Source: a virus
Length of the DNA stretch: 62,467 bases
IMG/VR virus record: IMGVR_UViG_3300005613_000065
Coordinates: 1-62,467 of that record
Strand: one strand, 5' to 3'
Shown here: positions 1 to 62,467 of the stretch, one piece after another
Layout of the letters: each line of letters opens with the position of its first letter
How positions within the stretch are numbered: the first letter of the stretch is position 1
The notes under the pieces: model-generated
What the model was told of the DNA's origin: nothing
The model's database searches: none
What the model saw: the letters and a program-made list of their open reading frames with translations, nothing else
Translations under genes and position numbers: made by a program

Positions 1-25
1 ACCTTTTGGATTGAGGAAAATTATT

Positions 26-262
26 ATGAAAAAACTCAAATACAAAAAACAGAATGAACATCTAGAACTCTTTGCTGATGATATTCAGAAGATTGTAGAG
101 TCCTTTGCCCGTGAAGGTTATGAGGTATCTCCAGAAGATGCCTGCTCTGCTTGGATGGAATATTCCGACGCATACTGTGCTGGGTGGTTGTGTATGGGTA
201 AAAGTGGATTGACACCAGCAATAATCGAAGAACTAATGAAGTATTTTGAGGAGGAAAACTGA
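26..262 (+). CDS. Small protein of unknown function
   Basis: A 78-residue acidic protein that I do not recognise. The start at 26 is chosen over an upstream codon because GAGGA lies about 8 bases before it. Its stop overlaps the next start (ATGA at 259-262 region), so it is translationally coupled to the following gene. The central part is rich in aromatic and cysteine residues (WMEYSDAYCAGWLCMG). The operon probably begins left of the window. Confidence 0.65.
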   Translation: MKKLKYKKQNEHLELFADDIQKIVESFAREGYEVSPEDACSAWMEYSDAYCAGWLCMGKSGLTPAIIEELMKYFEEEN

Positions 263-486
263 TGACTACGAAAACCTGGCAAGTAATGAATTCTTTGGAA
301 GAAGCATTTAGTGAAATCACTGCTTTTGGATTTATGCTGGAACAACTCCAAGAAGCAGTAAATGCTAATGATGCTCGGCAGATTGTTGACATCACAGCAG
401 CACTGAATGCTTTCTATCCAGTTTATACTAACAACTGGGATAAGAAGTTTAAGATTGCTTGGAATGAGGTGATGAATGATAAATAG
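262..486 (+). CDS. Small helical protein, paralog of 5886-6227
   Basis: A 74-residue protein of unknown function, coupled by a 1-base overlap to the gene before it. It aligns along its length with the protein at 5886-6227: both have an N-terminal VMN-LE-AF-ITA/T block, then L---LQ-A-, then I-D-T-A---F-PV and a C-terminal basic helix. Its last codons run into a GATAAATA late-promoter sequence (478-485), so the endonuclease cassette starts exactly at its stop. Confidence 0.7.
   Translation: MTTKTWQVMNSLEEAFSEITAFGFMLEQLQEAVNANDARQIVDITAALNAFYPVYTNNWDKKFKIAWNEVMNDK
478..485 (+). promoter_or_regulatory. Late promoter (GATAAATA), outer copy of endonuclease cassette 1
   Basis: Matches the T4-type late -10 consensus NATAAATA and overlaps the stop codon of the preceding gene. 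RNA from here would include the 5' arm of the inverted repeat and meet the terminator at 517-540 after about 40 nt. Confidence 0.5.
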
Positions 487-516
487 TATTACCTATAGGT
501 CGCATTATAGGTAGAG

Positions 517-540
517 AGGGAGCAGAAATGCTCCTTTTCT
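517..540 (+). terminator. Intrinsic terminator
   Basis: Stem GGAGCA/TGCTCC with a GAAA tetraloop, extended by A-T and G-T pairs, followed by TTTTCTT. It closes the operon ending at 486 and lies inside the inverted repeat. Confidence 0.8.
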
Positions 541-542
541 TG

Positions 543-550
543 TATAAATA
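543..550 (+). promoter_or_regulatory. Late promoter TATAAATA, inner copy, for endonuclease 1
   Basis: Perfect match to the T4 late consensus, 26 bases before the ATG at 576 and inside the loop of the inverted repeat. Confidence 0.75.
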
Positions 551-575
551 GTATTGCGACCTATAGAGTAGAACT

Positions 576-1175
576 ATGACTTCACAAAGTCCAAGAATAT
601 ACTTGTATAAAATAACCTTTGAAGAAGTTCCTTACTATTACTATGGGATAAAGAAGGAAAAATACTTCAATCAAGAATATTGGGGTTCTCCAAAGACAAA
701 CAAGTGGTGTTGGGAACTTTATACTCCAAAAAAGCAAATATTAGAAATATTTGATTTTAGTGATGAAGGTTGGATAGAAGCACAAGAAGTTGAAAAAAGA
801 GTAATAAAACCATTCCATAATGTTGATAAATGGTGTCTTAATGAAAATTGTGGTGGCAAAATTTCCCTTAAAGTATTAAGAGAAACTGGTAAAAAGTGTG
901 GTAAAAACGGTGGGTTAATTGGTGGAGAATTGTCATATAAAATGAAAGTGGGCATACATGCAAGAAGTAAAGAACAAAAGATTGAAGATGGAAAAAAAGG
1001 TTATAGTAATGGTCTTGCTTCTATGACAAAAGAAGAAAGGCAAAAAATAGTAGTAAAAACAAACTCTCAAAAATGGATGTGCCTTGAAACTGGGTATATT
1101 ACAACTTCTGGACCACTCACGTTATATCAAAACAAAAGGGGTATAAACACTTCTAAAAGAAAACTAATAGAATAA
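576..1175 (+). CDS. GIY-YIG-type homing endonuclease 1
   Basis: A 199-residue protein. The N-terminus has a degenerate GIY-YIG core (YLYKI at residues 9-13 and YYYYG at 20-24), YWGSP near 35-39, and a Glu-rich helix (EAQEVEKRVI) followed by NVDKWCLNEN, as expected for the catalytic Glu/Asn region. The usual catalytic Arg is not evident. The middle carries KEE/Gly-rich DNA-binding repeats and the C-terminus a KWMCLETGYI...YQ--RGI-TS motif shared with the paralog at 4411-5100. The first ~45 codons and ~95 upstream bases are almost identical to that paralog, so this is a recently duplicated free-standing cassette. Expression is probably late (see 493-566). Confidence 0.8.
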   Translation: MTSQSPRIYLYKITFEEVPYYYYGIKKEKYFNQEYWGSPKTNKWCWELYTPKKQILEIFDFSDEGWIEAQEVEKRVIKPFHNVDKWCLNENCGGKISLKVLRETGKKCGKNGGLIGGELSYKMKVGIHARSKEQKIEDGKKGYSNGLASMTKEERQKIVVKTNSQKWMCLETGYITTSGPLTLYQNKRGINTSKRKLIE

Positions 1176-1196
1176 GGACACTTCCCAAACTGGGAC

Positions 1197-1225
1197 AAGG
1201 GCACTTGAAAACAGGTGCCCTTTCT
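1197..1225 (+). terminator. Hairpin terminator overlapping a promoter
   Basis: An 11-bp stem with one G-T pair (1197-1207 with 1212-1222), an AAAA loop and a short T run. It closes endonuclease 1. The -35 box of the next promoter (TTGAAA, 1205-1210) lies inside the hairpin. Confidence 0.6.
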
Positions 1226-1233
1226 GGTATGAT
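1205..1233 (+). promoter_or_regulatory. Sigma70-like promoter
   Basis: TTGAAA (1205-1210), 17-bp spacer, TATGAT (1228-1233). It would start the operon at 1258. The block closely resembles the promoter at 5107-5135 downstream of endonuclease 2. Confidence 0.7.
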
Positions 1234-1257
1234 ACTCTCATACACACAAAAACCGAA

Positions 1258-1485
1258 ATGACCCTCTTTGAGAAAACCATTCCCAAAATGTCTTACGACA
1301 TTCAATATCCCAAAGAATGGGCAAAAGAACATTTCTCTTATGGAGAGCATAGTGATACTCTAACATACATTTCAGAAGATAGTGGAGAAACCATTTGTAG
1401 TCGTTCGTTGATTATGCTTCTTCATCAAATGAATGAACGCATTTATGAACTTGAAAGTGAAATCCGACAACTCAAAGGAGAATGA
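1258..1485 (+). CDS. Small acidic protein, C-terminal coiled coil
   Basis: A 75-residue protein of unknown function, first gene after the promoter at 1205. A second ATG at 1288 is an alternative start. The C-terminus (MNERIYELESEIRQLKGE) is a heptad-like helix, so it may dimerise. It overlaps the SD of the next gene. Confidence 0.65.
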   Translation: MTLFEKTIPKMSYDIQYPKEWAKEHFSYGEHSDTLTYISEDSGETICSRSLIMLLHQMNERIYELESEIRQLKGE

Positions 1486-1487
1486 AA

Positions 1488-1694
1488 ATGACCGAACAGA
1501 AACTTATTGAACTCTGGGGAGATGGAACCCAATTTGGAATGACTGAACTTGGTGCTGGTGTAATGACTGGTGCTCTCACTAATTCCTTCCGTGAGGTTGC
1601 TGTAAAGTTTGCTCTTGTAGTTGCTGATAAAGCATATGATATTGGTTATCATATTGGAGTTGAAAGTGTAAGGTCTGGTATTCTTGGAGATTGA
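1488..1694 (+). CDS. Small protein of unknown function
   Basis: A 68-residue protein. The start at 1488 is preferred over 1482 because AAGGAG at 1474-1479 is then at normal spacing. It contains a Gly/Ala-rich helical segment (AVKFALVVADKAYDIGYHIG) but no domain I recognise. Confidence 0.6.
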   Translation: MTEQKLIELWGDGTQFGMTELGAGVMTGALTNSFREVAVKFALVVADKAYDIGYHIGVESVRSGILGD

Positions 1695-1736
1695 CTTATG
1701 CCCACGATAAATGGAACAACTAATGAGGACTGACAA

Positions 1737-1967
1737 ATGAAACTAAATGATGAAGCACTAATTACTCTGTGGATTGTGTTTGGATTTACTCTTATTCTTT
1801 CTTTACTATGTGGTGGGTTTTATGTTAGTATTCAGAAACAAAGTTTGTATAAGCAAACTTATAACAAATCTATGGAGTGTCGTATTGCTTTCAAAGGTGG
1901 AAGTCCAACAGAAGTAAATTCTTATTGTGGTGAAATTCCTAAACTTGGAGATTTTGTAGTAAAATGA
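1737..1967 (+). CDS. Small single-pass membrane protein
   Basis: A 76-residue protein with one hydrophobic segment (about residues 9-30), then a polar tail with two cysteines. Orientation is uncertain. It overlaps the next gene by 4 bases (ATGA). Confidence 0.65.
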   Translation: MKLNDEALITLWIVFGFTLILSLLCGGFYVSIQKQSLYKQTYNKSMECRIAFKGGSPTEVNSYCGEIPKLGDFVVK

Positions 1968-2164
1968 AGTTATCAGCACACGAATTAGCAGTTATTATTG
2001 ACACAATCAACCAGTCTCTAAAGGTATCAAATTGGAGTGGTTATTATACTCAAAAATCAAGGGAGAGTGTAAGGGATTTGATTTCCATGATTATGGATGA
2101 AATGAGTGTAGAAGTCATCACAGACAAACCAAACTTCACAATTGATGCTGACACAGGTATTTGA
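1964..2164 (+). CDS. Small helical protein, paralog of 2465-2653
   Basis: A 66-residue protein of unknown function. It shares an N-terminal L-VI-DT----L, a central Y---SRE-V and a C-terminal I---M-VE pattern with the protein at 2465-2653, one gene away, so the pair looks like a local duplication. Confidence 0.65.
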   Translation: MKLSAHELAVIIDTINQSLKVSNWSGYYTQKSRESVRDLISMIMDEMSVEVITDKPNFTIDADTGI

Positions 2165-2165
2165 G

Positions 2166-2465
2166 ATGACTGAAATGACTTTGATATCTGATAGTGAAGA
2201 TGTTTATAACAACTTCATAAAAATTAAAAAAGCATCAGAAGAAATTCTCCAAAAACATAAGAAATCCACAGAAAAATTTAGTGGAGAAACTTATGGTGAT
2301 TTGGATGTTGTGGATGTTTATGTATCTTATCATATGGATGGAGATATTCATTATCATATTTTGATTGAAGAGTGTTCTCCAACTGCTTATGATTTTTGTA
2401 AGTTTATGGTAGAATGTCTCAAAGACAAACTTGGGTTTTATGTGAATGTGGAGTGTGAATGGTGA
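2166..2465 (+). CDS. Small protein of unknown function
   Basis: A 99-residue protein lying between two paralogs. The start at 2166 directly follows the upstream stop. Predicted mixed alpha/beta with aromatic strands (VVDVYVSYHMDGDIHYHILIEE). Its stop overlaps the next ATG (2463-2467). Confidence 0.6.
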   Translation: MTEMTLISDSEDVYNNFIKIKKASEEILQKHKKSTEKFSGETYGDLDVVDVYVSYHMDGDIHYHILIEECSPTAYDFCKFMVECLKDKLGFYVNVECEW

Positions 2466-2653
2466 TGACTAGACCAACTTTGAATGCTCTTGACCTAATG
2501 GTAATCACAGATACTTTGAGGAGAACTCTTTCTATTGCTAGATTTGAGAATGTTCTTGGTGGATATTCAAAAGAAGCAAGAGAGAATGTTTCTAATAAAG
2601 TTCAGGATATTTTGAGAACTATGGAATTATCTGTGGAGAATACTGATGACTGA
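2465..2653 (+). CDS. Small helical protein, paralog of 1964-2164
   Basis: A 62-residue protein of unknown function. The start at 2465 overlaps the previous stop. It resembles 1964-2164 along most of its length, and its C-terminus overlaps the next gene by 8 bases. Confidence 0.65.
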   Translation: MTRPTLNALDLMVITDTLRRTLSIARFENVLGGYSKEARENVSNKVQDILRTMELSVENTDD

Positions 2654-2810
2654 AAATTATTATAACGATTACCCAAACGAACCTATTGGTGGTCGTAATC
2701 CTTATTATCGTTGTTCTTATTGTAAGATTAGTGACCCACAAATCAACGGACAACTAAAAAATCACGCAGAATGGTGTGAGTATCGCATAGAAATGGAGGC
2801 ACGGAAATAA
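2646..2810 (+). CDS. Tiny zinc-finger-like protein
   Basis: A 54-residue ORF with CSYC, then a 15-residue spacer, H and four residues later C (C-X2-C...H-X4-C), a plausible zinc-binding finger. It overlaps the gene before by 8 bases and the next by 1 base (taATG), which supports real translation. Confidence 0.6.
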   Translation: MTENYYNDYPNEPIGGRNPYYRCSYCKISDPQINGQLKNHAEWCEYRIEMEARK

Positions 2811-2992
2811 TGAAAGTTTATGATTACCGAATTGAAGAGAAACTTAATGTGGATACTATGAAACAACCTGTGTATCATTATGTTGAATACCATCCATCAT
2901 ATTGCTGTCCCAAATGTGGAGAACAAATCGGTTGGTTGGGAGGATTTTTTAACTTCTTTATTCCAAATTATCATAGGTGTGAAAATGAATAA
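2810..2992 (+). CDS. Small protein with CPKCG zinc-ribbon half
   Basis: A 60-residue protein with CCPKCGEQIGW near residue 32 and a terminal H-R-C, probably one metal site. A hydrophobic GGFFNFFIP stretch lies between the ligand pairs. Function unknown. Overlaps both neighbours. Confidence 0.6.
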   Translation: MKVYDYRIEEKLNVDTMKQPVYHYVEYHPSYCCPKCGEQIGWLGGFFNFFIPNYHRCENE

Positions 2993-3185
2993 ACCTTATT
3001 TGCTGATTGCTGGAGACAATTATTACCCTGATGGTGATACTGGTGATTGGGTTGGGTGTTTCTCTACCTATGAGGAAGCAAAGGCACAAGTAGAACCCAG
3101 AAAAACCAACGGATATACTGTAAATGGTCGGGATTGGGGTTGTGATTGGTATGAGATTATAGACCTTCGTGAATGGACTGAATGA
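2985..3185 (+). CDS. Small conserved-looking phage protein
   Basis: A 66-residue protein starting YLLIAGDNYYPDGDTGDWVGCF, with a Tyr-Glu-Glu-Ala motif and a WYEIIDL end. The pattern is familiar from small proteins of unknown function in cyanophages (from memory, not searched). The start at 2985 is chosen because it overlaps the previous gene and follows GTGTGA. Confidence 0.65.
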   Translation: MNKPYLLIAGDNYYPDGDTGDWVGCFSTYEEAKAQVEPRKTNGYTVNGRDWGCDWYEIIDLREWTE

Positions 3186-3334
3186 TGATTGAAATGATTA
3201 AAACTCTACTTAAATTCTTATACTCAAAAGAAATAGAAGTTGCTCCTGGTGTTTTTTGGTTGGGTGGAGTATTATATGAGAACAGAAACCGACCAACGAC
3301 ACCACCACCACTTAAATTGAAGACCTCAAAATGA
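3182..3334 (+). CDS. Tiny protein of unknown function
   Basis: A 50-residue ORF with an aliphatic middle (GVFWLGGVLYE) and a proline run (TTPPPLKL). It is kept because both ends overlap neighbours by 4 bases. Confidence 0.5.
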   Translation: MMIEMIKTLLKFLYSKEIEVAPGVFWLGGVLYENRNRPTTPPPLKLKTSK

Positions 3335-3483
3335 CTGAATACAACTATCCAAAATGGGAAGAGGTTTATACAAACGAACTTACTCTTCAAGCACTCTTTG
3401 AGAAACTTATTGATGTTGAAAATGGACTGAAAGATGGGATTTATGAACTTGACCAAAGAATTGAGAAGTTAGAAGAACGATGA
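3331..3483 (+). CDS. Tiny coiled-coil protein
   Basis: A 50-residue ORF. The C-terminal half is a heptad-rich helix (LDQRIEKLEER). It overlaps the previous gene by 4 bases (ATGA) and is followed by another ATGA overlap at 3480. Confidence 0.55.
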   Translation: MTEYNYPKWEEVYTNELTLQALFEKLIDVENGLKDGIYELDQRIEKLEER

Positions 3484-3679
3484 CTGACGAACAACTACTC
3501 AATTCACTACAAGGAACTATGGCAACGATTGGCCTGTATTCAATAAAAAAGAAGCAATTGATGAGTATCGTATAGATACGATTGAGGAACGACTTACTCG
3601 TATTGAAGATAAAATTGATTTACTCATTACTCAACTCAAAATAAAGTTTTATAAGAAAAATGATGGGACATCCAGATGA
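3480..3679 (+). pseudogene. Probable frameshifted small coiled-coil gene
   Basis: The frame opened by the ATGA at 3480 reads MTDEQLLNSLQGT and then continues in a doubtful frame to a stop at 31 residues. Near 3520 a different frame takes over and encodes YGNDWPVFNKKEAIDEYR followed by a charged coiled coil ending at 3679. Adding one base near 3520 would join the two into one sensible ~65-residue protein. This is either a real frameshift mutation, a sequencing error or programmed slippage. Confidence 0.5.
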
Positions 3680-4313
3680 TATTATACTCACAAATCCCTC
3701 AAAGATGTTTGAGTATGAAAGATTAGCAAGAAATATTGATAATTGTGAGAATGTAGAGGAACTACAGATTTCACTCAAAGGTATGTTAAAGTTGTATATG
3801 AAACAACAAGAAGTAACGGCATCAGTATTAAAAGAGAAGGTGAAAGAAACCGCACAAGAACGGGGAGAACGACTTCATAAAGATGTGGAAAGAGTTGTGA
3901 AGGAGAGTGTGAAATGGTGTGAGGAAAATCCCGATAAAGACCCATTAGATTGGTTGAAACCTCAAACACCAGAAGAAATTGAGAAATCATTAAGGGAAGC
4001 ATTTAGAGAGGCACAAAAAACAGAAAAGTGGAAAGAAATTCAAAAATTGATTGATGAAGAAGATAATGATAAGAACTTCAAGAATTCTCTTGACATTATC
4101 AAAGAATGGGGAGAGAAGAATAAACCACCTACTCTAAAAGAACTCTTGTGGGAATGGTGGGAGGACATTTTTACTGTTGATAGTGATTTAGATGCTGATG
4201 CTTCTATTGATGTTCTGGTAGATAAGATTGAGGAATTTCTCCCAAAAGAACACGAAACTAACAGTCATAAATGGAATGAGTGTATTAGAACAATCAAGTC
4301 CAAGTTGAGGTAG
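3660..4313 (+). CDS. Highly charged helical protein of unknown function
   Basis: A 217-residue protein, almost entirely Glu/Lys/Asp/Trp-rich helix after a short N-terminal segment (MMGHPDDIILTNPSKMFEYERL). It has several W-E/W-K motifs (KWCEENPDKDPLDWLKP, LLWEWWEDIF). No domain recognised. A second ATG at 3663 is equally possible. It ends at the second endonuclease cassette. Confidence 0.65.
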   Translation: MMGHPDDIILTNPSKMFEYERLARNIDNCENVEELQISLKGMLKLYMKQQEVTASVLKEKVKETAQERGERLHKDVERVVKESVKWCEENPDKDPLDWLKPQTPEEIEKSLREAFREAQKTEKWKEIQKLIDEEDNDKNFKNSLDIIKEWGEKNKPPTLKELLWEWWEDIFTVDSDLDADASIDVLVDKIEEFLPKEHETNSHKWNECIRTIKSKLR

Positions 4314-4320
4314 ATAAATA
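4313..4320 (+). promoter_or_regulatory. Late promoter (GATAAATA), outer copy of cassette 2
   Basis: Starts inside the stop codon of the previous gene, exactly as at 478 for cassette 1. Confidence 0.5.
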
Positions 4321-4351
4321 ATAATGCCTGTAGGTCGCATTATAGGTAGAG

Positions 4352-4374
4352 AGGGAGCAGAAATGCTCCTTTTC
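4352..4374 (+). terminator. Intrinsic terminator
   Basis: GGAGCA/TGCTCC with a GAAA loop and TTTTCTT, identical to 517-540. Confidence 0.8.
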
Positions 4375-4377
4375 TTG

Positions 4378-4385
4378 TATAAATA
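4378..4385 (+). promoter_or_regulatory. Late promoter TATAAATA, inner copy, for endonuclease 2
   Basis: Perfect T4-type late -10, 26 bases before the ATG at 4411, inside the inverted-repeat loop. Confidence 0.75.
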
Positions 4386-4410
4386 ATATTGCGACCTATA
4401 GAGTAGAACT

Positions 4411-5100
4411 ATGACTTCACAAAGTCCAAGAATATACTTGTATAAAATTACCTTTGAAGAAGTTCCATATTACTATTATGGTGTAAAGAAGGAAGATTAT
4501 TATAATCAAGAGTATTGGGGTTCTCCAATAACTAATAAATGGTGTTGGGAATTTTATACACCAAAGAAGCAGATATTGGAGGTTTTTGATTATACTGATG
4601 AAGGTTGGTTGGAAGCACAAGAGGTTGAAAAAAGATTAATACAACCAGTTTTTAATACTGATAAGTGGTGTCTTAATGAAAATTATAGTGGTGTAGTTTC
4701 TTTAGAATGTCTCATAAGAGGTGGAAAAATTGCTGGAAATAAAAATAAAGAATTGAGGAGAGGAGTTTGTGGAATAACAAAAGAAGAAAGAAGTATAATA
4801 TCAAAAATAAATTATGAAAATGGTATTGGTATTGGTGGAATGGACTATGAAAAAAGAATTGAAATAGGAAAAAAAAGTGCTGCGAAAAATAAAAAGAATG
4901 GAGTTGCTATATTTGCTCTTACAAAAGAACAATTAAGTAATCAAGGTAAAAAAGGTGGAGCAAAAGCAGCAAAGATTATACACAATCAAAAGTGGATGTG
5001 TCTTGAAACTGGTTATATTTCAACTTCTGCTGGTGTTGTTTCTTATCAAAAAGGTAGAGGCATAGATACTTCACGGAATAATAGAAGAAAATTATCATAA
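4411..5100 (+). CDS. GIY-YIG-type homing endonuclease 2
   Basis: A 229-residue paralog of 576-1175. The N-terminus (YLYKI, YYYYG, YWGSP, WCLNEN) is nearly identical at DNA level, the middle is longer and carries two or three TKEE/L--QGKKGG-type DNA-binding repeats, and the C-terminus again has KWMCLETGYIST...YQ-GRGIDTS. The middle diverges far more than the ends, as expected if target-recognition repeats are exchanged. Probably expressed late. Confidence 0.8.
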   Translation: MTSQSPRIYLYKITFEEVPYYYYGVKKEDYYNQEYWGSPITNKWCWEFYTPKKQILEVFDYTDEGWLEAQEVEKRLIQPVFNTDKWCLNENYSGVVSLECLIRGGKIAGNKNKELRRGVCGITKEERSIISKINYENGIGIGGMDYEKRIEIGKKSAAKNKKNGVAIFALTKEQLSNQGKKGGAKAAKIIHNQKWMCLETGYISTSAGVVSYQKGRGIDTSRNNRRKLS

Positions 5101-5106
5101 AAGAAC

Positions 5107-5135
5107 TTGACTTCAGGTGTCCTTTGTGGTATAAT
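5107..5135 (+). promoter_or_regulatory. Sigma70-like promoter
   Basis: TTGACT (5107-5112), 17-bp spacer, TATAAT (5130-5135), the best-matching sigma70 promoter in the window. The -35 box lies in a small hairpin (ACTTGA/TCAGGT). Drives the operon beginning at 5158. Confidence 0.8.
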
Positions 5136-5157
5136 AATTTTATAATTGAAAGAGACG

Positions 5158-5385
5158 ATGCCCGATTATAATCTACCAGATAAAGATGATGCTCCGTGGT
5201 TGGATACAACTTATGATGGTTTCAACGAAGAAGCACCGAATGGTGATTACATCAAGTCTTATCCACTTATCAATCGTGTAGAGGTGATCGGTAAGAATGG
5301 ACGAGAGTTTGTTCAATATGACTGCTCTAATGTTCAAATATCAGAACAAGACAACGGACGCACACTTAAGGTATTTTTATCGTGA
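5158..5385 (+). CDS. Small acidic protein of unknown function
   Basis: A 75-residue protein beginning MPDYNLPDKDDAPWLD. The start at 5158 is chosen because the upstream in-frame ATG (5146) is too close to the promoter and GAGA precedes 5158. C-terminal half looks like beta strands (VEVIGKNGREFVQYDC). Confidence 0.65.
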   Translation: MPDYNLPDKDDAPWLDTTYDGFNEEAPNGDYIKSYPLINRVEVIGKNGREFVQYDCSNVQISEQDNGRTLKVFLS

Positions 5386-5432
5386 CTGAACCATTCTATC
5401 GTTTCTTTGTAGTAGATTATTTTGCAACTTGA
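5382..5432 (+). pseudogene. Remnant of the FFVVD-type gene (see 6276)
   Basis: A GTG-initiated 16-codon frame overlapping the previous stop reads ...YRFFVVDYFAT, close to the first residues of 6276-6509 (KYFFVVDHFVP). It then hits a stop, so it looks like the truncated head of a second copy. Confidence 0.4.
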
Positions 5433-5444
5433 ACTAATAAAACT

Positions 5445-5633
5445 ATGGAAGAGTATCCCGATTATAAAAATCTTTTTCAATATATTGAAGATTTGACCAG
5501 ACGAATTGAAATTCTTGAAGAAGAAAATATTGCAACAACAAATGAATTGTATCGTCTTGAGAATTCATTGGAATCTCGTATTGACATTTTAGCATCAGAG
5601 TGTCATAATACTGGAAAATGCTGTAATTCCTAA
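5445..5633 (+). CDS. Small coiled-coil protein
   Basis: A 62-residue protein, mostly a long heptad helix (residues ~12-50) ending in a Cys pair (GKCCNS). Function unknown. It overlaps the next gene by 1 base. Confidence 0.6.
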   Translation: MEEYPDYKNLFQYIEDLTRRIEILEEENIATTNELYRLENSLESRIDILASECHNTGKCCNS

Positions 5634-5884
5634 TGACAACTAAAGCACAACAAGCAAAAGAGGAGTTTTTATATCCAACTCCTCCAATGAATCCAGATGG
5701 TGATATGAGTTTTCTGGATATTGCAATGATTAATAATCTCAATAATTTTTCTCATCACGTCTCATATCTGACCAATATGGCAATTGGTGGAAAAATAAAA
5801 TCAGAAGATGCATATCAAGAAATTAAAAAACTTTATAAGGCAATGAAAGAATCACATAAATCACTCAAAGGTTCCTGGTTTTAA
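5633..5884 (+). CDS. Small helical protein of unknown function
   Basis: An 83-residue protein with a Pro-rich N-terminus (YPTPPMNPDGDMSFLDIAM) and a helical C-terminus (EDAYQEIKKLYKAMKESHKSLKG). No domain recognised. The TAATG junction couples it to 5445-5633. Confidence 0.65.
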   Translation: MTTKAQQAKEEFLYPTPPMNPDGDMSFLDIAMINNLNNFSHHVSYLTNMAIGGKIKSEDAYQEIKKLYKAMKESHKSLKGSWF

Positions 5885-5885
5885 T

Positions 5886-6227
5886 ATGAAATCATCAGAT
5901 TATTCTAAGAAATTATCAGTAATGAATGAACTTGAAGATGCATTTAATCAAATTACAACAATTCATTTTCTGTCTGATGCTTTACAAAAAGCAATTGATG
6001 AGGACGACGCAGCAACAATTATTGATACTACTGATGCAATTCAATCATTTCTTCCAGTTTTTCAGTCTGTTTTTAGAGATAAGTTCAAAAATGCCCGAAA
6101 AGAAGTTCTTCATCGAGAAAACATAACCAGTCCTGTTGTAAATGGTATCAAAGTTAATTCTTATATCAATTATGATGAAATTTTGAAATATCATGAGCCA
6201 AAAGATCTTCTGGCACAAGATACTTGA
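5886..6227 (+). CDS. Small helical protein, paralog of 262-486
   Basis: A 113-residue protein. Residues ~10-80 match 262-486 (VMNELEDAF-QIT, then LQ-AI, then IIDTTDAI--F-PVFQ). It has an extra ~30-residue tail. Function unknown. A promoter overlaps its stop codon. Confidence 0.65.
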   Translation: MKSSDYSKKLSVMNELEDAFNQITTIHFLSDALQKAIDEDDAATIIDTTDAIQSFLPVFQSVFRDKFKNARKEVLHRENITSPVVNGIKVNSYINYDEILKYHEPKDLLAQDT

Positions 6228-6252
6228 CAAATCATATTTTATGAGTTATATT
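6224..6252 (+). promoter_or_regulatory. Sigma70-like promoter
   Basis: TTGACA (6224-6229), 17-bp spacer, TATATT (6247-6252). Followed by CAGGAG and the ATG at 6276. Confidence 0.75.
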
Positions 6253-6275
6253 ATAAAAGTAAATTACAGGAGTCA

Positions 6276-6509
6276 ATGAAATACTTTTTTGTTGTCGATC
6301 ATTTTGTACCATTTCCAAGTTCAGAATATGGCGGTTTGTGGAATGTCATCGCATCTGATACTGAAGAATGTTTTGATCTCATTGTATCAGAAGATGATGA
6401 TATGTATCCTGAACATTATGGGAAACTGAGAGAGAATATTGAGAAGGCGAATAAATATCAACTAGCAGACGAACTAGAGTCTCAAGTTGTAGAGTCATTC
6501 CTTACCTAA
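6276..6509 (+). CDS. Small acidic protein of unknown function
   Basis: A 77-residue protein beginning MKYFFVVDHFVPFPSSEYGG, with a clear SD (CAGGAG) after the promoter at 6224. Probably a small alpha/beta fold. A truncated relative lies at 5382-5432. Confidence 0.7.
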   Translation: MKYFFVVDHFVPFPSSEYGGLWNVIASDTEECFDLIVSEDDDMYPEHYGKLRENIEKANKYQLADELESQVVESFLT

Positions 6510-6510
6510 T

Positions 6511-6660
6511 ATGGAAGAAAAAATGATCGAAAGTCTTCAAGAAAAAATTGTTATCTTGGAGACTCAAATCGAACAACAAAATAAAGAAATCTTTGAACTT
6601 CAAAATCTGATCCAGATTATCAGAGCAGATTCTCCAGATCAAAAAGAATTTGACGAATAA
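6511..6660 (+). CDS. Tiny coiled-coil protein
   Basis: A 49-residue ORF that is a single long helix with leucine/isoleucine heptads (residues ~5-40) and an acidic tail. It starts 1 base after the previous stop, which supports translation. Confidence 0.6.
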   Translation: MEEKMIESLQEKIVILETQIEQQNKEIFELQNLIQIIRADSPDQKEFDE

Positions 6661-6671
6661 CTAATTTTATT

Positions 6672-6947
6672 ATGAAATTTCATCATCAAGCTCCTGATGG
6701 TTTTGAATACTGGCAAGATCAGTTTTCAGAAACAATGACTCGTATTTGGATTCGCAATCTGAGACCTTTCTCATACACTAATAAACAACCGAGTTCAATT
6801 TGGGGATTTTGGGATAAAAAAAGAAAAGTATTTCTTTCTCCAATCAATTATAAAAAACCAGGAAAAGTTGTAGATATTGAAAAAACTACTGCATATTCTG
6901 CAATGCAGTTAAATCTAAATCCATTGGAATATGCATTATTCAAATGA
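6672..6947 (+). CDS. Small protein of unknown function
   Basis: A 91-residue basic, tryptophan-rich protein (GFEYWQDQFSETMTRIWIRNLRPFSYT, IWGFWDKKRKVFLSP). No domain recognised. It overlaps the next gene by 4 bases. Confidence 0.65.
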   Translation: MKFHHQAPDGFEYWQDQFSETMTRIWIRNLRPFSYTNKQPSSIWGFWDKKRKVFLSPINYKKPGKVVDIEKTTAYSAMQLNLNPLEYALFK

Positions 6948-7189
6948 GTTATTATGACCCCAAAATTAATGATTATGTAAAATTTAGAAATATTGAAGGA
7001 TGGGTGTATTTTAGAGATTCACAAGATCATTACATTACCATTGAAATTGGTGTCAAACCAAAACCATTTTGTGAGTACACAAAGAAAAGAATACATTTCA
7101 AAGATCATGTTTTAGTTCTTTGTTATTCTTGGAATTGGGATGAATTGATTTATGTGAAATCGAGACAATCAATTTATGATGAAACTTAG
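6944..7189 (+). CDS. Small beta-rich protein of unknown function
   Basis: An 81-residue protein whose alternating pattern (DYVKFRNIEGWVYFRDSQDHYITIEIG, DHVLVLCYSWNW) suggests a small beta barrel, possibly nucleic-acid binding. That role is inference only. Confidence 0.65.
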   Translation: MSYYDPKINDYVKFRNIEGWVYFRDSQDHYITIEIGVKPKPFCEYTKKRIHFKDHVLVLCYSWNWDELIYVKSRQSIYDET

Positions 7190-7227
7190 ATATTTCATGT
7201 GCCAGTTACCAAACTGTCCATAACTCC

Positions 7228-7256
7228 TTGACTTTACCTTCTAAATAACCTATATT
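7228..7256 (+). promoter_or_regulatory. Sigma70-like promoter
   Basis: TTGACT (7228-7233), 17-bp spacer, TATATT (7251-7256), followed by an SD (CAGGAG, 7272-7277) for the gene at 7284. Confidence 0.75.
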
Positions 7257-7283
7257 ATTAAGGTAGTCATTCAGGAGTTCTCA

Positions 7284-7460
7284 ATGCCTGTCACTTATCT
7301 TCCTCAAAAAGCACGTTATCGTATCACTCTGGAACTTGATGTTATGGAAGATTTTTCTCCTCATAACATTGATTGGGGAAAGGTTCTTGATATTCAAGGA
7401 TCTGAAAGTGTTGAATCTTATGTCGAAGATCTAAGCGTCCCCGATTGTTTCTTCTCCTGA
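7284..7460 (+). CDS. Small acidic protein of unknown function
   Basis: A 58-residue ORF with a good SD. The sequence YRITLELDVMEDFSPHNIDW then a short helix and strand suggests a compact alpha/beta protein. It resembles small unknown cyanophage proteins from memory. Confidence 0.65.
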   Translation: MPVTYLPQKARYRITLELDVMEDFSPHNIDWGKVLDIQGSESVESYVEDLSVPDCFFS

Positions 7461-7470
7461 AAAACTATGT

Positions 7471-7503
7471 GGAAGTCATAAATACTTTTTGATTATGGCT
7501 TCC
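7471..7503 (+). promoter_or_regulatory. Late promoter inside an inverted repeat
   Basis: CATAAATA (7477-7484) overlaps the 5' arm of an 11-bp inverted repeat (7471-7481 with 7493-7503, one G-T pair, 11-base T-rich loop). Read-through RNA would form the hairpin. Late RNA should begin within or after the loop. Drives 7518-8153. Confidence 0.6.
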
Positions 7504-7517
7504 ATACATAAAATCCA

Positions 7518-8153
7518 ATGAAAACACTCAGTCAATTTCTCGCAGAAGCAAATTACGATCCTGAGATTATGGGTCGTTCGCAAATTAAACAGACTGGTGA
7601 AGGTGGAAGAAAAGAGCCTAAAAGGTCTGCAGATCAAAGGCGCCGACCTGGTGTAAAACCAAGAGTGAAAGCAGTTGGTGGTGGTAAGACTGCACCTGTT
7701 GGTGAATACAAAGACAGAAAAGATATTGGAACAACAAAAGCGAGAAGTGAAAGAGAACAACAACCTGAACAAGAACGTGGAAGTGCAAGAGAAAGACAAT
7801 TAGCAGCAGCAAAAGAAGAAAGAAGAAAGGCAGCACAAGCAAGAGCAGCAGCAAGAAAGGCTGGTAGTCAAACACCAACTGAAAAACCAAAAGCAAAAGA
7901 TGCTGAAAAGAAAGCATCTGAACTTCTGAAGAAAAAAACAAAGAAAACTGTCAGTCCTGATTACAAACCAGCAGTTGCGTCGGGACTCACTCGTAAGGAG
8001 AGAATGTCCCGTCAACGTAAAGGTGAAAGTTATCTTAAAGATATTATGAAACAACAAGAAACTGAAAAATATCGTAAAGAAACTGGTCAAAATCCTGATG
8101 CAAAAGGTAAGACTAAGATTTTAGGCAGAGTTCATAAACGAATGAGTTCTTAA
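7518..8153 (+). CDS. Very basic putative internal capsid protein with targeting-like N-terminus
   Basis: A 211-residue protein, extremely rich in Lys/Arg/Ala/Gln. The N-terminus MKTLSQFLAEA closely resembles the capsid-targeting sequence of T4 internal protein III (MKTYQEFIAEA), including the L-A-E/A site expected for the gp21 prohead protease. In T4 such proteins are packed in the head with DNA and injected. The rest is a disordered basic chain with an Ala-rich helix (KEERRKAAQARAAARKAG) and a C-terminal LTRKERMSRQRKGESYLKDI segment. Its own late promoter fits a virion role. Internal-protein status is inferred from this N-terminus and composition. Confidence 0.65.
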   Translation: MKTLSQFLAEANYDPEIMGRSQIKQTGEGGRKEPKRSADQRRRPGVKPRVKAVGGGKTAPVGEYKDRKDIGTTKARSEREQQPEQERGSARERQLAAAKEERRKAAQARAAARKAGSQTPTEKPKAKDAEKKASELLKKKTKKTVSPDYKPAVASGLTRKERMSRQRKGESYLKDIMKQQETEKYRKETGQNPDAKGKTKILGRVHKRMSS

Positions 8154-8184
8154 CAGACTCAAAAGTATTGGGAGATAAAGAATC

Positions 8185-8346
8185 ATGCAATACATGAGAT
8201 TATTTGACACAACGGCAGATGCACAGACTTATCTCATAAACACTTACGGGTATTCTGTATCAGAAGCACAAATTTATCTTACAAAACATACTGTTACAGC
8301 TATTCCTTCAATTGGCGATAAGATTTGGGTTATTCTTCCCAGTTAA
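8185..8346 (+). CDS. Tiny protein of unknown function
   Basis: A 53-residue ORF with an SD (GGGAGA). Its stop codon lies just before a truncated copy of the 33-bp element. No domain recognised. Confidence 0.55.
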   Translation: MQYMRLFDTTADAQTYLINTYGYSVSEAQIYLTKHTVTAIPSIGDKIWVILPS

Positions 8347-8347
8347 A

Positions 8348-8366
8348 GTTAGTTACCTCTTAGGGT
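8348..8366 (+). repeat. Truncated copy of the 33-bp element
   Basis: Carries GTTAGTTACC and a dyad ACCT-CTTA-GGGT but no TGTAA/TANTGT half. It is cut where the stem module of the next gene begins, as if that gene's cassette had entered the element. Confidence 0.6.
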
Positions 8367-8379
8367 TGGGCGGTCATGC

Positions 8380-8438
8380 TGCGGGGGCGTAACTTGACGT
8401 AAGACCCATTTTATGGTATAAATATAATTACCCCCGCA
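8380..8438 (+). promoter_or_regulatory. Inverted repeat with embedded promoters, upstream of 8448
   Basis: TGCGGGGG (8380-8387) pairs with CCCCCGCA (8431-8438), and a CG bulge allows TAA/TTA to extend it. The loop contains TTGACG-17-TATAAA (8394-8422) and the late box TATAAATA (8417-8424) on the same -10. RNA from either would start near 8429 and carry only the 3' arm. There is no terminator inside, unlike the GIY-YIG modules. Confidence 0.65.
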
Positions 8439-8447
8439 AATAGAAGA

Positions 8448-8903
8448 ATGGACTGGAACTGTGAAGGTCTCAATCGTGCCTTTGAGTGTGATGGACCGTC
8501 AGTAATTACACTGACAGAAGAAGAACTTAAACCTGTGTATGATGCTCGTGTGTCATACGTCAGAGGATCTGTGTGGATTAACAACGGATCAGAACATCAT
8601 ATGGTATTTGAAGATGAAATACCTGATGGTTGGGTGCTAGGACGTATCAACGTTCAGACTGATAAAGAACAATTCAGACAACAGGGACTTAATAATAATA
8701 GTAACGCAAAGAAATATAGAATTAAGTTTAGAAACGGTGATGTGGTAGAATGTCACCAGTTATCTAAATGGGGACGTGAAAATGGTATCAAATACACAGC
8801 ACTGAAGAGTGTGGTACACAGAACCAAACATAAGAAGAATATACACTACTACAAAAAATCTTCTCCTACTTCACACATAGAAAGCATATATCTCATTAAT
8901 TAA
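8448..8903 (+). CDS. Orphan homing-endonuclease-type DNA-binding protein
   Basis: A 151-residue protein with no GIY-YIG or HNH motif. Residues ~40-66 (VWINNGSEHHMV...EIPDGWVLGR) match the WVNNG...PEGW-LGR module found beside homing endonuclease domains, and the C-terminal part (RNGDVVECHQLSKWGRENG) matches the helix-turn-helix module that also ends the endonuclease at 11747. It may be a degenerate endonuclease that lost its nuclease, or a stand-alone binding protein. The stem/late-promoter leader is like that of the true endonucleases. Confidence 0.6.
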   Translation: MDWNCEGLNRAFECDGPSVITLTEEELKPVYDARVSYVRGSVWINNGSEHHMVFEDEIPDGWVLGRINVQTDKEQFRQQGLNNNSNAKKYRIKFRNGDVVECHQLSKWGRENGIKYTALKSVVHRTKHKKNIHYYKKSSPTSHIESIYLIN

Positions 8904-8904
8904 A

Positions 8905-8937
8905 GTTAGTTACCTTGAAATGTCCCCTACAGTACGA
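8905..8937 (+). promoter_or_regulatory. 33-bp element, divergent copy
   Basis: GTTAGTTACC intact. The dyad is weakened to ACCT-TGAA-ATGT and the hexamer is CAGTAC. Spacing is unchanged. It lies 17 bases before the ATG at 8955. Confidence 0.6.
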
Positions 8938-8954
8938 GACACCCTTACGATATT

Positions 8955-9836
8955 ATGACCATGACTCACATCTCCCATCCTGAAGATCTTGTCCTGACTG
9001 GTGATCTGTCGGTTCTTGATCTTCTTTATGATACTGCACATATCTCCATGAAGATGGATGGTATGAGCCTTGTGTGGGGCACTAATCCTGCCAATGGTAA
9101 GTTCTTTGTGTGCACCAAAGCAGCATTTAATAAGAAAAAGATTCGTCTTTGTTATTCTGATGAAGATGTAAAGACTCATTTTGGTCATCAACCAGAAGTC
9201 GAAGAGATTATGAAGTCTTGTCTTCGTTATCTTCCTCGTACTGAGAACATTTATTGGGGAGATTGGCTTGGTTTTGGTGGAACTGACACGTTCAATCAAA
9301 ACACTTTGGTCTATTCTTTTCCTGAGATTATTTCTCAGAATCTTGTTATTGCACCTCATACTCAAGTGTATGTGCATGACCAAATGCATAATGCAGTTTG
9401 TGAACCGTTGATGGAAACTTTTGTTGACACTGATGATGTCAAGTGGGTCCAGCCTTCGGTGGATCGTGTTCATCAGTCCACAAATATTCCAAAAGTGAAC
9501 ACTGATGCAATTAAGTTTCTTTCTCATAAAGAAGCAGAAGTTGCTAAGGTTTCGATCAATAAACTCATTAAAGAAGGTCAAAAAGTTGATGATGCATCTT
9601 TGATTGAGATTCTGGGTTGTCCACAACTTGTAAATCTGTATCAATTTGTAACAGAAATCAAGCTTGATTTGATGGATAGTCTTATTATTACTGATTCTCC
9701 TTCTTGTTTTCTTCCGAATGGATGGGAAACAACTGGAGAAGGTTATGTCTTTCATTCTGAAAATTATGGAAGTGTGAAACTTGTTCGTCGTGAAGAGTTT
9801 GCATACGCCAACTTCAATTTCGGTTATTCGAGTTAG
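8955..9836 (+). CDS. Ligase-like covalent nucleotidyltransferase family protein
   Basis: A 293-residue protein. It shows KMDG at residues 33-36 (motif I, KxDG, the adenylylated Lys of DNA/RNA ligases and capping enzymes), GDWL near 101 (motif III region), EGYVF at 262-266 (motif IV) and VKLV at 274-277 (motif V). Motif order and spacing fit the nucleotidyltransferase core, with a longer III-IV gap than usual. The KxDG-x-VWGTNP-NGKFFV segment recalls phage proteins of unknown function. It may be a repair ligase or a dead relative. It precedes a DEAH helicase. The start at 8955 follows the 33-bp element, and a second ATG lies at 8961. Confidence 0.65.
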   Translation: MTMTHISHPEDLVLTGDLSVLDLLYDTAHISMKMDGMSLVWGTNPANGKFFVCTKAAFNKKKIRLCYSDEDVKTHFGHQPEVEEIMKSCLRYLPRTENIYWGDWLGFGGTDTFNQNTLVYSFPEIISQNLVIAPHTQVYVHDQMHNAVCEPLMETFVDTDDVKWVQPSVDRVHQSTNIPKVNTDAIKFLSHKEAEVAKVSINKLIKEGQKVDDASLIEILGCPQLVNLYQFVTEIKLDLMDSLIITDSPSCFLPNGWETTGEGYVFHSENYGSVKLVRREEFAYANFNFGYSS

Positions 9837-9864
9837 TTACCTGCAAAGGTCTTTATCACTGTAA
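9832..9864 (+). promoter_or_regulatory. 33-bp element, reference copy
   Basis: Begins GTTAGTTACC, has the dyad ACCT-GCAA-AGGT and ends TGTAA after exactly eight bases. The hexamer is CACTGT. It lies 11 bases before the ATG at 9876. The AGTTAG supplies the stop of the upstream gene. All full copies are 33 bp from first G to last A. I interpret the TANTGT hexamer as a -10 box and the dyad, at about -19 to -30, as an activator site replacing the -35 box. Confidence 0.7.
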
Positions 9865-9875
9865 TTACTTGATTC

Positions 9876-11054
9876 ATGATTACTCTTCGTCCTCATCAAC
9901 AACAAGCAGTCAAAGCTCTTCAGAATCATTCTATCGGTCAGTGCATCTTTCCGACTGGTGCTGGTAAGACTTTGGTTGCAATCATGGATGCTGTGTCTCG
10001 TTTTGAGTCTGACATTTCGCGGACCATTGTTGTTGTTTGTCCACGCATTCTTCTGGTCGAACAACTTTCTTCTGAGTATCTTGAGCACATCACTAATGCG
10101 CATGTGATGCATGTGCATAGTGGTGAGACCAGACATTTCAAGACCACTAAACCCGAACAAATTAAGCTTCATCATCAAGTTTGCAAAAATGCAAACGAGC
10201 ATGAGATTATCTTTACTACCTATCATTCTCTTCATCGTATTCAGGAAGCTGAGATTGATGTAGATACCATTTACTTTGATGAGGCGCATAATTCTTGTCA
10301 GAATCACTTCTATCCTGCGACTGAATATTTCAGTCAGAATGCCAATCGCAAATACTTTTTTACCGCAACTCGTAAGACCAGTGTGACACCGAAGAAACCA
10401 GGCATGAACTGGACTGAGACCTATGGTCAGGTGATTGCACGAGTGTCTGCACCTGATCTAGTTGAGAATGGATACATTCTTCCGCCTAAAGTCAAGGTGA
10501 TTGAGATGGATAAGGTGGACAAAAAGTCTCTGACTCCTCATCTTGAGAGCAATAATGTTCTTGCTTCGATTGATGAAATTGGAATCAAAAAGATTCTAGT
10601 TTGTGTCAAGACTTCGCGACAGTTGCAGAATCTGTTCATGACAGACTTTGCATATCAATTAACAGAACGTGGTTACTCTTATCTTTACATTACGGCTAAG
10701 ACTGGCGCAATTATTGATGGTCGCAAAGTGTCCCGTGAAGAGTTCTTCAACATTCTAAATGTATGGGGTAAAGACAAATCTAAAAAGTTTGTTGTACTGC
10801 ATCGGTCGATTCTCAGCGAAGGAATTAACTGTAGTGAACTTGAGGCTGTTGTGTTTCTTCGTAATATGGACGCAATTGAGCTTCTTCAAACTGTGGGTCG
10901 TGTGATTCGTGTCGGTTCAGAGAATAAAACCTATGGTTTGTTGTGTGTGCCAGTGTATTCTAATGTTGGAGTTTCGACTCAACGTTCTCTGCAGAAGTGT
11001 GTAGATATTGTGTTTGAGAAAGGTGAAATGCTTGATTCTGTTGTTCGGAGGTGA
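9876..11054 (+). CDS. DEAH-box superfamily 2 helicase (UvsW/Res-like)
   Basis: A 392-residue protein. The Q-like start LRPHQQQAV is followed by Walker A FPTGAGKT (25-32), motif Ia VVVCPRILLVEQ, DEAH near residue 135, the TAT motif III (FFTAT), HRSILSEGIN (motif V region) and QTVGRVIR near 338 (motif VI, arginine finger). This is a complete but minimal SF2 core without extra domains. Related phage enzymes such as T4 UvsW remodel branched DNA or R-loops. That role is inferred. First gene of a two-gene unit under the 33-bp element. Confidence 0.85.
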   Translation: MITLRPHQQQAVKALQNHSIGQCIFPTGAGKTLVAIMDAVSRFESDISRTIVVVCPRILLVEQLSSEYLEHITNAHVMHVHSGETRHFKTTKPEQIKLHHQVCKNANEHEIIFTTYHSLHRIQEAEIDVDTIYFDEAHNSCQNHFYPATEYFSQNANRKYFFTATRKTSVTPKKPGMNWTETYGQVIARVSAPDLVENGYILPPKVKVIEMDKVDKKSLTPHLESNNVLASIDEIGIKKILVCVKTSRQLQNLFMTDFAYQLTERGYSYLYITAKTGAIIDGRKVSREEFFNILNVWGKDKSKKFVVLHRSILSEGINCSELEAVVFLRNMDAIELLQTVGRVIRVGSENKTYGLLCVPVYSNVGVSTQRSLQKCVDIVFEKGEMLDSVVRR

Positions 11055-11057
11055 TTG

Positions 11058-11273
11058 ATGGGATTTGATTACACTAACTCTCACATTCTTAATTCACAAC
11101 CTGGCCCAATGGGATTTGTGATTGGAAATGGGGAATATGCTGCAATTCCAATGATGGGAAGTACCACTAAGCTCATGGTAATTCATAACGATCTTCAGCT
11201 TAAAGTATGTCGAAACCGCCAATCTGCCATGAGTTTTATAGATAAACATAGAAAATCAAATAAAAAAAGTTAG
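11058..11273 (+). CDS. Small protein of unknown function
   Basis: A 71-residue protein with an SD (GGAGGTG) placed correctly for the ATG at 11058. Gly/Met-rich N-terminal half, basic tail ending KSNKKS. The last Ser codon and stop (AGT TAG) come from the 33-bp element. Confidence 0.65.
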   Translation: MGFDYTNSHILNSQPGPMGFVIGNGEYAAIPMMGSTTKLMVIHNDLQLKVCRNRQSAMSFIDKHRKSNKKS

Positions 11274-11301
11274 TAACCTGCAAAGGTCCTCTGTAGTGTA
11301 A
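11269..11301 (+). promoter_or_regulatory. 33-bp element
   Basis: Variant GTTAGTAACC, dyad ACCT-GCAA-AGGT, hexamer TAGTGT, TGTAA end. It lies 11 bases before the ATG at 11313. Confidence 0.7.
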
Positions 11302-11312
11302 CTGTTGACTTG

Positions 11313-11483
11313 ATGATGACTTCCTTGCATATTGAACTTTACAATGATGGTGTTTGGCAATGCCCAAATACTGGGATGATGATTCCTCTGGGATCTGCAC
11401 CTTACAATGAAGAGGAAATTGCAGAGATGGAAAGGTTCAACATCGATGCACATCTTGATGACGCAATGGACTGGGACTTCTAG
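11313..11483 (+). CDS. Tiny acidic protein of unknown function
   Basis: A 56-residue ORF beginning with tandem ATGs and no SD, directly after the 33-bp element. Contains a W-C-P-NTGMMIPLG segment and an acidic C-terminus ending DDAMDWDF. Confidence 0.6.
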   Translation: MMTSLHIELYNDGVWQCPNTGMMIPLGSAPYNEEEIAEMERFNIDAHLDDAMDWDF

Positions 11484-11485
11484 AA

Positions 11486-11617
11486 ATGTCAAACACTCCA
11501 AACTGGCAACATCACAGCCAAAAACAAAAGAAAACGAAAGGAACTTGTAAGGGTATTCTAAGGGGGCGTAAGCAGTCTCTGAAGGCCCTGAAACTCAAGC
11601 TAAGTAGTAAGAGTTAG
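11486..11617 (+). CDS. Tiny basic protein of unknown function
   Basis: A 43-residue Lys/Gln-rich ORF starting 2 bases after the previous stop. Its last codons are formed by the next 33-bp element and the conserved sequence before it, so the C-terminus (KLSSKS) may be a by-product. Confidence 0.45.
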   Translation: MSNTPNWQHHSQKQKKTKGTCKGILRGRKQSLKALKLKLSSKS

Positions 11618-11645
11618 TTACCTGCAAAGGTCTTCATTACTGTAA
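11613..11645 (+). promoter_or_regulatory. 33-bp element, adjacent to endonuclease 3
   Basis: Dyad ACCT-GCAA-AGGT, hexamer TACTGT, TGTAA. Six bases after it comes GATAAATA and the stem module of the GIY-YIG gene. About 55 bp around it recur at 12848-12905. Confidence 0.7.
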
Positions 11646-11651
11646 CCAACT

Positions 11652-11659
11652 GATAAATA
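11652..11659 (+). promoter_or_regulatory. Late promoter (GATAAATA), outer copy of cassette 3
   Basis: Same position relative to the 5' arm as in cassettes 1 and 2, although the surrounding sequence is unrelated. Confidence 0.5.
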
Positions 11660-11691
11660 ATAATGCTTAATCGTGGTTGTTTAAGCAAATG

Positions 11692-11716
11692 AAGGGGTCT
11701 TAATGATCCCTTTTTT
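11692..11716 (+). terminator. Intrinsic terminator inside the inverted repeat
   Basis: An 8-bp stem (11692-11699 with 11705-11712, one G-T pair), 5-base loop, and a run of six Ts. Confidence 0.7.
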
Positions 11717-11724
11717 AATAAATA
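11717..11724 (+). promoter_or_regulatory. Late promoter AATAAATA, inner copy, for endonuclease 3
   Basis: Follows the T run of the terminator and lies 22 bases before the ATG at 11747. Confidence 0.6.
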
Positions 11725-11746
11725 ATAATAACCACGATTAAAGCAG

Positions 11747-12397
11747 ATGGAATACTACACTTACGCATATTTGCGCGAAGATGGATCACCCTACTACATT
11801 GGTAAGGGTAAAGGAAATAGAGCATATAATCAGCATAAAAGAAAAGGAATAGGTTTTTTGCCAGTTCCACCAAAAGATAGAATAATCAAACTCAAGCAGA
11901 ATCTCACCGAAAAAGAAGCATTTAGACATGAAATCTATATGATTGCTGTTTTTGGTAGAAAAGATTTGGGAACAGGTATTTTAATAAATCTTACTGATGG
12001 TGGAGAAGGATCATCTGGTGCTATTCCTTGGAATATAGGTAAGAAACACTCTCAAGAAATAGTTGAGAAGATAAGAAAAAAAGCAACAGGAAGAATACTG
12101 GATGAGAATACCAAACAAAAAATGAGTAAATCTCATAAAGGCATAAAACATACAGAAGAAACAAAGAAACTAATATCACAAAAACAACTAGGGGAAAATA
12201 ATCATAATTTTCAATATGTTTGGATATTTACCTTTGAAAGTGGTGAAGTTGTCAAAACATCAAGTATGCCAAGTTGGTGTAAAAATAATGGATATGATAA
12301 AGCAGCATTGATGAGAGTGTGTAAAGGTCAAGTTGGAAGACACAAAGACATTGTGACAGTTGAGAAAGTGTCACACAACCCCTTCCAACGGGCATAA
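11747..12397 (+). CDS. GIY-YIG homing endonuclease 3
   Basis: A 216-residue protein with a clear GIY-YIG core: YTYAYL (4-9), [11 protein letters not shown] (15-25, with the catalytic Arg at 25), the catalytic Glu at 62 (HEIYMI) and [13 protein letters not shown]. Then come NUMOD3-type repeats ([20 protein letters not shown]) and a C-terminal helix-turn-helix ([19 protein letters not shown]). Unlike the two paralogs at 576 and 4411 the nuclease site looks intact. Free-standing, not within a recognisable intron. Confidence 0.88.
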
Positions 12398-12410
12398 AAG
12401 ACCCTATAAT
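12383..12410 (+). promoter_or_regulatory. Weak sigma70-like promoter
   Basis: TATAAT (12405-12410) with a poor -35 (TTCCAA, 16-bp spacing), partly inside the end of the endonuclease gene. It would serve 12438, which lacks the 33-bp element. Confidence 0.4.
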
Positions 12411-12437
12411 ACAAAGGTAATCAACGAAACGCCTCAA

Positions 12438-12845
12438 ATGAGCACCAGAAGTCGCGTAGGTCTTGAACTTGCTGACGGAAGTATCCTCTCAATCTACTCA
12501 CATTATGATGGGTATCCTGAGTGGGCGGGTCGTATTCTTCGCACCCACTATAATACCCGTGAGAAAGTTGAGGCACTTGTGGATGGTGGAGATGTAAGTT
12601 GTCTTTGGACCGATGAAGGATTTTATACTTCTGAAGGTTCAACTCAACGGGATTGTTACGGACCTCTTCATTACAACGAAAGAGGTGAAAATTGCCCTCC
12701 TCGTCTTGATGCTAACTTGATTGAGTATGTTGGTGATGGTGAAGAATATGCCTATCTTTATACTTTGAAAGGTGAATGGGTATGCTATGAACTTCACGAA
12801 ACTCCTAAAATTGTTGAAATTCCCTCTGGAGCACTCATGGCATGA
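12438..12845 (+). CDS. Conserved-looking phage protein of unknown function
   Basis: A 135-residue protein starting at the ATG at 12438. Contains SRVGLELADGSILSIYSHYDGYPEWAG, an acidic middle and a W-CYELHE end, a pattern I have seen in phage proteins without a function. Lies between two long copies of the element-flanking repeat. Confidence 0.7.
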   Translation: MSTRSRVGLELADGSILSIYSHYDGYPEWAGRILRTHYNTREKVEALVDGGDVSCLWTDEGFYTSEGSTQRDCYGPLHYNERGENCPPRLDANLIEYVGDGEEYAYLYTLKGEWVCYELHETPKIVEIPSGALMA

Positions 12846-12866
12846 AACTTAAGCTAAGTAGTAAGA

Positions 12867-12899
12867 GTTAGTTACCTGCAAAGGTCTTCATTACTGTGA
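12867..12899 (+). promoter_or_regulatory. 33-bp element
   Basis: Dyad ACCT-GCAA-AGGT, hexamer TACTGT, end TGTGA. It lies 15 bases before the ATG at 12915. With ~25 bases upstream it is almost identical to the copy at 11613. Confidence 0.7.
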
Positions 12900-12914
12900 C
12901 CCACTAATTTAATT

Positions 12915-13475
12915 ATGAAAAATCGCTCACAAATTGGCATAAAACTTAAGTCTCTTCTCATTGCAGGTATTCTCGCAATACCTGCATTTTTTTCAAATCA
13001 AGTCAAGGCAGATGAACAACATCGTTATCTTGCAAGAACTATTCGATCTGTTGGAGTTTCTGTAACTATCAACACACGAGTTCATTGTTCTCCAGGAGAA
13101 TCTGGGAGTTATTATCCTGCAGGATTTATGGTCATCTGTCAGGACAATCGCAGGCAAGATGGAGTCGAAGTCGAATGGACTGCTAATGATCTTGATACTC
13201 TGCGCCATGAAGCACATCATATGATTCAGGATTGTGCTGCTGGTGGTATTGGTGATCGTAAAATGTCTCTGATGTTTAACACTCAAGAAGAGCTTGTTAG
13301 ATTTTTATCAAATTCTGGCTACACACAACAAGAACTACAACAAATTTCTAGTCATTATCAAAAACAAGGTGTGACTGGCTATGATTTGTTGATGGAATTG
13401 GAAGCATTTGCAGTTGCTAGATCCATTCCTGCTGATATTATTGCAAACAAAATTAAGGAGTATTGTATCGAATGA
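12915..13475 (+). CDS. Exported HExxH protein, putative zinc metallopeptidase
   Basis: A 186-residue protein with a signal peptide (basic MKNRSQIGIKLK, hydrophobic LLIAGILAIPAFF, cleavage likely after VKA at ~32) and HEAHH near residue 97, a HExxH zinc site in LRHEAHHMIQDC. A Glu in MELEAFAVA about 65 residues on could be the third ligand. Two to four cysteines could form disulfides outside the cytoplasm. It may act on the cell envelope or on other exported proteins. Substrate unknown. First of three coupled genes. Confidence 0.65.
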   Translation: MKNRSQIGIKLKSLLIAGILAIPAFFSNQVKADEQHRYLARTIRSVGVSVTINTRVHCSPGESGSYYPAGFMVICQDNRRQDGVEVEWTANDLDTLRHEAHHMIQDCAAGGIGDRKMSLMFNTQEELVRFLSNSGYTQQELQQISSHYQKQGVTGYDLLMELEAFAVARSIPADIIANKIKEYCIE

Positions 13476-13651
13476 ATCTTGACAAATTGACTCACGTTCA
13501 AAAAGAATTACTTGCAGAAGATTGTGAAGATTTTCTTTTGCATCGTAACATTCCTCTTCGTTCGCATTCGTATGATAATATCATCGAACAAGCATTGAAA
13601 GAGGGTTATCAACTCTCCAAGTTTGATCGTTTCGTAAATCTTCCAAAATGA
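13472..13651 (+). CDS. Small helical protein of unknown function
   Basis: A 59-residue protein coupled (ATGA) to the HExxH gene. It contains two helices and a FDRFVNLPK end. No domain recognised. Confidence 0.6.
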   Translation: MNLDKLTHVQKELLAEDCEDFLLHRNIPLRSHSYDNIIEQALKEGYQLSKFDRFVNLPK

Positions 13652-13797
13652 AAGTGCTTTTTGTAATTCTAAGTTTGACATTCATCTTTGGATGGAATGC
13701 TGTTCTTGTCCGAAGAGATGCAAAGATGTTTGATGCTTACAATCAAGAATGTGCAGAACTTCCACAATCACATCCTAATTGCCGATTCGCAAAATAA
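13648..13797 (+). CDS. Tiny signal-anchored or exported protein
   Basis: A 49-residue ORF with an N-terminal hydrophobic segment (VLFVILSLTFIFGWNAVLV) and a short tail with two cysteines. Coupled by ATGA overlap, so the HExxH protein and this membrane peptide are co-expressed. Confidence 0.6.
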   Translation: MKVLFVILSLTFIFGWNAVLVRRDAKMFDAYNQECAELPQSHPNCRFAK

Positions 13798-13802
13798 TTT
13801 AA

Positions 13803-13835
13803 GTTAGTAACCTTCAAAAGTCCACATTATTGTAA
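13803..13835 (+). promoter_or_regulatory. 33-bp element
   Basis: Variant dyad ACCT-TCAA-AAGT, hexamer TATTGT, TGTAA. It lies 14 bases before the ATG at 13850. Confidence 0.65.
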
Positions 13836-13849
13836 CTCACTAATTTATC

Positions 13850-14134
13850 ATGAAGTATTTTGAACAAGACAATTTCTTCTTGATTGAAGATATTGAAACC
13901 AATCTGAATCTCCAACGTGGTAATATTCCTTGGAGCAAAATTGCAGAATCTTCTAAGAATGGAAAGGCTTGGTTTTACAGTCTGAATCTCACTAAATCTA
14001 CCGATCCTAACTATCGACCTAAAACTCCAGCTACTTGGGTAAAAAAAGGATACGTATTTACATCTCGCAAAAGTCCAAACCTGAACACTGGTGAGCCAGG
14101 ATACTACATTTGGTGCACGAAATCACCAGAGTAA
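13850..14134 (+). CDS. Small basic protein of unknown function
   Basis: A 94-residue protein with Trp/Tyr-rich strands (GKAWFYSLNLT, TPATWVKKGYVFTSRKSPN, GYYIWC). It may be a small beta domain. No SD. Confidence 0.65.
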   Translation: MKYFEQDNFFLIEDIETNLNLQRGNIPWSKIAESSKNGKAWFYSLNLTKSTDPNYRPKTPATWVKKGYVFTSRKSPNLNTGEPGYYIWCTKSPE

Positions 14135-14174
14135 ATTATTACTCTATTTTGCTATTTTTATTTTATTCTAACCC

Positions 14175-14384
14175 ATGAACAATTCTTCTCAGATTCTCCG
14201 TGAAATGCAAAGTCTTCAAAAAACCTGGAGGCAGCAGAACTTTATGTTGACGAAAGAACAATCTGCAAGGTATCAAGAACTGTCTCTACTTCGCCAAGCA
14301 TTTATTTCATATTGGAAAGAGCAGGGTTTGGTATGGACTGGCCCATCTAATGTAGGTAAAGCCAAAACTGAATCTGCAGCTTGA
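14175..14384 (+). CDS. Small helical protein of unknown function
   Basis: A 69-residue protein, mainly one helix (residues ~5-50, REMQSLQKTWRQQNFMLTKEQ) with a short flexible tail. Confidence 0.6.
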   Translation: MNNSSQILREMQSLQKTWRQQNFMLTKEQSARYQELSLLRQAFISYWKEQGLVWTGPSNVGKAKTESAA

Positions 14385-14403
14385 TTTTTGTTGTTTATTG
14401 AAT

Positions 14404-14730
14404 ATGATGATGCAATTTGATTCAAATCGTTCCGAAGTCTTTGAAACGGAAGGTACAGTATTTGAGTACAATCATGAACGTACAGAATACATCGCAGATG
14501 ACATTCTAGAACAATATGAAGCTCAAATGCGTAAGATGGTTGATGAGTTTAACTCGTCAAGTCGAGCAAAGAAACTATCACTTGCAGATGACATCTTTTC
14601 TCTTCATTCAGAATGGAATGTAAAAGATAATGATGAAACATTGTATCTGGTCTTTAATCATGATGATGAATGTTTCACTGATGTCAGAACTGATAATAAA
14701 CATTATGCAAATCCTTTCAAAAAAAGTTAG
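14404..14730 (+). CDS. Acidic protein of unknown function
   Basis: A 108-residue protein beginning with three ATGs (14404-14412). Glu/Asp-rich, with a helix (DDILEQYEAQMRKMVDEF) and a strand (ETLYLVFNHDDECF). The stop (AGT TAG) lies in the next 33-bp element. Confidence 0.6.
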   Translation: MMMQFDSNRSEVFETEGTVFEYNHERTEYIADDILEQYEAQMRKMVDEFNSSSRAKKLSLADDIFSLHSEWNVKDNDETLYLVFNHDDECFTDVRTDNKHYANPFKKS

Positions 14731-14758
14731 TTACCTGCAAAGGTCATCTGTAGTGTGA
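14726..14758 (+). promoter_or_regulatory. 33-bp element
   Basis: Dyad ACCT-GCAA-AGGT, hexamer TAGTGT, end TGTGA. It lies 23 bases before the ATG at 14782, the longest gap of the set. Confidence 0.7.
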
Positions 14759-14781
14759 GAAACGCAATTCACTGAAACTTG

Positions 14782-14943
14782 ATGAAGTATGACATCCGCA
14801 TCGAATACAAAGACGGAACTGTTGAAAAGTTTCAACGCAAAAGTAACATCAAGCCAATCAACTGTGTCAAACTGAACGACAAAATTGCAGAGGAAATCTT
14901 TCCCCGCGATTGGAGAGAAATTAGCTCAATTCCTGTTTATTGA
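14782..14943 (+). CDS. Tiny basic protein of unknown function
   Basis: A 53-residue ORF, beta-hairpin-like start (KYDIRIEYKDGTVEKFQRK) then a helix (LNDKIAEEIFPRDWREI). Two bases separate it from the next start. Confidence 0.6.
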   Translation: MKYDIRIEYKDGTVEKFQRKSNIKPINCVKLNDKIAEEIFPRDWREISSIPVY

Positions 14944-14945
14944 TT

Positions 14946-15134
14946 ATGACTAACGGCTACACTCTCAACCGAGTTGAGTTCACTCAAGATGAAGAAACTT
15001 GCATTCTTAAGTTTCTTCGTGAAGCACAAGAATGTGGTTATCCTTCAGGCAATGAGCCTTGGTATCCAATTATTAACTCTATCATGCGAAAGTATTATGA
15101 TAGTGATGTCAAAGAAGCACAGGTGATTTGGTAA
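14946..15134 (+). CDS. Small protein of unknown function
   Basis: A 62-residue protein starting at the ATG at 14946. It overlaps the next start by 1 base (TAATG). Contains an EETCILKFLREAQECGYP helix. Confidence 0.6.
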   Translation: MTNGYTLNRVEFTQDEETCILKFLREAQECGYPSGNEPWYPIINSIMRKYYDSDVKEAQVIW

Positions 15135-15289
15135 TGATTTACAACATTGCTAGTGATCTTGACACTCGAAGAATTGTCTGGATTTGTTCATCTTATCAGA
15201 CTGTACATTCCTCTGTGGAAGTATCAGCAATCTGTCGCAAGATGAGTCGAATTAAAGTTAGTAACCTGCAAAGGTCATCTGTAGTATGA
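15134..15289 (+). CDS. Tiny protein reading through a 33-bp element
   Basis: A 51-residue ORF. Residues 1-40 look like a normal small protein, and the last 11 codons are translated from the 33-bp element, whose GTTAGTAACC variant lacks a stop in this frame. The ending (VSNLQRSSVV) is thus set by the regulatory element. Confidence 0.5.
   Translation: MIYNIASDLDTRRIVWICSSYQTVHSSVEVSAICRKMSRIKVSNLQRSSVV
15257..15289 (+). promoter_or_regulatory. 33-bp element, inside the end of an ORF
   Basis: GTTAGTAACC, dyad ACCT-GCAA-AGGT, hexamer TAGTAT, end TATGA. It lies 14 bases before the ATG at 15304. The hexamer variant creates a spurious ATG at 15286. Confidence 0.7.
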
Positions 15290-15303
15290 GAAACGCAAAT
15301 TGT

Positions 15304-15471
15304 ATGACTGAAACTTTCACTGTTCGTTTTATCTCTGAAGAGCTTGATTCTCCAGAGTATTTTGGGCCTTTTCATTCTGAAGATGATGCCTATGATTTTG
15401 CTGATGAATCTAACATTCGTTTGAGTCTTGCCGGGATTCCTTCTTGGGTTGCATCTTATTCTGTTGTATGA
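15304..15471 (+). CDS. Small acidic protein of unknown function
   Basis: A 55-residue protein beginning MTETFTVRFISEELDSPEYFGPF. The start at 15304 is preferred to 15286, because the bases between them match the untranslated leader of the copy at 14726 (TGAGAAACGCAA) and the earlier ATG falls in the putative -10. Confidence 0.6.
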   Translation: MTETFTVRFISEELDSPEYFGPFHSEDDAYDFADESNIRLSLAGIPSWVASYSVV

Positions 15472-15539
15472 ATCTGACATTATTTGCGGTGATTACTTTC
15501 ACCATTTGCTTTACATTTCTTTCATTCACTCTTCCTTAA
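15468..15539 (+). CDS. Possible 23-residue membrane microprotein
   Basis: ATGA-coupled to the previous gene. Almost entirely hydrophobic (LTLFAVITFTICFTFLSFTL). Too short to trust on its own, but its start position and composition fit a transmembrane peptide. Confidence 0.35.
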   Translation: MNLTLFAVITFTICFTFLSFTLP

Positions 15540-15544
15540 ATCTT

Positions 15545-15670
15545 ATGATTGAAACTTACAACTTCAGTGGTAATGTTGTCACCTTTTTAGGTTTGATTGG
15601 TGTAGTTTCTACTGGTATCATCGTGGCTACATCTTTTCGGCGTTATTTTAACTCTCCTCTACGGAAATGA
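15545..15670 (+). CDS. Tiny single-pass membrane protein
   Basis: A 41-residue protein starting at 15545. It has a hydrophobic segment (VVTFLGLIGVVSTGIIVATSF) followed by a basic RRYFNSPLRK tail, which predicts the C-terminus inside. ATGA overlap with the next gene. Confidence 0.6.
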   Translation: MIETYNFSGNVVTFLGLIGVVSTGIIVATSFRRYFNSPLRK

Positions 15671-15855
15671 AAATCACAAAGCAACAAGCATTGCTTCGGT
15701 TTCGTGATGACTTGAAAGTAGTATCTCGTTCCAATCCTGACATTCAAAACGATACGATTATGAAACGTGAAGCATGGAATGATTTTGTTGATTCTCTCAA
15801 CAAAGAAGGTTATGTAACTGATTCTCAAGCATTTAACTGGTCAAATCCTTTCTGA
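15667..15855 (+). CDS. Small protein of unknown function
   Basis: A 62-residue protein of the type found in cyanophages (KITKQQALLRFRDDLKVV, REAWNDFVDSLNKEG). Helical, mildly basic, coupled to the membrane protein before it. Confidence 0.65.
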   Translation: MKITKQQALLRFRDDLKVVSRSNPDIQNDTIMKREAWNDFVDSLNKEGYVTDSQAFNWSNPF

Positions 15856-15858
15856 ATT

Positions 15859-16056
15859 ATGAAACTCGAAACTCAACTTATTTGTCTTCAAGAACGTCTG
15901 CAAGATGCAGTGAATGTATGTAATGAATCTCCAAAATTGGAGGATCAAGGTTATCCTTATGCTACTGGTTACTCTCGATCTGCAATGCAAGGTGTAATTG
16001 AAGATTTGAATCGAATCATGCAACAACTCAGTGATTCTCAGGAGATTGACTTTTAA
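15859..16056 (+). CDS. Small helical protein of unknown function
   Basis: A 65-residue protein of two amphipathic helices (LICLQERLQDAVNVCNE and AMQGVIEDLNRIMQQLSD). Last gene of a unit begun at 15304. Confidence 0.6.
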   Translation: MKLETQLICLQERLQDAVNVCNESPKLEDQGYPYATGYSRSAMQGVIEDLNRIMQQLSDSQEIDF

Positions 16057-16065
16057 GGTATTCAA

Positions 16066-16098
16066 GTGAGTTACCTGCAAAGGTCATCTGTAGTGTAA
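16066..16098 (+). promoter_or_regulatory. 33-bp element
   Basis: Variant GTGAGTTACC, dyad ACCT-GCAA-AGGT, hexamer TAGTGT, TGTAA. It lies 21 bases before the ATG at 16120. The preceding GGTATTCAA is shared with the copy at 16761. Confidence 0.7.
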
Positions 16099-16119
16099 GA
16101 ATCAAGCAAATCAAGACAA

Positions 16120-16479
16120 ATGCAAATCGCACAAAGCAAAACTGAGTTTCTGACTGAATCATTGGTCGAGCAATTGAACGATCGTTGGTATGTTGAGAAT
16201 ATCGAATCTGAGAGTAATTATGATTACTTTGCGAAAGCATTTATCAAATCTGGTCGTAAGTATTTGAAGATTATGATTTGTGATGTAAATCGTAAGAATG
16301 CAGAATACAATGCTCGTTCGCATGGGCGAGTCTACATGTTTGTGGAGAAAGAGACTGGTTTTTGTTACAAACCCGCAAGTCTGAATGCACCTGCCAAAGG
16401 TGTGCGATTTGGGATTCATCAACTCGCCAATTATCCTGAGTTTTGTGATAAGTTTGGCAGTTTTCTTTATCTACGTTGA
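16120..16479 (+). CDS. Basic protein of unknown function
   Basis: A 119-residue protein with alternating strands and helices (NYDYFAKAFIKSGRKYLKIMIC, RVYMFVEKETGFCYKPA, GVRFGIHQLANYPEF). A small enzyme-like or binding fold is possible. None recognised. Confidence 0.7.
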   Translation: MQIAQSKTEFLTESLVEQLNDRWYVENIESESNYDYFAKAFIKSGRKYLKIMICDVNRKNAEYNARSHGRVYMFVEKETGFCYKPASLNAPAKGVRFGIHQLANYPEFCDKFGSFLYLR

Positions 16480-16502
16480 TATTTCTTTTTCGCTATTGTT
16501 AT

Positions 16503-16530
16503 TACACATTTCTTGGTATGTGTATTGTTA
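16503..16530 (+). terminator. Possible terminator hairpin
   Basis: TACACAT (16503-16509) pairs with ATGTGTA (16518-16524) around an 8-base loop, followed by TTGTTATT. Weak T tract, so low confidence. Confidence 0.35.
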
Positions 16531-16555
16531 TTCTAATTGAGTATTTAAAATCACA

Positions 16556-16750
16556 ATGATGTTATCTGAAGAAACAATTTGCAAAATTGCTGATGCATTA
16601 GTAAATGATGTCAGTGATTATGTTTATTCCAGTGAAGAGTATGCATCTGTCATGCGTAAATTAATTGAAGAAGCATTAGATGCAAAAATGGGAGAAATGG
16701 ATGACCAATTGCATTTTGAGTTAGGTTTAATTTTATTTGAGAAACTTTAA
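16556..16750 (+). CDS. Small acidic helical protein
   Basis: A 64-residue protein (start 16556 or 16559), helical and acidic (EETICKIADALVNDVSDYVYS). Unknown function. It shares the unit of 16120 but is separated by 76 non-coding bases with a hairpin. Confidence 0.6.
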   Translation: MMLSEETICKIADALVNDVSDYVYSSEEYASVMRKLIEEALDAKMGEMDDQLHFELGLILFEKL

Positions 16751-16760
16751 CGGTATTCAA

Positions 16761-16793
16761 GTGAGTTACCTGCAAAGGTCTGTAGTAGTGTAA
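16761..16793 (+). promoter_or_regulatory. 33-bp element
   Basis: Variant GTGAGTTACC, dyad ACCT-GCAA-AGGT, hexamer TAGTGT, TGTAA. It lies 19 bases before the ATG at 16813. Confidence 0.7.
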
Positions 16794-16812
16794 GAATCAA
16801 ACTTTTTCATTG

Positions 16813-16974
16813 ATGCTTTATTCAATTTTGACTTGCAAACGTGATGATCCCGAACAGAATTGGGAAGTGATCATGGGCGCACCATGTGATATGGATCGTG
16901 CGTTAATCAAACTTCAGTATTATCGTAAGAACTGGGGTGTGCAACAAAAGTATCGTGTTGCGCGTGCAAAGTAA
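16813..16974 (+). CDS. Tiny basic protein of unknown function
   Basis: A 53-residue ORF (LYSILTCKRDDPEQNWEVIMGAP then a helix and a basic QQKYRVARAK tail). No SD. Confidence 0.6.
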   Translation: MLYSILTCKRDDPEQNWEVIMGAPCDMDRALIKLQYYRKNWGVQQKYRVARAK

Positions 16975-16990
16975 TTCAATTTTATTCATT

Positions 16991-17170
16991 ATGACACATT
17001 CCAATCCTTATGTTGAACAACTCATTGAGATGGGTTATGATCGTGCAGATTGTGAGACTGTAGCTTCTGCAGGAATGAAGAAAACCTTTCCGCTTACAAT
17101 TCATGGAAGAGTGTATGAAACTCAAGAGCAATATGATGAAGCTCTTGCTGATTTTATCAATGGACTTTAA
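16991..17170 (+). CDS. Small protein of unknown function
   Basis: A 59-residue protein starting at 16991. The N-terminal YVEQLIEMGYDRADCETVA resembles a short helical bundle. Confidence 0.6.
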   Translation: MTHSNPYVEQLIEMGYDRADCETVASAGMKKTFPLTIHGRVYETQEQYDEALADFINGL

Positions 17171-17172
17171 TA

Positions 17173-17346
17173 ATGAATGAAACTGAAATAATTCAACAAT
17201 ATGCTCATTTGATGATTGAAGGCATGAGCAAAGAGGATATGTATGAAATTGTTTTTGAGACCATATCGCAACAATTAAGTAAGTATGATAAAGATCAGCT
17301 TATGGAAGAAATTGAACATTTTTATCCAGAACTTTTGAGCAATTAA
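17173..17346 (+). CDS. Small acidic helical protein, paralog of 18012-18188
   Basis: A 57-residue ORF whose pattern (H-MIEGM---DMYEIVFETI--QLSKY then I--FYPELL) matches 18012-18188 throughout. Function unknown. Confidence 0.65.
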   Translation: MNETEIIQQYAHLMIEGMSKEDMYEIVFETISQQLSKYDKDQLMEEIEHFYPELLSN

Positions 17347-17347
17347 A

Positions 17348-17380
17348 GTAAGTTACCTGCAAAGGTCAGTAGTATTGTAA
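17348..17380 (+). promoter_or_regulatory. 33-bp element
   Basis: Variant GTAAGTTACC, dyad ACCT-GCAA-AGGT, hexamer TATTGT, TGTAA. It lies 16 bases before the ATG at 17397. The leader TTTCGCTT recurs after the copy at 17730. Confidence 0.7.
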
Positions 17381-17396
17381 GTTTCGCTTTTGTTTT

Positions 17397-17729
17397 ATGT
17401 TCTGCATTGAGATGACTTTCGCTGTCATGAATCCTGACTTTCAGGGTGCTTATCTTGCGATTTGTGATGATGATATTCGTACTGCTAAATTGTTTGATAC
17501 CAAGCATGAGATGTATGGTTGGATTCGTGATCAAATTGAGAATCAAGGTGTAAGTCAAGTGACTACAACTGTTCTTGGCAAAAATGGTGAAGTTGATGAT
17601 CGACTTGTTTGTGATTCTGTTCGGTATTTTGCTGATGAGAATTGTTACAAAGGCGGTATGTATGAGCCAATCTTTGGTGATAATATTCGCCAAGTTCCTT
17701 CTTACAAAGATAAGTTCTCCTGGATTTAA
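17397..17729 (+). CDS. Protein of unknown function
   Basis: A 110-residue protein, a lone gene between two copies of the 33-bp element. Acidic, with a helical FDTKHEMYGWIRDQIE stretch and a Gly/Tyr-rich C-terminus. In-frame ATGs at 17412 and 17427 are alternative starts. Confidence 0.65.
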   Translation: MFCIEMTFAVMNPDFQGAYLAICDDDIRTAKLFDTKHEMYGWIRDQIENQGVSQVTTTVLGKNGEVDDRLVCDSVRYFADENCYKGGMYEPIFGDNIRQVPSYKDKFSWI

Positions 17730-17762
17730 GTTAGTTACCTGCAAAGGTCTGTAGTATTGTAA
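17730..17762 (+). promoter_or_regulatory. 33-bp element
   Basis: GTTAGTTACC, dyad ACCT-GCAA-AGGT, hexamer TATTGT, TGTAA. It lies 19 bases before the ATG at 17782. Confidence 0.7.
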
Positions 17763-17781
17763 GTTTCGCTTCTTAATTCTG

Positions 17782-17985
17782 ATGCCTACTGTGGATCGCC
17801 TTGAAATGCTCACGGCAAGGGAACAACTAATGGAGGACATTGATGCTATTATTGAAGGTTTTTACTTTGACAATCCAGTTCAAAACTGCTGCGGTGATGA
17901 CCGTCTCCAACTAACTGCCACTGATAGTGATGAGCTCATCCGCACACTATGTGATGCCGTCTGCAAAAACTTCCCCACTAATTGA
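17782..17985 (+). CDS. Small acidic protein of unknown function
   Basis: A 67-residue protein with four cysteines (NCC, LC, VC) and two helices. First gene of a five-gene unit to 18857. Confidence 0.6.
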   Translation: MPTVDRLEMLTAREQLMEDIDAIIEGFYFDNPVQNCCGDDRLQLTATDSDELIRTLCDAVCKNFPTN

Positions 17986-18011
17986 TACAAACTCATTCTT
18001 CCTTAATTAAC

Positions 18012-18188
18012 ATGAACCGCACTGAACTACAAGAGTCCTACATTCAACAATTGATTGAAGGTATGGATTACAAAACGATGGAACGACTTGTTTATGATTC
18101 ACTGAATGATAATTTAAGTGCTTACGGTGAGGCAGAACTTATCACTGAGATTGAAGAGTATTATCCCGAACTGTTGGAGGAAAATTGA
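18012..18188 (+). CDS. Small acidic helical protein, paralog of 17173-17346
   Basis: A 58-residue protein starting at 18012. Shares QLIEGM, ERLVYDSLNDNLS and IEEYYPELL with the paralog. Overlaps the next start by 1 base. Confidence 0.65.
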   Translation: MNRTELQESYIQQLIEGMDYKTMERLVYDSLNDNLSAYGEAELITEIEEYYPELLEEN

Positions 18189-18343
18189 TGCCTTACACTG
18201 TTGAGATTACTGAAACTTATTACACCACAGTTTCTTTTGAAACTGAAGAAGAAGCAAAGGAGTTTATGAAGGAACCCAATTATGATCTGGTTGATAGTTG
18301 GGAACTTGATGATGCCAAACTGAAACTTTTGGAGGGAAACTGA
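18188..18343 (+). CDS. Tiny acidic protein of unknown function
   Basis: A 51-residue ORF preceded by an SD (GGAGGAAA). Beta-hairpin-like start (YTVEITETYYTTVSFETEEE), as in small phage domains that cover a single strand pair. Overlaps the next ATG. Confidence 0.6.
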   Translation: MPYTVEITETYYTTVSFETEEEAKEFMKEPNYDLVDSWELDDAKLKLLEGN

Positions 18344-18591
18344 TGCCAACTGTTCAAGTTTACGGTGTCAAGTTTGACACTACAGATGATGGATTTGGTG
18401 ATCTTTCCAGGGAGGAAACTTTGAAACTGGAGAGAGACATTGAAGGTCGCATCTTTGAGATAGATTGTCACCCTGATGCTGATATTGCTGAGTTTGAGTA
18501 TGAGATTTGTGATGCCATTACTGAAGAAACTGGTTGGTGCGTGAATACTTTTAGCTATCGTCATGTTGTCATTGGAGCAAACGATAACTGA
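18343..18591 (+). CDS. Small acidic protein of unknown function
   Basis: An 82-residue protein with an SD (GGAGGGAAA). Sequence VQVYGVKFDTTDDGFGDL then IFEIDCHPDADIAEFEYEICDAI suggests an alpha/beta fold. ATG overlap with the next gene. Confidence 0.65.
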   Translation: MPTVQVYGVKFDTTDDGFGDLSREETLKLERDIEGRIFEIDCHPDADIAEFEYEICDAITEETGWCVNTFSYRHVVIGANDN

Positions 18592-18857
18592 TGTATTCTA
18601 ATCTCTCAAAGATTAAGCCAGCCTTCAGGACTGAGGGACAAATCACAGGGAATTGGGGTAGACCAAAGACTCGCACTCATGGTAATACTGATCTCGGATT
18701 GACTTCTAAAGATCATATCACAATCACAAAACAAAGTGATTACATTCAAAGAATGTATCAGGTTCTTGATCATACTCAAGATCCAAAGATTCGACGATTT
18801 GCTTTTAATGAAATTAAAAAGTATTTGATACAAACAAATCAATGGAAAAACACTTAA
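18591..18857 (+). CDS. Small basic protein of unknown function
   Basis: An 88-residue protein. N-terminal Gly/Arg-rich stretch (GQITGNWGRPKTRTHGN) and a helical C-terminus (DPKIRRFAFNEIKKYLIQ). Last gene before a 338-base non-coding stretch. Confidence 0.65.
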   Translation: MYSNLSKIKPAFRTEGQITGNWGRPKTRTHGNTDLGLTSKDHITITKQSDYIQRMYQVLDHTQDPKIRRFAFNEIKKYLIQTNQWKNT

Positions 18858-19022
18858 AAGCATGGTTTTTATCTTAAAAAGCATTTAAAAAAGGCTTATT
18901 AAATGTTATTAAGCGTTTTGTAATGATTATTACTGCTTTTTAATATTGATAAGAATTCGTATCAAATAGTGATATGAATACTGATTATGATGATAGAAAC
19001 CTTCTGCTTATGTGTCTAGAAA

Positions 19023-19083
19023 CCTTCTAAATGCCTCATGTTCTTGTGATTAATGCCTTCTAAATGCCTCATGTTCTTGTGAT
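19023..19083 (+). repeat. Two 28-bp direct repeats
   Basis: 19023-19050 and 19056-19083 are identical (CCTTCTAAATGCC...TTGTGAT), period 33 bp. Confidence 0.85.
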
Positions 19084-19086
19084 CTT

Positions 19087-19110
19087 AGGCCGTATCATAT
19101 CAGGCCTTTT
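19087..19110 (+). terminator. Intrinsic terminator
   Basis: AGGCC (19087-19091) pairs with GGCCT (19103-19107) around an 11-base loop, followed by TTT. Ends the unit 17782-18857. Confidence 0.5.
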
Positions 19111-19148
19111 CAGTATTGTCAAGGGCCCCCAGATTTTTCAGAATTATT

Positions 19149-19181
19149 GTTAGTAACCTGCAAAGGTCATTTACAGTGTCA
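19149..19181 (+). promoter_or_regulatory. 33-bp element
   Basis: GTTAGTAACC, dyad ACCT-GCAA-AGGT, hexamer CAGTGT, end TGTCA. It lies 14 bases before the ATG at 19196. Confidence 0.65.
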
Positions 19182-19195
19182 CCCATTGAATCCTG

Positions 19196-19321
19196 ATGAC
19201 CTCGACACAGCAACTATTGCAATCGATTGATACATTAAAAGCAGAAGGTCATCAATCAATTAAGCTTATGCAATTGCCATCACAAGCCAAACGTAAGCGC
19301 AAGTCTGTATGGTCTCGATAA
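19196..19321 (+). CDS. Tiny basic protein of unknown function
   Basis: A 41-residue ORF: helical N-terminus (STQQLLQSIDTLKAEGHQ) and strongly basic tail (AKRKRKSVWSR), suggesting nucleic-acid contact. Confidence 0.55.
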   Translation: MTSTQQLLQSIDTLKAEGHQSIKLMQLPSQAKRKRKSVWSR

Positions 19322-19414
19322 GACTCTACAGCAGGGTTTCATTATCTTTTAGGTATCATTTGTCCTTAGTATGACATTAAACTGCTTCAATGTCCTCTTT
19401 ATTCTTCTTGAATT

Positions 19415-19564
19415 ATGTCTCGCGAATTGATGATTGGTCTGCTTCGTAAGGGTCGGAATGGCAATCAGATTCTGAATATTCTGGATGCTATTGTGGTTAC
19501 TGATGATTTGGAATCGATTGAGATTCCTGCTTCTGAGCCTACTTTGGAAGAGCTTGAATTCTGA
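19415..19564 (+). CDS. Tiny conserved-looking cyanophage protein
   Basis: A 49-residue ORF starting MSRELMIGLLRKGRNGNQIL. This N-terminal pattern is familiar from short unknown proteins of cyanomyoviruses (from memory). Helical with an acidic end. Confidence 0.65.
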   Translation: MSRELMIGLLRKGRNGNQILNILDAIVVTDDLESIEIPASEPTLEELEF

Positions 19565-19575
19565 TTGTTTCTAAA

Positions 19576-19675
19576 TAAATGAGTATTTGTTGAGATCTTG
19601 TAGAGCAGCACTTGAACTCTCCCATTGGGAAACAGAGGTAACAATCTGACAAAGAAGCAAGCAAATACTCATTTA
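19576..19675 (+). ncRNA. Candidate structured RNA: long terminal stem with folded interior
   Basis: A 14-bp perfect terminal stem (TAAATGAGTATTTG at 19576-19589 with its reverse complement at 19662-19675), extended by two more pairs. The ~70-base interior also pairs (CTCT/AGAG with CCC/GGG, AGAT/ATCT). TAGAGCAGCACTTGAAC inside resembles a tRNA D-arm, but no T-arm or anticodon arm can be drawn, so it is not a functional tRNA. Confidence 0.4.
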
Positions 19676-19768
19676 ATTGATTATACTCAGAGGGAGTTTA
19701 TCTTGTCTCCGGCGTAATAAAACAGAACATAAAATCAGAGTAAAAGATGATGAGAATTAAATAAAAAG

Positions 19769-19810
19769 CAGGACGATTCCTGATTAGAACTTTATGTCAA
19801 ATTCTAATCA
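19769..19810 (+). other. Two adjacent hairpins in non-coding DNA
   Basis: CAGGA-CGAT-TCCTG (19769-19782) overlaps by two bases a 9-bp stem TGATTAGAA/TTCTAATCA (19781-19810). The two could be alternative folds. The stretch 19565-19840 has no credible gene. Confidence 0.45.
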
Positions 19811-19840
19811 CTTAGGAGTCATATTTTGTTGCGTATTAAA

Positions 19841-19873
19841 GTTAGTTACCTCGAAAGGTCCCCTGTAGTGTAA
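19841..19873 (+). promoter_or_regulatory. 33-bp element, last full copy
   Basis: GTTAGTTACC, dyad ACCT-CGAA-AGGT (both halves kept, loop changed), hexamer TAGTGT, TGTAA. It lies 15 bases before the ATG at 19889. Confidence 0.7.
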
Positions 19874-19888
19874 TCGTTGATTCCTCTC

Positions 19889-20248
19889 ATGCGTAAGATC
19901 GAAGCTCAAATGAATTCTGCCATCACTAACAATGTGCATTGGCAATCTGCTAACACTACTGTTACCTTCGATTCGGAAACTAATGAGTCCAAAGTGTATC
20001 TGTATGGCAATCTGATCGCTGAGGTTGGCGATAACTACTTTAAGCTTTATGATGGTGATTATCAGTCTGCTACTACAAAGTCGCGACTGAATGCTATTCT
20101 GGCTACACATGGCGCACCTGGTGAGTGTGTCTTTCAGAAGAATTTGAAGTGGTTTATTCGTCTCTGGAATGGCACGGAATACTTCACTACTGAATTCCGT
20201 AATGGCATGAGGCTTGGTGCACTTCCTTGGCAACTATGCCTCGCCTGA
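19889..20248 (+). CDS. Conserved phage/mobile-element protein of unknown function
   Basis: A 119-residue protein (MRKIEAQMNSAI... NTTVTFDS... VYLYGNLIAEV... TTKSRLNAIL... WFIRLWNG). This arrangement occurs widely in phages and plasmids without a known role (from memory). Beta-rich with a central TTKSRLNAIL helix. The start at 19889 is the first ATG after the element. Confidence 0.7.
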   Translation: MRKIEAQMNSAITNNVHWQSANTTVTFDSETNESKVYLYGNLIAEVGDNYFKLYDGDYQSATTKSRLNAILATHGAPGECVFQKNLKWFIRLWNGTEYFTTEFRNGMRLGALPWQLCLA

Positions 20249-20273
20249 TTCTTATTTTATCTCCTGATTCTTT

Positions 20274-20555
20274 ATGTACACTCAAGTTCAAACAATTCAA
20301 GCACAGTTTGACTTTATCTCTGATCTGCCTTATACTGGCTTAGCTGAAGTATGCGAAGAGTCTCAAGTCACACCTATCAGTGCTACATTGCATGAAAATA
20401 CTTCTCATGGTGTGCCTTATTTTGATATTGAATTTGTATCAATACAAGATGCAATTCGTTTCACTCGAACATACTTAGACTCGAATAATTTGAGTGAACT
20501 TTGTGATTATCTTCAGCTTGATGTGACAAAATCTGAACTGCAAGATATGCTATAG
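20274..20555 (+). CDS. Small acidic protein of unknown function
   Basis: A 93-residue protein with a strand-rich first half (PYFDIEFVSIQDAIRFTRTYL) and a short C-terminal helix. Last gene before the region change. Confidence 0.65.
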   Translation: MYTQVQTIQAQFDFISDLPYTGLAEVCEESQVTPISATLHENTSHGVPYFDIEFVSIQDAIRFTRTYLDSNNLSELCDYLQLDVTKSELQDML

Positions 20556-20571
20556 ATAATTGTTACTGACT

Positions 20572-20613
20572 GCCGAAGAGTTCTTGACAGTCTCTTCGGC
20601 TATATGGTAAAAT
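20572..20613 (+). promoter_or_regulatory. Hairpin with embedded sigma70-like promoter
   Basis: A 9-bp GC-rich stem (GCCGAAGAG at 20572-20580 with CTCTTCGGC at 20592-20600). Its loop contains TTGACA (20584-20589), and TAAAAT follows at 20608-20613 (18-bp spacer). No T tract, so probably not a terminator. Confidence 0.55.
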
Positions 20614-20639
20614 ACAGTATATCCCAAAAGCACAGTCTT

Positions 20640-20711
20640 ATGTGTTATTTTATAACGCGCCGGGACGCGCGTAACGGCCGTGATAGAATGATCGTAATGA
20701 TCGTAAAATGA
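20640..20711 (+). CDS. Possible 23-residue Arg-rich peptide
   Basis: An ATG about 20 bases after the expected start of the promoter at 20584 opens MCYFITRRDARNGRDR. The DNA is the most GC-rich patch of the window. Could be a real peptide or part of a structured RNA. Confidence 0.3.
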   Translation: MCYFITRRDARNGRDRMIVMIVK

Positions 20712-20747
20712 TTCGAGGCCCCCCCTTGATAAAAACGCATAAGTCCC

Positions 20748-20761
20748 TAACCTACAAAAGT
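20748..20761 (+). repeat. Degenerate half-copy of the 33-bp element
   Basis: TAACCTACAAAAGT matches the dyad half of the copy at 13803 at 13 of 14 positions, but nothing resembling TANTGT follows at the correct spacing. It lies in the 289-base non-coding stretch 20556-20844. Confidence 0.4.
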
Positions 20762-20844
20762 ATATTCCCGAGAGAGAAATAAAAAGAGAAAAAAATTTCA
20801 GAAGAGTAGAAAAGATATATAAACCGGCGCATAAAAATAAGAAG

Positions 20845-21045
20845 ATGAAAAAAAATTCCGTAGAAAAAATTTACCACATATATCTGAAGGATGAATGTGT
20901 TTTACATAATTTAAATGAGGAAATGTTTAAGAGTCATTGGGAGATTTTAAATAATCTAGTAGGATTAATGAAAACTGATTATACATCAGAAGATTTATCT
21001 TATGAGATGTTAGAGAAAAGGTTTGAAGAATTAAAGGAGGATTAA
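20845..21045 (+). CDS. Small acidic protein near late genes
   Basis: A 66-residue protein. EKIYHIYLKDECVLHNLNEE...LVGLMKTDYTSEDLSYE is a pattern I associate with a short cyanophage gene just before the tail cluster. Unknown function. Confidence 0.65.
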   Translation: MKKNSVEKIYHIYLKDECVLHNLNEEMFKSHWEILNNLVGLMKTDYTSEDLSYEMLEKRFEELKED

Positions 21046-21064
21046 AGGAGGAGAGGAGTTATTA

Positions 21065-21268
21065 ATGAAAAGCCGTGAGAGACCATATTGGAATTTTTGG
21101 AAAGTTATTATTGCTGGGTGGTTAATTCAATATCCGATAATATTTTTCAAGACAATATTTGTCATTATATTTGTAGGAGGGATAGGGTTGATGTATATGA
21201 CATCAGAGACATCAAATGAATTGACAGGGGATAAATATGAGAGTATAATGAAGACTGAAATGGAGTGA
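21065..21268 (+). CDS. Small membrane protein
   Basis: A 67-residue protein with a long hydrophobic stretch (IIAGWLIQYPIIFFKTIFVIIFVGGIGLMYM), one or two membrane passes, basic N-terminus and acidic C-terminus. Preceded by GGAGGAGAGG. Confidence 0.65.
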   Translation: MKSRERPYWNFWKVIIAGWLIQYPIIFFKTIFVIIFVGGIGLMYMTSETSNELTGDKYESIMKTEME

Positions 21269-21277
21269 TTCTAATTC

Positions 21278-22060
21278 ATGGCTAAAGGTTTTACTATAAA
21301 GGCTGCATCACCTAAATCAAAAAAGAATGAAGGTCCTGAATGGGACTATGATGCAATTAAGGAAAGAATGCGAGGGAAGAGAATTGTCTTTTGTCTTCCA
21401 GGACGGGGATGTTCTTATACATTTTTAAAGAATTTTGTTCAATTATGTTTTGATTTGGTGCAGAATCAGATGAGTATTCAGATCAGTCAAGATTATAGTT
21501 CAATGGTTAATTTTGCAAGATGTAAATGTCTTGGTGCAAATGTTCTTCGTGGACCAGATCAAATTCCATGGGATGGAAAATTGGAATATGATTATCAATT
21601 ATGGATTGATAGTGATATTGTGTTTAATACTGAGAAGTTCTGGCAACTTTGTGATCTTGTTTTAAACGAAGAGGGAGAAGAGAAACAAATTGTTGCTGGA
21701 TGGTATAGTACAGAAGATGGTCGTACAACTTCAGTAGCTCATTGGTTAGAAGAAGATGATTTCCGTAATAATGGTGGAGTAATGAATCATGAAATGGTAG
21801 ATGGTATTTCAAAACGAAAGAAACCATTTACTGTTGATTATACTGGATTTGGATGGGTGATGATTCAGAATGGAGTTTTTGAAAATGAGGGAATGAAATA
21901 TCCATGGTTTGCACCAAAGATGCAAGTTTTTGAATCTGGTGCAGTACAAGATATGTGTGGTGAAGATGTATCATTCTGTTTAGATGCAATTGAAGCAGGT
22001 TATGAGATTTGGTGTGATCCACGAATTCGAGTGGGTCATGAAAAGATGAGAGTCATTTGA
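21278..22060 (+). CDS. Putative GT-A glycosyltransferase
   Basis: A 260-residue protein. RIVFCLPGRGCSYTFLKNF then a nucleotide-sugar-like N-terminal fold, DSD in LWIDSDIVF near residue 110 (metal-binding DxD), then VAGWYSTEDGRTT, GFGWVMIQNGVFE and GEDVSFCLDAIEAGY, the typical acceptor-side ED motif. Family 2-type enzymes transfer sugars to proteins, lipids or glycans. It may modify a virion protein or the host surface. Target unknown. Confidence 0.7.
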   Translation: MAKGFTIKAASPKSKKNEGPEWDYDAIKERMRGKRIVFCLPGRGCSYTFLKNFVQLCFDLVQNQMSIQISQDYSSMVNFARCKCLGANVLRGPDQIPWDGKLEYDYQLWIDSDIVFNTEKFWQLCDLVLNEEGEEKQIVAGWYSTEDGRTTSVAHWLEEDDFRNNGGVMNHEMVDGISKRKKPFTVDYTGFGWVMIQNGVFENEGMKYPWFAPKMQVFESGAVQDMCGEDVSFCLDAIEAGYEIWCDPRIRVGHEKMRVI

Positions 22061-22071
22061 TTTTTCAAAAG

Positions 22072-22105
22072 AGGGGTTGACACCCCTTTTTTTATTGTTT
22101 ATACT
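22072..22105 (+). promoter_or_regulatory. Terminator fused to sigma70-like promoter
   Basis: AGGGGT-TGAC-ACCCCT (22072-22087) plus seven Ts is an intrinsic terminator for the glycosyltransferase gene. TTGACA (22077-22082) inside the hairpin and TATACT (22100-22105) at 17 bp form a promoter for 22128. Both activities cannot be used on the same strand at one time. Confidence 0.7.
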
Positions 22106-22127
22106 ATCAAGGTTCAAACAACAGATC

Positions 22128-22415
22128 ATGGAAACCTTTCGACCAATTAACACTTGTGATAAATGTGATTATACATGGCATCCAAGAGGTAAAAATCGAT
22201 CATTGAAATGTCCAAGTTGTGGAAGTCAAAATGTTTATCTCATTCGTTGGTCTCATTATTGGAAACGAATTGGTTTTGGATTATGTGCAAGTCTTTTGAG
22301 TTTTGGTCTCATCACAATAAATCATAAAGATTTAAAACTTCTTGGTGTTTTTGGGATACTCGGAAGTTCTTATGTTGTTTGGAAATCAATTGGTACAAAA
22401 AGAGAGTATGTGTAA
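22128..22415 (+). CDS. Zinc-ribbon membrane protein of unknown function
   Basis: A 95-residue protein. CDKCDYTWHPRG then CPSCGS form a zinc ribbon (residues ~8-32), followed by one hydrophobic pass with a weaker second. The start at 22128 is the first ATG after the promoter at 22077. Overlaps the next start (TAATG). Confidence 0.65.
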   Translation: METFRPINTCDKCDYTWHPRGKNRSLKCPSCGSQNVYLIRWSHYWKRIGFGLCASLLSFGLITINHKDLKLLGVFGILGSSYVVWKSIGTKREYV

Positions 22416-22561
22416 TGGCTAAATTTAAAAAATCACTGAGTGGTTCAGGTCTTATTGAATCTCATCCCAAATCTACTCGACAGGGTTCAGGGAAGCATAC
22501 AAAATATTCTGCAACGAGCAGAAATAAAGCAAAAAAACCTTATCGAGGTCAAGGTCGTTAA
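22415..22561 (+). CDS. Tiny basic protein, familiar in cyanophages
   Basis: A 48-residue protein rich in Lys/Arg/Ser/Gly (GSGLIESHPKSTRQGSGKH). I recall similar short proteins next to baseplate genes in cyanomyoviruses. Confidence 0.6.
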   Translation: MAKFKKSLSGSGLIESHPKSTRQGSGKHTKYSATSRNKAKKPYRGQGR

Positions 22562-23158
22562 ATGTCTTACAAACTCACAGTTTTTGATGAATGGTCTTCA
22601 ATTCATACTGAAGATTTGTGGGTTTATAATAAATTACAATTAAGTCAGGTCTTAGGTTATACTTGTGGTCCAGCTGGACTGGAAGTTCCTCGACCTGACT
22701 TTTATATTATTCGACCTTGTATGAATTTTATGGGAATGGGCCGATACTCTAAAATTCAGTATATGAAATACTCTACAGAACATTTACATCCAGGTGAATT
22801 CTGGTGTGAAATCTTTCAAGGTGAACATCTCTCCATTGATTATTATCAGGGTACTCCAGAACTTATTGTCAGGGGGTTGAGAGACTCTTTAGAACCTCTA
22901 TATAAATGGTCAAGATGGGAGAAGGTAGATACTCCTATTTTATTTCCAGATATCTTAAAGGGATTAGAAGAAAAATACGATTGGATTAATTGTGAATTTA
23001 TAGATCAGAAATTAATTGAGGTACATTTTAGAAGAAATCCAGATTTTAGATTTGATAATGAATCAATCATACCAATATGGGATGATCAAGAAATACCAGA
23101 AGGAAACTATATACAAGAGAAAGATTATAAAAGAAAAGGATTTATTGTAGATGGATAA
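22562..23158 (+). CDS. Putative structural protein upstream of gp25
   Basis: A 198-residue protein with many aromatics and acidic residues (MSYKLTVFDEWSSIHTEDLW, CMNFMGMGRYSKIQYMKYS, GELWCE-like). No domain recognised. Position suggests a virion or assembly role. I do not assign it to T4 gp53. Confidence 0.6.
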   Translation: MSYKLTVFDEWSSIHTEDLWVYNKLQLSQVLGYTCGPAGLEVPRPDFYIIRPCMNFMGMGRYSKIQYMKYSTEHLHPGEFWCEIFQGEHLSIDYYQGTPELIVRGLRDSLEPLYKWSRWEKVDTPILFPDILKGLEEKYDWINCEFIDQKLIEVHFRRNPDFRFDNESIIPIWDDQEIPEGNYIQEKDYKRKGFIVDG

Positions 23159-23306
23159 TCAATTTTTAAGAGAGATTAATCACGATCTTAGAACACCAAA
23201 GAATCAAAAGAAATTAAATGAAGATGGTTTCTTTGAATCTACTGATGAAGAATGTTGTTCAAATGATTGTGATTGTAAAAAGAATCAAATTACATTGACT
23301 GAATAA
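23151..23306 (+). CDS. Tiny Cys-rich protein
   Basis: A 51-residue ORF overlapping the previous gene by 8 bases. Ends with a cysteine cluster (CCSNDCDC) that could bind metal. Unknown function. Confidence 0.5.
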   Translation: MDNQFLREINHDLRTPKNQKKLNEDGFFESTDEECCSNDCDCKKNQITLTE

Positions 23307-23323
23307 AATCTATGAATTAGTCG

Positions 23324-23331
23324 AATAAATA
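23324..23331 (+). promoter_or_regulatory. Late promoter AATAAATA
   Basis: 26 bases before the GTG of gp25. The leader contains a small hairpin (AATTGT/ACAATT). Confidence 0.6.
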
Positions 23332-23356
23332 ACTCAGAATTGTTGTAGACAATTAA

Positions 23357-23758
23357 GTGCCGGTACAAAGAGTCAGTCAAGGTTTTAAGGATGTTAGTGC
23401 TACATTTCAAATCAACCCATTAAATTATGATTTAATTGTGTTGAGAAATGAGAATGCTATAGCTCGTTCAATTCGCAATTTAGTTTTTACAGTTCCAGGT
23501 GAAAAGCCTTTTGAACCAACTATTGGATCAAGAGTATCCTCTTTATTGTTTGAGAACTTTGACTCTTTAACTTCTGCTGCTATTCGTGTTGAAATTGAAA
23601 ATACGATTAATAGTTATGAACCAAGAGTTGACTTAAGGAATGTCATTGTCGAACCTGATTTCGATAATAATGAATTTAATGTTCAAATCATATATGACAT
23701 TATTGGTATCGATGTTCCTACACAACAATTATCTTTCGCATTACAACCCACTAGGTAA
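23357..23758 (+). CDS. gp25: Baseplate wedge subunit gp25 (lysozyme-like fold)
   Basis: A 133-residue protein that matches T4 gp25 (132 residues) in size and order: NENAIARSIRNLVFTVPGEKPF...GSRV. The conserved acidic residue in the IEI/EN region is present. gp25 joins gp6 and gp53 in the wedge. Starts with GTG, which no in-frame ATG replaces. Directly abuts gp6. Confidence 0.9.
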   Translation: MPVQRVSQGFKDVSATFQINPLNYDLIVLRNENAIARSIRNLVFTVPGEKPFEPTIGSRVSSLLFENFDSLTSAAIRVEIENTINSYEPRVDLRNVIVEPDFDNNEFNVQIIYDIIGIDVPTQQLSFALQPTR

Positions 23759-25792
23759 ATGCCTTTAGTCAATTTTAGCAACTTAGATTTTGATCAGATT
23801 AAGACATCCATTAAGGACTATCTTCGAGCAAATTCAAATTTTACAGATTATGATTTTGAAGGATCAAATCTAAGTACAATTATCGATACGTTAGCTTATA
23901 ATACGTATATCACTTCATATAATGCCAATATGGTATCAAATGAAGTATTCATTGATAGTGCGACATTAAGAGAAAACGTAGTTTCTCTTGCGAGAAATAT
24001 TGGATATGTACCAAGATCTAGAAAGGCTGCAGTAGCTCAAGTATCTTTTTCAGTTGATGTCTCAAATACCACAGCAGTAGCTGTGACACTTAAGGCTGGT
24101 GCTGTTTTAACATCAAGATCAACAGGAGTGAATAAGACAAGAAATTTTATATTTTCAATTTTAAATGATATTACTGTTCCAGTAAATTCAACAGGATCGG
24201 CCAATTTTACCAACATTAATGTATATGAAGGAACTTATATTAAACAAACTTTTACAGTCGATGGTAGTAATTCTCAACAAAAATTTATATTACCAAACTC
24301 AGGAATTGATACAGATTTAATTTCAGTTATCGTAAAAGATACACAAAATTCGACTGTATCAAGAAAGTTTGAAATGTTCCATAGTTTATTTGATGTTGTA
24401 AATTCAACAAGAGCATATTTCATTCAAGAAATTGATCAGGAAAGATATGAACTTTTATTTGGAGATGGTGTATTTGGTGTCAAATTAGAAGATCAAAACT
24501 TCCTTGAGGCAAGTTATATTACAAGTCATGGTGAAGAAGCAAATGGTATAAACAATTTTACTTTTATTGGAACACTACGAGAAAATAATGGTGATGCAAT
24601 AAGTTCTGGAATATCTAATATTGCAACAGATACTGTTTCTAATGGTGGAAAGTCAATAGAATCAATTGATTCTATTCGCAAATATGCTCCACAGATTTAT
24701 GCATCTCAAAATAGAGCTGTGACATCTTCTGATTATGAAGCATTAATTCCACAAATTTATCCTGAAGCGGAATCTGTTTCAGCATTTGGAGGGGAAGATT
24801 TGACACCACCACTATATGGAAAAGTTTTTATCAGTATCAAGCCATATAATGGTGTATTTTTGTCTAGTGCAATTAAACAAAATTTACAGCAACAAATGAA
24901 ACGTTACTCAGTTGCTGGTATCAAACCTGAAATTGTTGACTTAAAATATCTTTATGTTGAACCTAATTGTAGTGTTTACTACAATAGTAATCTTGCACCA
25001 TCATCAACTTTTGTGCAAAATATTGTAACTCAAAATATTACTAGATATTCCGATTCATCAGAGTTGAATAGATTTGGTGCAAGATTTAAGTATTCTAAAT
25101 TTCAAAAAATTATTGATGATAGCCATGAATCAATTACTTCTAATATTACAGCAGTTGATATGAGAAGAGATTTGGTTTCCCAATTAAATACTTTTGCAGA
25201 GTATGAAATATGTTTTGGCAATCAATTCTATATTAAGAATCATGGCCATGGTGCAGTATTTAATGGAACACTAGTTGGTTATAATATTAAATCTTCTGGA
25301 TTTGTAGTAAGTGGTATTAGTGGAACCGTATATCTTGGAGATAGACCTGGTGCTGATTTAAAAACAGGAACGGTCTTTTTATTCAAACTTAATTCTCCAA
25401 CTGAACCAGTTATTGTTAAACAAAATGTAGGTGTAATTGATTATGTAAAAGGTGAAATCAGATTAAATCCTATAAATGTTATCTCGACATTAGTAAGTCG
25501 TGGTACTCCACTAATAGAAGTATCTGCTACTCCATACTCAAATGACGTAATAGGTCTTCAGGATCTTTATATCCAACTGGATGTAAATAATACGATAGTT
25601 AATGTCATTACTGATAATATTTCTTCAGGAAATGATGTGTCTGGAACAAATTATATTGTTTCTTCAAGTTATGGTTCAAATGTTTTAGTCAGAGGAACAC
25701 CCGTAACATCTATTATAAGTAGTTCAACAACAGAAAGTACAAATACAAATACAACAAGTATGAGTACTTCTTCACAAACGTCTTATTCATAA
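23759..25792 (+). CDS. gp6: Baseplate wedge subunit gp6
   Basis: A 677-residue protein (T4 gp6: 660). Begins VNFSNLDFDQIKTSIKDYLRANSNF, with DYDFEGSNLSTIIDTLAYNTYI as in gp6/gpJ-like baseplate proteins, which trimerise around the hub. The C-terminal third is Ser/Thr-rich. Adjoins gp25 with no gap. Confidence 0.9.
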   Translation: MPLVNFSNLDFDQIKTSIKDYLRANSNFTDYDFEGSNLSTIIDTLAYNTYITSYNANMVSNEVFIDSATLRENVVSLARNIGYVPRSRKAAVAQVSFSVDVSNTTAVAVTLKAGAVLTSRSTGVNKTRNFIFSILNDITVPVNSTGSANFTNINVYEGTYIKQTFTVDGSNSQQKFILPNSGIDTDLISVIVKDTQNSTVSRKFEMFHSLFDVVNSTRAYFIQEIDQERYELLFGDGVFGVKLEDQNFLEASYITSHGEEANGINNFTFIGTLRENNGDAISSGISNIATDTVSNGGKSIESIDSIRKYAPQIYASQNRAVTSSDYEALIPQIYPEAESVSAFGGEDLTPPLYGKVFISIKPYNGVFLSSAIKQNLQQQMKRYSVAGIKPEIVDLKYLYVEPNCSVYYNSNLAPSSTFVQNIVTQNITRYSDSSELNRFGARFKYSKFQKIIDDSHESITSNITAVDMRRDLVSQLNTFAEYEICFGNQFYIKNHGHGAVFNGTLVGYNIKSSGFVVSGISGTVYLGDRPGADLKTGTVFLFKLNSPTEPVIVKQNVGVIDYVKGEIRLNPINVISTLVSRGTPLIEVSATPYSNDVIGLQDLYIQLDVNNTIVNVITDNISSGNDVSGTNYIVSSSYGSNVLVRGTPVTSIISSSTTESTNTNTTSMSTSSQTSYS

Positions 25793-25799
25793 GAAGTCA

Positions 25800-28700
25800 A
25801 TGACAGTAGATAGAGTTAAATTTCAAGAGATTGTTTCTAGTCAACTCCCACGATACGTTCGTGAAGATTATCCTCTTTTACCAGAATTTTTAGAACAATA
25901 TTACATATCACAAGAATATCAAAGTGGACCAATTGATATTATTAATAATATTGATCAATATGTAAAAGTTGATGAATTATATAATCTGGTAAGTTCTACA
26001 ACACTATCATCTGATTTGAACTATACTTCAACAACTATTGATGTTGATTCGACTGAAGGATTTAACGATAATAATGGATTGATACAAATTGATGATGAGA
26101 TTATATTTTATAAATCAAAAACTCCCACATCTTTTGTAAATTGTTCTAGGGGATTCAGTGGAATTACTACTTATATTACATCTGGTTCACCAGATCAATT
26201 AACTTTTTCTACATCTGAAATAGATGCACACAGTTCTGGATCTACTGTACATAATTTAAATATTCTTTTTCTTCAACAATTTTTTAAGAAACTTAAAAGA
26301 CAAGTTATTCCTGGATTTACGGAAAGAAATTTATATTCTGGACTAGATCAAAGAAATTTTATTTTCAATTCAGATTCTTTTTACAAATCAAAAGGAACAA
26401 ATCAATCTTTTGAGATACTTTTTAGAGCATTATATGGTGAGGATGTTGAGATTATTAAACCTTCTCAGTATCTTTTTACTCCATCAAATGCCGACTATAA
26501 AGTAACAAAAGATTATGTTGTCGAAAGATATTCTGGCGATCCTTTAGAATTGAAAGATTTAACTATTTTTCAACCTTTGACTGGGGCAAGGGGTTCAGTC
26601 ACAAATGTTCAACAAATACCATATGAAAATTATCAGTATTATCAAATAAGTGTTGACTCTGGTTATTCAAGAGACACTGATGTAACTGGTTCAATTTATG
26701 GTGAATTCAAACCAAACCCTCTTACAAAAATTCTTAATAATGTATCTGTTGGAGCAACAGTTATTGATGTTGATTCAACGATTGGTTTTCCTGAATATGG
26801 AAATTTGCAAACATATGATATTGATAATCAAATAGTTGGTATTGCATATAGTGGTAAAACATCCAATCAATTTTTTAATGTGGATGGTGTAATTACTGAA
26901 ATCTCTAAAAAAACGAATATATCCTTAGATTCTTATTCTTATGCTTATGTTGGAATTGACACTTCTCAACAAATACGAGTTAAGTTTACATCTACGTTAA
27001 AAGATTTTGTACAAAATAAACCGAATTATTATTATCTAAGAGATGATACTGTAAAAATAAAGTCTTTGGGATATGAAGTATCAGGTAAAAAATATAATAA
27101 TTACGTTTTAAATATCAAGACAAAATGGAAAGTTGCTGAGTTAGAAGTAGTAGATATCAATGCATTTTCTTATCAGTTTATTTTTTATGAGAAACATTTC
27201 TTACAAGAAGGTTACTCAGTTCTGATTGAAAATTTTGATGGATCTTATTCGATACCTGGAACTGTTGTAAGAATTGTTTCAGACACTGAAGTTATTATTA
27301 ATTTCACTCAGAGTATTAGATTACCTGAAGAATATTATATTGAAAATCAACTTTTGAGAGGTAATTCATTAAAGTATTCATATCTCAATAACTATATTGG
27401 AAACGTACAAAATACTTATGCAAAGTTTAACGGAGATTTATTAGTTGCTTCAAACTCAATTCCAAACTACTATAATTTACAAATAAATCCTTATAGTAAA
27501 AAAATTACTTTTAGTACTTCTCTAATAAGTACTGACACTTTAACTTTACCCGTAAATCCATCTAGTATACCAGATCATGGGTTTTATACTGGTGATTCAA
27601 TATATTTTGAATCAAATGGTAATGGATTTGAAGGTATTCCATCTGGATCGTATTTTGTTTATAGAGTAAATGAGAAAAGCATAAAACTTTCTAGAAGTAA
27701 AGCAGATCTGTTTAAAAAAATATATTTAATTTTTAACGGTTCTGTAATTGACGCATCAATTTCATATCTTGAATTCTACAAAAAAAATATTGAACCTCAA
27801 GGAATATACAGAAAAATAACAAGTCCAGTAAATCAAAGTAAAAATAACATCACAGAAGCTGGATATACTGGTATATTTGTAAATGGTGTAGAACTCTGTA
27901 ACTATAAGTCACAGAACAGTGTGTACTATGGAAATATTGTTGACTTTACTATAACAAGTGGTGGTGAAGGTTATGATATTATTAATCCACCTGTTTTAAA
28001 TATAAATGATGATATTGGTGTTGGAGCAACAGGTAATTGTAATGTAAGGGGTGATTTAAAACGACTTGATGTTATTGATGGTGGATTAGGATATTATGCA
28101 CCTCCAACAATAACAATTGCTGGAGGAAATGGAACTGGGGCTTCAGCTGAAGCAAGAATGATTTCCATAGTTCATGAAAATTCTTTTATTGCAAATTCTC
28201 CATTACAGGTTAACTTAACAACGGATGAAATTATTTTTACTGATGATCATAAATTCTCAGATGGTGAAAGTGTAATATATGAACCTAGAAGTACAAAGGT
28301 CATAACAGGTCTTACTACAGAGAGTCAATATTTTATTCAAGTAACTGGTCAAAATTCAGTCAAATTACATACAACGTCTAGTGATGCTATAGCAGGTATC
28401 AATACAGTTGATATCACAGAATATGGAGAAGGAACTCAATATTTTGTCGCATCAAAATTAAAACAGGTAGTGTCTTCTGTTGTTATTACAAATCCTGGTA
28501 TTAATTACGAAAATAAAAAGAGAACTATTCCAAGTGTTGGCGTTAATACTGCATCAAATAGAGTAGAAATTAAAAGTCACGGATATCAGTCAAAAGAAAT
28601 TGTAAGATATTATGAGGGTACTCCTAAAGTTTCAGAACTTAGGGAGGATAAAGATTATTATGTAGTAAAAGTAAATGATAATGAGTTTTCATTGACAGAG

Positions 28701-31700
28701 GTTGGAATTGGAACCATTTCAAGAGATTATTATTATGATAATGGTATTATTATTAATTTTTCAAATCCTGGATTAGGTTCATTCAACTATCCACCAATTA
28801 CGGTTACTGTTGAAGGTGCTGCAGCATCTTATGATAAAACTTTTGTTGAAGACTTTCAAGAACTTTTTATCATTGAATCTCCAATTGTTGAAAACATAAT
28901 TACTCCTAGTAATATACTTGCCTGGACTGATACTGTAGCAGAAATAGAAACTCCATGTAGCATTTATACTTTAATAAGTGATGGATCAAATTGGTTGATT
29001 AGTGAGTATCCTTTTATCGGTAATATACTATTATATGATGCTAAAGTTCAACCAATATTCAGAGGATCGATTGAATCTATAGATCTTACAAATGGTGGTG
29101 TTGGTTATGGATCTTCAGATATCATAGATTTTGTAAGACAACCAGAAGTTACATTTGAATCTGGAACTGGAGCTAAACTGACTCCAATTATAAACAATGG
29201 TAAAATTGTAGATGTTATTGTAAATATTCCAGGAAGTGGATATAATTCACCTCCAGATTTAAATATTATCAGTGATACTGGAGACTATGCAATTCTTGTT
29301 CCGATTATATCAAATGGACAAATTGAAAGAGTTGTTGTTTCAAAAGGTGGTGTAGGATACGAGGCAGGAAAAACGACTATAGACGTAATTCCTGCTGGTT
29401 CAGCAGCAAGAGTTAATACAAATATTAATTCATGGAATGTCAATCTTTTTGAAAGAAATTATAATAATATTTTAGATGATGATGGATTTATACAGGAAAA
29501 TATATCAAATGAAAATTTACAATACTCTTCACTATATTTACCAAGAGCTCTGAGAAAATCATTGAATTCAGTAAATGGTTTTGACAAAGATAATATAAAG
29601 TATGGTAGTTTCGATTTAACAATAAATTCTAATGAAGAGGAAATAGATAACTTATACCACTCTCCTATTGTAGGGTGGGCATATGATGGTAATCCAATTT
29701 ATGGACCATATGGATTTAGTAATATAGATGGTACTGGTTCTATAAAGAGGATGGAAAGTGGTTATAAATTAAGGACCACATCAATTAATAGACCTTCATA
29801 TGACGCATTTCCAAATGGTTTCTTTGTTGATGACTATATTTTTACTGGTAATGGTGATCTTGACATTTATAATGGAAGATTTTGTGTGACACCAGATTTC
29901 CCAAATGGTGTTTATGCATATTTTTGTACAATTTCAGAAAATATTGATTCTTCTGGGCCTTTTAATAAATTTAGAAGACCAATTTTTCCTTATGTGATAG
30001 GAAATAGTTATAAATCTAATCCTATTGAGTTTAACTTCAGATCAATATCCAATCAGACTGATTTTGATATTGAGTCTGATGGTTGGTTGAGAAATACCAC
30101 ATATTACTCCACTAACGGTGGAAATCGTGAGTATGACTATATTTTCAACTCAAATAAAATAAGACAACAATCATTAGATGTAACTTCTACTACAAAAGGG
30201 TCTATAGATTCTCTTACAATATTAGATTCTGGTAAAAATTATAAAGTAAATGATAAAGTAATATTTGATACTACAGGAACTGAAGGAAGAAATGTCAACT
30301 GGAAGGTATCTAAAGTAAAAGGAAAACCTGTAGATAATGTAAGTCTTGCCACAACTTTCTTTGATGAGGTTGAATTTACATCATCAACAATAAACACCAG
30401 ATTTGTTGGTTTAACTTCTCAACCACATAATTTTCTGATAAACGATACGGTTTTTATTGACAGTCTTTCTTTTGATTTTAAAAATTTCTCTGGTTCTTAT
30501 AATATTGGAGTTAGTAGTTCAAGATGGTATACATCTCTTGGAATTCCTACTGATACAGTAACTGGTATTGTTACTTTCATCTATGTTTCTGGGTTATTAA
30601 ATCCAAGTACAATTTCTTCTAATGATATTGTAAGAATTGAAGGAGAAAAATTTAAAGTATTGAATATTGACACTAATTCAAATAGACTTAGAGTTATCAG
30701 AGGATATGATAATACTTTATCTGTTGCTCATTCTGCAGGAACTCTTGTCAGAGATGATCCTAGAAAAATAATATTTACTGCGGCTTCTATATCAACAACA
30801 AAATATCTTCCAACAAATAAAGAATATTATTTTGCACCTAATGAATCACTTGGTATTGGAACAAATTCCGTAGGATCTGCAACTACAATTACTTTTTCAA
30901 ATCCTGGAGTTGGTATAACACAAATTATTTTAGATCAACAACAAGTTTATTTTCCAGATCACGATTTGGAATTAAACACTCCGATGATATATTATACTAA
31001 TGGAGGTACTTCTATTCAGTGTTGGAGTGGTGTTACAAGTACATCAATTTTTAGTCTTGAATCTGAAAGAAATATTTTTGCAGTTCCAATATCAAAGGAT
31101 ATTATTGGAATTGCAACAGTAAGAGTTGGTATTGATAGTATTTCAGGAAATTATGTTGGTGTTGGAAGTCAGACTGGTGGATTATTATATTTTACAAACT
31201 CTGTAGGTCTTGGAAGTTATCATAGTTTTAAAACTAATAAGTTATCAGTATTAAAAGGAAGAGTTTCTAAAAATGTAGTTACTGTTTCTACTGCTCAGAC
31301 TCATGGCCTTAAGAGGGGTGACAGAATTACAATGGATCTAAATCCAAAAAATACTATTAAAATTGATGTTTTATATAATGATTATAATAGAAGAATTGTA
31401 TTTGATCCAGACACTGTTGAACCTACAGGAATCAACACGTTTTTAAATACTTTTACTGTACCATCTAATAAGTATAGATTAGGCGATAAAATCATATACA
31501 CATCAAACGACCCTTCTCAAAATTTAGATGATAATGGACTTTATTATGTTTATCCACAAGAAAATGATAAGATTAAATTAGTTAAAAATGTTTCTGAGTT
31601 AAGAAAACAAAATCCGAAATTTATTAATGTAGGATCTGCAACTACAGGAACCATTTCCAGAATAAACCCTGAAGTTAGAATTCAAAAAAATCAAAACATA

Positions 31701-34700
31701 AGATTTAATTTATCAGATTCTTCATTATCATTTGTAAGTTCTGGATTAAGATATTCTGCATTTGATATGTTCATATATTCTGATTCTGAATATATGAACA
31801 AATTCTGGATAGCAAATGAATCTGAATCATTTGAAGTTACAAAATCGGGTGTTATAGGTGTAGATACTAATGCATATTTAAATCTTTATGTAAGTGAAAA
31901 TATTCCAAATAACTTGAAGTATAACTTTGAGCTTGACAATGTTGATATTATAACTCCAGTTAAGGAAAGAATTCTTATTGATAATACTGTCTTTAATAAT
32001 AACCAATTGAATGTTATTAAAAATAAATTTGATGGTGATTTTAGTGTTGTCGGTGTAAGTTCTTTAACATTTGATTATAATATACCATTTAATAGAGATA
32101 CCGTAACCTCATATGGTTCAACAAACTCCGTAATATCTTATGATACAACTTCAAGAACTGCATTTGGTCCAATATCTAAACTTTATCCTCTTAATAAAGG
32201 AATTGGATATAAATCTCTTCCAGGATTTACATCAGTAAGAAGTAATACAGGAACTGGTGCTCTTATACAACCTAATAGTACTACTATTGGAAGTATAATA
32301 AATTGGAAATTTAACTATATTGGTTTTGGATATCCATCAGATAAGACTCTGAATGCCGTTGCAAATTTACCAGAAATATTGAAGATTGATCCTCTTGTAT
32401 CCTTTGAATCTATAGGAATTAATTCTTCAGGTGTTAACTATAGTACTGCACCTGATCTTGTTGTTGTTGATGGAGTAACTAATAAACAAATAACAGATGT
32501 AGATTTAACATATGAACTTGAAGATAACGAAGTAACAATACTTCAAAATACAATTTCTTTGAATAACGTACCTCCATCTATTATTCCTATTAATAATTCA
32601 AGTAATTATGGAATCAGTTCTGTAACCTATTCACCATCAAATAAAGTAGTACGTCTTACTTTATCAAAACAATTTAGTGACGAAAAAGATTGGCCATTCA
32701 AGATTGGTGAATCTATTATCGTAGAAAATATTGCGATTGGATTTGGAACTGATGGAAAAGGTTATAACTCTGAAAATTACGAATATGCACTTTTTGAAGT
32801 TATTGGACTTGATAGTCAATTAGGTGGAGCTGGTGCATATGTCGAATATAGTCTTTCTGATTATCTTGAAAATGGTGAGTATCCAGGTAATGTAACTTCT
32901 GTTTATGCAGCAACAATTACTCCTCAATCATTTTTCCCAATTTTTGAATCAAAGTTAAAAATATCAAACTTCTTAAGTGGCGAAAAAGTTTTCACTGATA
33001 ATTCGGTTGGAGTTGTGGAAAGATGGGATCCTGTGAGTGAATACTTATTTGTAACTACACAAGATGATCTAAAAATTGGAGATATTATTCAATCAGAGAC
33101 ATCCCAAATTAAATCAACTATTAGTTCAAAAATTGATTTTGACTCAATTATCGAATTGGGAGTAGGAGCAACATTTATTGATGGTTGGCAAACAAATTCT
33201 GGATTTTTGAACGATAATCTACAAGTTCTTCCAAATAATGAATATTATCAAAATTTCTCATACTCTCTGAAATCAAGAGTTGATTATGATACTTGGAATG
33301 ATCCAGTAAGTGCATTAAATCACACTGCTGGATTTGAAAAATTTGCAGATCTTGTCATCGATAATGATGCGGTAGGTATTGTTTCTGCTGTTGATATTGA
33401 TGTTGAAACAGTTATTGATCTTATAGGTGAAGGTAGTCTTAGTTGTTTCCCAGATTTTGATGATGCTACTGAAACTACTCTTAGAATAGGTAGTGGAAAA
33501 ATAGTTTCTAACGAAATTATTTTTGAAAATCGTATTCTGGTTGATTATTTCGAATCAAGAGGGAACAGAGTATTAGATATTGATGATTTTAGTGATCAAT
33601 TTAACAGTAACGCAAGAAGTACTTCATATTCAATTGTTGACTTTTTTGATGATAAGTTTACTTTCAATAAAATCTTTACTCTTGTACAAGATACTGAATT
33701 AAGAGATAGAAAACAATTTAGTATTGTTTCTGTTCTTCAAAATAAAGATCTTGGTTACATAAACCAATATGGTGTTTTGGATACGATTACTCCTTTAGGT
33801 TATTTTGATTATATTGATGCGGGGGATCAATGGGGTCTTGCATTTTATCCAAATCTTTTTGAATATAATAATTATCAAATTTCATACTTTACATTTAGTG
33901 GATTAGATAATGTAGTAGGTATTAATTCTACAAATCTTGGAGATGTTGTACAAATATCTACAGCTAGTACAAACGTATCTGTGGGTACAACTACAAATAT
34001 TGTATCTATTTCTTCTACTTATAGGGCAGCAAAACTTTTAGTTCAACTTGAGGATCAAGATAATAATTATTTTGGTAATGAGTTAAATATTTTAAATACT
34101 GGATCTACTGTTAATATACTTCAATATGGTGATATTGATAGTAATATTGGTATTACAAGTTTTTCTGGATTTGGAACTTATTTTGCATATTTAGATGGTG
34201 GTCAAATTAAAGTTGATATAATTCCAACTGTAGGTACAGCTGTTACTGCAAATACTAGTGTGGTTGCAATTAGTACTTCTGGTTCAACAGGAGTATCGAC
34301 GACAAATCTTGTTGTTACAAACCTATCATCATATTCTGTAGCTATAGCTTCTTCTTCATCTCCAGTTGCAGAAATAGTTGCATCATATTCCGATCCCTTC
34401 TCTTGTGAATATTATATTGTTTCTGTTGAGGACATTACAAATAATGAATATGAATTATTTGAAATTAATGTACTTAATAATGATTCAAATCAATCATATG
34501 TTGAATTTGCTAAAATTAATACATCATCTGGTCTTGGTACAGTAGGAGTTTCTACAAGTGGAACAGAAACAAACTTAATTTATACTCCAATACCAAATAT
34601 TGATGTTGAAATTAGAGCATTTGGCATTTCTCTTAAAAATTATAATAATATTGTTGGTATTTCATCTATTGATTTAAATAACAATATTTTATTTTCTGAA

Positions 34701-37700
34701 TATGGAACTTATACTGGAACAGAGTTTGATAAGAAAACTGCATTTAAACTGAATCATAATAGTCTTCCAATATTTGAAAGAACATTTGAGGGAAATAGTT
34801 CATCTGTTGTAAACATTAACAACAATCAAGTAATTCTTGATGATCATTATTTTGTAACTGGTGAAAAAGTCACTTATAATTATGAAAATTCCTCTCAATC
34901 AACAGCTAATGCAATTGGTATTGTGACAACATCAGTATTAGGAATATCAACAGACAAATTACCATCTACTCTTTATATTGTTAAGTATAGTAATAGAAGT
35001 GTAGGTTTTGCAAAAAGTGCTGCAGATGCATTATTACCAACTCCAATTACTTTAGATATTACAAATCTTGGTATTGGTACATTCCATCAGATTGTATCGA
35101 CAAATCAAAATGCAAGAGCTCTCTTAGCAATTGATAATATGGTACAAGCACCTGTTACACAGGTAAAAATTGATACTCAATTAGATCAGAATATAATATT
35201 TGATGTTGATTTTACAGTAACTGGTATTTCATCATTTAAGTCAAATGATCTCATACAGATTGATGACGAAATTATGCTGATTCAAAATATTGGAGTTGGA
35301 GCTACAAATAAATTTAAAGTCTTAAGGGCTCAGTTAGGAACAGAAGTTGCATCTCATAATATTGGAACTTCTGTAAATCTTCTTGGTGGTAATTATAATA
35401 TTGTAGATAATACTGTACATTTTGCTTCCGCACCATATGGTGCTACTCCAATTGGAACAACAACTGGAAGTCCAGATGAAAGAGATTGGTCTGGTATTAC
35501 AACCTATTCTTCTTTTCAAGGAAGAACTTTTATGAGAAGTGGAATTCAAAATGACACTGTTGATACTTATAGTACAAATTATACTTTTGATAATATACAA
35601 AGTCAATTTGATGGTCAAAAGAAAGTATTCACTGTTACTTCTGAAGGTAATAATATTACTGGATTTGCAACAAATCAAGCTATTGTCCTAAATTCTAATA
35701 TTCTTCAGGAACCTCAAGGTGCTCAATCATCAGTAGGAGATTATAGTTTCCTTGAAGTTGCTGGTGTCACAAGTATTACCTATCTTGGTGATAGTGTTTC
35801 ATCTGAAGATGATCCAAATAGAGCTACAATACCTAGAGGTGGATCTATTATATCAGTTGGTTCAACTCCTGGTTTTGGTTATCAACCATTAGTCTCTGCT
35901 GGTGCATCAGTATTTGTTTCAGCAGCAGGAACTATTACATCAATAAGTATTGGAAATAGTGGTTCTGGGTATAGGACAGGAATACATACAGTAAATGTTG
36001 GTATTATTACTTCTACAACAGGAATAGCCACAGTAACAAATATTGGTGTTGCTAATGTAAGTGGAGGTATTGTAACAAGTATTACATTAACTGGTTTTGG
36101 AACTGAGTTAGATGAAAATAATCCTCCAACTGTTGTTATCGATGCTCCACTTCCATACTCTGGAATTCCTCTTGTTTATAGTTCTGATTCACCAGCTGGT
36201 GTTGGTACTGGAGCAAAAGTTGATATTCTTGTTGGACAAGGATCAAGTGTCGTAAATTTTGAGATAGTAAGTCCAGGATTCGGATATAAAGAGGGTGAAA
36301 TACTCCGACTTTCTATAGGAGGGACTACTGGTATTCAAACAGACATAAGTCTTCCATATTCTGAGTTTCAACTTTCTGTTTCTGAAGTTTATAGAGATAC
36401 ATTTAATGGATTTACAATAGGTGAACTTGATGTGTTTGATAGTTTAGATGAACTATTTGATGGAGAAAGAACCAGATTTCCATTAACAATTGCAGATGAA
36501 CAGTATGCTATTGAATCTCCTAAAGGATCGAATATTAATATAGTACAAACACTAATTGTTACTATTAATGATATTCTTCAAATTCCTGGAGAGGCTTATA
36601 GATTTACTGGTGGAAGTATAATTGAATTTGCCGATCCTCCAAAAGAGGGTGATACTTCTAAGATTATTTTCTATAAAGGAACACCTGATGTTGATGTTGT
36701 ATTAGTAGATATACTTGAAACTGTAAAAGTTGGTGATACTCTCCAATTAAAAAATAATTCTTCAAAAGGTCAATCTTTTGGATTATACCAGGATCCCAGA
36801 ACTGTCATAGGAATTACAACTCTAGATACTGTAAAAACTTTAGCATATGAAGGTCCAGGTATTACTACAAATCAAAGTTTAGTTAGACCTGTAGAGTGGT
36901 GTAAACAAAGAAATGATATAGTAATAAATGGTGATTTTGTAACTAAAGATAGAGTTGAATATGAACCAATCATATATCCAGTTTCATACTTAACAAGTTA
37001 TGTTGGTATTACGAGTTCTTATGTATATGTTGATACTGTAAGACCACTTTTTGATTCTGCAAATGAAACATCTCTTCTTGATTATCAAGATAGAGTTACG
37101 ATCACTGATCAGGGTGAAATAGATCCAGCCACAGCAATTGCAGTTGTAAATAATGGTTCTGTTTCATATTTTAGTATGACAAATGTTGGTGCTGGTTATT
37201 CAAGACTTACAAATCCAACAGTTTCAATTTCAAAACCTGATGATCCTTCTGGAATAACTGCTACTGCTATGGCAATTGTAGTTGGTGATAGAGTTGCATC
37301 CTTACAAATTGCAAATCCAGGTTCTGGTTATATACAATCTCCTCAAGTTCTTATTGAAGTTCCAAATGTAAGAAAAGAGCAAATTGGTGTTTCTTCTTAT
37401 TATGGTGATCAAGGTGTAATAGTAGGTTATGCATTTTCTTCTGGTGGTCTTACAACACTTGAACTTCATATTCCTGAAGATTCATATATGAGAGATCCTA
37501 ATATTGCTGGTATTGCAGTAACTTTAAGTGCTTTGAATTCTGGAGACATATTTGTTGTCAACAAATCTAATTTTGGTATTTTCGAAAGTGATAATTTTGA
37601 CAATATATATCAAGTCACTAATGCATATAATATTACAAAAGATCTCAGTAGTGTAGGTTTAGGGACTACTACTATAAGAAGAGTTGAATTTGTACAGTCT

Positions 37701-37967
37701 GGAATTGGATCGACCAATTTCTCATCAACTAGTATTTTCTTTGATTCAAGTATTACTACTTGGGATGACCAGGCAGGAGCTTATTCTGGATTAGGATCTT
37801 TCTTTAATGAAAGAATATATGGTGAATACACTTGGGGTAAAATAGAATTTGTCAATAGAGATGTATCAAATTCTTTAGTATTTTATCCTGAAAATTATCC
37901 AAATTTATCTTCGGCTCCACTTGTATCTAGATTTAGGCCATTAAGGTTTAATAACTACACTCTATAA
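25800..37967 (+). CDS. Giant baseplate/virion protein in the gp7 position
   Basis: A 4055-residue protein, the largest gene here. The first ~120 residues (SQLPRYVREDYPLLPEFLEQYY...) are of the kind that opens cyanophage gp7-like baseplate proteins. T4 gp7 is only ~1030 residues, so most of this is added. Repeats with GGxGYxxPPxV (e.g. near nt 27960, 28080, 29100, 29230) recur throughout. A YHYH-domain-like block (GWAYDGNPIYGPYGF) lies near residue 1290. C-terminal ~600 residues contain more Gly/Tyr repeats. Role: probably wedge scaffold with decorating domains. gp7 assignment is by position. Confidence 0.7.
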   Translation: MTVDRVKFQEIVSSQLPRYVREDYPLLPEFLEQYYISQEYQSGPIDIINNIDQYVKVDELYNLVSSTTLSSDLNYTSTTIDVDSTEGFNDNNGLIQIDDEIIFYKSKTPTSFVNCSRGFSGITTYITSGSPDQLTFSTSEIDAHSSGSTVHNLNILFLQQFFKKLKRQVIPGFTERNLYSGLDQRNFIFNSDSFYKSKGTNQSFEILFRALYGEDVEIIKPSQYLFTPSNADYKVTKDYVVERYSGDPLELKDLTIFQPLTGARGSVTNVQQIPYENYQYYQISVDSGYSRDTDVTGSIYGEFKPNPLTKILNNVSVGATVIDVDSTIGFPEYGNLQTYDIDNQIVGIAYSGKTSNQFFNVDGVITEISKKTNISLDSYSYAYVGIDTSQQIRVKFTSTLKDFVQNKPNYYYLRDDTVKIKSLGYEVSGKKYNNYVLNIKTKWKVAELEVVDINAFSYQFIFYEKHFLQEGYSVLIENFDGSYSIPGTVVRIVSDTEVIINFTQSIRLPEEYYIENQLLRGNSLKYSYLNNYIGNVQNTYAKFNGDLLVASNSIPNYYNLQINPYSKKITFSTSLISTDTLTLPVNPSSIPDHGFYTGDSIYFESNGNGFEGIPSGSYFVYRVNEKSIKLSRSKADLFKKIYLIFNGSVIDASISYLEFYKKNIEPQGIYRKITSPVNQSKNNITEAGYTGIFVNGVELCNYKSQNSVYYGNIVDFTITSGGEGYDIINPPVLNINDDIGVGATGNCNVRGDLKRLDVIDGGLGYYAPPTITIAGGNGTGASAEARMISIVHENSFIANSPLQVNLTTDEIIFTDDHKFSDGESVIYEPRSTKVITGLTTESQYFIQVTGQNSVKLHTTSSDAIAGINTVDITEYGEGTQYFVASKLKQVVSSVVITNPGINYENKKRTIPSVGVNTASNRVEIKSHGYQSKEIVRYYEGTPKVSELREDKDYYVVKVNDNEFSLTEVGIGTISRDYYYDNGIIINFSNPGLGSFNYPPITVTVEGAAASYDKTFVEDFQELFIIESPIVENIITPSNILAWTDTVAEIETPCSIYTLISDGSNWLISEYPFIGNILLYDAKVQPIFRGSIESIDLTNGGVGYGSSDIIDFVRQPEVTFESGTGAKLTPIINNGKIVDVIVNIPGSGYNSPPDLNIISDTGDYAILVPIISNGQIERVVVSKGGVGYEAGKTTIDVIPAGSAARVNTNINSWNVNLFERNYNNILDDDGFIQENISNENLQYSSLYLPRALRKSLNSVNGFDKDNIKYGSFDLTINSNEEEIDNLYHSPIVGWAYDGNPIYGPYGFSNIDGTGSIKRMESGYKLRTTSINRPSYDAFPNGFFVDDYIFTGNGDLDIYNGRFCVTPDFPNGVYAYFCTISENIDSSGPFNKFRRPIFPYVIGNSYKSNPIEFNFRSISNQTDFDIESDGWLRNTTYYSTNGGNREYDYIFNSNKIRQQSLDVTSTTKGSIDSLTILDSGKNYKVNDKVIFDTTGTEGRNVNWKVSKVKGKPVDNVSLATTFFDEVEFTSSTINTRFVGLTSQPHNFLINDTVFIDSLSFDFKNFSGSYNIGVSSSRWYTSLGIPTDTVTGIVTFIYVSGLLNPSTISSNDIVRIEGEKFKVLNIDTNSNRLRVIRGYDNTLSVAHSAGTLVRDDPRKIIFTAASISTTKYLPTNKEYYFAPNESLGIGTNSVGSATTITFSNPGVGITQIILDQQQVYFPDHDLELNTPMIYYTNGGTSIQCWSGVTSTSIFSLESERNIFAVPISKDIIGIATVRVGIDSISGNYVGVGSQTGGLLYFTNSVGLGSYHSFKTNKLSVLKGRVSKNVVTVSTAQTHGLKRGDRITMDLNPKNTIKIDVLYNDYNRRIVFDPDTVEPTGINTFLNTFTVPSNKYRLGDKIIYTSNDPSQNLDDNGLYYVYPQENDKIKLVKNVSELRKQNPKFINVGSATTGTISRINPEVRIQKNQNIRFNLSDSSLSFVSSGLRYSAFDMFIYSDSEYMNKFWIANESESFEVTKSGVIGVDTNAYLNLYVSENIPNNLKYNFELDNVDIITPVKERILIDNTVFNNNQLNVIKNKFDGDFSVVGVSSLTFDYNIPFNRDTVTSYGSTNSVISYDTTSRTAFGPISKLYPLNKGIGYKSLPGFTSVRSNTGTGALIQPNSTTIGSIINWKFNYIGFGYPSDKTLNAVANLPEILKIDPLVSFESIGINSSGVNYSTAPDLVVVDGVTNKQITDVDLTYELEDNEVTILQNTISLNNVPPSIIPINNSSNYGISSVTYSPSNKVVRLTLSKQFSDEKDWPFKIGESIIVENIAIGFGTDGKGYNSENYEYALFEVIGLDSQLGGAGAYVEYSLSDYLENGEYPGNVTSVYAATITPQSFFPIFESKLKISNFLSGEKVFTDNSVGVVERWDPVSEYLFVTTQDDLKIGDIIQSETSQIKSTISSKIDFDSIIELGVGATFIDGWQTNSGFLNDNLQVLPNNEYYQNFSYSLKSRVDYDTWNDPVSALNHTAGFEKFADLVIDNDAVGIVSAVDIDVETVIDLIGEGSLSCFPDFDDATETTLRIGSGKIVSNEIIFENRILVDYFESRGNRVLDIDDFSDQFNSNARSTSYSIVDFFDDKFTFNKIFTLVQDTELRDRKQFSIVSVLQNKDLGYINQYGVLDTITPLGYFDYIDAGDQWGLAFYPNLFEYNNYQISYFTFSGLDNVVGINSTNLGDVVQISTASTNVSVGTTTNIVSISSTYRAAKLLVQLEDQDNNYFGNELNILNTGSTVNILQYGDIDSNIGITSFSGFGTYFAYLDGGQIKVDIIPTVGTAVTANTSVVAISTSGSTGVSTTNLVVTNLSSYSVAIASSSSPVAEIVASYSDPFSCEYYIVSVEDITNNEYELFEINVLNNDSNQSYVEFAKINTSSGLGTVGVSTSGTETNLIYTPIPNIDVEIRAFGISLKNYNNIVGISSIDLNNNILFSEYGTYTGTEFDKKTAFKLNHNSLPIFERTFEGNSSSVVNINNNQVILDDHYFVTGEKVTYNYENSSQSTANAIGIVTTSVLGISTDKLPSTLYIVKYSNRSVGFAKSAADALLPTPITLDITNLGIGTFHQIVSTNQNARALLAIDNMVQAPVTQVKIDTQLDQNIIFDVDFTVTGISSFKSNDLIQIDDEIMLIQNIGVGATNKFKVLRAQLGTEVASHNIGTSVNLLGGNYNIVDNTVHFASAPYGATPIGTTTGSPDERDWSGITTYSSFQGRTFMRSGIQNDTVDTYSTNYTFDNIQSQFDGQKKVFTVTSEGNNITGFATNQAIVLNSNILQEPQGAQSSVGDYSFLEVAGVTSITYLGDSVSSEDDPNRATIPRGGSIISVGSTPGFGYQPLVSAGASVFVSAAGTITSISIGNSGSGYRTGIHTVNVGIITSTTGIATVTNIGVANVSGGIVTSITLTGFGTELDENNPPTVVIDAPLPYSGIPLVYSSDSPAGVGTGAKVDILVGQGSSVVNFEIVSPGFGYKEGEILRLSIGGTTGIQTDISLPYSEFQLSVSEVYRDTFNGFTIGELDVFDSLDELFDGERTRFPLTIADEQYAIESPKGSNINIVQTLIVTINDILQIPGEAYRFTGGSIIEFADPPKEGDTSKIIFYKGTPDVDVVLVDILETVKVGDTLQLKNNSSKGQSFGLYQDPRTVIGITTLDTVKTLAYEGPGITTNQSLVRPVEWCKQRNDIVINGDFVTKDRVEYEPIIYPVSYLTSYVGITSSYVYVDTVRPLFDSANETSLLDYQDRVTITDQGEIDPATAIAVVNNGSVSYFSMTNVGAGYSRLTNPTVSISKPDDPSGITATAMAIVVGDRVASLQIANPGSGYIQSPQVLIEVPNVRKEQIGVSSYYGDQGVIVGYAFSSGGLTTLELHIPEDSYMRDPNIAGIAVTLSALNSGDIFVVNKSNFGIFESDNFDNIYQVTNAYNITKDLSSVGLGTTTIRRVEFVQSGIGSTNFSSTSIFFDSSITTWDDQAGAYSGLGSFFNERIYGEYTWGKIEFVNRDVSNSLVFYPENYPNLSSAPLVSRFRPLRFNNYTL

Positions 37968-37968
37968 A

Positions 37969-37976
37969 AATAAATA
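37969..37976 (+). promoter_or_regulatory. Late promoter AATAAATA
   Basis: 28 bases before the ATG at 38004. Flanked by a weak TATAAAA/TTTTATA inverted repeat. Confidence 0.55.
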
Positions 37977-38003
37977 AAACATAGCAAAGGACTTTTATAA
38001 AAG

Positions 38004-39323
38004 ATGGCATACCAAGGTATTAACACTGGTACTTCTCCTAATAGTGGAACAGGTGATTCACTTATTGTTGGTGGTCAAAAAATTAATAGTAATTTTTTAG
38101 AAATTTATAATGTAATTGGTGATGGGTCCGATTTGTTTGTTGGTATTGTTACTCAAATATCTGCGGGAACAAACGTAAGTATTTCTACAGCATATGGTGC
38201 TGTTCAAATTTCTGCTCCTACACCATCTAATATATCTGCTACAAATCTCAATATTACTGGTATTACTACCTTAGGTTCATCCAATGGTATTGGAACAGTC
38301 ACTATTGGAACTGGTAGTACTGCACTTTATGTTGATGGAAATGCAAGAATCGTAGGTGTTTTAACTGTAGGGTCAACATCAATTGTTCTTGATGGTGATA
38401 GTAATCTTGTAAATGTTGGAAGTGCTGTGACCATTGATGGTCAAAATAGTATATTTTATATGGGTGATTCTATTACATTAAATGCTACAACTGGAATCAT
38501 CACTGCAAATTCACTTATAATTGGTAATAATGAGTTTACTGGTACGGGAAATACATTCAATACACTTACTGTAACGGGAATCTCAACTCTTACTGGAGAT
38601 GTAAGTTGTGGATCTTCTATTTTGATTGGTGATGATAAAAAAATTATTTTAGGAGATAATGATGAATTTGATCTTTATCATAATGACTCGGATGGCAATA
38701 TAATTAGAGATAAAATTGGTAACTTAAATATTTTGAGTGATAGTATTAACTTTAAGAGTGGAGCAGGAACAACTGAAGTTTTACTCACAAATACAAACAA
38801 TGAATATAACGTAGAACTTTATTATAATGGTACAAAAAGACTTGATACAAGACCTGCTGGTGTTAGAGTTACTGGAAATCTGAATGTAACTGGAGTTTCT
38901 ACTTTAGGTATTATAACAGGAGCAACTTATTACGGTAATGGTTCTAATTTATCACTTACTGGTGCCGATGGCTCTGGTTTAACTGGAGTTATTACTTCTC
39001 TTACTGGACAAGATGGCTCTGGTTTAACTGGGATTACGACATTAATATCTGCGGGTGATAATATCACTATCAATACAAATTCAGGTATTACAACTATTTC
39101 TGGAATTTCCACTCAACATATAAATTCTGATTCACTGGTTGTATCTGGTATTTCAACTTTAGGAGTTGTAACTTCATCGTCTCAGACAACTACTGGAATA
39201 GTTACCGCCTTAGGTGGTTTTATTAGTGGAGTTTCAACTTCAGCAGTTCAGATTACATTTTCGGGAAATATTCTTACTTTCACTGTTGTTGGTGTTGGTT
39301 CAACTAACCTTATACTTTCCTGA
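38004..39323 (+). CDS. Fibre-like virion protein
   Basis: A 439-residue protein beginning MAYQGINTGTSPNSGTGDSL. Rich in Thr/Ser/Gly/Ile with tandem LNITGITTLGS-type triplets that suggest a trimeric beta-helix. GDGSGLTGV-type motifs are encoded by a 20-bp exact repeat at 38966 and 39011. Likely a tail or baseplate fibre. Host-range role is inference. Confidence 0.65.
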   Translation: MAYQGINTGTSPNSGTGDSLIVGGQKINSNFLEIYNVIGDGSDLFVGIVTQISAGTNVSISTAYGAVQISAPTPSNISATNLNITGITTLGSSNGIGTVTIGTGSTALYVDGNARIVGVLTVGSTSIVLDGDSNLVNVGSAVTIDGQNSIFYMGDSITLNATTGIITANSLIIGNNEFTGTGNTFNTLTVTGISTLTGDVSCGSSILIGDDKKIILGDNDEFDLYHNDSDGNIIRDKIGNLNILSDSINFKSGAGTTEVLLTNTNNEYNVELYYNGTKRLDTRPAGVRVTGNLNVTGVSTLGIITGATYYGNGSNLSLTGADGSGLTGVITSLTGQDGSGLTGITTLISAGDNITINTNSGITTISGISTQHINSDSLVVSGISTLGVVTSSSQTTTGIVTALGGFISGVSTSAVQITFSGNILTFTVVGVGSTNLILS

Positions 39324-39329
39324 TAAATA
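39322..39329 (+). promoter_or_regulatory. Late promoter GATAAATA
   Basis: Overlaps the stop codon of the fibre gene, 19 bases before the gp8 start. Confidence 0.6.
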
Positions 39330-39348
39330 AAAAGAAAGTCCTATAAAA

Positions 39349-40908
39349 ATGGCAGCGATAATTACTGATCAACTTCGTATATTAAATGCTAAGAATTTTG
39401 TTGGATCTGTTCAAGATTCATCAAATTCATATTATGCATGGATTGGTTTACCAGATTCTAAAGAGTTTCAAAGTAATTGGGATTCAGATCCTCCCGCACC
39501 AAAAGATAATTTAGATGATTCCAATTATTATTGGGACACTATGATTGCTTTGAAAAAAATTAATTCGGGAGATGTAAGTCAGGTCATAAGAAAAGTTACT
39601 TGGCAATCAGGAACCACATATGATATGTGGAGAAATGATATTGATAGAGATAATCCTTCACTTCCTTCTGGAGCATTTGATATCTATGATTCAAATTTTT
39701 ATGTAATGAATAGTGAATATAAAGTTTATATCTGTCTTTATAATAATGCAAATCCAGAAAATAGTTTTAGAGGTGGTCCATCTTTAGATGAACCAAATTT
39801 CACTGATTTAGAACCTAGAGAAGCAGGAAGTAGTGGTGATGGTTATATTTGGAAGTATTTGTATACTATAAAACCAAATCGAATTATTAAATTTGATTCT
39901 ACAAATTATATTCCTGTACCATCAGATTGGGAAACTAATTCCTCTTATAGTGCGGTTAGAGAAAATGCCTCTACAAGTGGACAAATAAAAATCGTTACTA
40001 TTAGAAATAGAGGTGTTGGTATTGGAACAGCAAATGTAACTTATACTAGAGTTCCTATTTTAGGTGATGGTAGAGGTGCTGAGGCAACAGTTGTAATCAA
40101 TAATGATGCGAAAGTAGAATCAGTAACTATCTCAAGAGGGGGAAATGGTTATTCTTTTGGTACTTTAGATTTGAAAACTGGAGGTGTACCTTCTGGTACT
40201 ATTGATCCAGTTTTTGATGTTATTATTCCTCCTCCAGGAGGTCATGGTGCAGATATTTATAGGGAACTTGGAGCATATAACGTTTTATCATATGCAAGAT
40301 TTGAAAATGATACACAAAATCCAGATTTTATTACTGGAAATCAATTTTCTCAGGTTGGAATTGTAAAAAATCCATCAAATTATGGATCATCTTCAAATCT
40401 TACGAGAGATAAAGCAAGTGCGGTTTATGCTCTTAAATTAACTGGTACTGGATATAGTGAGGCTTCATTCACGGCAGACTCTTTTATAACTCAAACTGTT
40501 GGTTTGGGTTCAACAGCTGTAGGCAAAGTTGTTTCGTATGATCCACAAACAGGTATTCTTAAGTATTGGCAAGATAGACGTACTGCAGGATTTAATACAG
40601 ATGGGACAAAGAATACGTCTCCAACTTATGGGTTTAGTCAGTTAAAGTTTACTGTAGATCCTACTTTTGGAGGAAGTGTGAGTATTGTACCAACAACTGG
40701 AAACACATTAAATATAGATGTAAGTTTTTCTGGTGTTTCTACCACAATAAATAGTAGGACATATTATTTGGGTCAAGAATTCACAAAAGGTATTTCTAAC
40801 CCAGAAACACAAAAATATTCTGGTGACATCATATATGTTGATAATAGACCTTCTGTCACTAGATCTTCTTCACAAAAAGAAGATATTAAAGTCATCTTGC
40901 AATTTTAA
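39349..40908 (+). CDS. gp8: Baseplate wedge subunit gp8
   Basis: A 519-residue protein (T4 gp8: 334). Matches T4 in GDGYIWKYLYTIKP (T4 GDGYVWEYLFEI) and the end SGDIIYVDNRPSV...EDIKVILQF (T4 SGEMIYMENRPPI...EEINILFTF). An inserted ~180-residue middle (residues ~210-390) carries NRGVGIG/GGNGYSFG repeats. Confidence 0.85.
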   Translation: MAAIITDQLRILNAKNFVGSVQDSSNSYYAWIGLPDSKEFQSNWDSDPPAPKDNLDDSNYYWDTMIALKKINSGDVSQVIRKVTWQSGTTYDMWRNDIDRDNPSLPSGAFDIYDSNFYVMNSEYKVYICLYNNANPENSFRGGPSLDEPNFTDLEPREAGSSGDGYIWKYLYTIKPNRIIKFDSTNYIPVPSDWETNSSYSAVRENASTSGQIKIVTIRNRGVGIGTANVTYTRVPILGDGRGAEATVVINNDAKVESVTISRGGNGYSFGTLDLKTGGVPSGTIDPVFDVIIPPPGGHGADIYRELGAYNVLSYARFENDTQNPDFITGNQFSQVGIVKNPSNYGSSSNLTRDKASAVYALKLTGTGYSEASFTADSFITQTVGLGSTAVGKVVSYDPQTGILKYWQDRRTAGFNTDGTKNTSPTYGFSQLKFTVDPTFGGSVSIVPTTGNTLNIDVSFSGVSTTINSRTYYLGQEFTKGISNPETQKYSGDIIYVDNRPSVTRSSSQKEDIKVILQF

Positions 40909-40913
40909 AAGAT

Positions 40914-43900
40914 ATGCCACAGGAAACTAATCTCAACGTTGCACCTTACTTTGATGATTTTGATCCGCAACAAAATTATTACAAAGTTTTATTTAAACCT
41001 GGATTTCCTGTTCAGGCAAGAGAATTAACAGGATTACAATCCATACTTCAAAATCAAATTGAAGATATGGGTAGTCATTTCTTTAAAGAAGGTGCAAAAG
41101 TTATTCCTGGAGATCTTACATATATACAAAATTTTTATTGTATTCAGATTGAACCTGAATTTTTAGGAGTTCCAGTAGGAATTTATCTTGATCAACTTGT
41201 TGGCACTTTAATTACGGGACAGACATCTGGCGTTACAGCAAAAGTTGTAACTTATATTACAAATGAAGAATCTGAGAGAGGAGTATATACACTTTATTTG
41301 AACTACGAGAATTCAAGTTCAAATGATGATGAAATAAGTACATTTTTAAGTGGGGAAATATTACTTACAAATACAAATATAACTTATGCATCTACTTTTA
41401 TCTCATCTGGTGAAGGTTTTGCAACAACAATTCCTCAAAATGCCCCAGCAATAGGTTCCTCTTTTAATATCTCTCAAGGAATTTACTTTTTAAGAGGTTA
41501 TTTTGTTGATGTCACAACTCAAACACTCATTCTTGATCAATATTCAAATAATCCATCCTATAGAGTAGGACTTGATGTTATAGAGGAGATTATTTCATCG
41601 GATGTTGATCCTTCTCTTAATGATAATGCACGAGGATTCAATAATTTTACTGCTCCAGGTGCAGATAGATTAAAAATAACTCCAATTTTATCAAAAAAAC
41701 CAGTAGGAAGTTTTGATGAAGCCAATTTTGTTCAACTTGCTGAAGTAAATAATGGAACTTTAAGAGCCGTTAATACAAATACTGATTATAATTTTATTGG
41801 AGATGAATTTGCTAGAAGAACTTATGATGAATCTGGTCATTACTATGTAAAAGAATTTGTAACAACTGTTAAAAATAGTTTAAATGATGGCGAAGGAAAT
41901 CGTGGGTTATTTACAAAAGATCAGGTTACAAGTCAAGGCAATACTCCCTCTGATAGTTTAGGTATATATAAAATTTCTCCAGGTAAGGCATATGTTAAGG
42001 GATATGAAGTAGAAACCATATCTCCCACACTATTGGATTTTAAAAAACCAAGAACTGTCAAAAATATAAAAAATCAAGCTGTTAATTTTGGTTTTGGACC
42101 AACATTGAGTGTTAATAGAGTTTATGGTTCACCAACTATCGGAATCAACACTACAAATACTCTAAGTCTTAGAAGTAAAAGAGTGGGTTCGGATCAAGAA
42201 GTAGCACCTGGAAAGGAAGTTGGAATAGCAAGAATTTATGATTTTGCTCTTGAATCTGGATCTTATGATACTAATTTTCCCAATTTAAATGTTTGGGATT
42301 TATCATTGTTTGATGTACAAACTTATACTGATATTTCTTTAAATGAACCAGTTACATTAAATACATCGGTTTATATTAAAGGAGAATATAGTGGTGCTAC
42401 TGGTTATTTAAAATCTTCTGTTTCTGCAGGAACAGCTTTAACTGCTTATGGTGTAAATGGGGACTTTTTTAGAGGTGAAAGACTTATTTTTAATGGAGTT
42501 CTTGATGACTCAAGATTTGTAACGGGTTCTAAAAACTATTCTATTTCTGATGTTAAGTCTGTTTTTGGTATTGTAGGAAGTGCTACAACCTTCACTGCTG
42601 ATACAATTCAATCTCCAACATATAATATTGGAAATGCATCAGTATCACCTCAAGTAGCTAATTCTTCCAGAATTTCAATTCCAGTAAATCCTGGTTTTTC
42701 ATTCGTCGGTATTGTTACTGTAGGTAATCTTGTCAGGTTCTCAAGATCATCTCTTGACACAACAACATTTGCAAGAGTTACTGGAGTAGGTAGAACAAAC
42801 TTTACGGTAACAGGAATTACTACTGTGAGTGGTGTAGTTGATGGAGGTCTTCCATCGACTACTGAAAGTATATCTAATTTACAAGTAATTAGTACAAGAA
42901 TTCAGAGTAATGTTGGATCTGGTAATATTACCAGTAATGAATCTCTTTACAGTGCATTTCCAAAGAAAAATATTGCTTCGGTAAATCTCACCAATTCTGA
43001 ATTGGTTATTAGAAGACAGTTTACTACTAACATTACTAATGGATCTACTCCTGCAATTAGTGCAAGTGATAATGAAGTATTCTTACCATTTGATGAAGAA
43101 AGATATACATTGATAAGATCAGATGGAACTACAGAAGTATTAACGGAAGATAAGTTTAGTCTTACAAATGGTTCAACAACCCTTCAAATTAATGGATTGG
43201 GATCAAATGATACTAATTCAAAACTTATCACTACACTAAGAAAAAGTAATATTAAATCAAAAGTAAAATTAAAATCCGTTTCTAACAGTATTATTATTGA
43301 TAAATCAAATATTTCAGCTTCTGGGATTGGAAGTACAACTTTAAATGATGGTTTGATTTATGGAAACTATCCATTTGGTACAAGAGTGCAGGATGAAATT
43401 ATATCACTTAATACACCAGATGTAATTAAAATTTATGGTATATTTGAATCTAATGACATAACTGATCCAGTATGTCCAAGTATGACCACTTCTCAGATGG
43501 ATGGCATTACAAAAACCACCAATGATTTAATTGTTGGAGAGACATTAACTGGTCAAGTTTCTGGAGCTAAAGCTGTTTATTTGGAAAAAATAGACGATGG
43601 TGGTATTAATTATGTTTATTTAAATAATGTTACTTTCCAAAATGGAGAGATTGTTTCTTTTGAAAAATCTAATGTTAATGCAATTGTTGCAGATGTAAGT
43701 CTTGGTTCTAAAAATATAACAAAGAATTTTAAATTTTCAAATGGACAAAAAGGTGGTTTTTATGATTATTCAAGAATATTAAGAAAGGGAAGTGTTGGCA
43801 TTCCTTCAAGAAAACTAAGAGTTTATTATTCTACTGCAAATTATTCTACATCAGATGAAGGTGATATTACTACAACCAATTCTTACGTGAATTTCAATTA

Positions 43901-46900
43901 CGGGAAAGAAATATCAACTGTAGATGGACATAGAAATACCGATTTAATTGATGCAAGACCAAGAGTTGTTGATTATCAAGTAGTTGAGGGTACAAGATCT
44001 CCTTTTGAGTTTGATGGTAGAAGTTTTGCCGATTCTTCAGATGGTAATCAACAAAGTTCAAAACATATTATTGCATCTGATGAATCAATATCACTTGGAT
44101 ATCAATATTATCTTCCTAGAGCTGATAGAATCTATATTGACAAAGACGGTTCATTTAGTATTGTATACGGTACTCCAGATGATCAACCAAGACTCCCTGA
44201 TAGTATCAGTGGGTCAATGAATATTGCAAATGTATTCTTACCTGCATATTTGTATAATACTTCGGATGCAAAAATAAATTTTGTAGAGCATAAACGATAT
44301 CAGATGACTGATATTGCAAAACTTGAGCAAAGAATTAAAAATCTTGAGTACTATACCTCTTTAAATCAACTTGAACAGAATACTTTAAATCTTTTCGTTG
44401 AGGATGCTGATGGAAATAACAGATTTAAGTCTGGTATTTTTGTGGATAATTTTACAAGTCTTGAACCTCAGGATACTACAATTGGTATCAGAAATAGTGT
44501 AGATACAAGAAATGGTATTTTAAGACCTTCTCACTATACAACAGCATTAAATCTTCAACTTGGGACAACAGCAATTAGTGGAATTGGAACAACTTCTAAT
44601 TCTAATCAAGATTCTCAATTTGTTCCAGTTGTTGGATCAAATGTAAGAAAAACTGGTAGAGTTTTAACACTTGATTATGTTGATGAAGTATGGTTAAATC
44701 AACCTTATGCAACAAGAATTGAAAATGTAACTCCGTTTTTGGTTCAATTCTGGGAAGGTAACATCAAGTTAACTCCAGAAGTCGATGTTTGGATTGATGT
44801 TAATAGATTAGAACTTAATAATGTGATGATGGAAGGATCTTTTCAAGGAGTTGCTCAAGCACTAGGTGCTGAAGTATCTACTACAGAGGACGGATCAAGG
44901 GTTGGAGTAAGTCCCGTAATTTGGAATTCTTGGGAAACTGTAGGAGTAAATGTAGATTTATCTTTATCAAATCAACAAGAATTTTTACAAGGAGCTTCAG
45001 ACACAATATCAAATGGTGTAGTTGATAATCTTTTACGTGGTGCTGATATCGGTATTAATCAAATTGTTGATGCAAGTGATTCAATTGTTAATAATATTAC
45101 TGCAACAGGAGGTACAACTCTAGATCAACAAAGAACAGGTACTCAATTCAATGTAAATGAAGTTATTGAAACTGAATCTTTAGGAGATAGAGTTGTTAGA
45201 AGAGATATTATCAACTTTATGAGATCTCGTAATATTGAAGTTACTGCTACAAGATTTAAACCATTTACTAGAGTATATTCATTCTTTGATGAAGTTGATG
45301 TAAATAAATTTGTTACACCTAAATTAATTGAAATACAAATGATTCACGGATCATTTATTGTAGGTGAAAATATTAGAGGTAGAATGAATAATGGTGGGTC
45401 TCAAAATACAAGTTCAGCAGCAGTTCCATCAATAGATTTTAGAGTTGCAAATCTTAATCATAAGTATGGTCCATACAATAATCCTACAGATTTTTATGAC
45501 AGTAATCCTTACAACAGAGATACAAATATAGCATCAGTATATTCAGAGTCTTCATCATTACTTAATGTAGATACTTTTAGTCTTTCTTCTGAAGATTTTC
45601 CACAGTATAGTGGATATATTTCTACAGGAATGATTTTGACTGGTAGTAGTAGTGGTGCTCAAGCAAGAGTTATTAATGTCAGATTAATTACTGATAGAGT
45701 TGGTACTCTACAGGCATGTTTTAGAGTTCCTGATGGCTCAAATACATCTAACCCAGTATTTGAAACGGGAAGATCTAGATTTAGATTAACCAATAGTTCA
45801 ATTAATAGTACAATTGTTGGTTCTACAACTACAGCAGGTGAAACAACATTTTATTCTCAAGGTGATGTTGATACAACTCAAGAACGAACTCTTTCTGTCA
45901 GAAATGCTGTTGTTTCAAGAAGAGACGTAAGTCAAACTAGACAAATTGGTGATACCGTAACATCAAATAGTGTTTCTATTGAAAGTGGATTTGATGTTGT
46001 AACTAATATTGAACAAGATATTACAAACATTACTCAAGAATTCATCACAAATGAATTCATCACAAATGAATTTATTACCAATGAATTTGTTACTAATGTA
46101 ACTGAGGTAACAGAAGTAACTAACGTAAGGAATGTAACAGAAGTAACAAACGTTACAAACGTTACAAATATAACCCAAGTTAATCAAGATGATAGAAGAG
46201 ATCCTCTTGCACAAACATTTTATGTTGATTATCAAACTGGGGTGTTTGTAACAAAAGTAAATATCTATTTCCAATCAAAGGATGAGAATATTCCAGTTCT
46301 TTTTGAATTAAGAGAAGTAAATCTTGGTACTCCAACTGAGAAGGTTCTTCCTTTTTCTAGAGTAAGTATTGATCCAAAAAATATTACTGTAAGTGAGGAT
46401 GGTTCTTTAGCTACAACTGTGAATTTAGAATCTCCTGTATATCTAAATGGGAATACAGAATATGCAATAGTACTTCTTTCTCAGTCTACAGAATATAGAG
46501 TGTGGATTAGTAGACTTGGGGAGGCAGACGTGAGATCATCGCAACAAGAAGCAGGACAAATACTTGTCACTGAACAACCTCTTCTTGGTTCCCTGTTTAA
46601 GTCTCAAAATGCGTCTGTTTGGACTCCAAGTCAGTATGAAGATCTTAAGTTTGATATTTTAATTGCAAACTTCAAACAAACTGGAGCAGTACAATTCTTT
46701 AATCCAGATCTTCCAAGCTCTCTTGCTAAAATTGATCCAAATGGCATTTCTATAAATTCAAGAAAAATAACAATCGGAATTGGTACTACTGTACAAGATG
46801 TCGGATTGGTAGTTGGTAATACTGTTAAACAATTGAGTAATGGTGCCAATGGAACACTTGTAGCATTTGCTGGTTCTGTAACATCTGATTTGACAATTAC

Positions 46901-48677
46901 AAATGCTGGAGTTGGTTACACACCATCATCCTCAAACTTGACATATACTGGTATTGCGTTAACTTCGGTTACTGGAAATGGTATTAATGCTACTGCTGAT
47001 ATTACGATTTCAAGTGGAGTAGCCGTTGCTGCTACAGTAAGAAGTGGAGGAAGTGGGTATTCTATTGGTGATGTTCTTACACCAATTTCTATTGGTTCAG
47101 AAAATCTTGGTTCTGGAATGCAACTTTCAGTAAATCAAATACTTGGTAATAATACTTTAGTACTAGAAAATGTTCAGGGTAACTTTACCACAAATTCTAG
47201 TTATCCACTTTATTATGAAAATACCTCTGGTATCACTACAGAATTAAATTATTCAGTTGGAGGTGATGTAGTTGTATTGTCACCAATAACAGTTAATAAT
47301 CCTGGAAATTATATTAAAGTATTCCAGAGAAATCACGGAATGTATTCTAATGTGAATCGTGTATCAATTAGAGATATAAGAAGTGATATAGTCCCATATA
47401 CTCTTGCTCAAGAATATACTTTTGATTCAACGTCATTTATTACTATTGATGGTTTAGTAACTGAATTTGAAACATTTGAAAACATTGGAGTAGGTGGAAC
47501 AAATCCAGGTTATATAAAAATTGGTGAGGAAATTATTAGTTACACTGGGACAAGTGGAAGAGCATTAACAGGAATTGTAAGAGGAATTGATAATACCGTA
47601 ATTTCCACACATGTTCAGGGAGAATTAGTATACAAATATGAACTTGATGGTGTTTCTTTGAGAAGAATCAATAGAGATCATCAGTTAGCTGATGTGGTAG
47701 ATAGTGAATTAAGTGAGAATCCAATAGGTCTTGATTACTATTACTTAAAAATTTCCATGAGTTCAAATGGAGCAAATAGAGCTCCAGGTAATTCTGAAGG
47801 ATTCCCTCCATTATACTTTAATATTAAGACAGTTGCTGGTGGACCTGACGTTACTGGTACATATAATTTACCATATTCATTAATTACTCCAAAAGTAACA
47901 ACTATTACTCCATTAGGTACAAACCTAATTTCTCAGGTTAGAACAATATCTGCCACTAGTATTTCTGGAAATCAACAATCATTTGTAGATGAAGGTTATA
48001 AACAAATAACACTTTTTGATAAAAACTACTTTGAAACTCAAAGAATGGTTGCTTCTCCTCTTAATGAGTCCGTTTTACTTGATTCTCAAACATATCCAGG
48101 TCAAAAGTCATTTACAATGTTGTTTAGTTTAATATCCACTAACACTAGATTGAGTCCTGTTATTGACTTGGACAATGCTTCAGTTGTTTTTACTTCAAAT
48201 CGTGTAAATAATCCAATTACAAATTATGCGACTGATTTTAGAGTTAATAGTGTAGATCAAGATCCTAATAGGTTCATCTATGTTTCTAAAAATGTCATTC
48301 TTGAAAATCCTGCAACTTCTTTACAGGTTATTTTAGATGCATATGTATCAAATTATAATGATATAAGAGTGTTTTATGCATTAAATCAAGACACAAAACC
48401 TGAAGAGACTATTTTTATTCCATTCCCAGGTTATTCAAATGTTGGTTCTAATGGTTCTGTATTAAACATATCCAATAATAATGGAACATCAGATAAAAAA
48501 GTACCTAAAATTGACTCATATCAACCAGAACCTTCCGTAAATCTTTATAAAGAATACAAATTCACGATTGATGATGTTGTTTCTTTTAATTCATTTAGAA
48601 TTAAAGTCGTTGGTACGTCTACAGATCAATCAAATCCACCATTAATTAGAAATCTAAGAGTATTATCTTTTGCATAA
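40914..48677 (+). CDS. Giant virion structural protein, likely baseplate/tail
   Basis: A 2587-residue protein starting ETNLNVAPYFDDFDPQQNYYKVLFKPGFPVQARELTGLQ, the pattern of the N-terminal domain seen in cyanophage tail proteins of the DUF4815 type (from memory). Contains a coiled-coil region (EHKRYQMTDIAKLEQRIKNLEYYTSLNQLEQ near residue 1130), a run of EFITN/VTEVTN repeats (nt 46038-46180) and GGSGYSIGD repeats in the C-terminal third. In the place of T4 gp9/gp10. Exact homology unknown. Confidence 0.7.
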   Translation: MPQETNLNVAPYFDDFDPQQNYYKVLFKPGFPVQARELTGLQSILQNQIEDMGSHFFKEGAKVIPGDLTYIQNFYCIQIEPEFLGVPVGIYLDQLVGTLITGQTSGVTAKVVTYITNEESERGVYTLYLNYENSSSNDDEISTFLSGEILLTNTNITYASTFISSGEGFATTIPQNAPAIGSSFNISQGIYFLRGYFVDVTTQTLILDQYSNNPSYRVGLDVIEEIISSDVDPSLNDNARGFNNFTAPGADRLKITPILSKKPVGSFDEANFVQLAEVNNGTLRAVNTNTDYNFIGDEFARRTYDESGHYYVKEFVTTVKNSLNDGEGNRGLFTKDQVTSQGNTPSDSLGIYKISPGKAYVKGYEVETISPTLLDFKKPRTVKNIKNQAVNFGFGPTLSVNRVYGSPTIGINTTNTLSLRSKRVGSDQEVAPGKEVGIARIYDFALESGSYDTNFPNLNVWDLSLFDVQTYTDISLNEPVTLNTSVYIKGEYSGATGYLKSSVSAGTALTAYGVNGDFFRGERLIFNGVLDDSRFVTGSKNYSISDVKSVFGIVGSATTFTADTIQSPTYNIGNASVSPQVANSSRISIPVNPGFSFVGIVTVGNLVRFSRSSLDTTTFARVTGVGRTNFTVTGITTVSGVVDGGLPSTTESISNLQVISTRIQSNVGSGNITSNESLYSAFPKKNIASVNLTNSELVIRRQFTTNITNGSTPAISASDNEVFLPFDEERYTLIRSDGTTEVLTEDKFSLTNGSTTLQINGLGSNDTNSKLITTLRKSNIKSKVKLKSVSNSIIIDKSNISASGIGSTTLNDGLIYGNYPFGTRVQDEIISLNTPDVIKIYGIFESNDITDPVCPSMTTSQMDGITKTTNDLIVGETLTGQVSGAKAVYLEKIDDGGINYVYLNNVTFQNGEIVSFEKSNVNAIVADVSLGSKNITKNFKFSNGQKGGFYDYSRILRKGSVGIPSRKLRVYYSTANYSTSDEGDITTTNSYVNFNYGKEISTVDGHRNTDLIDARPRVVDYQVVEGTRSPFEFDGRSFADSSDGNQQSSKHIIASDESISLGYQYYLPRADRIYIDKDGSFSIVYGTPDDQPRLPDSISGSMNIANVFLPAYLYNTSDAKINFVEHKRYQMTDIAKLEQRIKNLEYYTSLNQLEQNTLNLFVEDADGNNRFKSGIFVDNFTSLEPQDTTIGIRNSVDTRNGILRPSHYTTALNLQLGTTAISGIGTTSNSNQDSQFVPVVGSNVRKTGRVLTLDYVDEVWLNQPYATRIENVTPFLVQFWEGNIKLTPEVDVWIDVNRLELNNVMMEGSFQGVAQALGAEVSTTEDGSRVGVSPVIWNSWETVGVNVDLSLSNQQEFLQGASDTISNGVVDNLLRGADIGINQIVDASDSIVNNITATGGTTLDQQRTGTQFNVNEVIETESLGDRVVRRDIINFMRSRNIEVTATRFKPFTRVYSFFDEVDVNKFVTPKLIEIQMIHGSFIVGENIRGRMNNGGSQNTSSAAVPSIDFRVANLNHKYGPYNNPTDFYDSNPYNRDTNIASVYSESSSLLNVDTFSLSSEDFPQYSGYISTGMILTGSSSGAQARVINVRLITDRVGTLQACFRVPDGSNTSNPVFETGRSRFRLTNSSINSTIVGSTTTAGETTFYSQGDVDTTQERTLSVRNAVVSRRDVSQTRQIGDTVTSNSVSIESGFDVVTNIEQDITNITQEFITNEFITNEFITNEFVTNVTEVTEVTNVRNVTEVTNVTNVTNITQVNQDDRRDPLAQTFYVDYQTGVFVTKVNIYFQSKDENIPVLFELREVNLGTPTEKVLPFSRVSIDPKNITVSEDGSLATTVNLESPVYLNGNTEYAIVLLSQSTEYRVWISRLGEADVRSSQQEAGQILVTEQPLLGSLFKSQNASVWTPSQYEDLKFDILIANFKQTGAVQFFNPDLPSSLAKIDPNGISINSRKITIGIGTTVQDVGLVVGNTVKQLSNGANGTLVAFAGSVTSDLTITNAGVGYTPSSSNLTYTGIALTSVTGNGINATADITISSGVAVAATVRSGGSGYSIGDVLTPISIGSENLGSGMQLSVNQILGNNTLVLENVQGNFTTNSSYPLYYENTSGITTELNYSVGGDVVVLSPITVNNPGNYIKVFQRNHGMYSNVNRVSIRDIRSDIVPYTLAQEYTFDSTSFITIDGLVTEFETFENIGVGGTNPGYIKIGEEIISYTGTSGRALTGIVRGIDNTVISTHVQGELVYKYELDGVSLRRINRDHQLADVVDSELSENPIGLDYYYLKISMSSNGANRAPGNSEGFPPLYFNIKTVAGGPDVTGTYNLPYSLITPKVTTITPLGTNLISQVRTISATSISGNQQSFVDEGYKQITLFDKNYFETQRMVASPLNESVLLDSQTYPGQKSFTMLFSLISTNTRLSPVIDLDNASVVFTSNRVNNPITNYATDFRVNSVDQDPNRFIYVSKNVILENPATSLQVILDAYVSNYNDIRVFYALNQDTKPEETIFIPFPGYSNVGSNGSVLNISNNNGTSDKKVPKIDSYQPEPSVNLYKEYKFTIDDVVSFNSFRIKVVGTSTDQSNPPLIRNLRVLSFA
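46038..46097 (+). repeat. Four 15-bp coding repeats (EFITN)
   Basis: Four consecutive 15-bp units encode EFITN, EFITN, EFITN and EFVTN. They continue as shorter VTE/VTN repeats to about 46180. A rigid trimeric segment is likely. Confidence 0.8.
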
Positions 48678-48678
48678 A

Positions 48679-48921
48679 ATGAATAATTATATTCCAGTTG
48701 AAGGAATGGACGGTCATTTTAGAGATAGAAGGACTGGTGCCATTATCAATAAAAATAACCAAGAATATCGATCATATGTAAAAAAGAGAGAAAAGTTATC
48801 TGAAGAGAGGAAGAAAATAAACTCTCTTCAGGGTGAAGTCTCTTCACTAAAAAATGATGTGGATGATATTAAATCTATGTTAGTTGGGATTACGGACTTA
48901 TTAAAGCAAGACCATAAATAG
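48679..48921 (+). CDS. Small coiled-coil protein
   Basis: An 80-residue protein starting at 48679, directly after the previous stop. N-terminal YIPVEGMDGHFRDRRTGAIIN, C-terminal heptad helix (EERKKINSLQGEVSSLKNDVDDI). Short proteins of this kind sit before gp13 in cyanophages (from memory). Confidence 0.65.
   Translation: MNNYIPVEGMDGHFRDRRTGAIINKNNQEYRSYVKKREKLSEERKKINSLQGEVSSLKNDVDDIKSMLVGITDLLKQDHK
48913..48920 (+). promoter_or_regulatory. Late promoter CATAAATA
   Basis: At the end of the coiled-coil gene, 26 bases before gp13. Confidence 0.65.
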
Positions 48922-48946
48922 AGGTATAGATAGGATCTTAATATAA

Positions 48947-49810
48947 ATGGCTCAGCCAACTACACGTCAAGAACTTATTGACTATTGTTTAAGGCAATTG
49001 GGAGCTCCTGTATTGGAGATAAACGTTGCTGAAGAACAAATACAAGATCTTGTTGATGATGCCATTCAGTTTTTTCAAGAAAGACATTTTGATGGTGTAG
49101 CACAAGTATATCTTAAGTATAAAGTGACACAGGAAGATGTTGATAGAGGAAAGGCAAGACCACCTGGAGCTCCCTCTGCAGGAGGATCTGTTGGTATTGC
49201 ATCAACATCGGTAACTACAAATATTGTAGGTAATTCCACCACATTCACTTATTACGAAAATAGTAATTATTTACAAATACCTCCTTCAATTATAGGTATT
49301 AATAAAGTATTTCAATATGATGATGCTCAATCTGTGAGTAGTGCTAATATGTTCAGTTTTAAATATCAATTGTTTTTGAATGATATCTATTATTGGGGAA
49401 ATACAGATATATTGTCATATTCAATGGCAATGAGTTATCTGGAAACTCTTAATTTTCTTCTTAATACGCACAAACAAATTAGATTTAATCAAAGACAAGA
49501 TCGAATGTATCTTGATGTTGATTGGAGTCAACTAAGAGTTGGAGAATTTTTAATTATTGATTGTTGGAGAGCAATGGATCCAAATGATTACCCAAGAGTG
49601 TGGAACGATTCTTTTCTTAAACCTTATTTAACTGCTTTGATTAAAAGACAATGGGGACAAAATCTTATTAAATTTCAAGGAGTAAAACTTCCAGGTGGGA
49701 TTGAGTTTAATGGAAGACAACTTTATGATGATGCACAAACAGAACTTGATAAGATTCAGGAGAGAATGTTAAGTACATATGAAATTCCACCTCTTGATCT
49801 TATCGGGTGA
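48947..49810 (+). CDS. gp13: Neck protein gp13
   Basis: A 287-residue protein (T4 gp13: 309). Starts with RQELIDYCLRQLGAPVLEINVAEEQI and FQERHFDGVAQVYLKYKV, matching the T4 LKDVILRRLGAPII and YGEYHFDG segments. gp13 helps close the filled head and is part of the neck with gp14. Confidence 0.85.
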   Translation: MAQPTTRQELIDYCLRQLGAPVLEINVAEEQIQDLVDDAIQFFQERHFDGVAQVYLKYKVTQEDVDRGKARPPGAPSAGGSVGIASTSVTTNIVGNSTTFTYYENSNYLQIPPSIIGINKVFQYDDAQSVSSANMFSFKYQLFLNDIYYWGNTDILSYSMAMSYLETLNFLLNTHKQIRFNQRQDRMYLDVDWSQLRVGEFLIIDCWRAMDPNDYPRVWNDSFLKPYLTALIKRQWGQNLIKFQGVKLPGGIEFNGRQLYDDAQTELDKIQERMLSTYEIPPLDLIG

Positions 49811-49816
49811 CATGTT

Positions 49817-51208
49817 ATGCTCAATCCATTTTTTCTTAACGGTAGTAAAACTGAACAAAATTTAATCCAAAGTCTTGTCAACGAACAGTTGATGATGTAT
49901 GGAGTAGAAGTATACTACTTACCAAGAAGATATGTTACTACTAATACTGTTATAAAAGAAGTTATACAATCAAATTTTTCGAATGCATATCCAATTGAAG
50001 CTTATGTAGATAATTATGAGGGGTATGTAGGTCAAGGGACATTATTATCAAAATTTGGAATTGAGAATAGAGATGATCTTCAATTAATAATTTCAAAAGA
50101 AAGGTTTGAATCTTATATTTCACCACTAATTAGAGATCTTCCTGATATACAACTTTCTACAAGACCAAAAGAGGGGGATTTAATTTATTTTCCTCTTGGT
50201 GATAGATTATTTGAAATTAAATTTGTAGAACATGAGCAACCTTTCTATCAGCTTAGACAAACATATGTTTATGAATTAAAATGCGAACTCTTTAGATATG
50301 AAGATGAAGTCATTAATACTGGGGTTGATGAGATTGATGATGAAATAGAACAAATTGGTTATATACAAACACTTTCTTTAATTGGAGTGGGCAGAACAGC
50401 TGTAGGAATAGCAAGTATTTGTTCTTCTGGAGCAGTAAATAGAATTTATCTATCAAATATGGGTAAAAACTATTCTAGTACTCCTACAGTAGGATTTTCT
50501 TCTGCGCCAATTGGTAATATTACAGCAACTGGAATAGCTTCTGTTACTTATGAATATCCAGGTTGTGTTGGAGTTACTGGTAGAGTATCTACTATTAATA
50601 TTATTAATGCTGGTTGTGGATATACAGTAACTCCATGGATTACTGTACAAGGTGGTGGTGGAAGTGGATTTGCAGCAACTACAGGTATTTCGACAAATGG
50701 TTCAATTCAATCAATAACTGTTATTGATGGTGGTTCTGGTTATACTAGACCCCCAAGTGTTTCCATTGCCGGGACATCATCAAGACAGGCAGTTGGTGTT
50801 GCAACAATTAATTCTACTGGTGTCGTTACAGCAATTTACATTTTAGATGGTGGAGATGGTTATGACATAGAACCAGTTGTAACCATCTCCCCTCCAACAG
50901 TATCAGATCCTTCTGTTTCTATTGGGGGGACTTTCATTTTTAATGAAATTGTGACAGGATCAACAACTGAAACTCAAGCAAGAGTAAAAGAATGGAATGG
51001 AGTTACTAATACTATGGAGATTGGAGTAATTTCTGGTAACTTTATATCAGGAGAATATGTAATAGGTTCTGAATCTGGAGCAAAATATGTAATTGGAGAT
51101 GTAAATATAAATGATATTGTATCACCATATACTGATAATGATACAATAGAAATTGAAGCGGATCAAATTATAGATTTTTCACAAACTAATCCATTTGGTA
51201 TGCCTTGA
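49817..51208 (+). CDS. gp14: Neck protein gp14 with inserted repeat domain
   Basis: A 463-residue protein (T4 gp14: 256). Residues ~10-100 match T4 (LVNEQLMMYGVEVYYLPRRYV, YEGYVGQGTLLSKFGI). The extra ~200 residues (about 190-380) are GxGYTRPPSVSIAG-type repeats like those in the giant baseplate proteins. They probably decorate the collar. Confidence 0.85.
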   Translation: MLNPFFLNGSKTEQNLIQSLVNEQLMMYGVEVYYLPRRYVTTNTVIKEVIQSNFSNAYPIEAYVDNYEGYVGQGTLLSKFGIENRDDLQLIISKERFESYISPLIRDLPDIQLSTRPKEGDLIYFPLGDRLFEIKFVEHEQPFYQLRQTYVYELKCELFRYEDEVINTGVDEIDDEIEQIGYIQTLSLIGVGRTAVGIASICSSGAVNRIYLSNMGKNYSSTPTVGFSSAPIGNITATGIASVTYEYPGCVGVTGRVSTINIINAGCGYTVTPWITVQGGGGSGFAATTGISTNGSIQSITVIDGGSGYTRPPSVSIAGTSSRQAVGVATINSTGVVTAIYILDGGDGYDIEPVVTISPPTVSDPSVSIGGTFIFNEIVTGSTTETQARVKEWNGVTNTMEIGVISGNFISGEYVIGSESGAKYVIGDVNINDIVSPYTDNDTIEIEADQIIDFSQTNPFGMP

Positions 51209-51247
51209 TTATAATTCTGTTAAATAGAAGTATATGTCTTTAAAATA

Positions 51248-52246
51248 ATGTTTGAGTATTTTTACAACGAGATTTTCAGATCTGTTATTATTGGATTTGG
51301 TTCCCTTTTTAATGGTATACAGATTAGGAAAAAAGATTCTGATGATAACACTTTTAGTATCATCGAAGTTCCTCTTGCATATGGACCTACTCAAAAATTT
51401 CTTGCAAGATTACAGCAAAATCCTGATTTAAATCATCCCACTCAAATGACTCTTCCTAGAATGTCATTTGAGTTTATAGATCTGACTTATGATCCTACAA
51501 GAAAATCTACTCAAACACAACAATTAGTATTGACAAATCAAGACGGTACTGAAGAAAGAAAAACATATTTACCTGTTCCATATAACATGACATTTACTCT
51601 TTCAATTTATACAAAATTGAATGATGATATGTTACAAATTATGGAACAAATAGTTCCATACTTTCAACCAGCATATACACTTCCTGTGAAATTTTTAGGA
51701 CAATTTCAGGAAACAATGAATGTTCCTATTCAACTTGATAATATTCAAATGAGTGATGAATATGAAGGAAATTTTGATACCAGAAGGGCTTTACTATATA
51801 CTCTAACATTTACAGCAAAAACATTTGTCTTTGGTCCTCTTAGAGATATATCTAAAGATATTGTTAAGAAAGTTACTGTTGGTTATATTGCTGGAAGTAA
51901 ATCTGGGAGCTATCAAAGAGATCTTACTTATCAAGTTACTCCTAGAGCAACTAAAGATTATGATGGTGTTGTTGCGACGCTTCTTTCAGAGAATGTTGAT
52001 ATGGTAGAAAATATAATTGAAGTTGATGATTCTACTTCAATTTCACCAAAGACCTACATTTACATTGATCAGGAAGAAATGTATGTTGAATCCATAAGTG
52101 GAAATAAACTTGTTGTAAAGAGAGCACAAGATAATACCACTTTACAAAATCATGTTCTTGGATCTAAAGTTTATACTATTACTCAAACAGATAATAATTC
52201 AATAGAATTAGGAGACGATTTTGGATTTGATGGAACTGTTTTTTGA
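51248..52246 (+). CDS. gp15: Tail sheath stabiliser/completion protein gp15
   Basis: A 332-residue protein (T4 gp15: 272). MFEYFYNEIFRSVIIGFGSLFNGIQI matches T4 MFGYFYNSSFRRYATLMGDLFSNIQI, and LNDDMLQIMEQIVPYFQP matches EDDMFQIVEQILPYFQP. C-terminal ~70 residues are extra. gp15 caps the tail and receives the neck. Confidence 0.88.
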   Translation: MFEYFYNEIFRSVIIGFGSLFNGIQIRKKDSDDNTFSIIEVPLAYGPTQKFLARLQQNPDLNHPTQMTLPRMSFEFIDLTYDPTRKSTQTQQLVLTNQDGTEERKTYLPVPYNMTFTLSIYTKLNDDMLQIMEQIVPYFQPAYTLPVKFLGQFQETMNVPIQLDNIQMSDEYEGNFDTRRALLYTLTFTAKTFVFGPLRDISKDIVKKVTVGYIAGSKSGSYQRDLTYQVTPRATKDYDGVVATLLSENVDMVENIIEVDDSTSISPKTYIYIDQEEMYVESISGNKLVVKRAQDNTTLQNHVLGSKVYTITQTDNNSIELGDDFGFDGTVF

Positions 52247-52255
52247 GGTTAAGGT

Positions 52256-52693
52256 ATGGATAAGTATGATAAACTCAACCAAACATTCGATGTAGATCCG
52301 ATTGAAGTAAAAGAAGAGAAAACAACTGAAATAGAAAAAGTTGAAGATCAAATAGAAAAATTTAAAAATTACACGGAAGATATTCGTAAAGATTATGAAT
52401 ATACTAGGGGTAATTTATATTCTATTATTGAAAAAGGTCAAGAAGCTATTAATGGTATTTTAGAACTTGCTCAAGAAAGTGAAATGCCTAGAGCATATGA
52501 AGTAGCCGGTCAATTAATTAAAAATGTATCTGATGCAACAGATAAATTAATGGATCTTCAGAAAAAACTTAAGAATATTAATAAAGAAGAAGATAAAAAA
52601 GGTCCAACTACAGTTAATAATGCACTTTTTGTTGGTTCTACAGCAGATTTACAAAAAATGTTGAAGAATGTAAGTAAAGATATAAATACTTAA
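52256..52693 (+). CDS. gp16: Small terminase subunit gp16
   Basis: A 145-residue acidic coiled-coil protein (T4 gp16: 164) in the expected place. YTEDIRKDYEYTRGNLYSIIEKGQEAINGILELAQESE...A-EV is the conserved core. Forms rings that assist gp17. Its last codons contain a late promoter. Confidence 0.8.
   Translation: MDKYDKLNQTFDVDPIEVKEEKTTEIEKVEDQIEKFKNYTEDIRKDYEYTRGNLYSIIEKGQEAINGILELAQESEMPRAYEVAGQLIKNVSDATDKLMDLQKKLKNINKEEDKKGPTTVNNALFVGSTADLQKMLKNVSKDINT
52681..52688 (+). promoter_or_regulatory. Late promoter TATAAATA inside the gp16 gene
   Basis: Perfect T4-type consensus, placed in the last three sense codons of gp16, 14 bases before the next ATG. Confidence 0.65.
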
Positions 52694-52702
52694 AAAAATA
52701 AA

Positions 52703-53038
52703 ATGACCGCTAAATCAGTAAATATACAAATTGATAGGGGTACAGATTTTTCTCATAGTTTTGTTATGAAAAATACAGATCAAACTATTATTGATTTAAC
52801 TGGATATACTGCTGTATCAAAAATTAGAAAATATCCTGATGATTCTCTTAGTGTTCAAAGTTTCAATGTAGGTATCTCTTCAACTACAGGAACTATTACT
52901 CTTTCAATGGGTTCTACTTTGACAAGTATTTTAGAGTCTGGAAGAAATTATTATGATATTTTAGTCATTACTACATCAAATTTAACTTCAAAGGTTTTTG
53001 AGGGGACTGTTATGGTAAACACAACTATATCTGTATAA
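52703..53038 (+). CDS. Small beta-sandwich-like virion protein
   Basis: A 111-residue protein beginning SVNIQIDRGTDFSHSFVMKNTD, a pattern like the N-terminal domain of receptor-binding-associated proteins. Beta-rich. I recall it in cyanophages between gp16 and gp17. Function unproven. Confidence 0.6.
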   Translation: MTAKSVNIQIDRGTDFSHSFVMKNTDQTIIDLTGYTAVSKIRKYPDDSLSVQSFNVGISSTTGTITLSMGSTLTSILESGRNYYDILVITTSNLTSKVFEGTVMVNTTISV

Positions 53039-53039
53039 A

Positions 53040-53345
53040 ATGGATAATTTAGGGGATTTTTTCTCTATTGTTAAAGAGGAAAAGAAAAAAGAAGAAGAAA
53101 AAAAGAAAGAATTGATAGGAGAAGTGTCTCTTGGAGACTTCTTCACGGTTTTAAATGAAGAAAAAAAGAGATCGAGAGAAATTGAGGAGGAAAAAGAAGA
53201 AAAAGTTAATGAATTGTTGAAAGATGTAAAAATTTTTGAGTCTTTTTTGTTTTCAGAGAATACAAATATTGAAAATAAATCTTTTTGGTATGGTCTTGTT
53301 CCTAATGAAAACGCCGTTATTGCAAATTCTGTTACTATTACATAA
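53040..53345 (+). CDS. Charged protein of unknown function
   Basis: A 101-residue protein, very Lys/Glu-rich. LGDFFSIVKEEKKKEEE and LGDFFTVLNEEKKRSRE form an internal duplicate (about residues 4-20 and 34-50). One base separates it from the preceding gene. Confidence 0.6.
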   Translation: MDNLGDFFSIVKEEKKKEEEKKKELIGEVSLGDFFTVLNEEKKRSREIEEEKEEKVNELLKDVKIFESFLFSENTNIENKSFWYGLVPNENAVIANSVTIT

Positions 53346-53351
53346 TAAATA
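53344..53351 (+). promoter_or_regulatory. Late promoter AATAAATA
   Basis: At the stop codon of the charged protein, 28 bases before the ATG at 53380. Confidence 0.6.
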
Positions 53352-53379
53352 AATATAAAAGAAGGTTTTTTCCATCAAA

Positions 53380-55161
53380 ATGAATGAGGATCTCCGAGAT
53401 TGGTTTGGTAAAGGTGAAAAAGGTGGTGTGGGTGGTGGCGGATGGGATCGTTACAGCACTAAAGGTGAAAGAATTGGTAAGTGTGCCCGTGAGCCTGGTG
53501 AACTAAAACCTAAGTGTCTCTCAAAAGAGAAAGCAGCAAATATGTCTAAGGATGAAATTGCTGCAGCTGTGAGAAGAAAAAGAAAAAAAGATCCTATAGC
53601 AGATCGTCCAGGTAAAGGAGGAAAACCTAAGATGGTTTCTAATAAAATTAAGGAAGAAATGGAAGAAATTAGATATTGTCCTATGTGTAAAAAGAGAGAA
53701 AAAAGAAGTGAATGTTCTTATGGACCTAAAATGTGGGATTCAGTAACCGTACCATCATCAAATTCAACAATGCAAGAAGCAAAAAAACAGCCAGATCATG
53801 AACACTCAATGATTCGTTCTGAACTTGAGACAATTAGAAAGGCGGTAACTCGTCTTAAGTCAAAAATGAAAGGTGAAGGAAATGTAGAAGCTTGGGTACA
53901 ATCCAAAATTACTAAGGCTGCTGATTACATTGATTCTGCAGCAGATTATATTGAAAGTGGAGAACATAATGTTCATGGCTCTATGGATGAAGAAAAAGAT
54001 CCATGTTGGAAAGGATATAAACAAGTAGGAATGAAGAGGAAGAAAGGGAAAAACGTTCCAAATTGTGTTCCAGAAGAATATAATCTTTCCGAATCACATT
54101 TTAAGGTTGGTGATGAGGTTATCTGTAAAAAGAGTGGAATGGAAGGTGAGATTATTAAAGTTGATCCTGAAGAAAAAGGTAAGTATTACACCGTAAAACG
54201 TGAAGACGGAAAGAAAATGAAGTACGCTCCTGATGAACTCAAGCTTGAAGATGAAGGTGAAGAAGAGAAGGGAATGAAGGAAGTAAAAAATGGTGGGGTA
54301 AGTAGGAAATCAGAAACTAAGTTTCATAAAAAGTTGGATACTCTTGTTCATAAAACTTTTGGTAAGAGGTTAGGAGAACAAAAAGAAGATTTAAGTCCGA
54401 TTGTAGCAAAAGTCTTAGATAAGCATTTTGCTACAGAAGAACTTCAAACTTTTGAAGAAGAAAATAAACCAACAAATCCAAAACTTTGGTCAAGAGCAAA
54501 ATCTCTTGCTAAGAAAAAGTTTGATGTTTATCCTTCAGCTTATGCAAATGGTTGGGCTGCTAAATGGTATAAATCAAAAGGAGGTAAGTGGAAAACTTCT
54601 GAGGAAGTAGAAACTCAAGAAGTAAGTGAAGCAACTAGAATTCCATCTCAAAATGGAAATATCTATATGGTTGCTTTTTCTTGGAGAGGAAAGATGATGT
54701 ATATCAAGGTTTTCTTTCCAGAACCTAGAAGGCCAAATAGAAAACAAGTTGAAGAAACTATTAATAAAGTTTATCCTGGAGCAATGATTAGATCTTACGA
54801 TATGACCATAGTCAATCAGGGTGATTCATACCTGAATGCTGGTTCATATGAAGGAGGATCGGGAGCTGGAAAAAAGACTAATGTTTACGCAGTATTTGAT
54901 GAAGACTGGCAAAAGGTAAATCGTAAAGATAAGACTGATGGATTAAGTCAAAAGGCAGTAAATGCATATCGTCGTGAAAATCCAGGTTCTAAGTTACAAA
55001 CTGCAGTAACTGAGAAAAATCCAAAAGGAAAAAGAGCAGATCGTCGTAAATCATTTTGCCGACGTATGTCTGGGATGAAGTCAAAACTTACTTCTGCAAA
55101 AACTGCAAGAGATCCAGATTCAAGAATCAATAAAGCACTTCGTCGTTGGAACTGCAACTAA
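53380..55161 (+). CDS. Multidomain basic protein of unknown function, possibly capsid-internal
   Basis: A 593-residue, strongly basic mosaic. In order: DWFGKGEKGGVGGGGWDRYS plus a Cys/Lys-rich block like that of DUF5872/DUF6321-type phage proteins; a CPMC zinc knuckle (~97); a helix; DPCWKGYKQVGMKRKKGKNVPNC; a KVGDEVICKKSGMEGEI KOW-like beta segment; KKKFDVYPSAYANGWAAKWYK; a WRGKMMYIKV...YPGAMIRSY domain (~425-490); and a second DUF6321-like C-terminus. The second-last domain is also in the next gene. Family names are from memory. Lies just before the terminase, with a late promoter. Confidence 0.6.
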   Translation: MNEDLRDWFGKGEKGGVGGGGWDRYSTKGERIGKCAREPGELKPKCLSKEKAANMSKDEIAAAVRRKRKKDPIADRPGKGGKPKMVSNKIKEEMEEIRYCPMCKKREKRSECSYGPKMWDSVTVPSSNSTMQEAKKQPDHEHSMIRSELETIRKAVTRLKSKMKGEGNVEAWVQSKITKAADYIDSAADYIESGEHNVHGSMDEEKDPCWKGYKQVGMKRKKGKNVPNCVPEEYNLSESHFKVGDEVICKKSGMEGEIIKVDPEEKGKYYTVKREDGKKMKYAPDELKLEDEGEEEKGMKEVKNGGVSRKSETKFHKKLDTLVHKTFGKRLGEQKEDLSPIVAKVLDKHFATEELQTFEEENKPTNPKLWSRAKSLAKKKFDVYPSAYANGWAAKWYKSKGGKWKTSEEVETQEVSEATRIPSQNGNIYMVAFSWRGKMMYIKVFFPEPRRPNRKQVEETINKVYPGAMIRSYDMTIVNQGDSYLNAGSYEGGSGAGKKTNVYAVFDEDWQKVNRKDKTDGLSQKAVNAYRRENPGSKLQTAVTEKNPKGKRADRRKSFCRRMSGMKSKLTSAKTARDPDSRINKALRRWNCN

Positions 55162-55475
55162 TGAAATCCTTCAAACAATTTTTATCGGAAAGTGTCACAA
55201 TTCAAGGCGATTTTAACGGAACTTTGAATGTAAATGGAAGTACTCCAGAACCACAACAAGTTGGTGAAAATTATGTGGCAGATGTAATGTGGAATGGGCA
55301 ATTATATAGAATGGAATTGACATCAGAAGGAATACCATCAACAAGAAGACTTTCTGAGCAACTTCAAGGAGAATATCCTGGAGCAATCGTTCATAACATT
55401 TATCCTGTACAGGAAAGGACATTAAATATAACAGGAACAAAAAGATATCATCCTGGAAAATTAGAGTGGATTTGA
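55161..55475 (+). CDS. Protein with capsid-targeting-like N-terminus
   Basis: A 104-residue protein starting at 55161 by 1-base overlap with the previous stop. MKSFKQFLSES resembles the T4 capsid-targeting peptide and the start of 7518, with FLSE/S as possible protease site. The body (MWNGQLYRMEL...YPGAIVHNIYP) resembles residues ~425-490 of 53380-55161. Could be an internal head protein. Confidence 0.6.
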   Translation: MKSFKQFLSESVTIQGDFNGTLNVNGSTPEPQQVGENYVADVMWNGQLYRMELTSEGIPSTRRLSEQLQGEYPGAIVHNIYPVQERTLNITGTKRYHPGKLEWI

Positions 55476-55479
55476 TTTT

Positions 55480-56844
55480 ATGGCACAGTGGAATAAAAAT
55501 ACACAAGATTATCTAAACCAAGAAAGAACACTTCATGAAGTCTTTATGTGTGCCGATAGATATGGCAACATAGGAGATTGTGGAGTATCTACAGGTATAA
55601 GTGCTGGTGGATATGATGCTTTTGGACGGTCAAGAACATCAGAACCATTTACCCTTGCAGACTATTCTCACCAGTATGGATTGAATGAAGAGATTCTAAT
55701 TAAAAAAGTTGGATCTGGTTCAACAGTAGAATATCTCCGAAACAAAGCAGCTGCATCTCTTGTAGTTGGCACTGGTTCTACTGATTATACGATACATCAA
55801 TCTAGAATGTATCATCACTATATGCCAGGCAAATCTCAGTTTGCTCTTTCCAGTTTCAACTTTAATGATGTAAGAGAGAATACTGTTAAGAGAACTGGAT
55901 ACTTTGATGATAGAAATGGAGTATTTGTTCAGCAAGAAGGTGATGGGACAGTTTCTCTTGTGAGGAGGGATTATGTTTCTGGTATTGCATCAGATACTGT
56001 TGTTAATCAATCAAGTTGGAGTTTAGATCCAATGAATGGTGTTGGTATTTCCAGCATCAGTCTTGATTTTACAAAGACTCAATTATTTGCAACCGATTTT
56101 CAATGGTTAGGTGTTGGCAGAATTCGTTGTGGATTTGTGGTTGGTGGAAGCCTTGTATATTGCCATGAATTCAATCATTCCAATATTGAAGAAAATGTTT
56201 ATTGGAGCCAACCTTCACTTCCGATTCGTTGTGAAGTAAGAAATACTGATACTGCTGTTGGTGTCACATCAATGCAGCAGATTTGTTCTACTGTATTGAG
56301 TGAAGGTGGATATGAAGAAAGTGGATTTGAATTCTCTCATGGGGTAACAACTGCAATTTCTCTTCCTGGTTCTAATAGTGCTCCAAATCACATTAAGTGT
56401 GTAATGGCAATTCGTGCCAAACCAACTGTAAATGGATATCCAAATAGAACAACAATTCGTATTTCAGATTTAGAACTTCTTTCTACTTCTGCACCTTGTA
56501 AGTTTGATGTTTATAGAATGCCAGACAGTTCAAATATCACAGGAGGAACTTGGGTAGATTTTGATGATGATTATTCTGGTGTACAGTACAATATCAGTGT
56601 TGGCACTAACTTCAATCTAACAAATGCATATTCAAAATCTACTGGATATGTGACAGGAAATAACCCATCAGGTAAGCAAGCATCGGGTAATATTAACCTT
56701 AGTCCTTCATCTGCAAAGAAATCATATCTTGCACAAAACATAGATAGTGATGATAGTAATATTTTTGCAGTAGTTGTTCAAAACTTAACTACAAATACCG
56801 CAAACGAAATTTATGTTGCTATGCAATGGAGAGAAACTCGATAG
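55480..56844 (+). CDS. Virion structural protein of unknown position
   Basis: A 454-residue protein, beta-rich with few charged repeats (DAFGRSRTSEPFTLADYSHQYGLN, YHHYMPGKSQFALSSFNF, DFQWLGVGRIRCGFVVGG). I recall similar proteins in cyanophage virions upstream of gp17. No T4 counterpart known to me. Confidence 0.65.
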   Translation: MAQWNKNTQDYLNQERTLHEVFMCADRYGNIGDCGVSTGISAGGYDAFGRSRTSEPFTLADYSHQYGLNEEILIKKVGSGSTVEYLRNKAAASLVVGTGSTDYTIHQSRMYHHYMPGKSQFALSSFNFNDVRENTVKRTGYFDDRNGVFVQQEGDGTVSLVRRDYVSGIASDTVVNQSSWSLDPMNGVGISSISLDFTKTQLFATDFQWLGVGRIRCGFVVGGSLVYCHEFNHSNIEENVYWSQPSLPIRCEVRNTDTAVGVTSMQQICSTVLSEGGYEESGFEFSHGVTTAISLPGSNSAPNHIKCVMAIRAKPTVNGYPNRTTIRISDLELLSTSAPCKFDVYRMPDSSNITGGTWVDFDDDYSGVQYNISVGTNFNLTNAYSKSTGYVTGNNPSGKQASGNINLSPSSAKKSYLAQNIDSDDSNIFAVVVQNLTTNTANEIYVAMQWRETR

Positions 56845-56851
56845 GTAACTT

Positions 56852-58498
56852 ATGGTTGATAATGTATATCTTGGTAATCCGAATCTAAAAAAAGCAAATA
56901 CTGCTATTGAGTTTACTCAAGAACAAATTCTTGAGTTTATGAAATGCAAGGAAGACCCAGTTTACTTTGCTAACAATTATATTAAGATTGTTTCTCTTGA
57001 TGAGGGTCTGACTCAGTTTCATCCATATCATTTTCAAGAAAAGTTAATCAATAACTTTCACGATAACAGATTTAATATCTGTAAGATGCCACGACAGACT
57101 GGTAAATCTACTACAGTCGTATCTTACCTTTTGCACTATGCTGTCTTTAATGACAGTGTAAACATTGGTATTCTGGCAAACAAAGCAGCAACCGCAAGAG
57201 AACTTCTTGGAAGGTTACAAACTGCATATGAGAACTTACCAAAATGGATGCAACAGGGTATCATATCATGGAACAAAGGATCTCTGGAGTTAGAAAATGG
57301 CAGTAAGATATTGGCAGCTTCTACGTCTGCGAGTGCTGTCCGAGGTATGTCATTCAACATCCTCTTTCTCGACGAGTTCGCATTCGTCCCGAATCACGTT
57401 GCTGACTCGTTCTTTGCATCTGTTTATCCTACTATTACTTCTGGTAAAAACACCAAAGTAATTATTGTATCTACTCCACACGGTATGAATCACTTCTACC
57501 GTATGTGGCATGATGCGGAGAAGGGAAAGAATGAATATGTCCCAACTGATGTTCATTGGTCAGAAGTTCCTGGAAGAGATGAGGAGTGGAAAGAAACCAC
57601 TATTGCCAACACTTCAGAACAACAGTTTAAAGTTGAGTTTGAATGTGAGTTCTTAGGATCTGTTGATACACTGATTGCTCCTAGTAAATTAAGGACGATG
57701 GTATATGATAATCCACTGCAAAGAAATGCTGGATTAGATGTATATGAACCATCAAAGGATAAACATGATTATGTAATGACAGTTGACGTTGCTAGAGGAG
57801 TTGGAGAAGATTATTCTGCATTTGTAGTTGTAGATATTACTGAGTTTCCTCATAGAGTTGTAGCAAAGTATAGAAATAACGACATCAAACCAATGTTGTT
57901 CCCTAACATCATTTACGAAGTGGCAAAGAATTACAATAGTGCATTTATTTTATGTGAGGTAAATGATATTGGAGATCAAGTTGCAAGTATTCTTCAATAT
58001 GATCTTGAATATCAGAATCTGTTGATGTGTTCTATGAGAGGTAGAGCAGGACAGATTGTTGGTCAAGGATTCTCTGGTAAAAAAACACAATTGGGTGTTA
58101 AGATGTCCAAGACAGTAAAGAAAGTTGGATCTCTCAACCTCAAAACCCTAATTGAAGAAGATAAGTTAATCTTCAATGACTATGAGATTATCTCAGAACT
58201 GACAACCTTTATTTCAAAGCACAACTCATTTGAGGCAGAAGAGGGTTGTAATGATGACTTGGCAATGTGTCTTGTCATCTATGCCTGGTTAGTCCAGATG
58301 GACTATTTCAAAGAATTGACTGATCAGGATGTTCGTAAGAGATTATACGAAGAACAAAAGAACCAGATTGAGCAAGATATGGCTCCCTTTGGTTTCTTAA
58401 ATGATGGATTAAGTGATGATAGTTTTGTTGATAGTGAGGGTGATAGATGGTTTACCGATGAGTATGGAGATAGATCTTACATGTGGGACTACCGTTAA
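56852..58498 (+). CDS. gp17: Large terminase subunit gp17
   Basis: A 548-residue protein (T4 gp17: 610). ATPase domain: Walker A MPRQTGKST (~79-87), the ILANKAATARELLGRLQ adenine region, and Walker B LFLDEFAF (~170). Nuclease domain: TVDVARGVGEDYSAF (~311), CEVNDIGDQVA, and NDDLAMCLVIY near 465, the acidic triad of an RNase H-like nuclease. Cuts concatemers and drives packaging through gp20. Confidence 0.95.
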   Translation: MVDNVYLGNPNLKKANTAIEFTQEQILEFMKCKEDPVYFANNYIKIVSLDEGLTQFHPYHFQEKLINNFHDNRFNICKMPRQTGKSTTVVSYLLHYAVFNDSVNIGILANKAATARELLGRLQTAYENLPKWMQQGIISWNKGSLELENGSKILAASTSASAVRGMSFNILFLDEFAFVPNHVADSFFASVYPTITSGKNTKVIIVSTPHGMNHFYRMWHDAEKGKNEYVPTDVHWSEVPGRDEEWKETTIANTSEQQFKVEFECEFLGSVDTLIAPSKLRTMVYDNPLQRNAGLDVYEPSKDKHDYVMTVDVARGVGEDYSAFVVVDITEFPHRVVAKYRNNDIKPMLFPNIIYEVAKNYNSAFILCEVNDIGDQVASILQYDLEYQNLLMCSMRGRAGQIVGQGFSGKKTQLGVKMSKTVKKVGSLNLKTLIEEDKLIFNDYEIISELTTFISKHNSFEAEEGCNDDLAMCLVIYAWLVQMDYFKELTDQDVRKRLYEEQKNQIEQDMAPFGFLNDGLSDDSFVDSEGDRWFTDEYGDRSYMWDYR

Positions 58499-58701
58499 TG
58501 GACGAAGATCAACCAATAAAGTTAGATATATCTCTTTGTTTTCAAATTGAAGATGTTAAAATGCAATATGCTGCTATGGAAAAATATATGGAAGATATGG
58601 ATAAAGTGAGTTGGGAGTATCGTCATGCAGACAAAATAAAAACAGAATTATATCGAGTTATAGCTCATCACAAATTTCATCATGAAAAGGAAGGAGAATG
58701 A
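58498..58701 (+). CDS. Small acidic helical protein
   Basis: A 67-residue protein, start overlapping the gp17 stop. Helical (KMQYAAMEKYMEDMDKVSWEYRHADKI) with a His-rich end (IAHHKFHHEKE). Unknown function. Confidence 0.65.
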   Translation: MDEDQPIKLDISLCFQIEDVKMQYAAMEKYMEDMDKVSWEYRHADKIKTELYRVIAHHKFHHEKEGE

Positions 58702-58929
58702 ATGGATTTAGATGGTCAGATAAAACTTGGACACCTTTTGCTACAAGACAGAAAGTGTAGAGTTTGTGGCGAAACAAAATATCTAGTTGAAGAGTTTTAC
58801 AGAACCAGAAAAGATAGGGGTCCAGTAGCATCTTCATATTCATATGAATGTAAAGAGTGTACAATAACAAGAGTTGCAAACAAAATGACAAACAGAGTTT
58901 TGGGTAAGTGGGAATATCCAGATTGGTAG
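58702..58929 (+). CDS. Four-cysteine zinc protein, endonuclease VII-like knuckle
   Basis: A 75-residue protein with CRVCGETKYLVEEFYRTRKDRG and YECKECTITR, the C-X2-C/C-X2-C zinc site of small phage HNH-adjacent proteins. No HNH catalytic residues are visible. SD AAGGAG at 58691. Confidence 0.65.
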   Translation: MDLDGQIKLGHLLLQDRKCRVCGETKYLVEEFYRTRKDRGPVASSYSYECKECTITRVANKMTNRVLGKWEYPDW

Positions 58930-58965
58930 TTCACGGCGTGTTTCCCCTGCGAAACTATGGTTTTT

Positions 58966-58973
58966 AATAAATA
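58966..58973 (+). promoter_or_regulatory. Late promoter AATAAATA
   Basis: 34 bases before gp18. A GGAGAA SD lies downstream at 58996. Confidence 0.6.
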
Positions 58974-59007
58974 TTTTCAGATAAACTGAGACTCGGAGAA
59001 CAAAAAC

Positions 59008-61215
59008 ATGGCGACTCCTCAATTATCTCCAGGCGTATTAGTCAGGGAGGTTGACCTAACAGTAGGAAGAGCTGATAATGTACTAGACAACATTGGTGCG
59101 ATCGCTGGACCTTTCAAGATCGGACCAATTGACGATCCAATTGACATTTCTACAGAACAAGAACTTATCGATACATTCGGTAAGCCCCTGTCAACTGACT
59201 CACAGTATGAGTACTGGATGAGTGCATCATCTTTCCTTTCTTATGGGGGAGTTCTGAAGGTTATTAGAACTGATGACACCCAACTCAATAATGCAAATGC
59301 AGGTGTTGGAATTGCATCAACAACCTCACTGAAGATTACCAACTATGATGACTATGTTGGTTTCCATACTTCAGACAATAGTTTTACATATGCTGCTAAG
59401 AACCCTGGAACCTGGGGTAATGGACTGAAAGTTTGCACAATTGACGACTTTGCTGATCAAAGAGTCGGTATTGCAACAACTGGTCTTGCTGATGCTGGTG
59501 CAACAATCGGATTTGGTGTAACCGCATCACTTGACAATGCAGTCATTCCTGGATCAGGAACGACTACTGGATTCACTGGATTCCTGAAAGGCATCATCGT
59601 TGGAATGGCAACTGATGTAACTGGTGGAAATAGCACGATTGATGTTAAGGTTGTTTCTCGTGTAGAAACTGTTGGTGGTGGATCTACCGAAACTAAGATC
59701 ACTTATCAAGAAGGTTCTAACACAAGAGCATTTGGTACTGGTACAGAGATTCACTTCGTTAATAATTCTGGTATTAACAGCACTGGACTTAACGGTACTA
59801 CTTTCACTCCAGCAACTGCAGTTGACTGGTATGAGGAGCAAACTCTGGGTCTGACTAATGCAACTACTTATTGGAAAGCAATTGCACCAAGACCTACATC
59901 TAATGTTTATGTAACCGATAGAAACGGTATAAATGATGGACTTCATGTTGTAGTTGTTGATGACACAGGTTCCATTACTGGAATCAAGGGCAACATTCTT
60001 GAGAAGCACGTCAACCTGTCCAAGGCAGGAGATGCAATCTCTAATGTAAATGCACCTCAGAGAATCTACTACAAGGATTACCTTGCTGATTTCTCTGCTA
60101 ACATCTATGCTGGTTATAATCCTTCCCAAGCATATGATGCAGCACACAACACAACTCCAAGAGCAACTGGATTCTCAACCGACTTCACCGCAATTACAAC
60201 TGCAGATGGACTCTGGGGACAATCTGCTCAAGATGTAACATTTGCTGGTATTGGTAATGTAACTTACACACTCGGTGGTGGTGTTGATTATTCCGCAACT
60301 GGTGGAATGAAGGCAGAACTTTCCAACCTGATCACTTCATACGGACTCTTCTCTAATAAAGATGAAATTGAAGTTGATTATCTGATCATGGGTCCTGGTT
60401 GTGCAACTGAAGCAGAATCGCAAGCAAAAGCAAACTACTTAATTTCTGTTGCTAATGATAGAAAGGACTGCATGGCAGTCGTTGGACCTCACAGAGGAAA
60501 TCTGGTTAACATCACTAACACGAATACTCAGACAGAAAATCTGATCAACTACTTCAGTTCACTGTCCTCCTCGTCTTATGCAACATTTGACAGTGGATAT
60601 AAGTACACCTACGACAGATTCAATAACGAGTTCCGTTATGTTCCAACAAATGCTGATGTTGCTGGTCTCATGACTCGCACAGCAATCGTTGCATATCCTT
60701 GGTTCTCACCTGCTGGACAACAGAGAGGTGTTATTAACAATGCAGTTAAGTTGGCATACAACCCCAACAAAGCACAAAGAGATCGTCTCTATCCTGCAAG
60801 AATTAACTCCTTTGTCACCACACCTGGTATCGGAACACTTCTCTTCGGTGATAAGACTGCACTCGGATATGCTTCTGCGTTTGACAGAATCAACGTTCGT
60901 CGTTTGTTCCTTACCATCGAACAAGCACTGGAAAGAGCAGCACAAGCTCAACTCTTTGAACTCAACGATGAGTTAACCAGAGCTAACTTCAGAAACATCG
61001 TTGAACCTTATCTTCGTGACATTCAATCGAAGAGAGGACTTTATGGATTCATGGTTGTTTGTGATAGCACGAACAACACTCCTGATATCATCGATAATAA
61101 TGAGTTTAGGGCAGACATCTTCCTGAAGCCTGCTAAGTCGATTAACTATGTAACACTCACCTTCGTTGCTACCCGTACTGGTGTTAGCTTTGAAGAAGTA
61201 GTTGGCAGAGTTTGA
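59008..61215 (+). CDS. gp18: Tail sheath protein gp18
   Basis: A 735-residue protein (T4 gp18: 659). SPGVLVREVDLTVG and the C-terminal INVRRLFLTIEQALERAAQAQLFELND...FVATRTGVSFEEVVG are the sheath signature. Middle loops are Thr/Gly-rich surface domains. Codon use is less AT-rich than in neighbours, as expected for a highly expressed gene. Confidence 0.95.
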   Translation: MATPQLSPGVLVREVDLTVGRADNVLDNIGAIAGPFKIGPIDDPIDISTEQELIDTFGKPLSTDSQYEYWMSASSFLSYGGVLKVIRTDDTQLNNANAGVGIASTTSLKITNYDDYVGFHTSDNSFTYAAKNPGTWGNGLKVCTIDDFADQRVGIATTGLADAGATIGFGVTASLDNAVIPGSGTTTGFTGFLKGIIVGMATDVTGGNSTIDVKVVSRVETVGGGSTETKITYQEGSNTRAFGTGTEIHFVNNSGINSTGLNGTTFTPATAVDWYEEQTLGLTNATTYWKAIAPRPTSNVYVTDRNGINDGLHVVVVDDTGSITGIKGNILEKHVNLSKAGDAISNVNAPQRIYYKDYLADFSANIYAGYNPSQAYDAAHNTTPRATGFSTDFTAITTADGLWGQSAQDVTFAGIGNVTYTLGGGVDYSATGGMKAELSNLITSYGLFSNKDEIEVDYLIMGPGCATEAESQAKANYLISVANDRKDCMAVVGPHRGNLVNITNTNTQTENLINYFSSLSSSSYATFDSGYKYTYDRFNNEFRYVPTNADVAGLMTRTAIVAYPWFSPAGQQRGVINNAVKLAYNPNKAQRDRLYPARINSFVTTPGIGTLLFGDKTALGYASAFDRINVRRLFLTIEQALERAAQAQLFELNDELTRANFRNIVEPYLRDIQSKRGLYGFMVVCDSTNNTPDIIDNNEFRADIFLKPAKSINYVTLTFVATRTGVSFEEVVGRV

Positions 61216-61250
61216 TAGCATTATCTAAATACCAAAAGGAGGATTAAAAA

Positions 61251-61820
61251 ATGCCACACTCTATCGAGAAAATTAAATCAACTCTTGTTGGGGGCGGTGC
61301 TCGCCCCAATCTATTCCAGGTAGACTTAACTTCTTTCCCTGGATCGGGTGATACAAACTACGATTCTGATAGTTTTTCTGTTCTCTGTAAGGCAGCACAG
61401 TTGCCTGCTTCTAACGTAGCATCAATTGATGTTCCATTCAGAGGCAGAATCTTCAAAGTTGCTGGAGACAGAACCTTTGATACTTGGACCGTTACAGTCA
61501 TCAACGATAACGACTTCGTTATTCGCACTGCAATGGAACGTTGGATGCAAGAGATTGCACAATATGCTGATGGATCTGGTTTGCTTGACCCAGCAGATTA
61601 TCAAGTTGATGCTGTTGTCAAACAGTTCAAGAGAAAAACATCTGCTACCAATGATGTAAGAGGTGATGGTCTTGAGACTGCTAAGAAGTACAAGTTCTAC
61701 GGAATCTTCCCAACGAACGTTGCTGCTATTGACCTGTCTTACGACACATCTGACACCATTGAAGAATTTACAGTTGAATTCCAAGTTCAATACTGGTCCC
61801 CAGATAACACTGCTGACTGA
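61251..61820 (+). CDS. gp19: Tail tube protein gp19
   Basis: A 189-residue protein (T4 gp19: 163). Has the tube-protein pattern: FQVDLTSFPG, CKAAQLPASNVASIDVPFRGR, FKVAGDRTFDTWTVTVINDNDF and EFTVEFQVQYW. A strong SD (AAGGAGG) precedes it. Forms the tube inside the gp18 sheath. Confidence 0.95.
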   Translation: MPHSIEKIKSTLVGGGARPNLFQVDLTSFPGSGDTNYDSDSFSVLCKAAQLPASNVASIDVPFRGRIFKVAGDRTFDTWTVTVINDNDFVIRTAMERWMQEIAQYADGSGLLDPADYQVDAVVKQFKRKTSATNDVRGDGLETAKKYKFYGIFPTNVAAIDLSYDTSDTIEEFTVEFQVQYWSPDNTAD

Positions 61821-61822
61821 TC

Positions 61823-61830
61823 CATAAATA
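61823..61830 (+). promoter_or_regulatory. Late promoter CATAAATA
   Basis: Just after the gp19 stop, 26 bases before the gp20 ATG. TTAAGTTAGTTTATAATAATG that follows resembles the first half of the 33-bp element, probably by chance. Confidence 0.65.
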
Positions 61831-61856
61831 GATCAGACTTAAGTTAGTTTATAATA

Positions 61857-62467
61857 ATGTCTAAGTTATTTGGGTTCTCTATTGAGGACACAGAACCACT
61901 ATCTCCAAGTGCCGTCAGTCCCGTTCCTCCTAATAATGAGGACGGGAATGACCACTATATGAGTAGTGGTTTTTTTGGTTCTTATGTAGATATTGAAGGT
62001 GTATATCGCACCGAATTTGATCTCATTAAAAGATATCGTGAAATGGCACTTCATCCCGAAGCGGATAGTGCCATTGAAGATATTGTAAATGAAGCAATCG
62101 TATCAGATTCTAATGATAGTCCTGTTGAGATTGAACTTTCAAATCTCAATGCTAGTGATGGTATCAAAAATATAATTCGTAAAGAGTTCAAATACATTCT
62201 CGATCTTCTTGATTTTGATAAGAAGGCACACGAAATTTATAGAAATTGGTATATTGATGGTCGCATTTACTATCATAAAGTTATTGATTTAAAGAATCCT
62301 GAAGCAGGTATCCAGGAACTTCGTTATATTGACGCAATGAAAATGCGTTATGTTAGACAGCAGAAAAAATCAAAGAATGATGTTTCTGCTATCACAAAAA
62401 TAAGAAGTGATAATCCTATGGATTATGACTTCCCTGAGATTGAAGAGTTTTTCATCTATAATCCTAA
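61857..62467 (+). CDS. gp20: Portal vertex protein gp20 (5' part)
   Basis: Open from the ATG at 61857 to the window edge (203 codons). EFDLIKRYREMALHPEADSAIEDIVNEAI and FKYILDLLDFDKKAHEIYRNWYIDGRIYYHK match the gp20 N-terminal wing. The DNA portal ring through which gp17 packages. The remainder lies outside. Confidence 0.93.
   Translation, partial: MSKLFGFSIEDTEPLSPSAVSPVPPNNEDGNDHYMSSGFFGSYVDIEGVYRTEFDLIKRYREMALHPEADSAIEDIVNEAIVSDSNDSPVEIELSNLNASDGIKNIIRKEFKYILDLLDFDKKAHEIYRNWYIDGRIYYHKVIDLKNPEAGIQELRYIDAMKMRYVRQQKKSKNDVSAITKIRSDNPMDYDFPEIEEFFIYNP

Follow-up and report, generated by a model that had tools for sequence, protein, structure and literature searches.

Promoters of T4-like phages and their cyanophage relatives

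Doron et al. 2016 reportedly sorted the genes of Syn9 into three expression classes, the early genes having a novel element and the middle genes host-like promoters, and the novel early-gene element is said to have been reported for Syn9 and P-SSM2. In T4, the middle promoters carry an activator-type MotA box at -30 in place of the -35 box, next to a sigma70-like -10; they occur in several copies per genome and work with AsiA and the host sigma70. Three expression classes have been described in T4-like cyanophages (PMC5082946), and in cultured cyanomyoviruses the genes of nucleic-acid metabolism and replication form the middle class (PMC7238727). Cyanomyoviruses have no motA or asiA (PMC2984593, PMC5780444). 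Homologues of Alt, ModA, MotA and AsiA are all missing from T4-like cyanophages (PMC2984593), which raises the question of how these phages steer the host polymerase during the first minutes.

The locus studied here is an array of 14 copies of a short element in a 62,467-base window, the whole of an uncultured virus record (IMGVR_UViG_3300005613_000065). All matches to the gp25/gp6 region of the window were to T4-like cyanophages, whether of Synechococcus, of Prochlorococcus or uncultured, the best being S-B43, S-B05, RN05-S and RB11-B at 76%; judged by sequence, the window is part of the genome of such a phage, a member of the Kyanoviridae. The cluster that holds the array, immediately upstream of gp25/gp6, consists of small genes, mostly of unknown function, and a helicase. 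We think it probable that the copies are promoters of an early gene cluster, with host sigma70 polymerase at the -10 and a lineage-specific reader over the -35 region. Comparison with related phages suggests that transcription starts at the elements, that its timing is early and that the reader is a phage protein.

Copies of the element in the window

The first-pass annotation had listed 14 full copies of a 33-bp element on a single strand. All of its coordinates were right, all 14 copies are on the + strand, and their alignment is gap-free over the full 33 bp. A 33-column weight matrix was built from them and used to scan both strands of the window. The 14 copies score 35.6-55.1 bits, and the search for a 15th copy returned nothing else above 5 bits on either strand; the best score in 20 shuffled windows was 3.6 bits. 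The copies, each identified by alignment and matrix, are listed below, together with a partial copy identified by sequence.

8348..8358, + strand: partial copy, left 11 bases GTTAGTTACCT only, missed by the 33-column matrix
8905..8937, + strand: copy 1, before the DUF6267 gene (ATG 8955); dyad broken (ATGT)
9832..9864, + strand: copy 2, before the helicase gene (ATG 9876)
11269..11301, + strand: copy 3 (ATG 11313)
11613..11645, + strand: copy 4, before the homing-endonuclease insertion
12867..12899, + strand: copy 5 (ATG 12915)
13803..13835, + strand: copy 6 (ATG 13850); dyad broken (AAGT)
14726..14758, + strand: copy 7 (ATG 14782)
15257..15289, + strand: copy 8 (ATG 15304)
16066..16098, + strand: copy 9, before the DUF7717 / T4-GC 68 gene (ATG 16120)
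16761..16793, + strand: copy 10 (ATG 16813)
17348..17380, + strand: copy 11 (ATG 17397)
17730..17762, + strand: copy 12 (ATG 17782)
19149..19181, + strand: copy 13 (ATG 19196)
19841..19873, + strand: copy 14, before the Kyano_Gp96 gene (ATG 19889; Syn9 gp90 orthologue)

Nearly all copies had been said to stand 11-23 bp before a start codon, and this holds for 13 of the 14, where an ATG-started frame begins 11-23 nt past the last base. The sole exception, at 11613, is followed by a GIY-YIG/NUMOD3 homing-endonuclease gene (ATG 11747; PHROG homing endonuclease). Copies 9832, 11269 and 14726 run into the last codons of the preceding gene.

The homing-endonuclease gene is flanked by two near-identical regions: the 66-nt contexts of copies 11613 and 12867 are 94% identical, as one copy duplicated around the insertion. 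This duplication, and the varying gene content between copies among relatives, would fit a repeat used for recombination, replication or packaging (a shuffling site or iteron) whose promoter role is secondary. T4-type PeSL cassettes (promoter-early plus stem-loop) are described as shuffling mediators in work cited in PMC4503421. Going by the description in PMC4503421, they resemble the array in having early-promoter repeats that separate small genes where shuffling takes place, and a promoter duplicated along with an inserted gene; they differ in that the window copies have no terminator stem-loop. Terminator-like sites in the array region number 10 against 6.3 expected, and none is an intergenic stem-loop joined to a copy. 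With no stem-loop attached, a strict gene-wise orientation, a fixed distance to the ATG and a conserved -10-like part, a recombination repeat is a very unlikely reading.

The element in related phages

Other cyanophage genomes were searched, as the first-pass annotation had proposed, and the same promoter-shaped element was recovered in relatives. Exact patterns retrieved 57 and 109 stretches from IMG/VR. Iterated profile scanning of 1.05 Mb gave 704 instances (411 non-redundant) and 0 in reversed sequence; after further loci were added, the family stood at 740 instances, 516 of them distinct, from about 150 loci, with reversed controls again at 0. The element has one orientation per locus in 106/106 loci with 3 or more copies. 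An open ATG follows the predicted start in 456/516 members at a median of 12 nt (quartiles 9-14), versus 305/516 and a median of 38 nt for random places measured the same way. Several start codons in public records are annotated inside the promoter.

With positions counted from the first G of the 33-bp element, the left part of the family consensus is WTAWA (-4 to 0), RTTAST (1-6), N, ACCTCCAAA (8-16), N and GTC (18-20), and the right part is CNC (21-23), TATAGT (24-29), RTAA (30-33) and sCAC (34-37). The conserved unit is thus longer than 33 bp: upstream it takes in WTAWA, with 95% A at -2, and downstream it reaches a little way into sCAC. The right-hand part, mostly TANTRT at 26-31 in the window copies, is common to most lineages; among the 516 members T26 is found in 96%, A27 in 93%, T29 in 98% and T31 in 86%.

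The cultured phages that carry the element each have it in one cluster on the coding strand:

RB11-B, 159.6-171.3 kb of 210 kb, coding strand: 12 copies of ATTACTCACCTCCAAANGTC...
SynMITS9220M01, 36-50 kb of 190 kb, coding strand: about 12 copies of RTTACTCACCTCTAAAGTGTCCCTATAGT
P-TIM68 (phage of Prochlorococcus MIT9515), 47-56 kb of 197 kb, coding strand: 13 copies of GTTAGTTACCTCTAAATTGA

In all three, that cluster is made up of small ORFans and is situated upstream of gp25/gp6, and these complete genomes have no elements by the replication genes. One more match in RB11-B, at 185.5 kb and with one mismatch, is unlike the rest. In S-SM2, likewise with a single cluster on the coding strand, the proximal part of the element (CCTAAAGYGTCCC TATAGTRTGAGCAC) is kept, and the distal part is AAAGGGGGGTCG. 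S-B43 was set aside as main reference: its record holds two gp25/gp6 gene sets and two promoter types. Because that record may be a chimera, it was replaced by RB11-B. Other phages isolated on Synechococcus MW02, the host of RB11-B and S-B05, lack the element; S-H9-1, for example, has the orthologous helicase without it. Nor was the element present, at the tested stringency, in the genomes of 84,980 bacterial and archaeal species.

The dyad ACCT-N4-AGGT, which had been described as kept, does not hold up: it is broken in 2/14 window copies (8905 and 13803), and as a family feature it is complete in only 16% of the 516 distinct members and broken in 84%. A rival reading has the element act after transcription, as an RNA hairpin ACCU-NNNN-AGGU in processing, regulator binding or translation control. 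ACCTGCAAAGGT, found in many window copies, would allow a stem of 4 bp with a GNRA-type loop (copy 11613). Folding is no better than in shuffles, however. Bases 10 and 17 pair in 34% of distinct members, and the complete four-pair stem is present in 16%; since C10 is constant, there is no compensation. Rfam gave no match to the element. The -10-like part and the upstream A/T signal are conserved too, and of all the readings weighed here a hairpin seems the least probable.

Proposed promoter anatomy and mechanism

The comparative data support well the proposal of a phage-specific promoter in which a fixed box fills the -35 and spacer region beside a -10. Host-type sigma70 promoters have a -10-like hexamer in common with the element, which, as first noted, lacks their TTGACA at -35. 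There is no TTGACA-like -35 at 16-18 nt, and no site from a sigma70 consensus scan coincides with any copy or overlaps one where its -10 would be expected. T4 late promoters (TATAAATA) likewise have a -10-like hexamer in common, and TATAAATA is found elsewhere in the window (543, 4378, 8417, 52681).

There are two possible -10 hexamers, TANTRT at 26-31 or the overlapping TATAGT at 24-29. C35-A36 is a plausible -1/+1, which fits the 24-29 register. Neither register gives a good sigma70 hexamer in some window copies; copy 9832, for example, has CACTGT or ATCACT.

In the proposed mechanism, one element would precede each transcription unit of the host-takeover (early) cluster. The main sigma factor of the host RNA polymerase would contact the -10-like part, and transcription would start about 7 nt downstream of the -10 and 9-21 nt before the start codon. 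WTAWA-RTTASTNACCT-NN-AAA-NGTC (about -36 to -16) would stand in for the sigma70 -35 box, and a lineage-specific, most likely phage-encoded protein would read this stretch and recruit the polymerase early in infection.

Concerted variation between lineages

Copies were permuted among loci and the agreement of copies within a genome was scored for each position. At positions 0-7 and 17-20 the lineages differ, and copies within a genome agree far beyond permutation. Position 5 has a within-genome agreement of 98% versus 51% permuted (z 36; excess 0.97) and position 7 has 80% versus 36% (excess 0.68); the excess is 0.82 at position 19 and 0.88 at position 20. The letters are linked, G5 with A7 or T7 and C5 with C7. 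In SynMITS-type copies the GTC is one base closer to the -10, and part of the signal at 17-20 comes from this shift. In the permutation no within-genome effect was seen at 26-29, in the -10, or at 32-36, in the start region (|z| <2.5), and the flanks are unrelated, with 26.5% identity within and between loci alike.

Since positions 0-7 and 17-20 vary in concert and the -10 does not, the simplest reading of the sequences is that a lineage-specific trans-acting protein would read about -36 to -16 while host sigma70 reads the -10. The idea of a trans-acting activator, raised in the first-pass annotation, gains support from this. Gene conversion, or the spread of one promoter in a lineage, could explain part of the agreement within genomes. 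Gene conversion is the main alternative, but it should have homogenised the -10 too.

The concerted variation also bears on whether the host sigma70 holoenzyme could act alone, the conserved -35 and spacer region being an unusual direct contact with the polymerase. The geometry would fit a 17-bp spacer (positions 1-6 and 24-29), and -35 boxes are often weak in the promoters of marine cyanobacteria. Against this, -36 to -16 shifts in concert between phage lineages with the -10 constant, and the core is common to Synechococcus phages and a Prochlorococcus phage (P-TIM68), yet the element is missing from other phages of the same host and from the host genomes themselves. Polymerase acting alone therefore seems quite unlikely. 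Returning to a dedicated reader, a phage-encoded one is most likely, because the element is absent from the 84,980 genomes and from same-host phages and its core is common to two host genera.

Early or middle timing

The elements had been proposed as middle promoters. That is not supported: they lie in the ORFan cluster upstream of gp25, away from the replication genes, and orthologues of the genes they precede carry other repeated promoters. In the window the element precedes orthologues of Syn9 gp90, gp69 and the helicase and of P-SSM2 T4-GC 68 and 71. For the DUF6267, helicase, DUF7717 and Gp96 orthologues the promoter is retained with its spelling changed: Gp96 genes have promoters of the window, SynMITS, S-SM2 and Syn9 types, and DUF7717 genes have those of the window, SynMITS, S-SM2 and P-SSM2 types. 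In P-TIM68 the DUF6267 gene follows the copy at 48281, and the helicase gene the copy at 49208. When orthologous promoters of the window and of G001 were paired by their downstream flanks, few copies were reliably paired.

The repeated promoter derived here for Syn9 is RGTGKCMAC, then about 30-40 nt, then TGTATTCTATAAGAGTCAAAGG, and that for P-SSM2 is AACTGGCACA, about 30 nt, then CTATAATA. We infer that these motifs correspond to the element that Doron et al. 2016 reportedly described. The Syn9/P-SSM2 early element is likewise from Kyanoviridae, is situated among the ORFans upstream of gp25/gp6 and stands in part before the same genes (helicase, DUF7717, Gp96). By the motifs derived here, as distinct from the published logo, its sequence is different, and its box lies far upstream of the -10 where that of the window element abuts it. 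The window element itself was considered for Syn9 and rejected, the profile giving 0 matches >8 bits, and its pattern is absent from both Syn9 and P-SSM2. RRSTGKCMAC was also tried as an element common to all cyanophages and dropped, being at control level in most genomes.

Because the Syn9/P-SSM2 orthologues of the host-takeover ORFans carry other lineage-specific repeated promoters, early (or delayed-early) timing is probably the clearly better assignment. A middle (delayed-early) promoter would have the same anatomy, with a reader that, like MotA in T4, is itself a product of earlier transcripts. It is suggested by the box that replaces the -35 with the -10 retained, as in MotA promoters, and by the three expression classes of T4-like cyanophages (PMC5082946). 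The likeness to MotA promoters stands for the architecture and fails for the sequence, where words of the MotA box TTTGCTTTA with <=1 mismatch are at chance level (37 matches versus 35.9 expected), none of them part of an element. MotA_activ and AsiA were sought in the window record and five complete relatives without a match, a result to be read together with the control genomes, which gave no match either. The genes behind the elements are also not the replication set, which is middle-class in cultured cyanomyoviruses (PMC7238727). We consider middle timing unlikely on these grounds, though less so than the other alternatives. It also disagrees with the host-like promoters that Doron et al. 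2016 are said to assign to middle genes, the novel element being that of early genes. Early promoters remain the preferred reading in what follows.

Candidate reader protein

Candidates for the reader were sought by phylogenetic profile, and few were obtained. One is encoded just before the array:

7518..8153, + strand: 211-aa basic protein starting MKTLSQFLAEA; candidate by co-distribution, function putative

Among 50,697 phage records this protein was found in SynMITS9220M01, S-SM2, P-TIM68, AG-345-O18, S-B05, RN05-S and RB11-B, which is approximately the set of element carriers. P-TIM68 was chosen because it carries the protein, and the element was found there afterwards. The protein looks disordered, and its MKTLSQFLAEA start is similar to the capsid-targeting start of the internal proteins of T4. 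Its distribution could simply follow ancestry, and as a reader delivered with the virion it is a weak candidate. Another candidate, a 91-aa protein, is present in 350 records and was rejected for that reason. A 66-aa protein (20845-21045) is also found in Bellamy and S-SCSM1, both of which lack a match to the element.

The arrays might be immediate-early promoters at which a new class of lineage-specific phage activator, delivered with the DNA from the virion, fills the -35 and spacer region; we regard this fuller version as unlikely. If it were true, site and reader would co-evolve rapidly across the family.

Meaning for T4-like cyanophages

No description of this element was found in the literature searched, and we know of no earlier description of such a concerted-evolution footprint. 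A phage-specific early element in T4-like cyanophages has already been published in principle; what would be new here is a structurally different early-promoter element with its own carriers. With a defined 36-42-bp promoter class, a map of the bases that follow the lineage and a predicted start, the steering of the host polymerase would become directly testable, and RB11-B, S-B05, SynMITS9220M01 and P-TIM68 are cultured phages in which this could be done. The element may also serve as a marker for the early-gene cluster in uncultured cyanophages.

Promoter types ahead of the ORFan cluster

The same ORFan cluster is preceded by a different repeated promoter type in each of S-SM2, P-SSM2 and Syn9:

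S-SM2 (L195): AAAGGGGGGTCG-CCTAAAGYGTCCC-TATAGT
P-SSM2 (L196): AACTGGCACA, to which a stem-loop and CTATAATA are frequently added, a PeSL-like arrangement (PeSL, promoter-early plus stem-loop)
Syn9 (L075-L076): RGTGKCMAC with TGTATTCTATAAGAGTCAAAGG

At 15467 and 16390 of locus L195 (S-SM2), and at 16641 and 17574 of locus L170 (SynMITS9220M01), the annotated start is an ATG within the promoter -10 (TATAGTATG or AATAGTATG), and so these starts are probably placed too far upstream.

The S-B43 record (MN018232.1) holds two early-promoter types, the window-family element and a AGTGTCCACC-type (141-143 kb). It also carries gp25/gp6-type baseplate genes in two sets (47.7-50.2 kb and 129.0-131.2 kb), and is possibly a chimeric assembly.

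Other features of the window

The window also holds these features:

478-777 and 4313-4612: duplicated 300-nt stretch, 88% identity, with ORFs at 576-1175 and 4411-5100
7518-8153: basic protein, 211 aa
8348-8903: truncated copy of the element, followed by TATAAATA at 8417 and, at 8448-8903, by a gene of HNH-endonuclease-like type
11589-12908: GIY-YIG/NUMOD3 homing endonuclease gene and 161-aa gene, flanked on both sides by promoter-region copies (66 nt each, 94% identical)

The 211-aa protein, a weak candidate for a virion-delivered reader of the element, has orthologues in seven phages, cultured or single-cell. Its N-terminal start resembles T4 capsid-targeting sequences, and its LAE-A site is compatible with head-protease cleavage.
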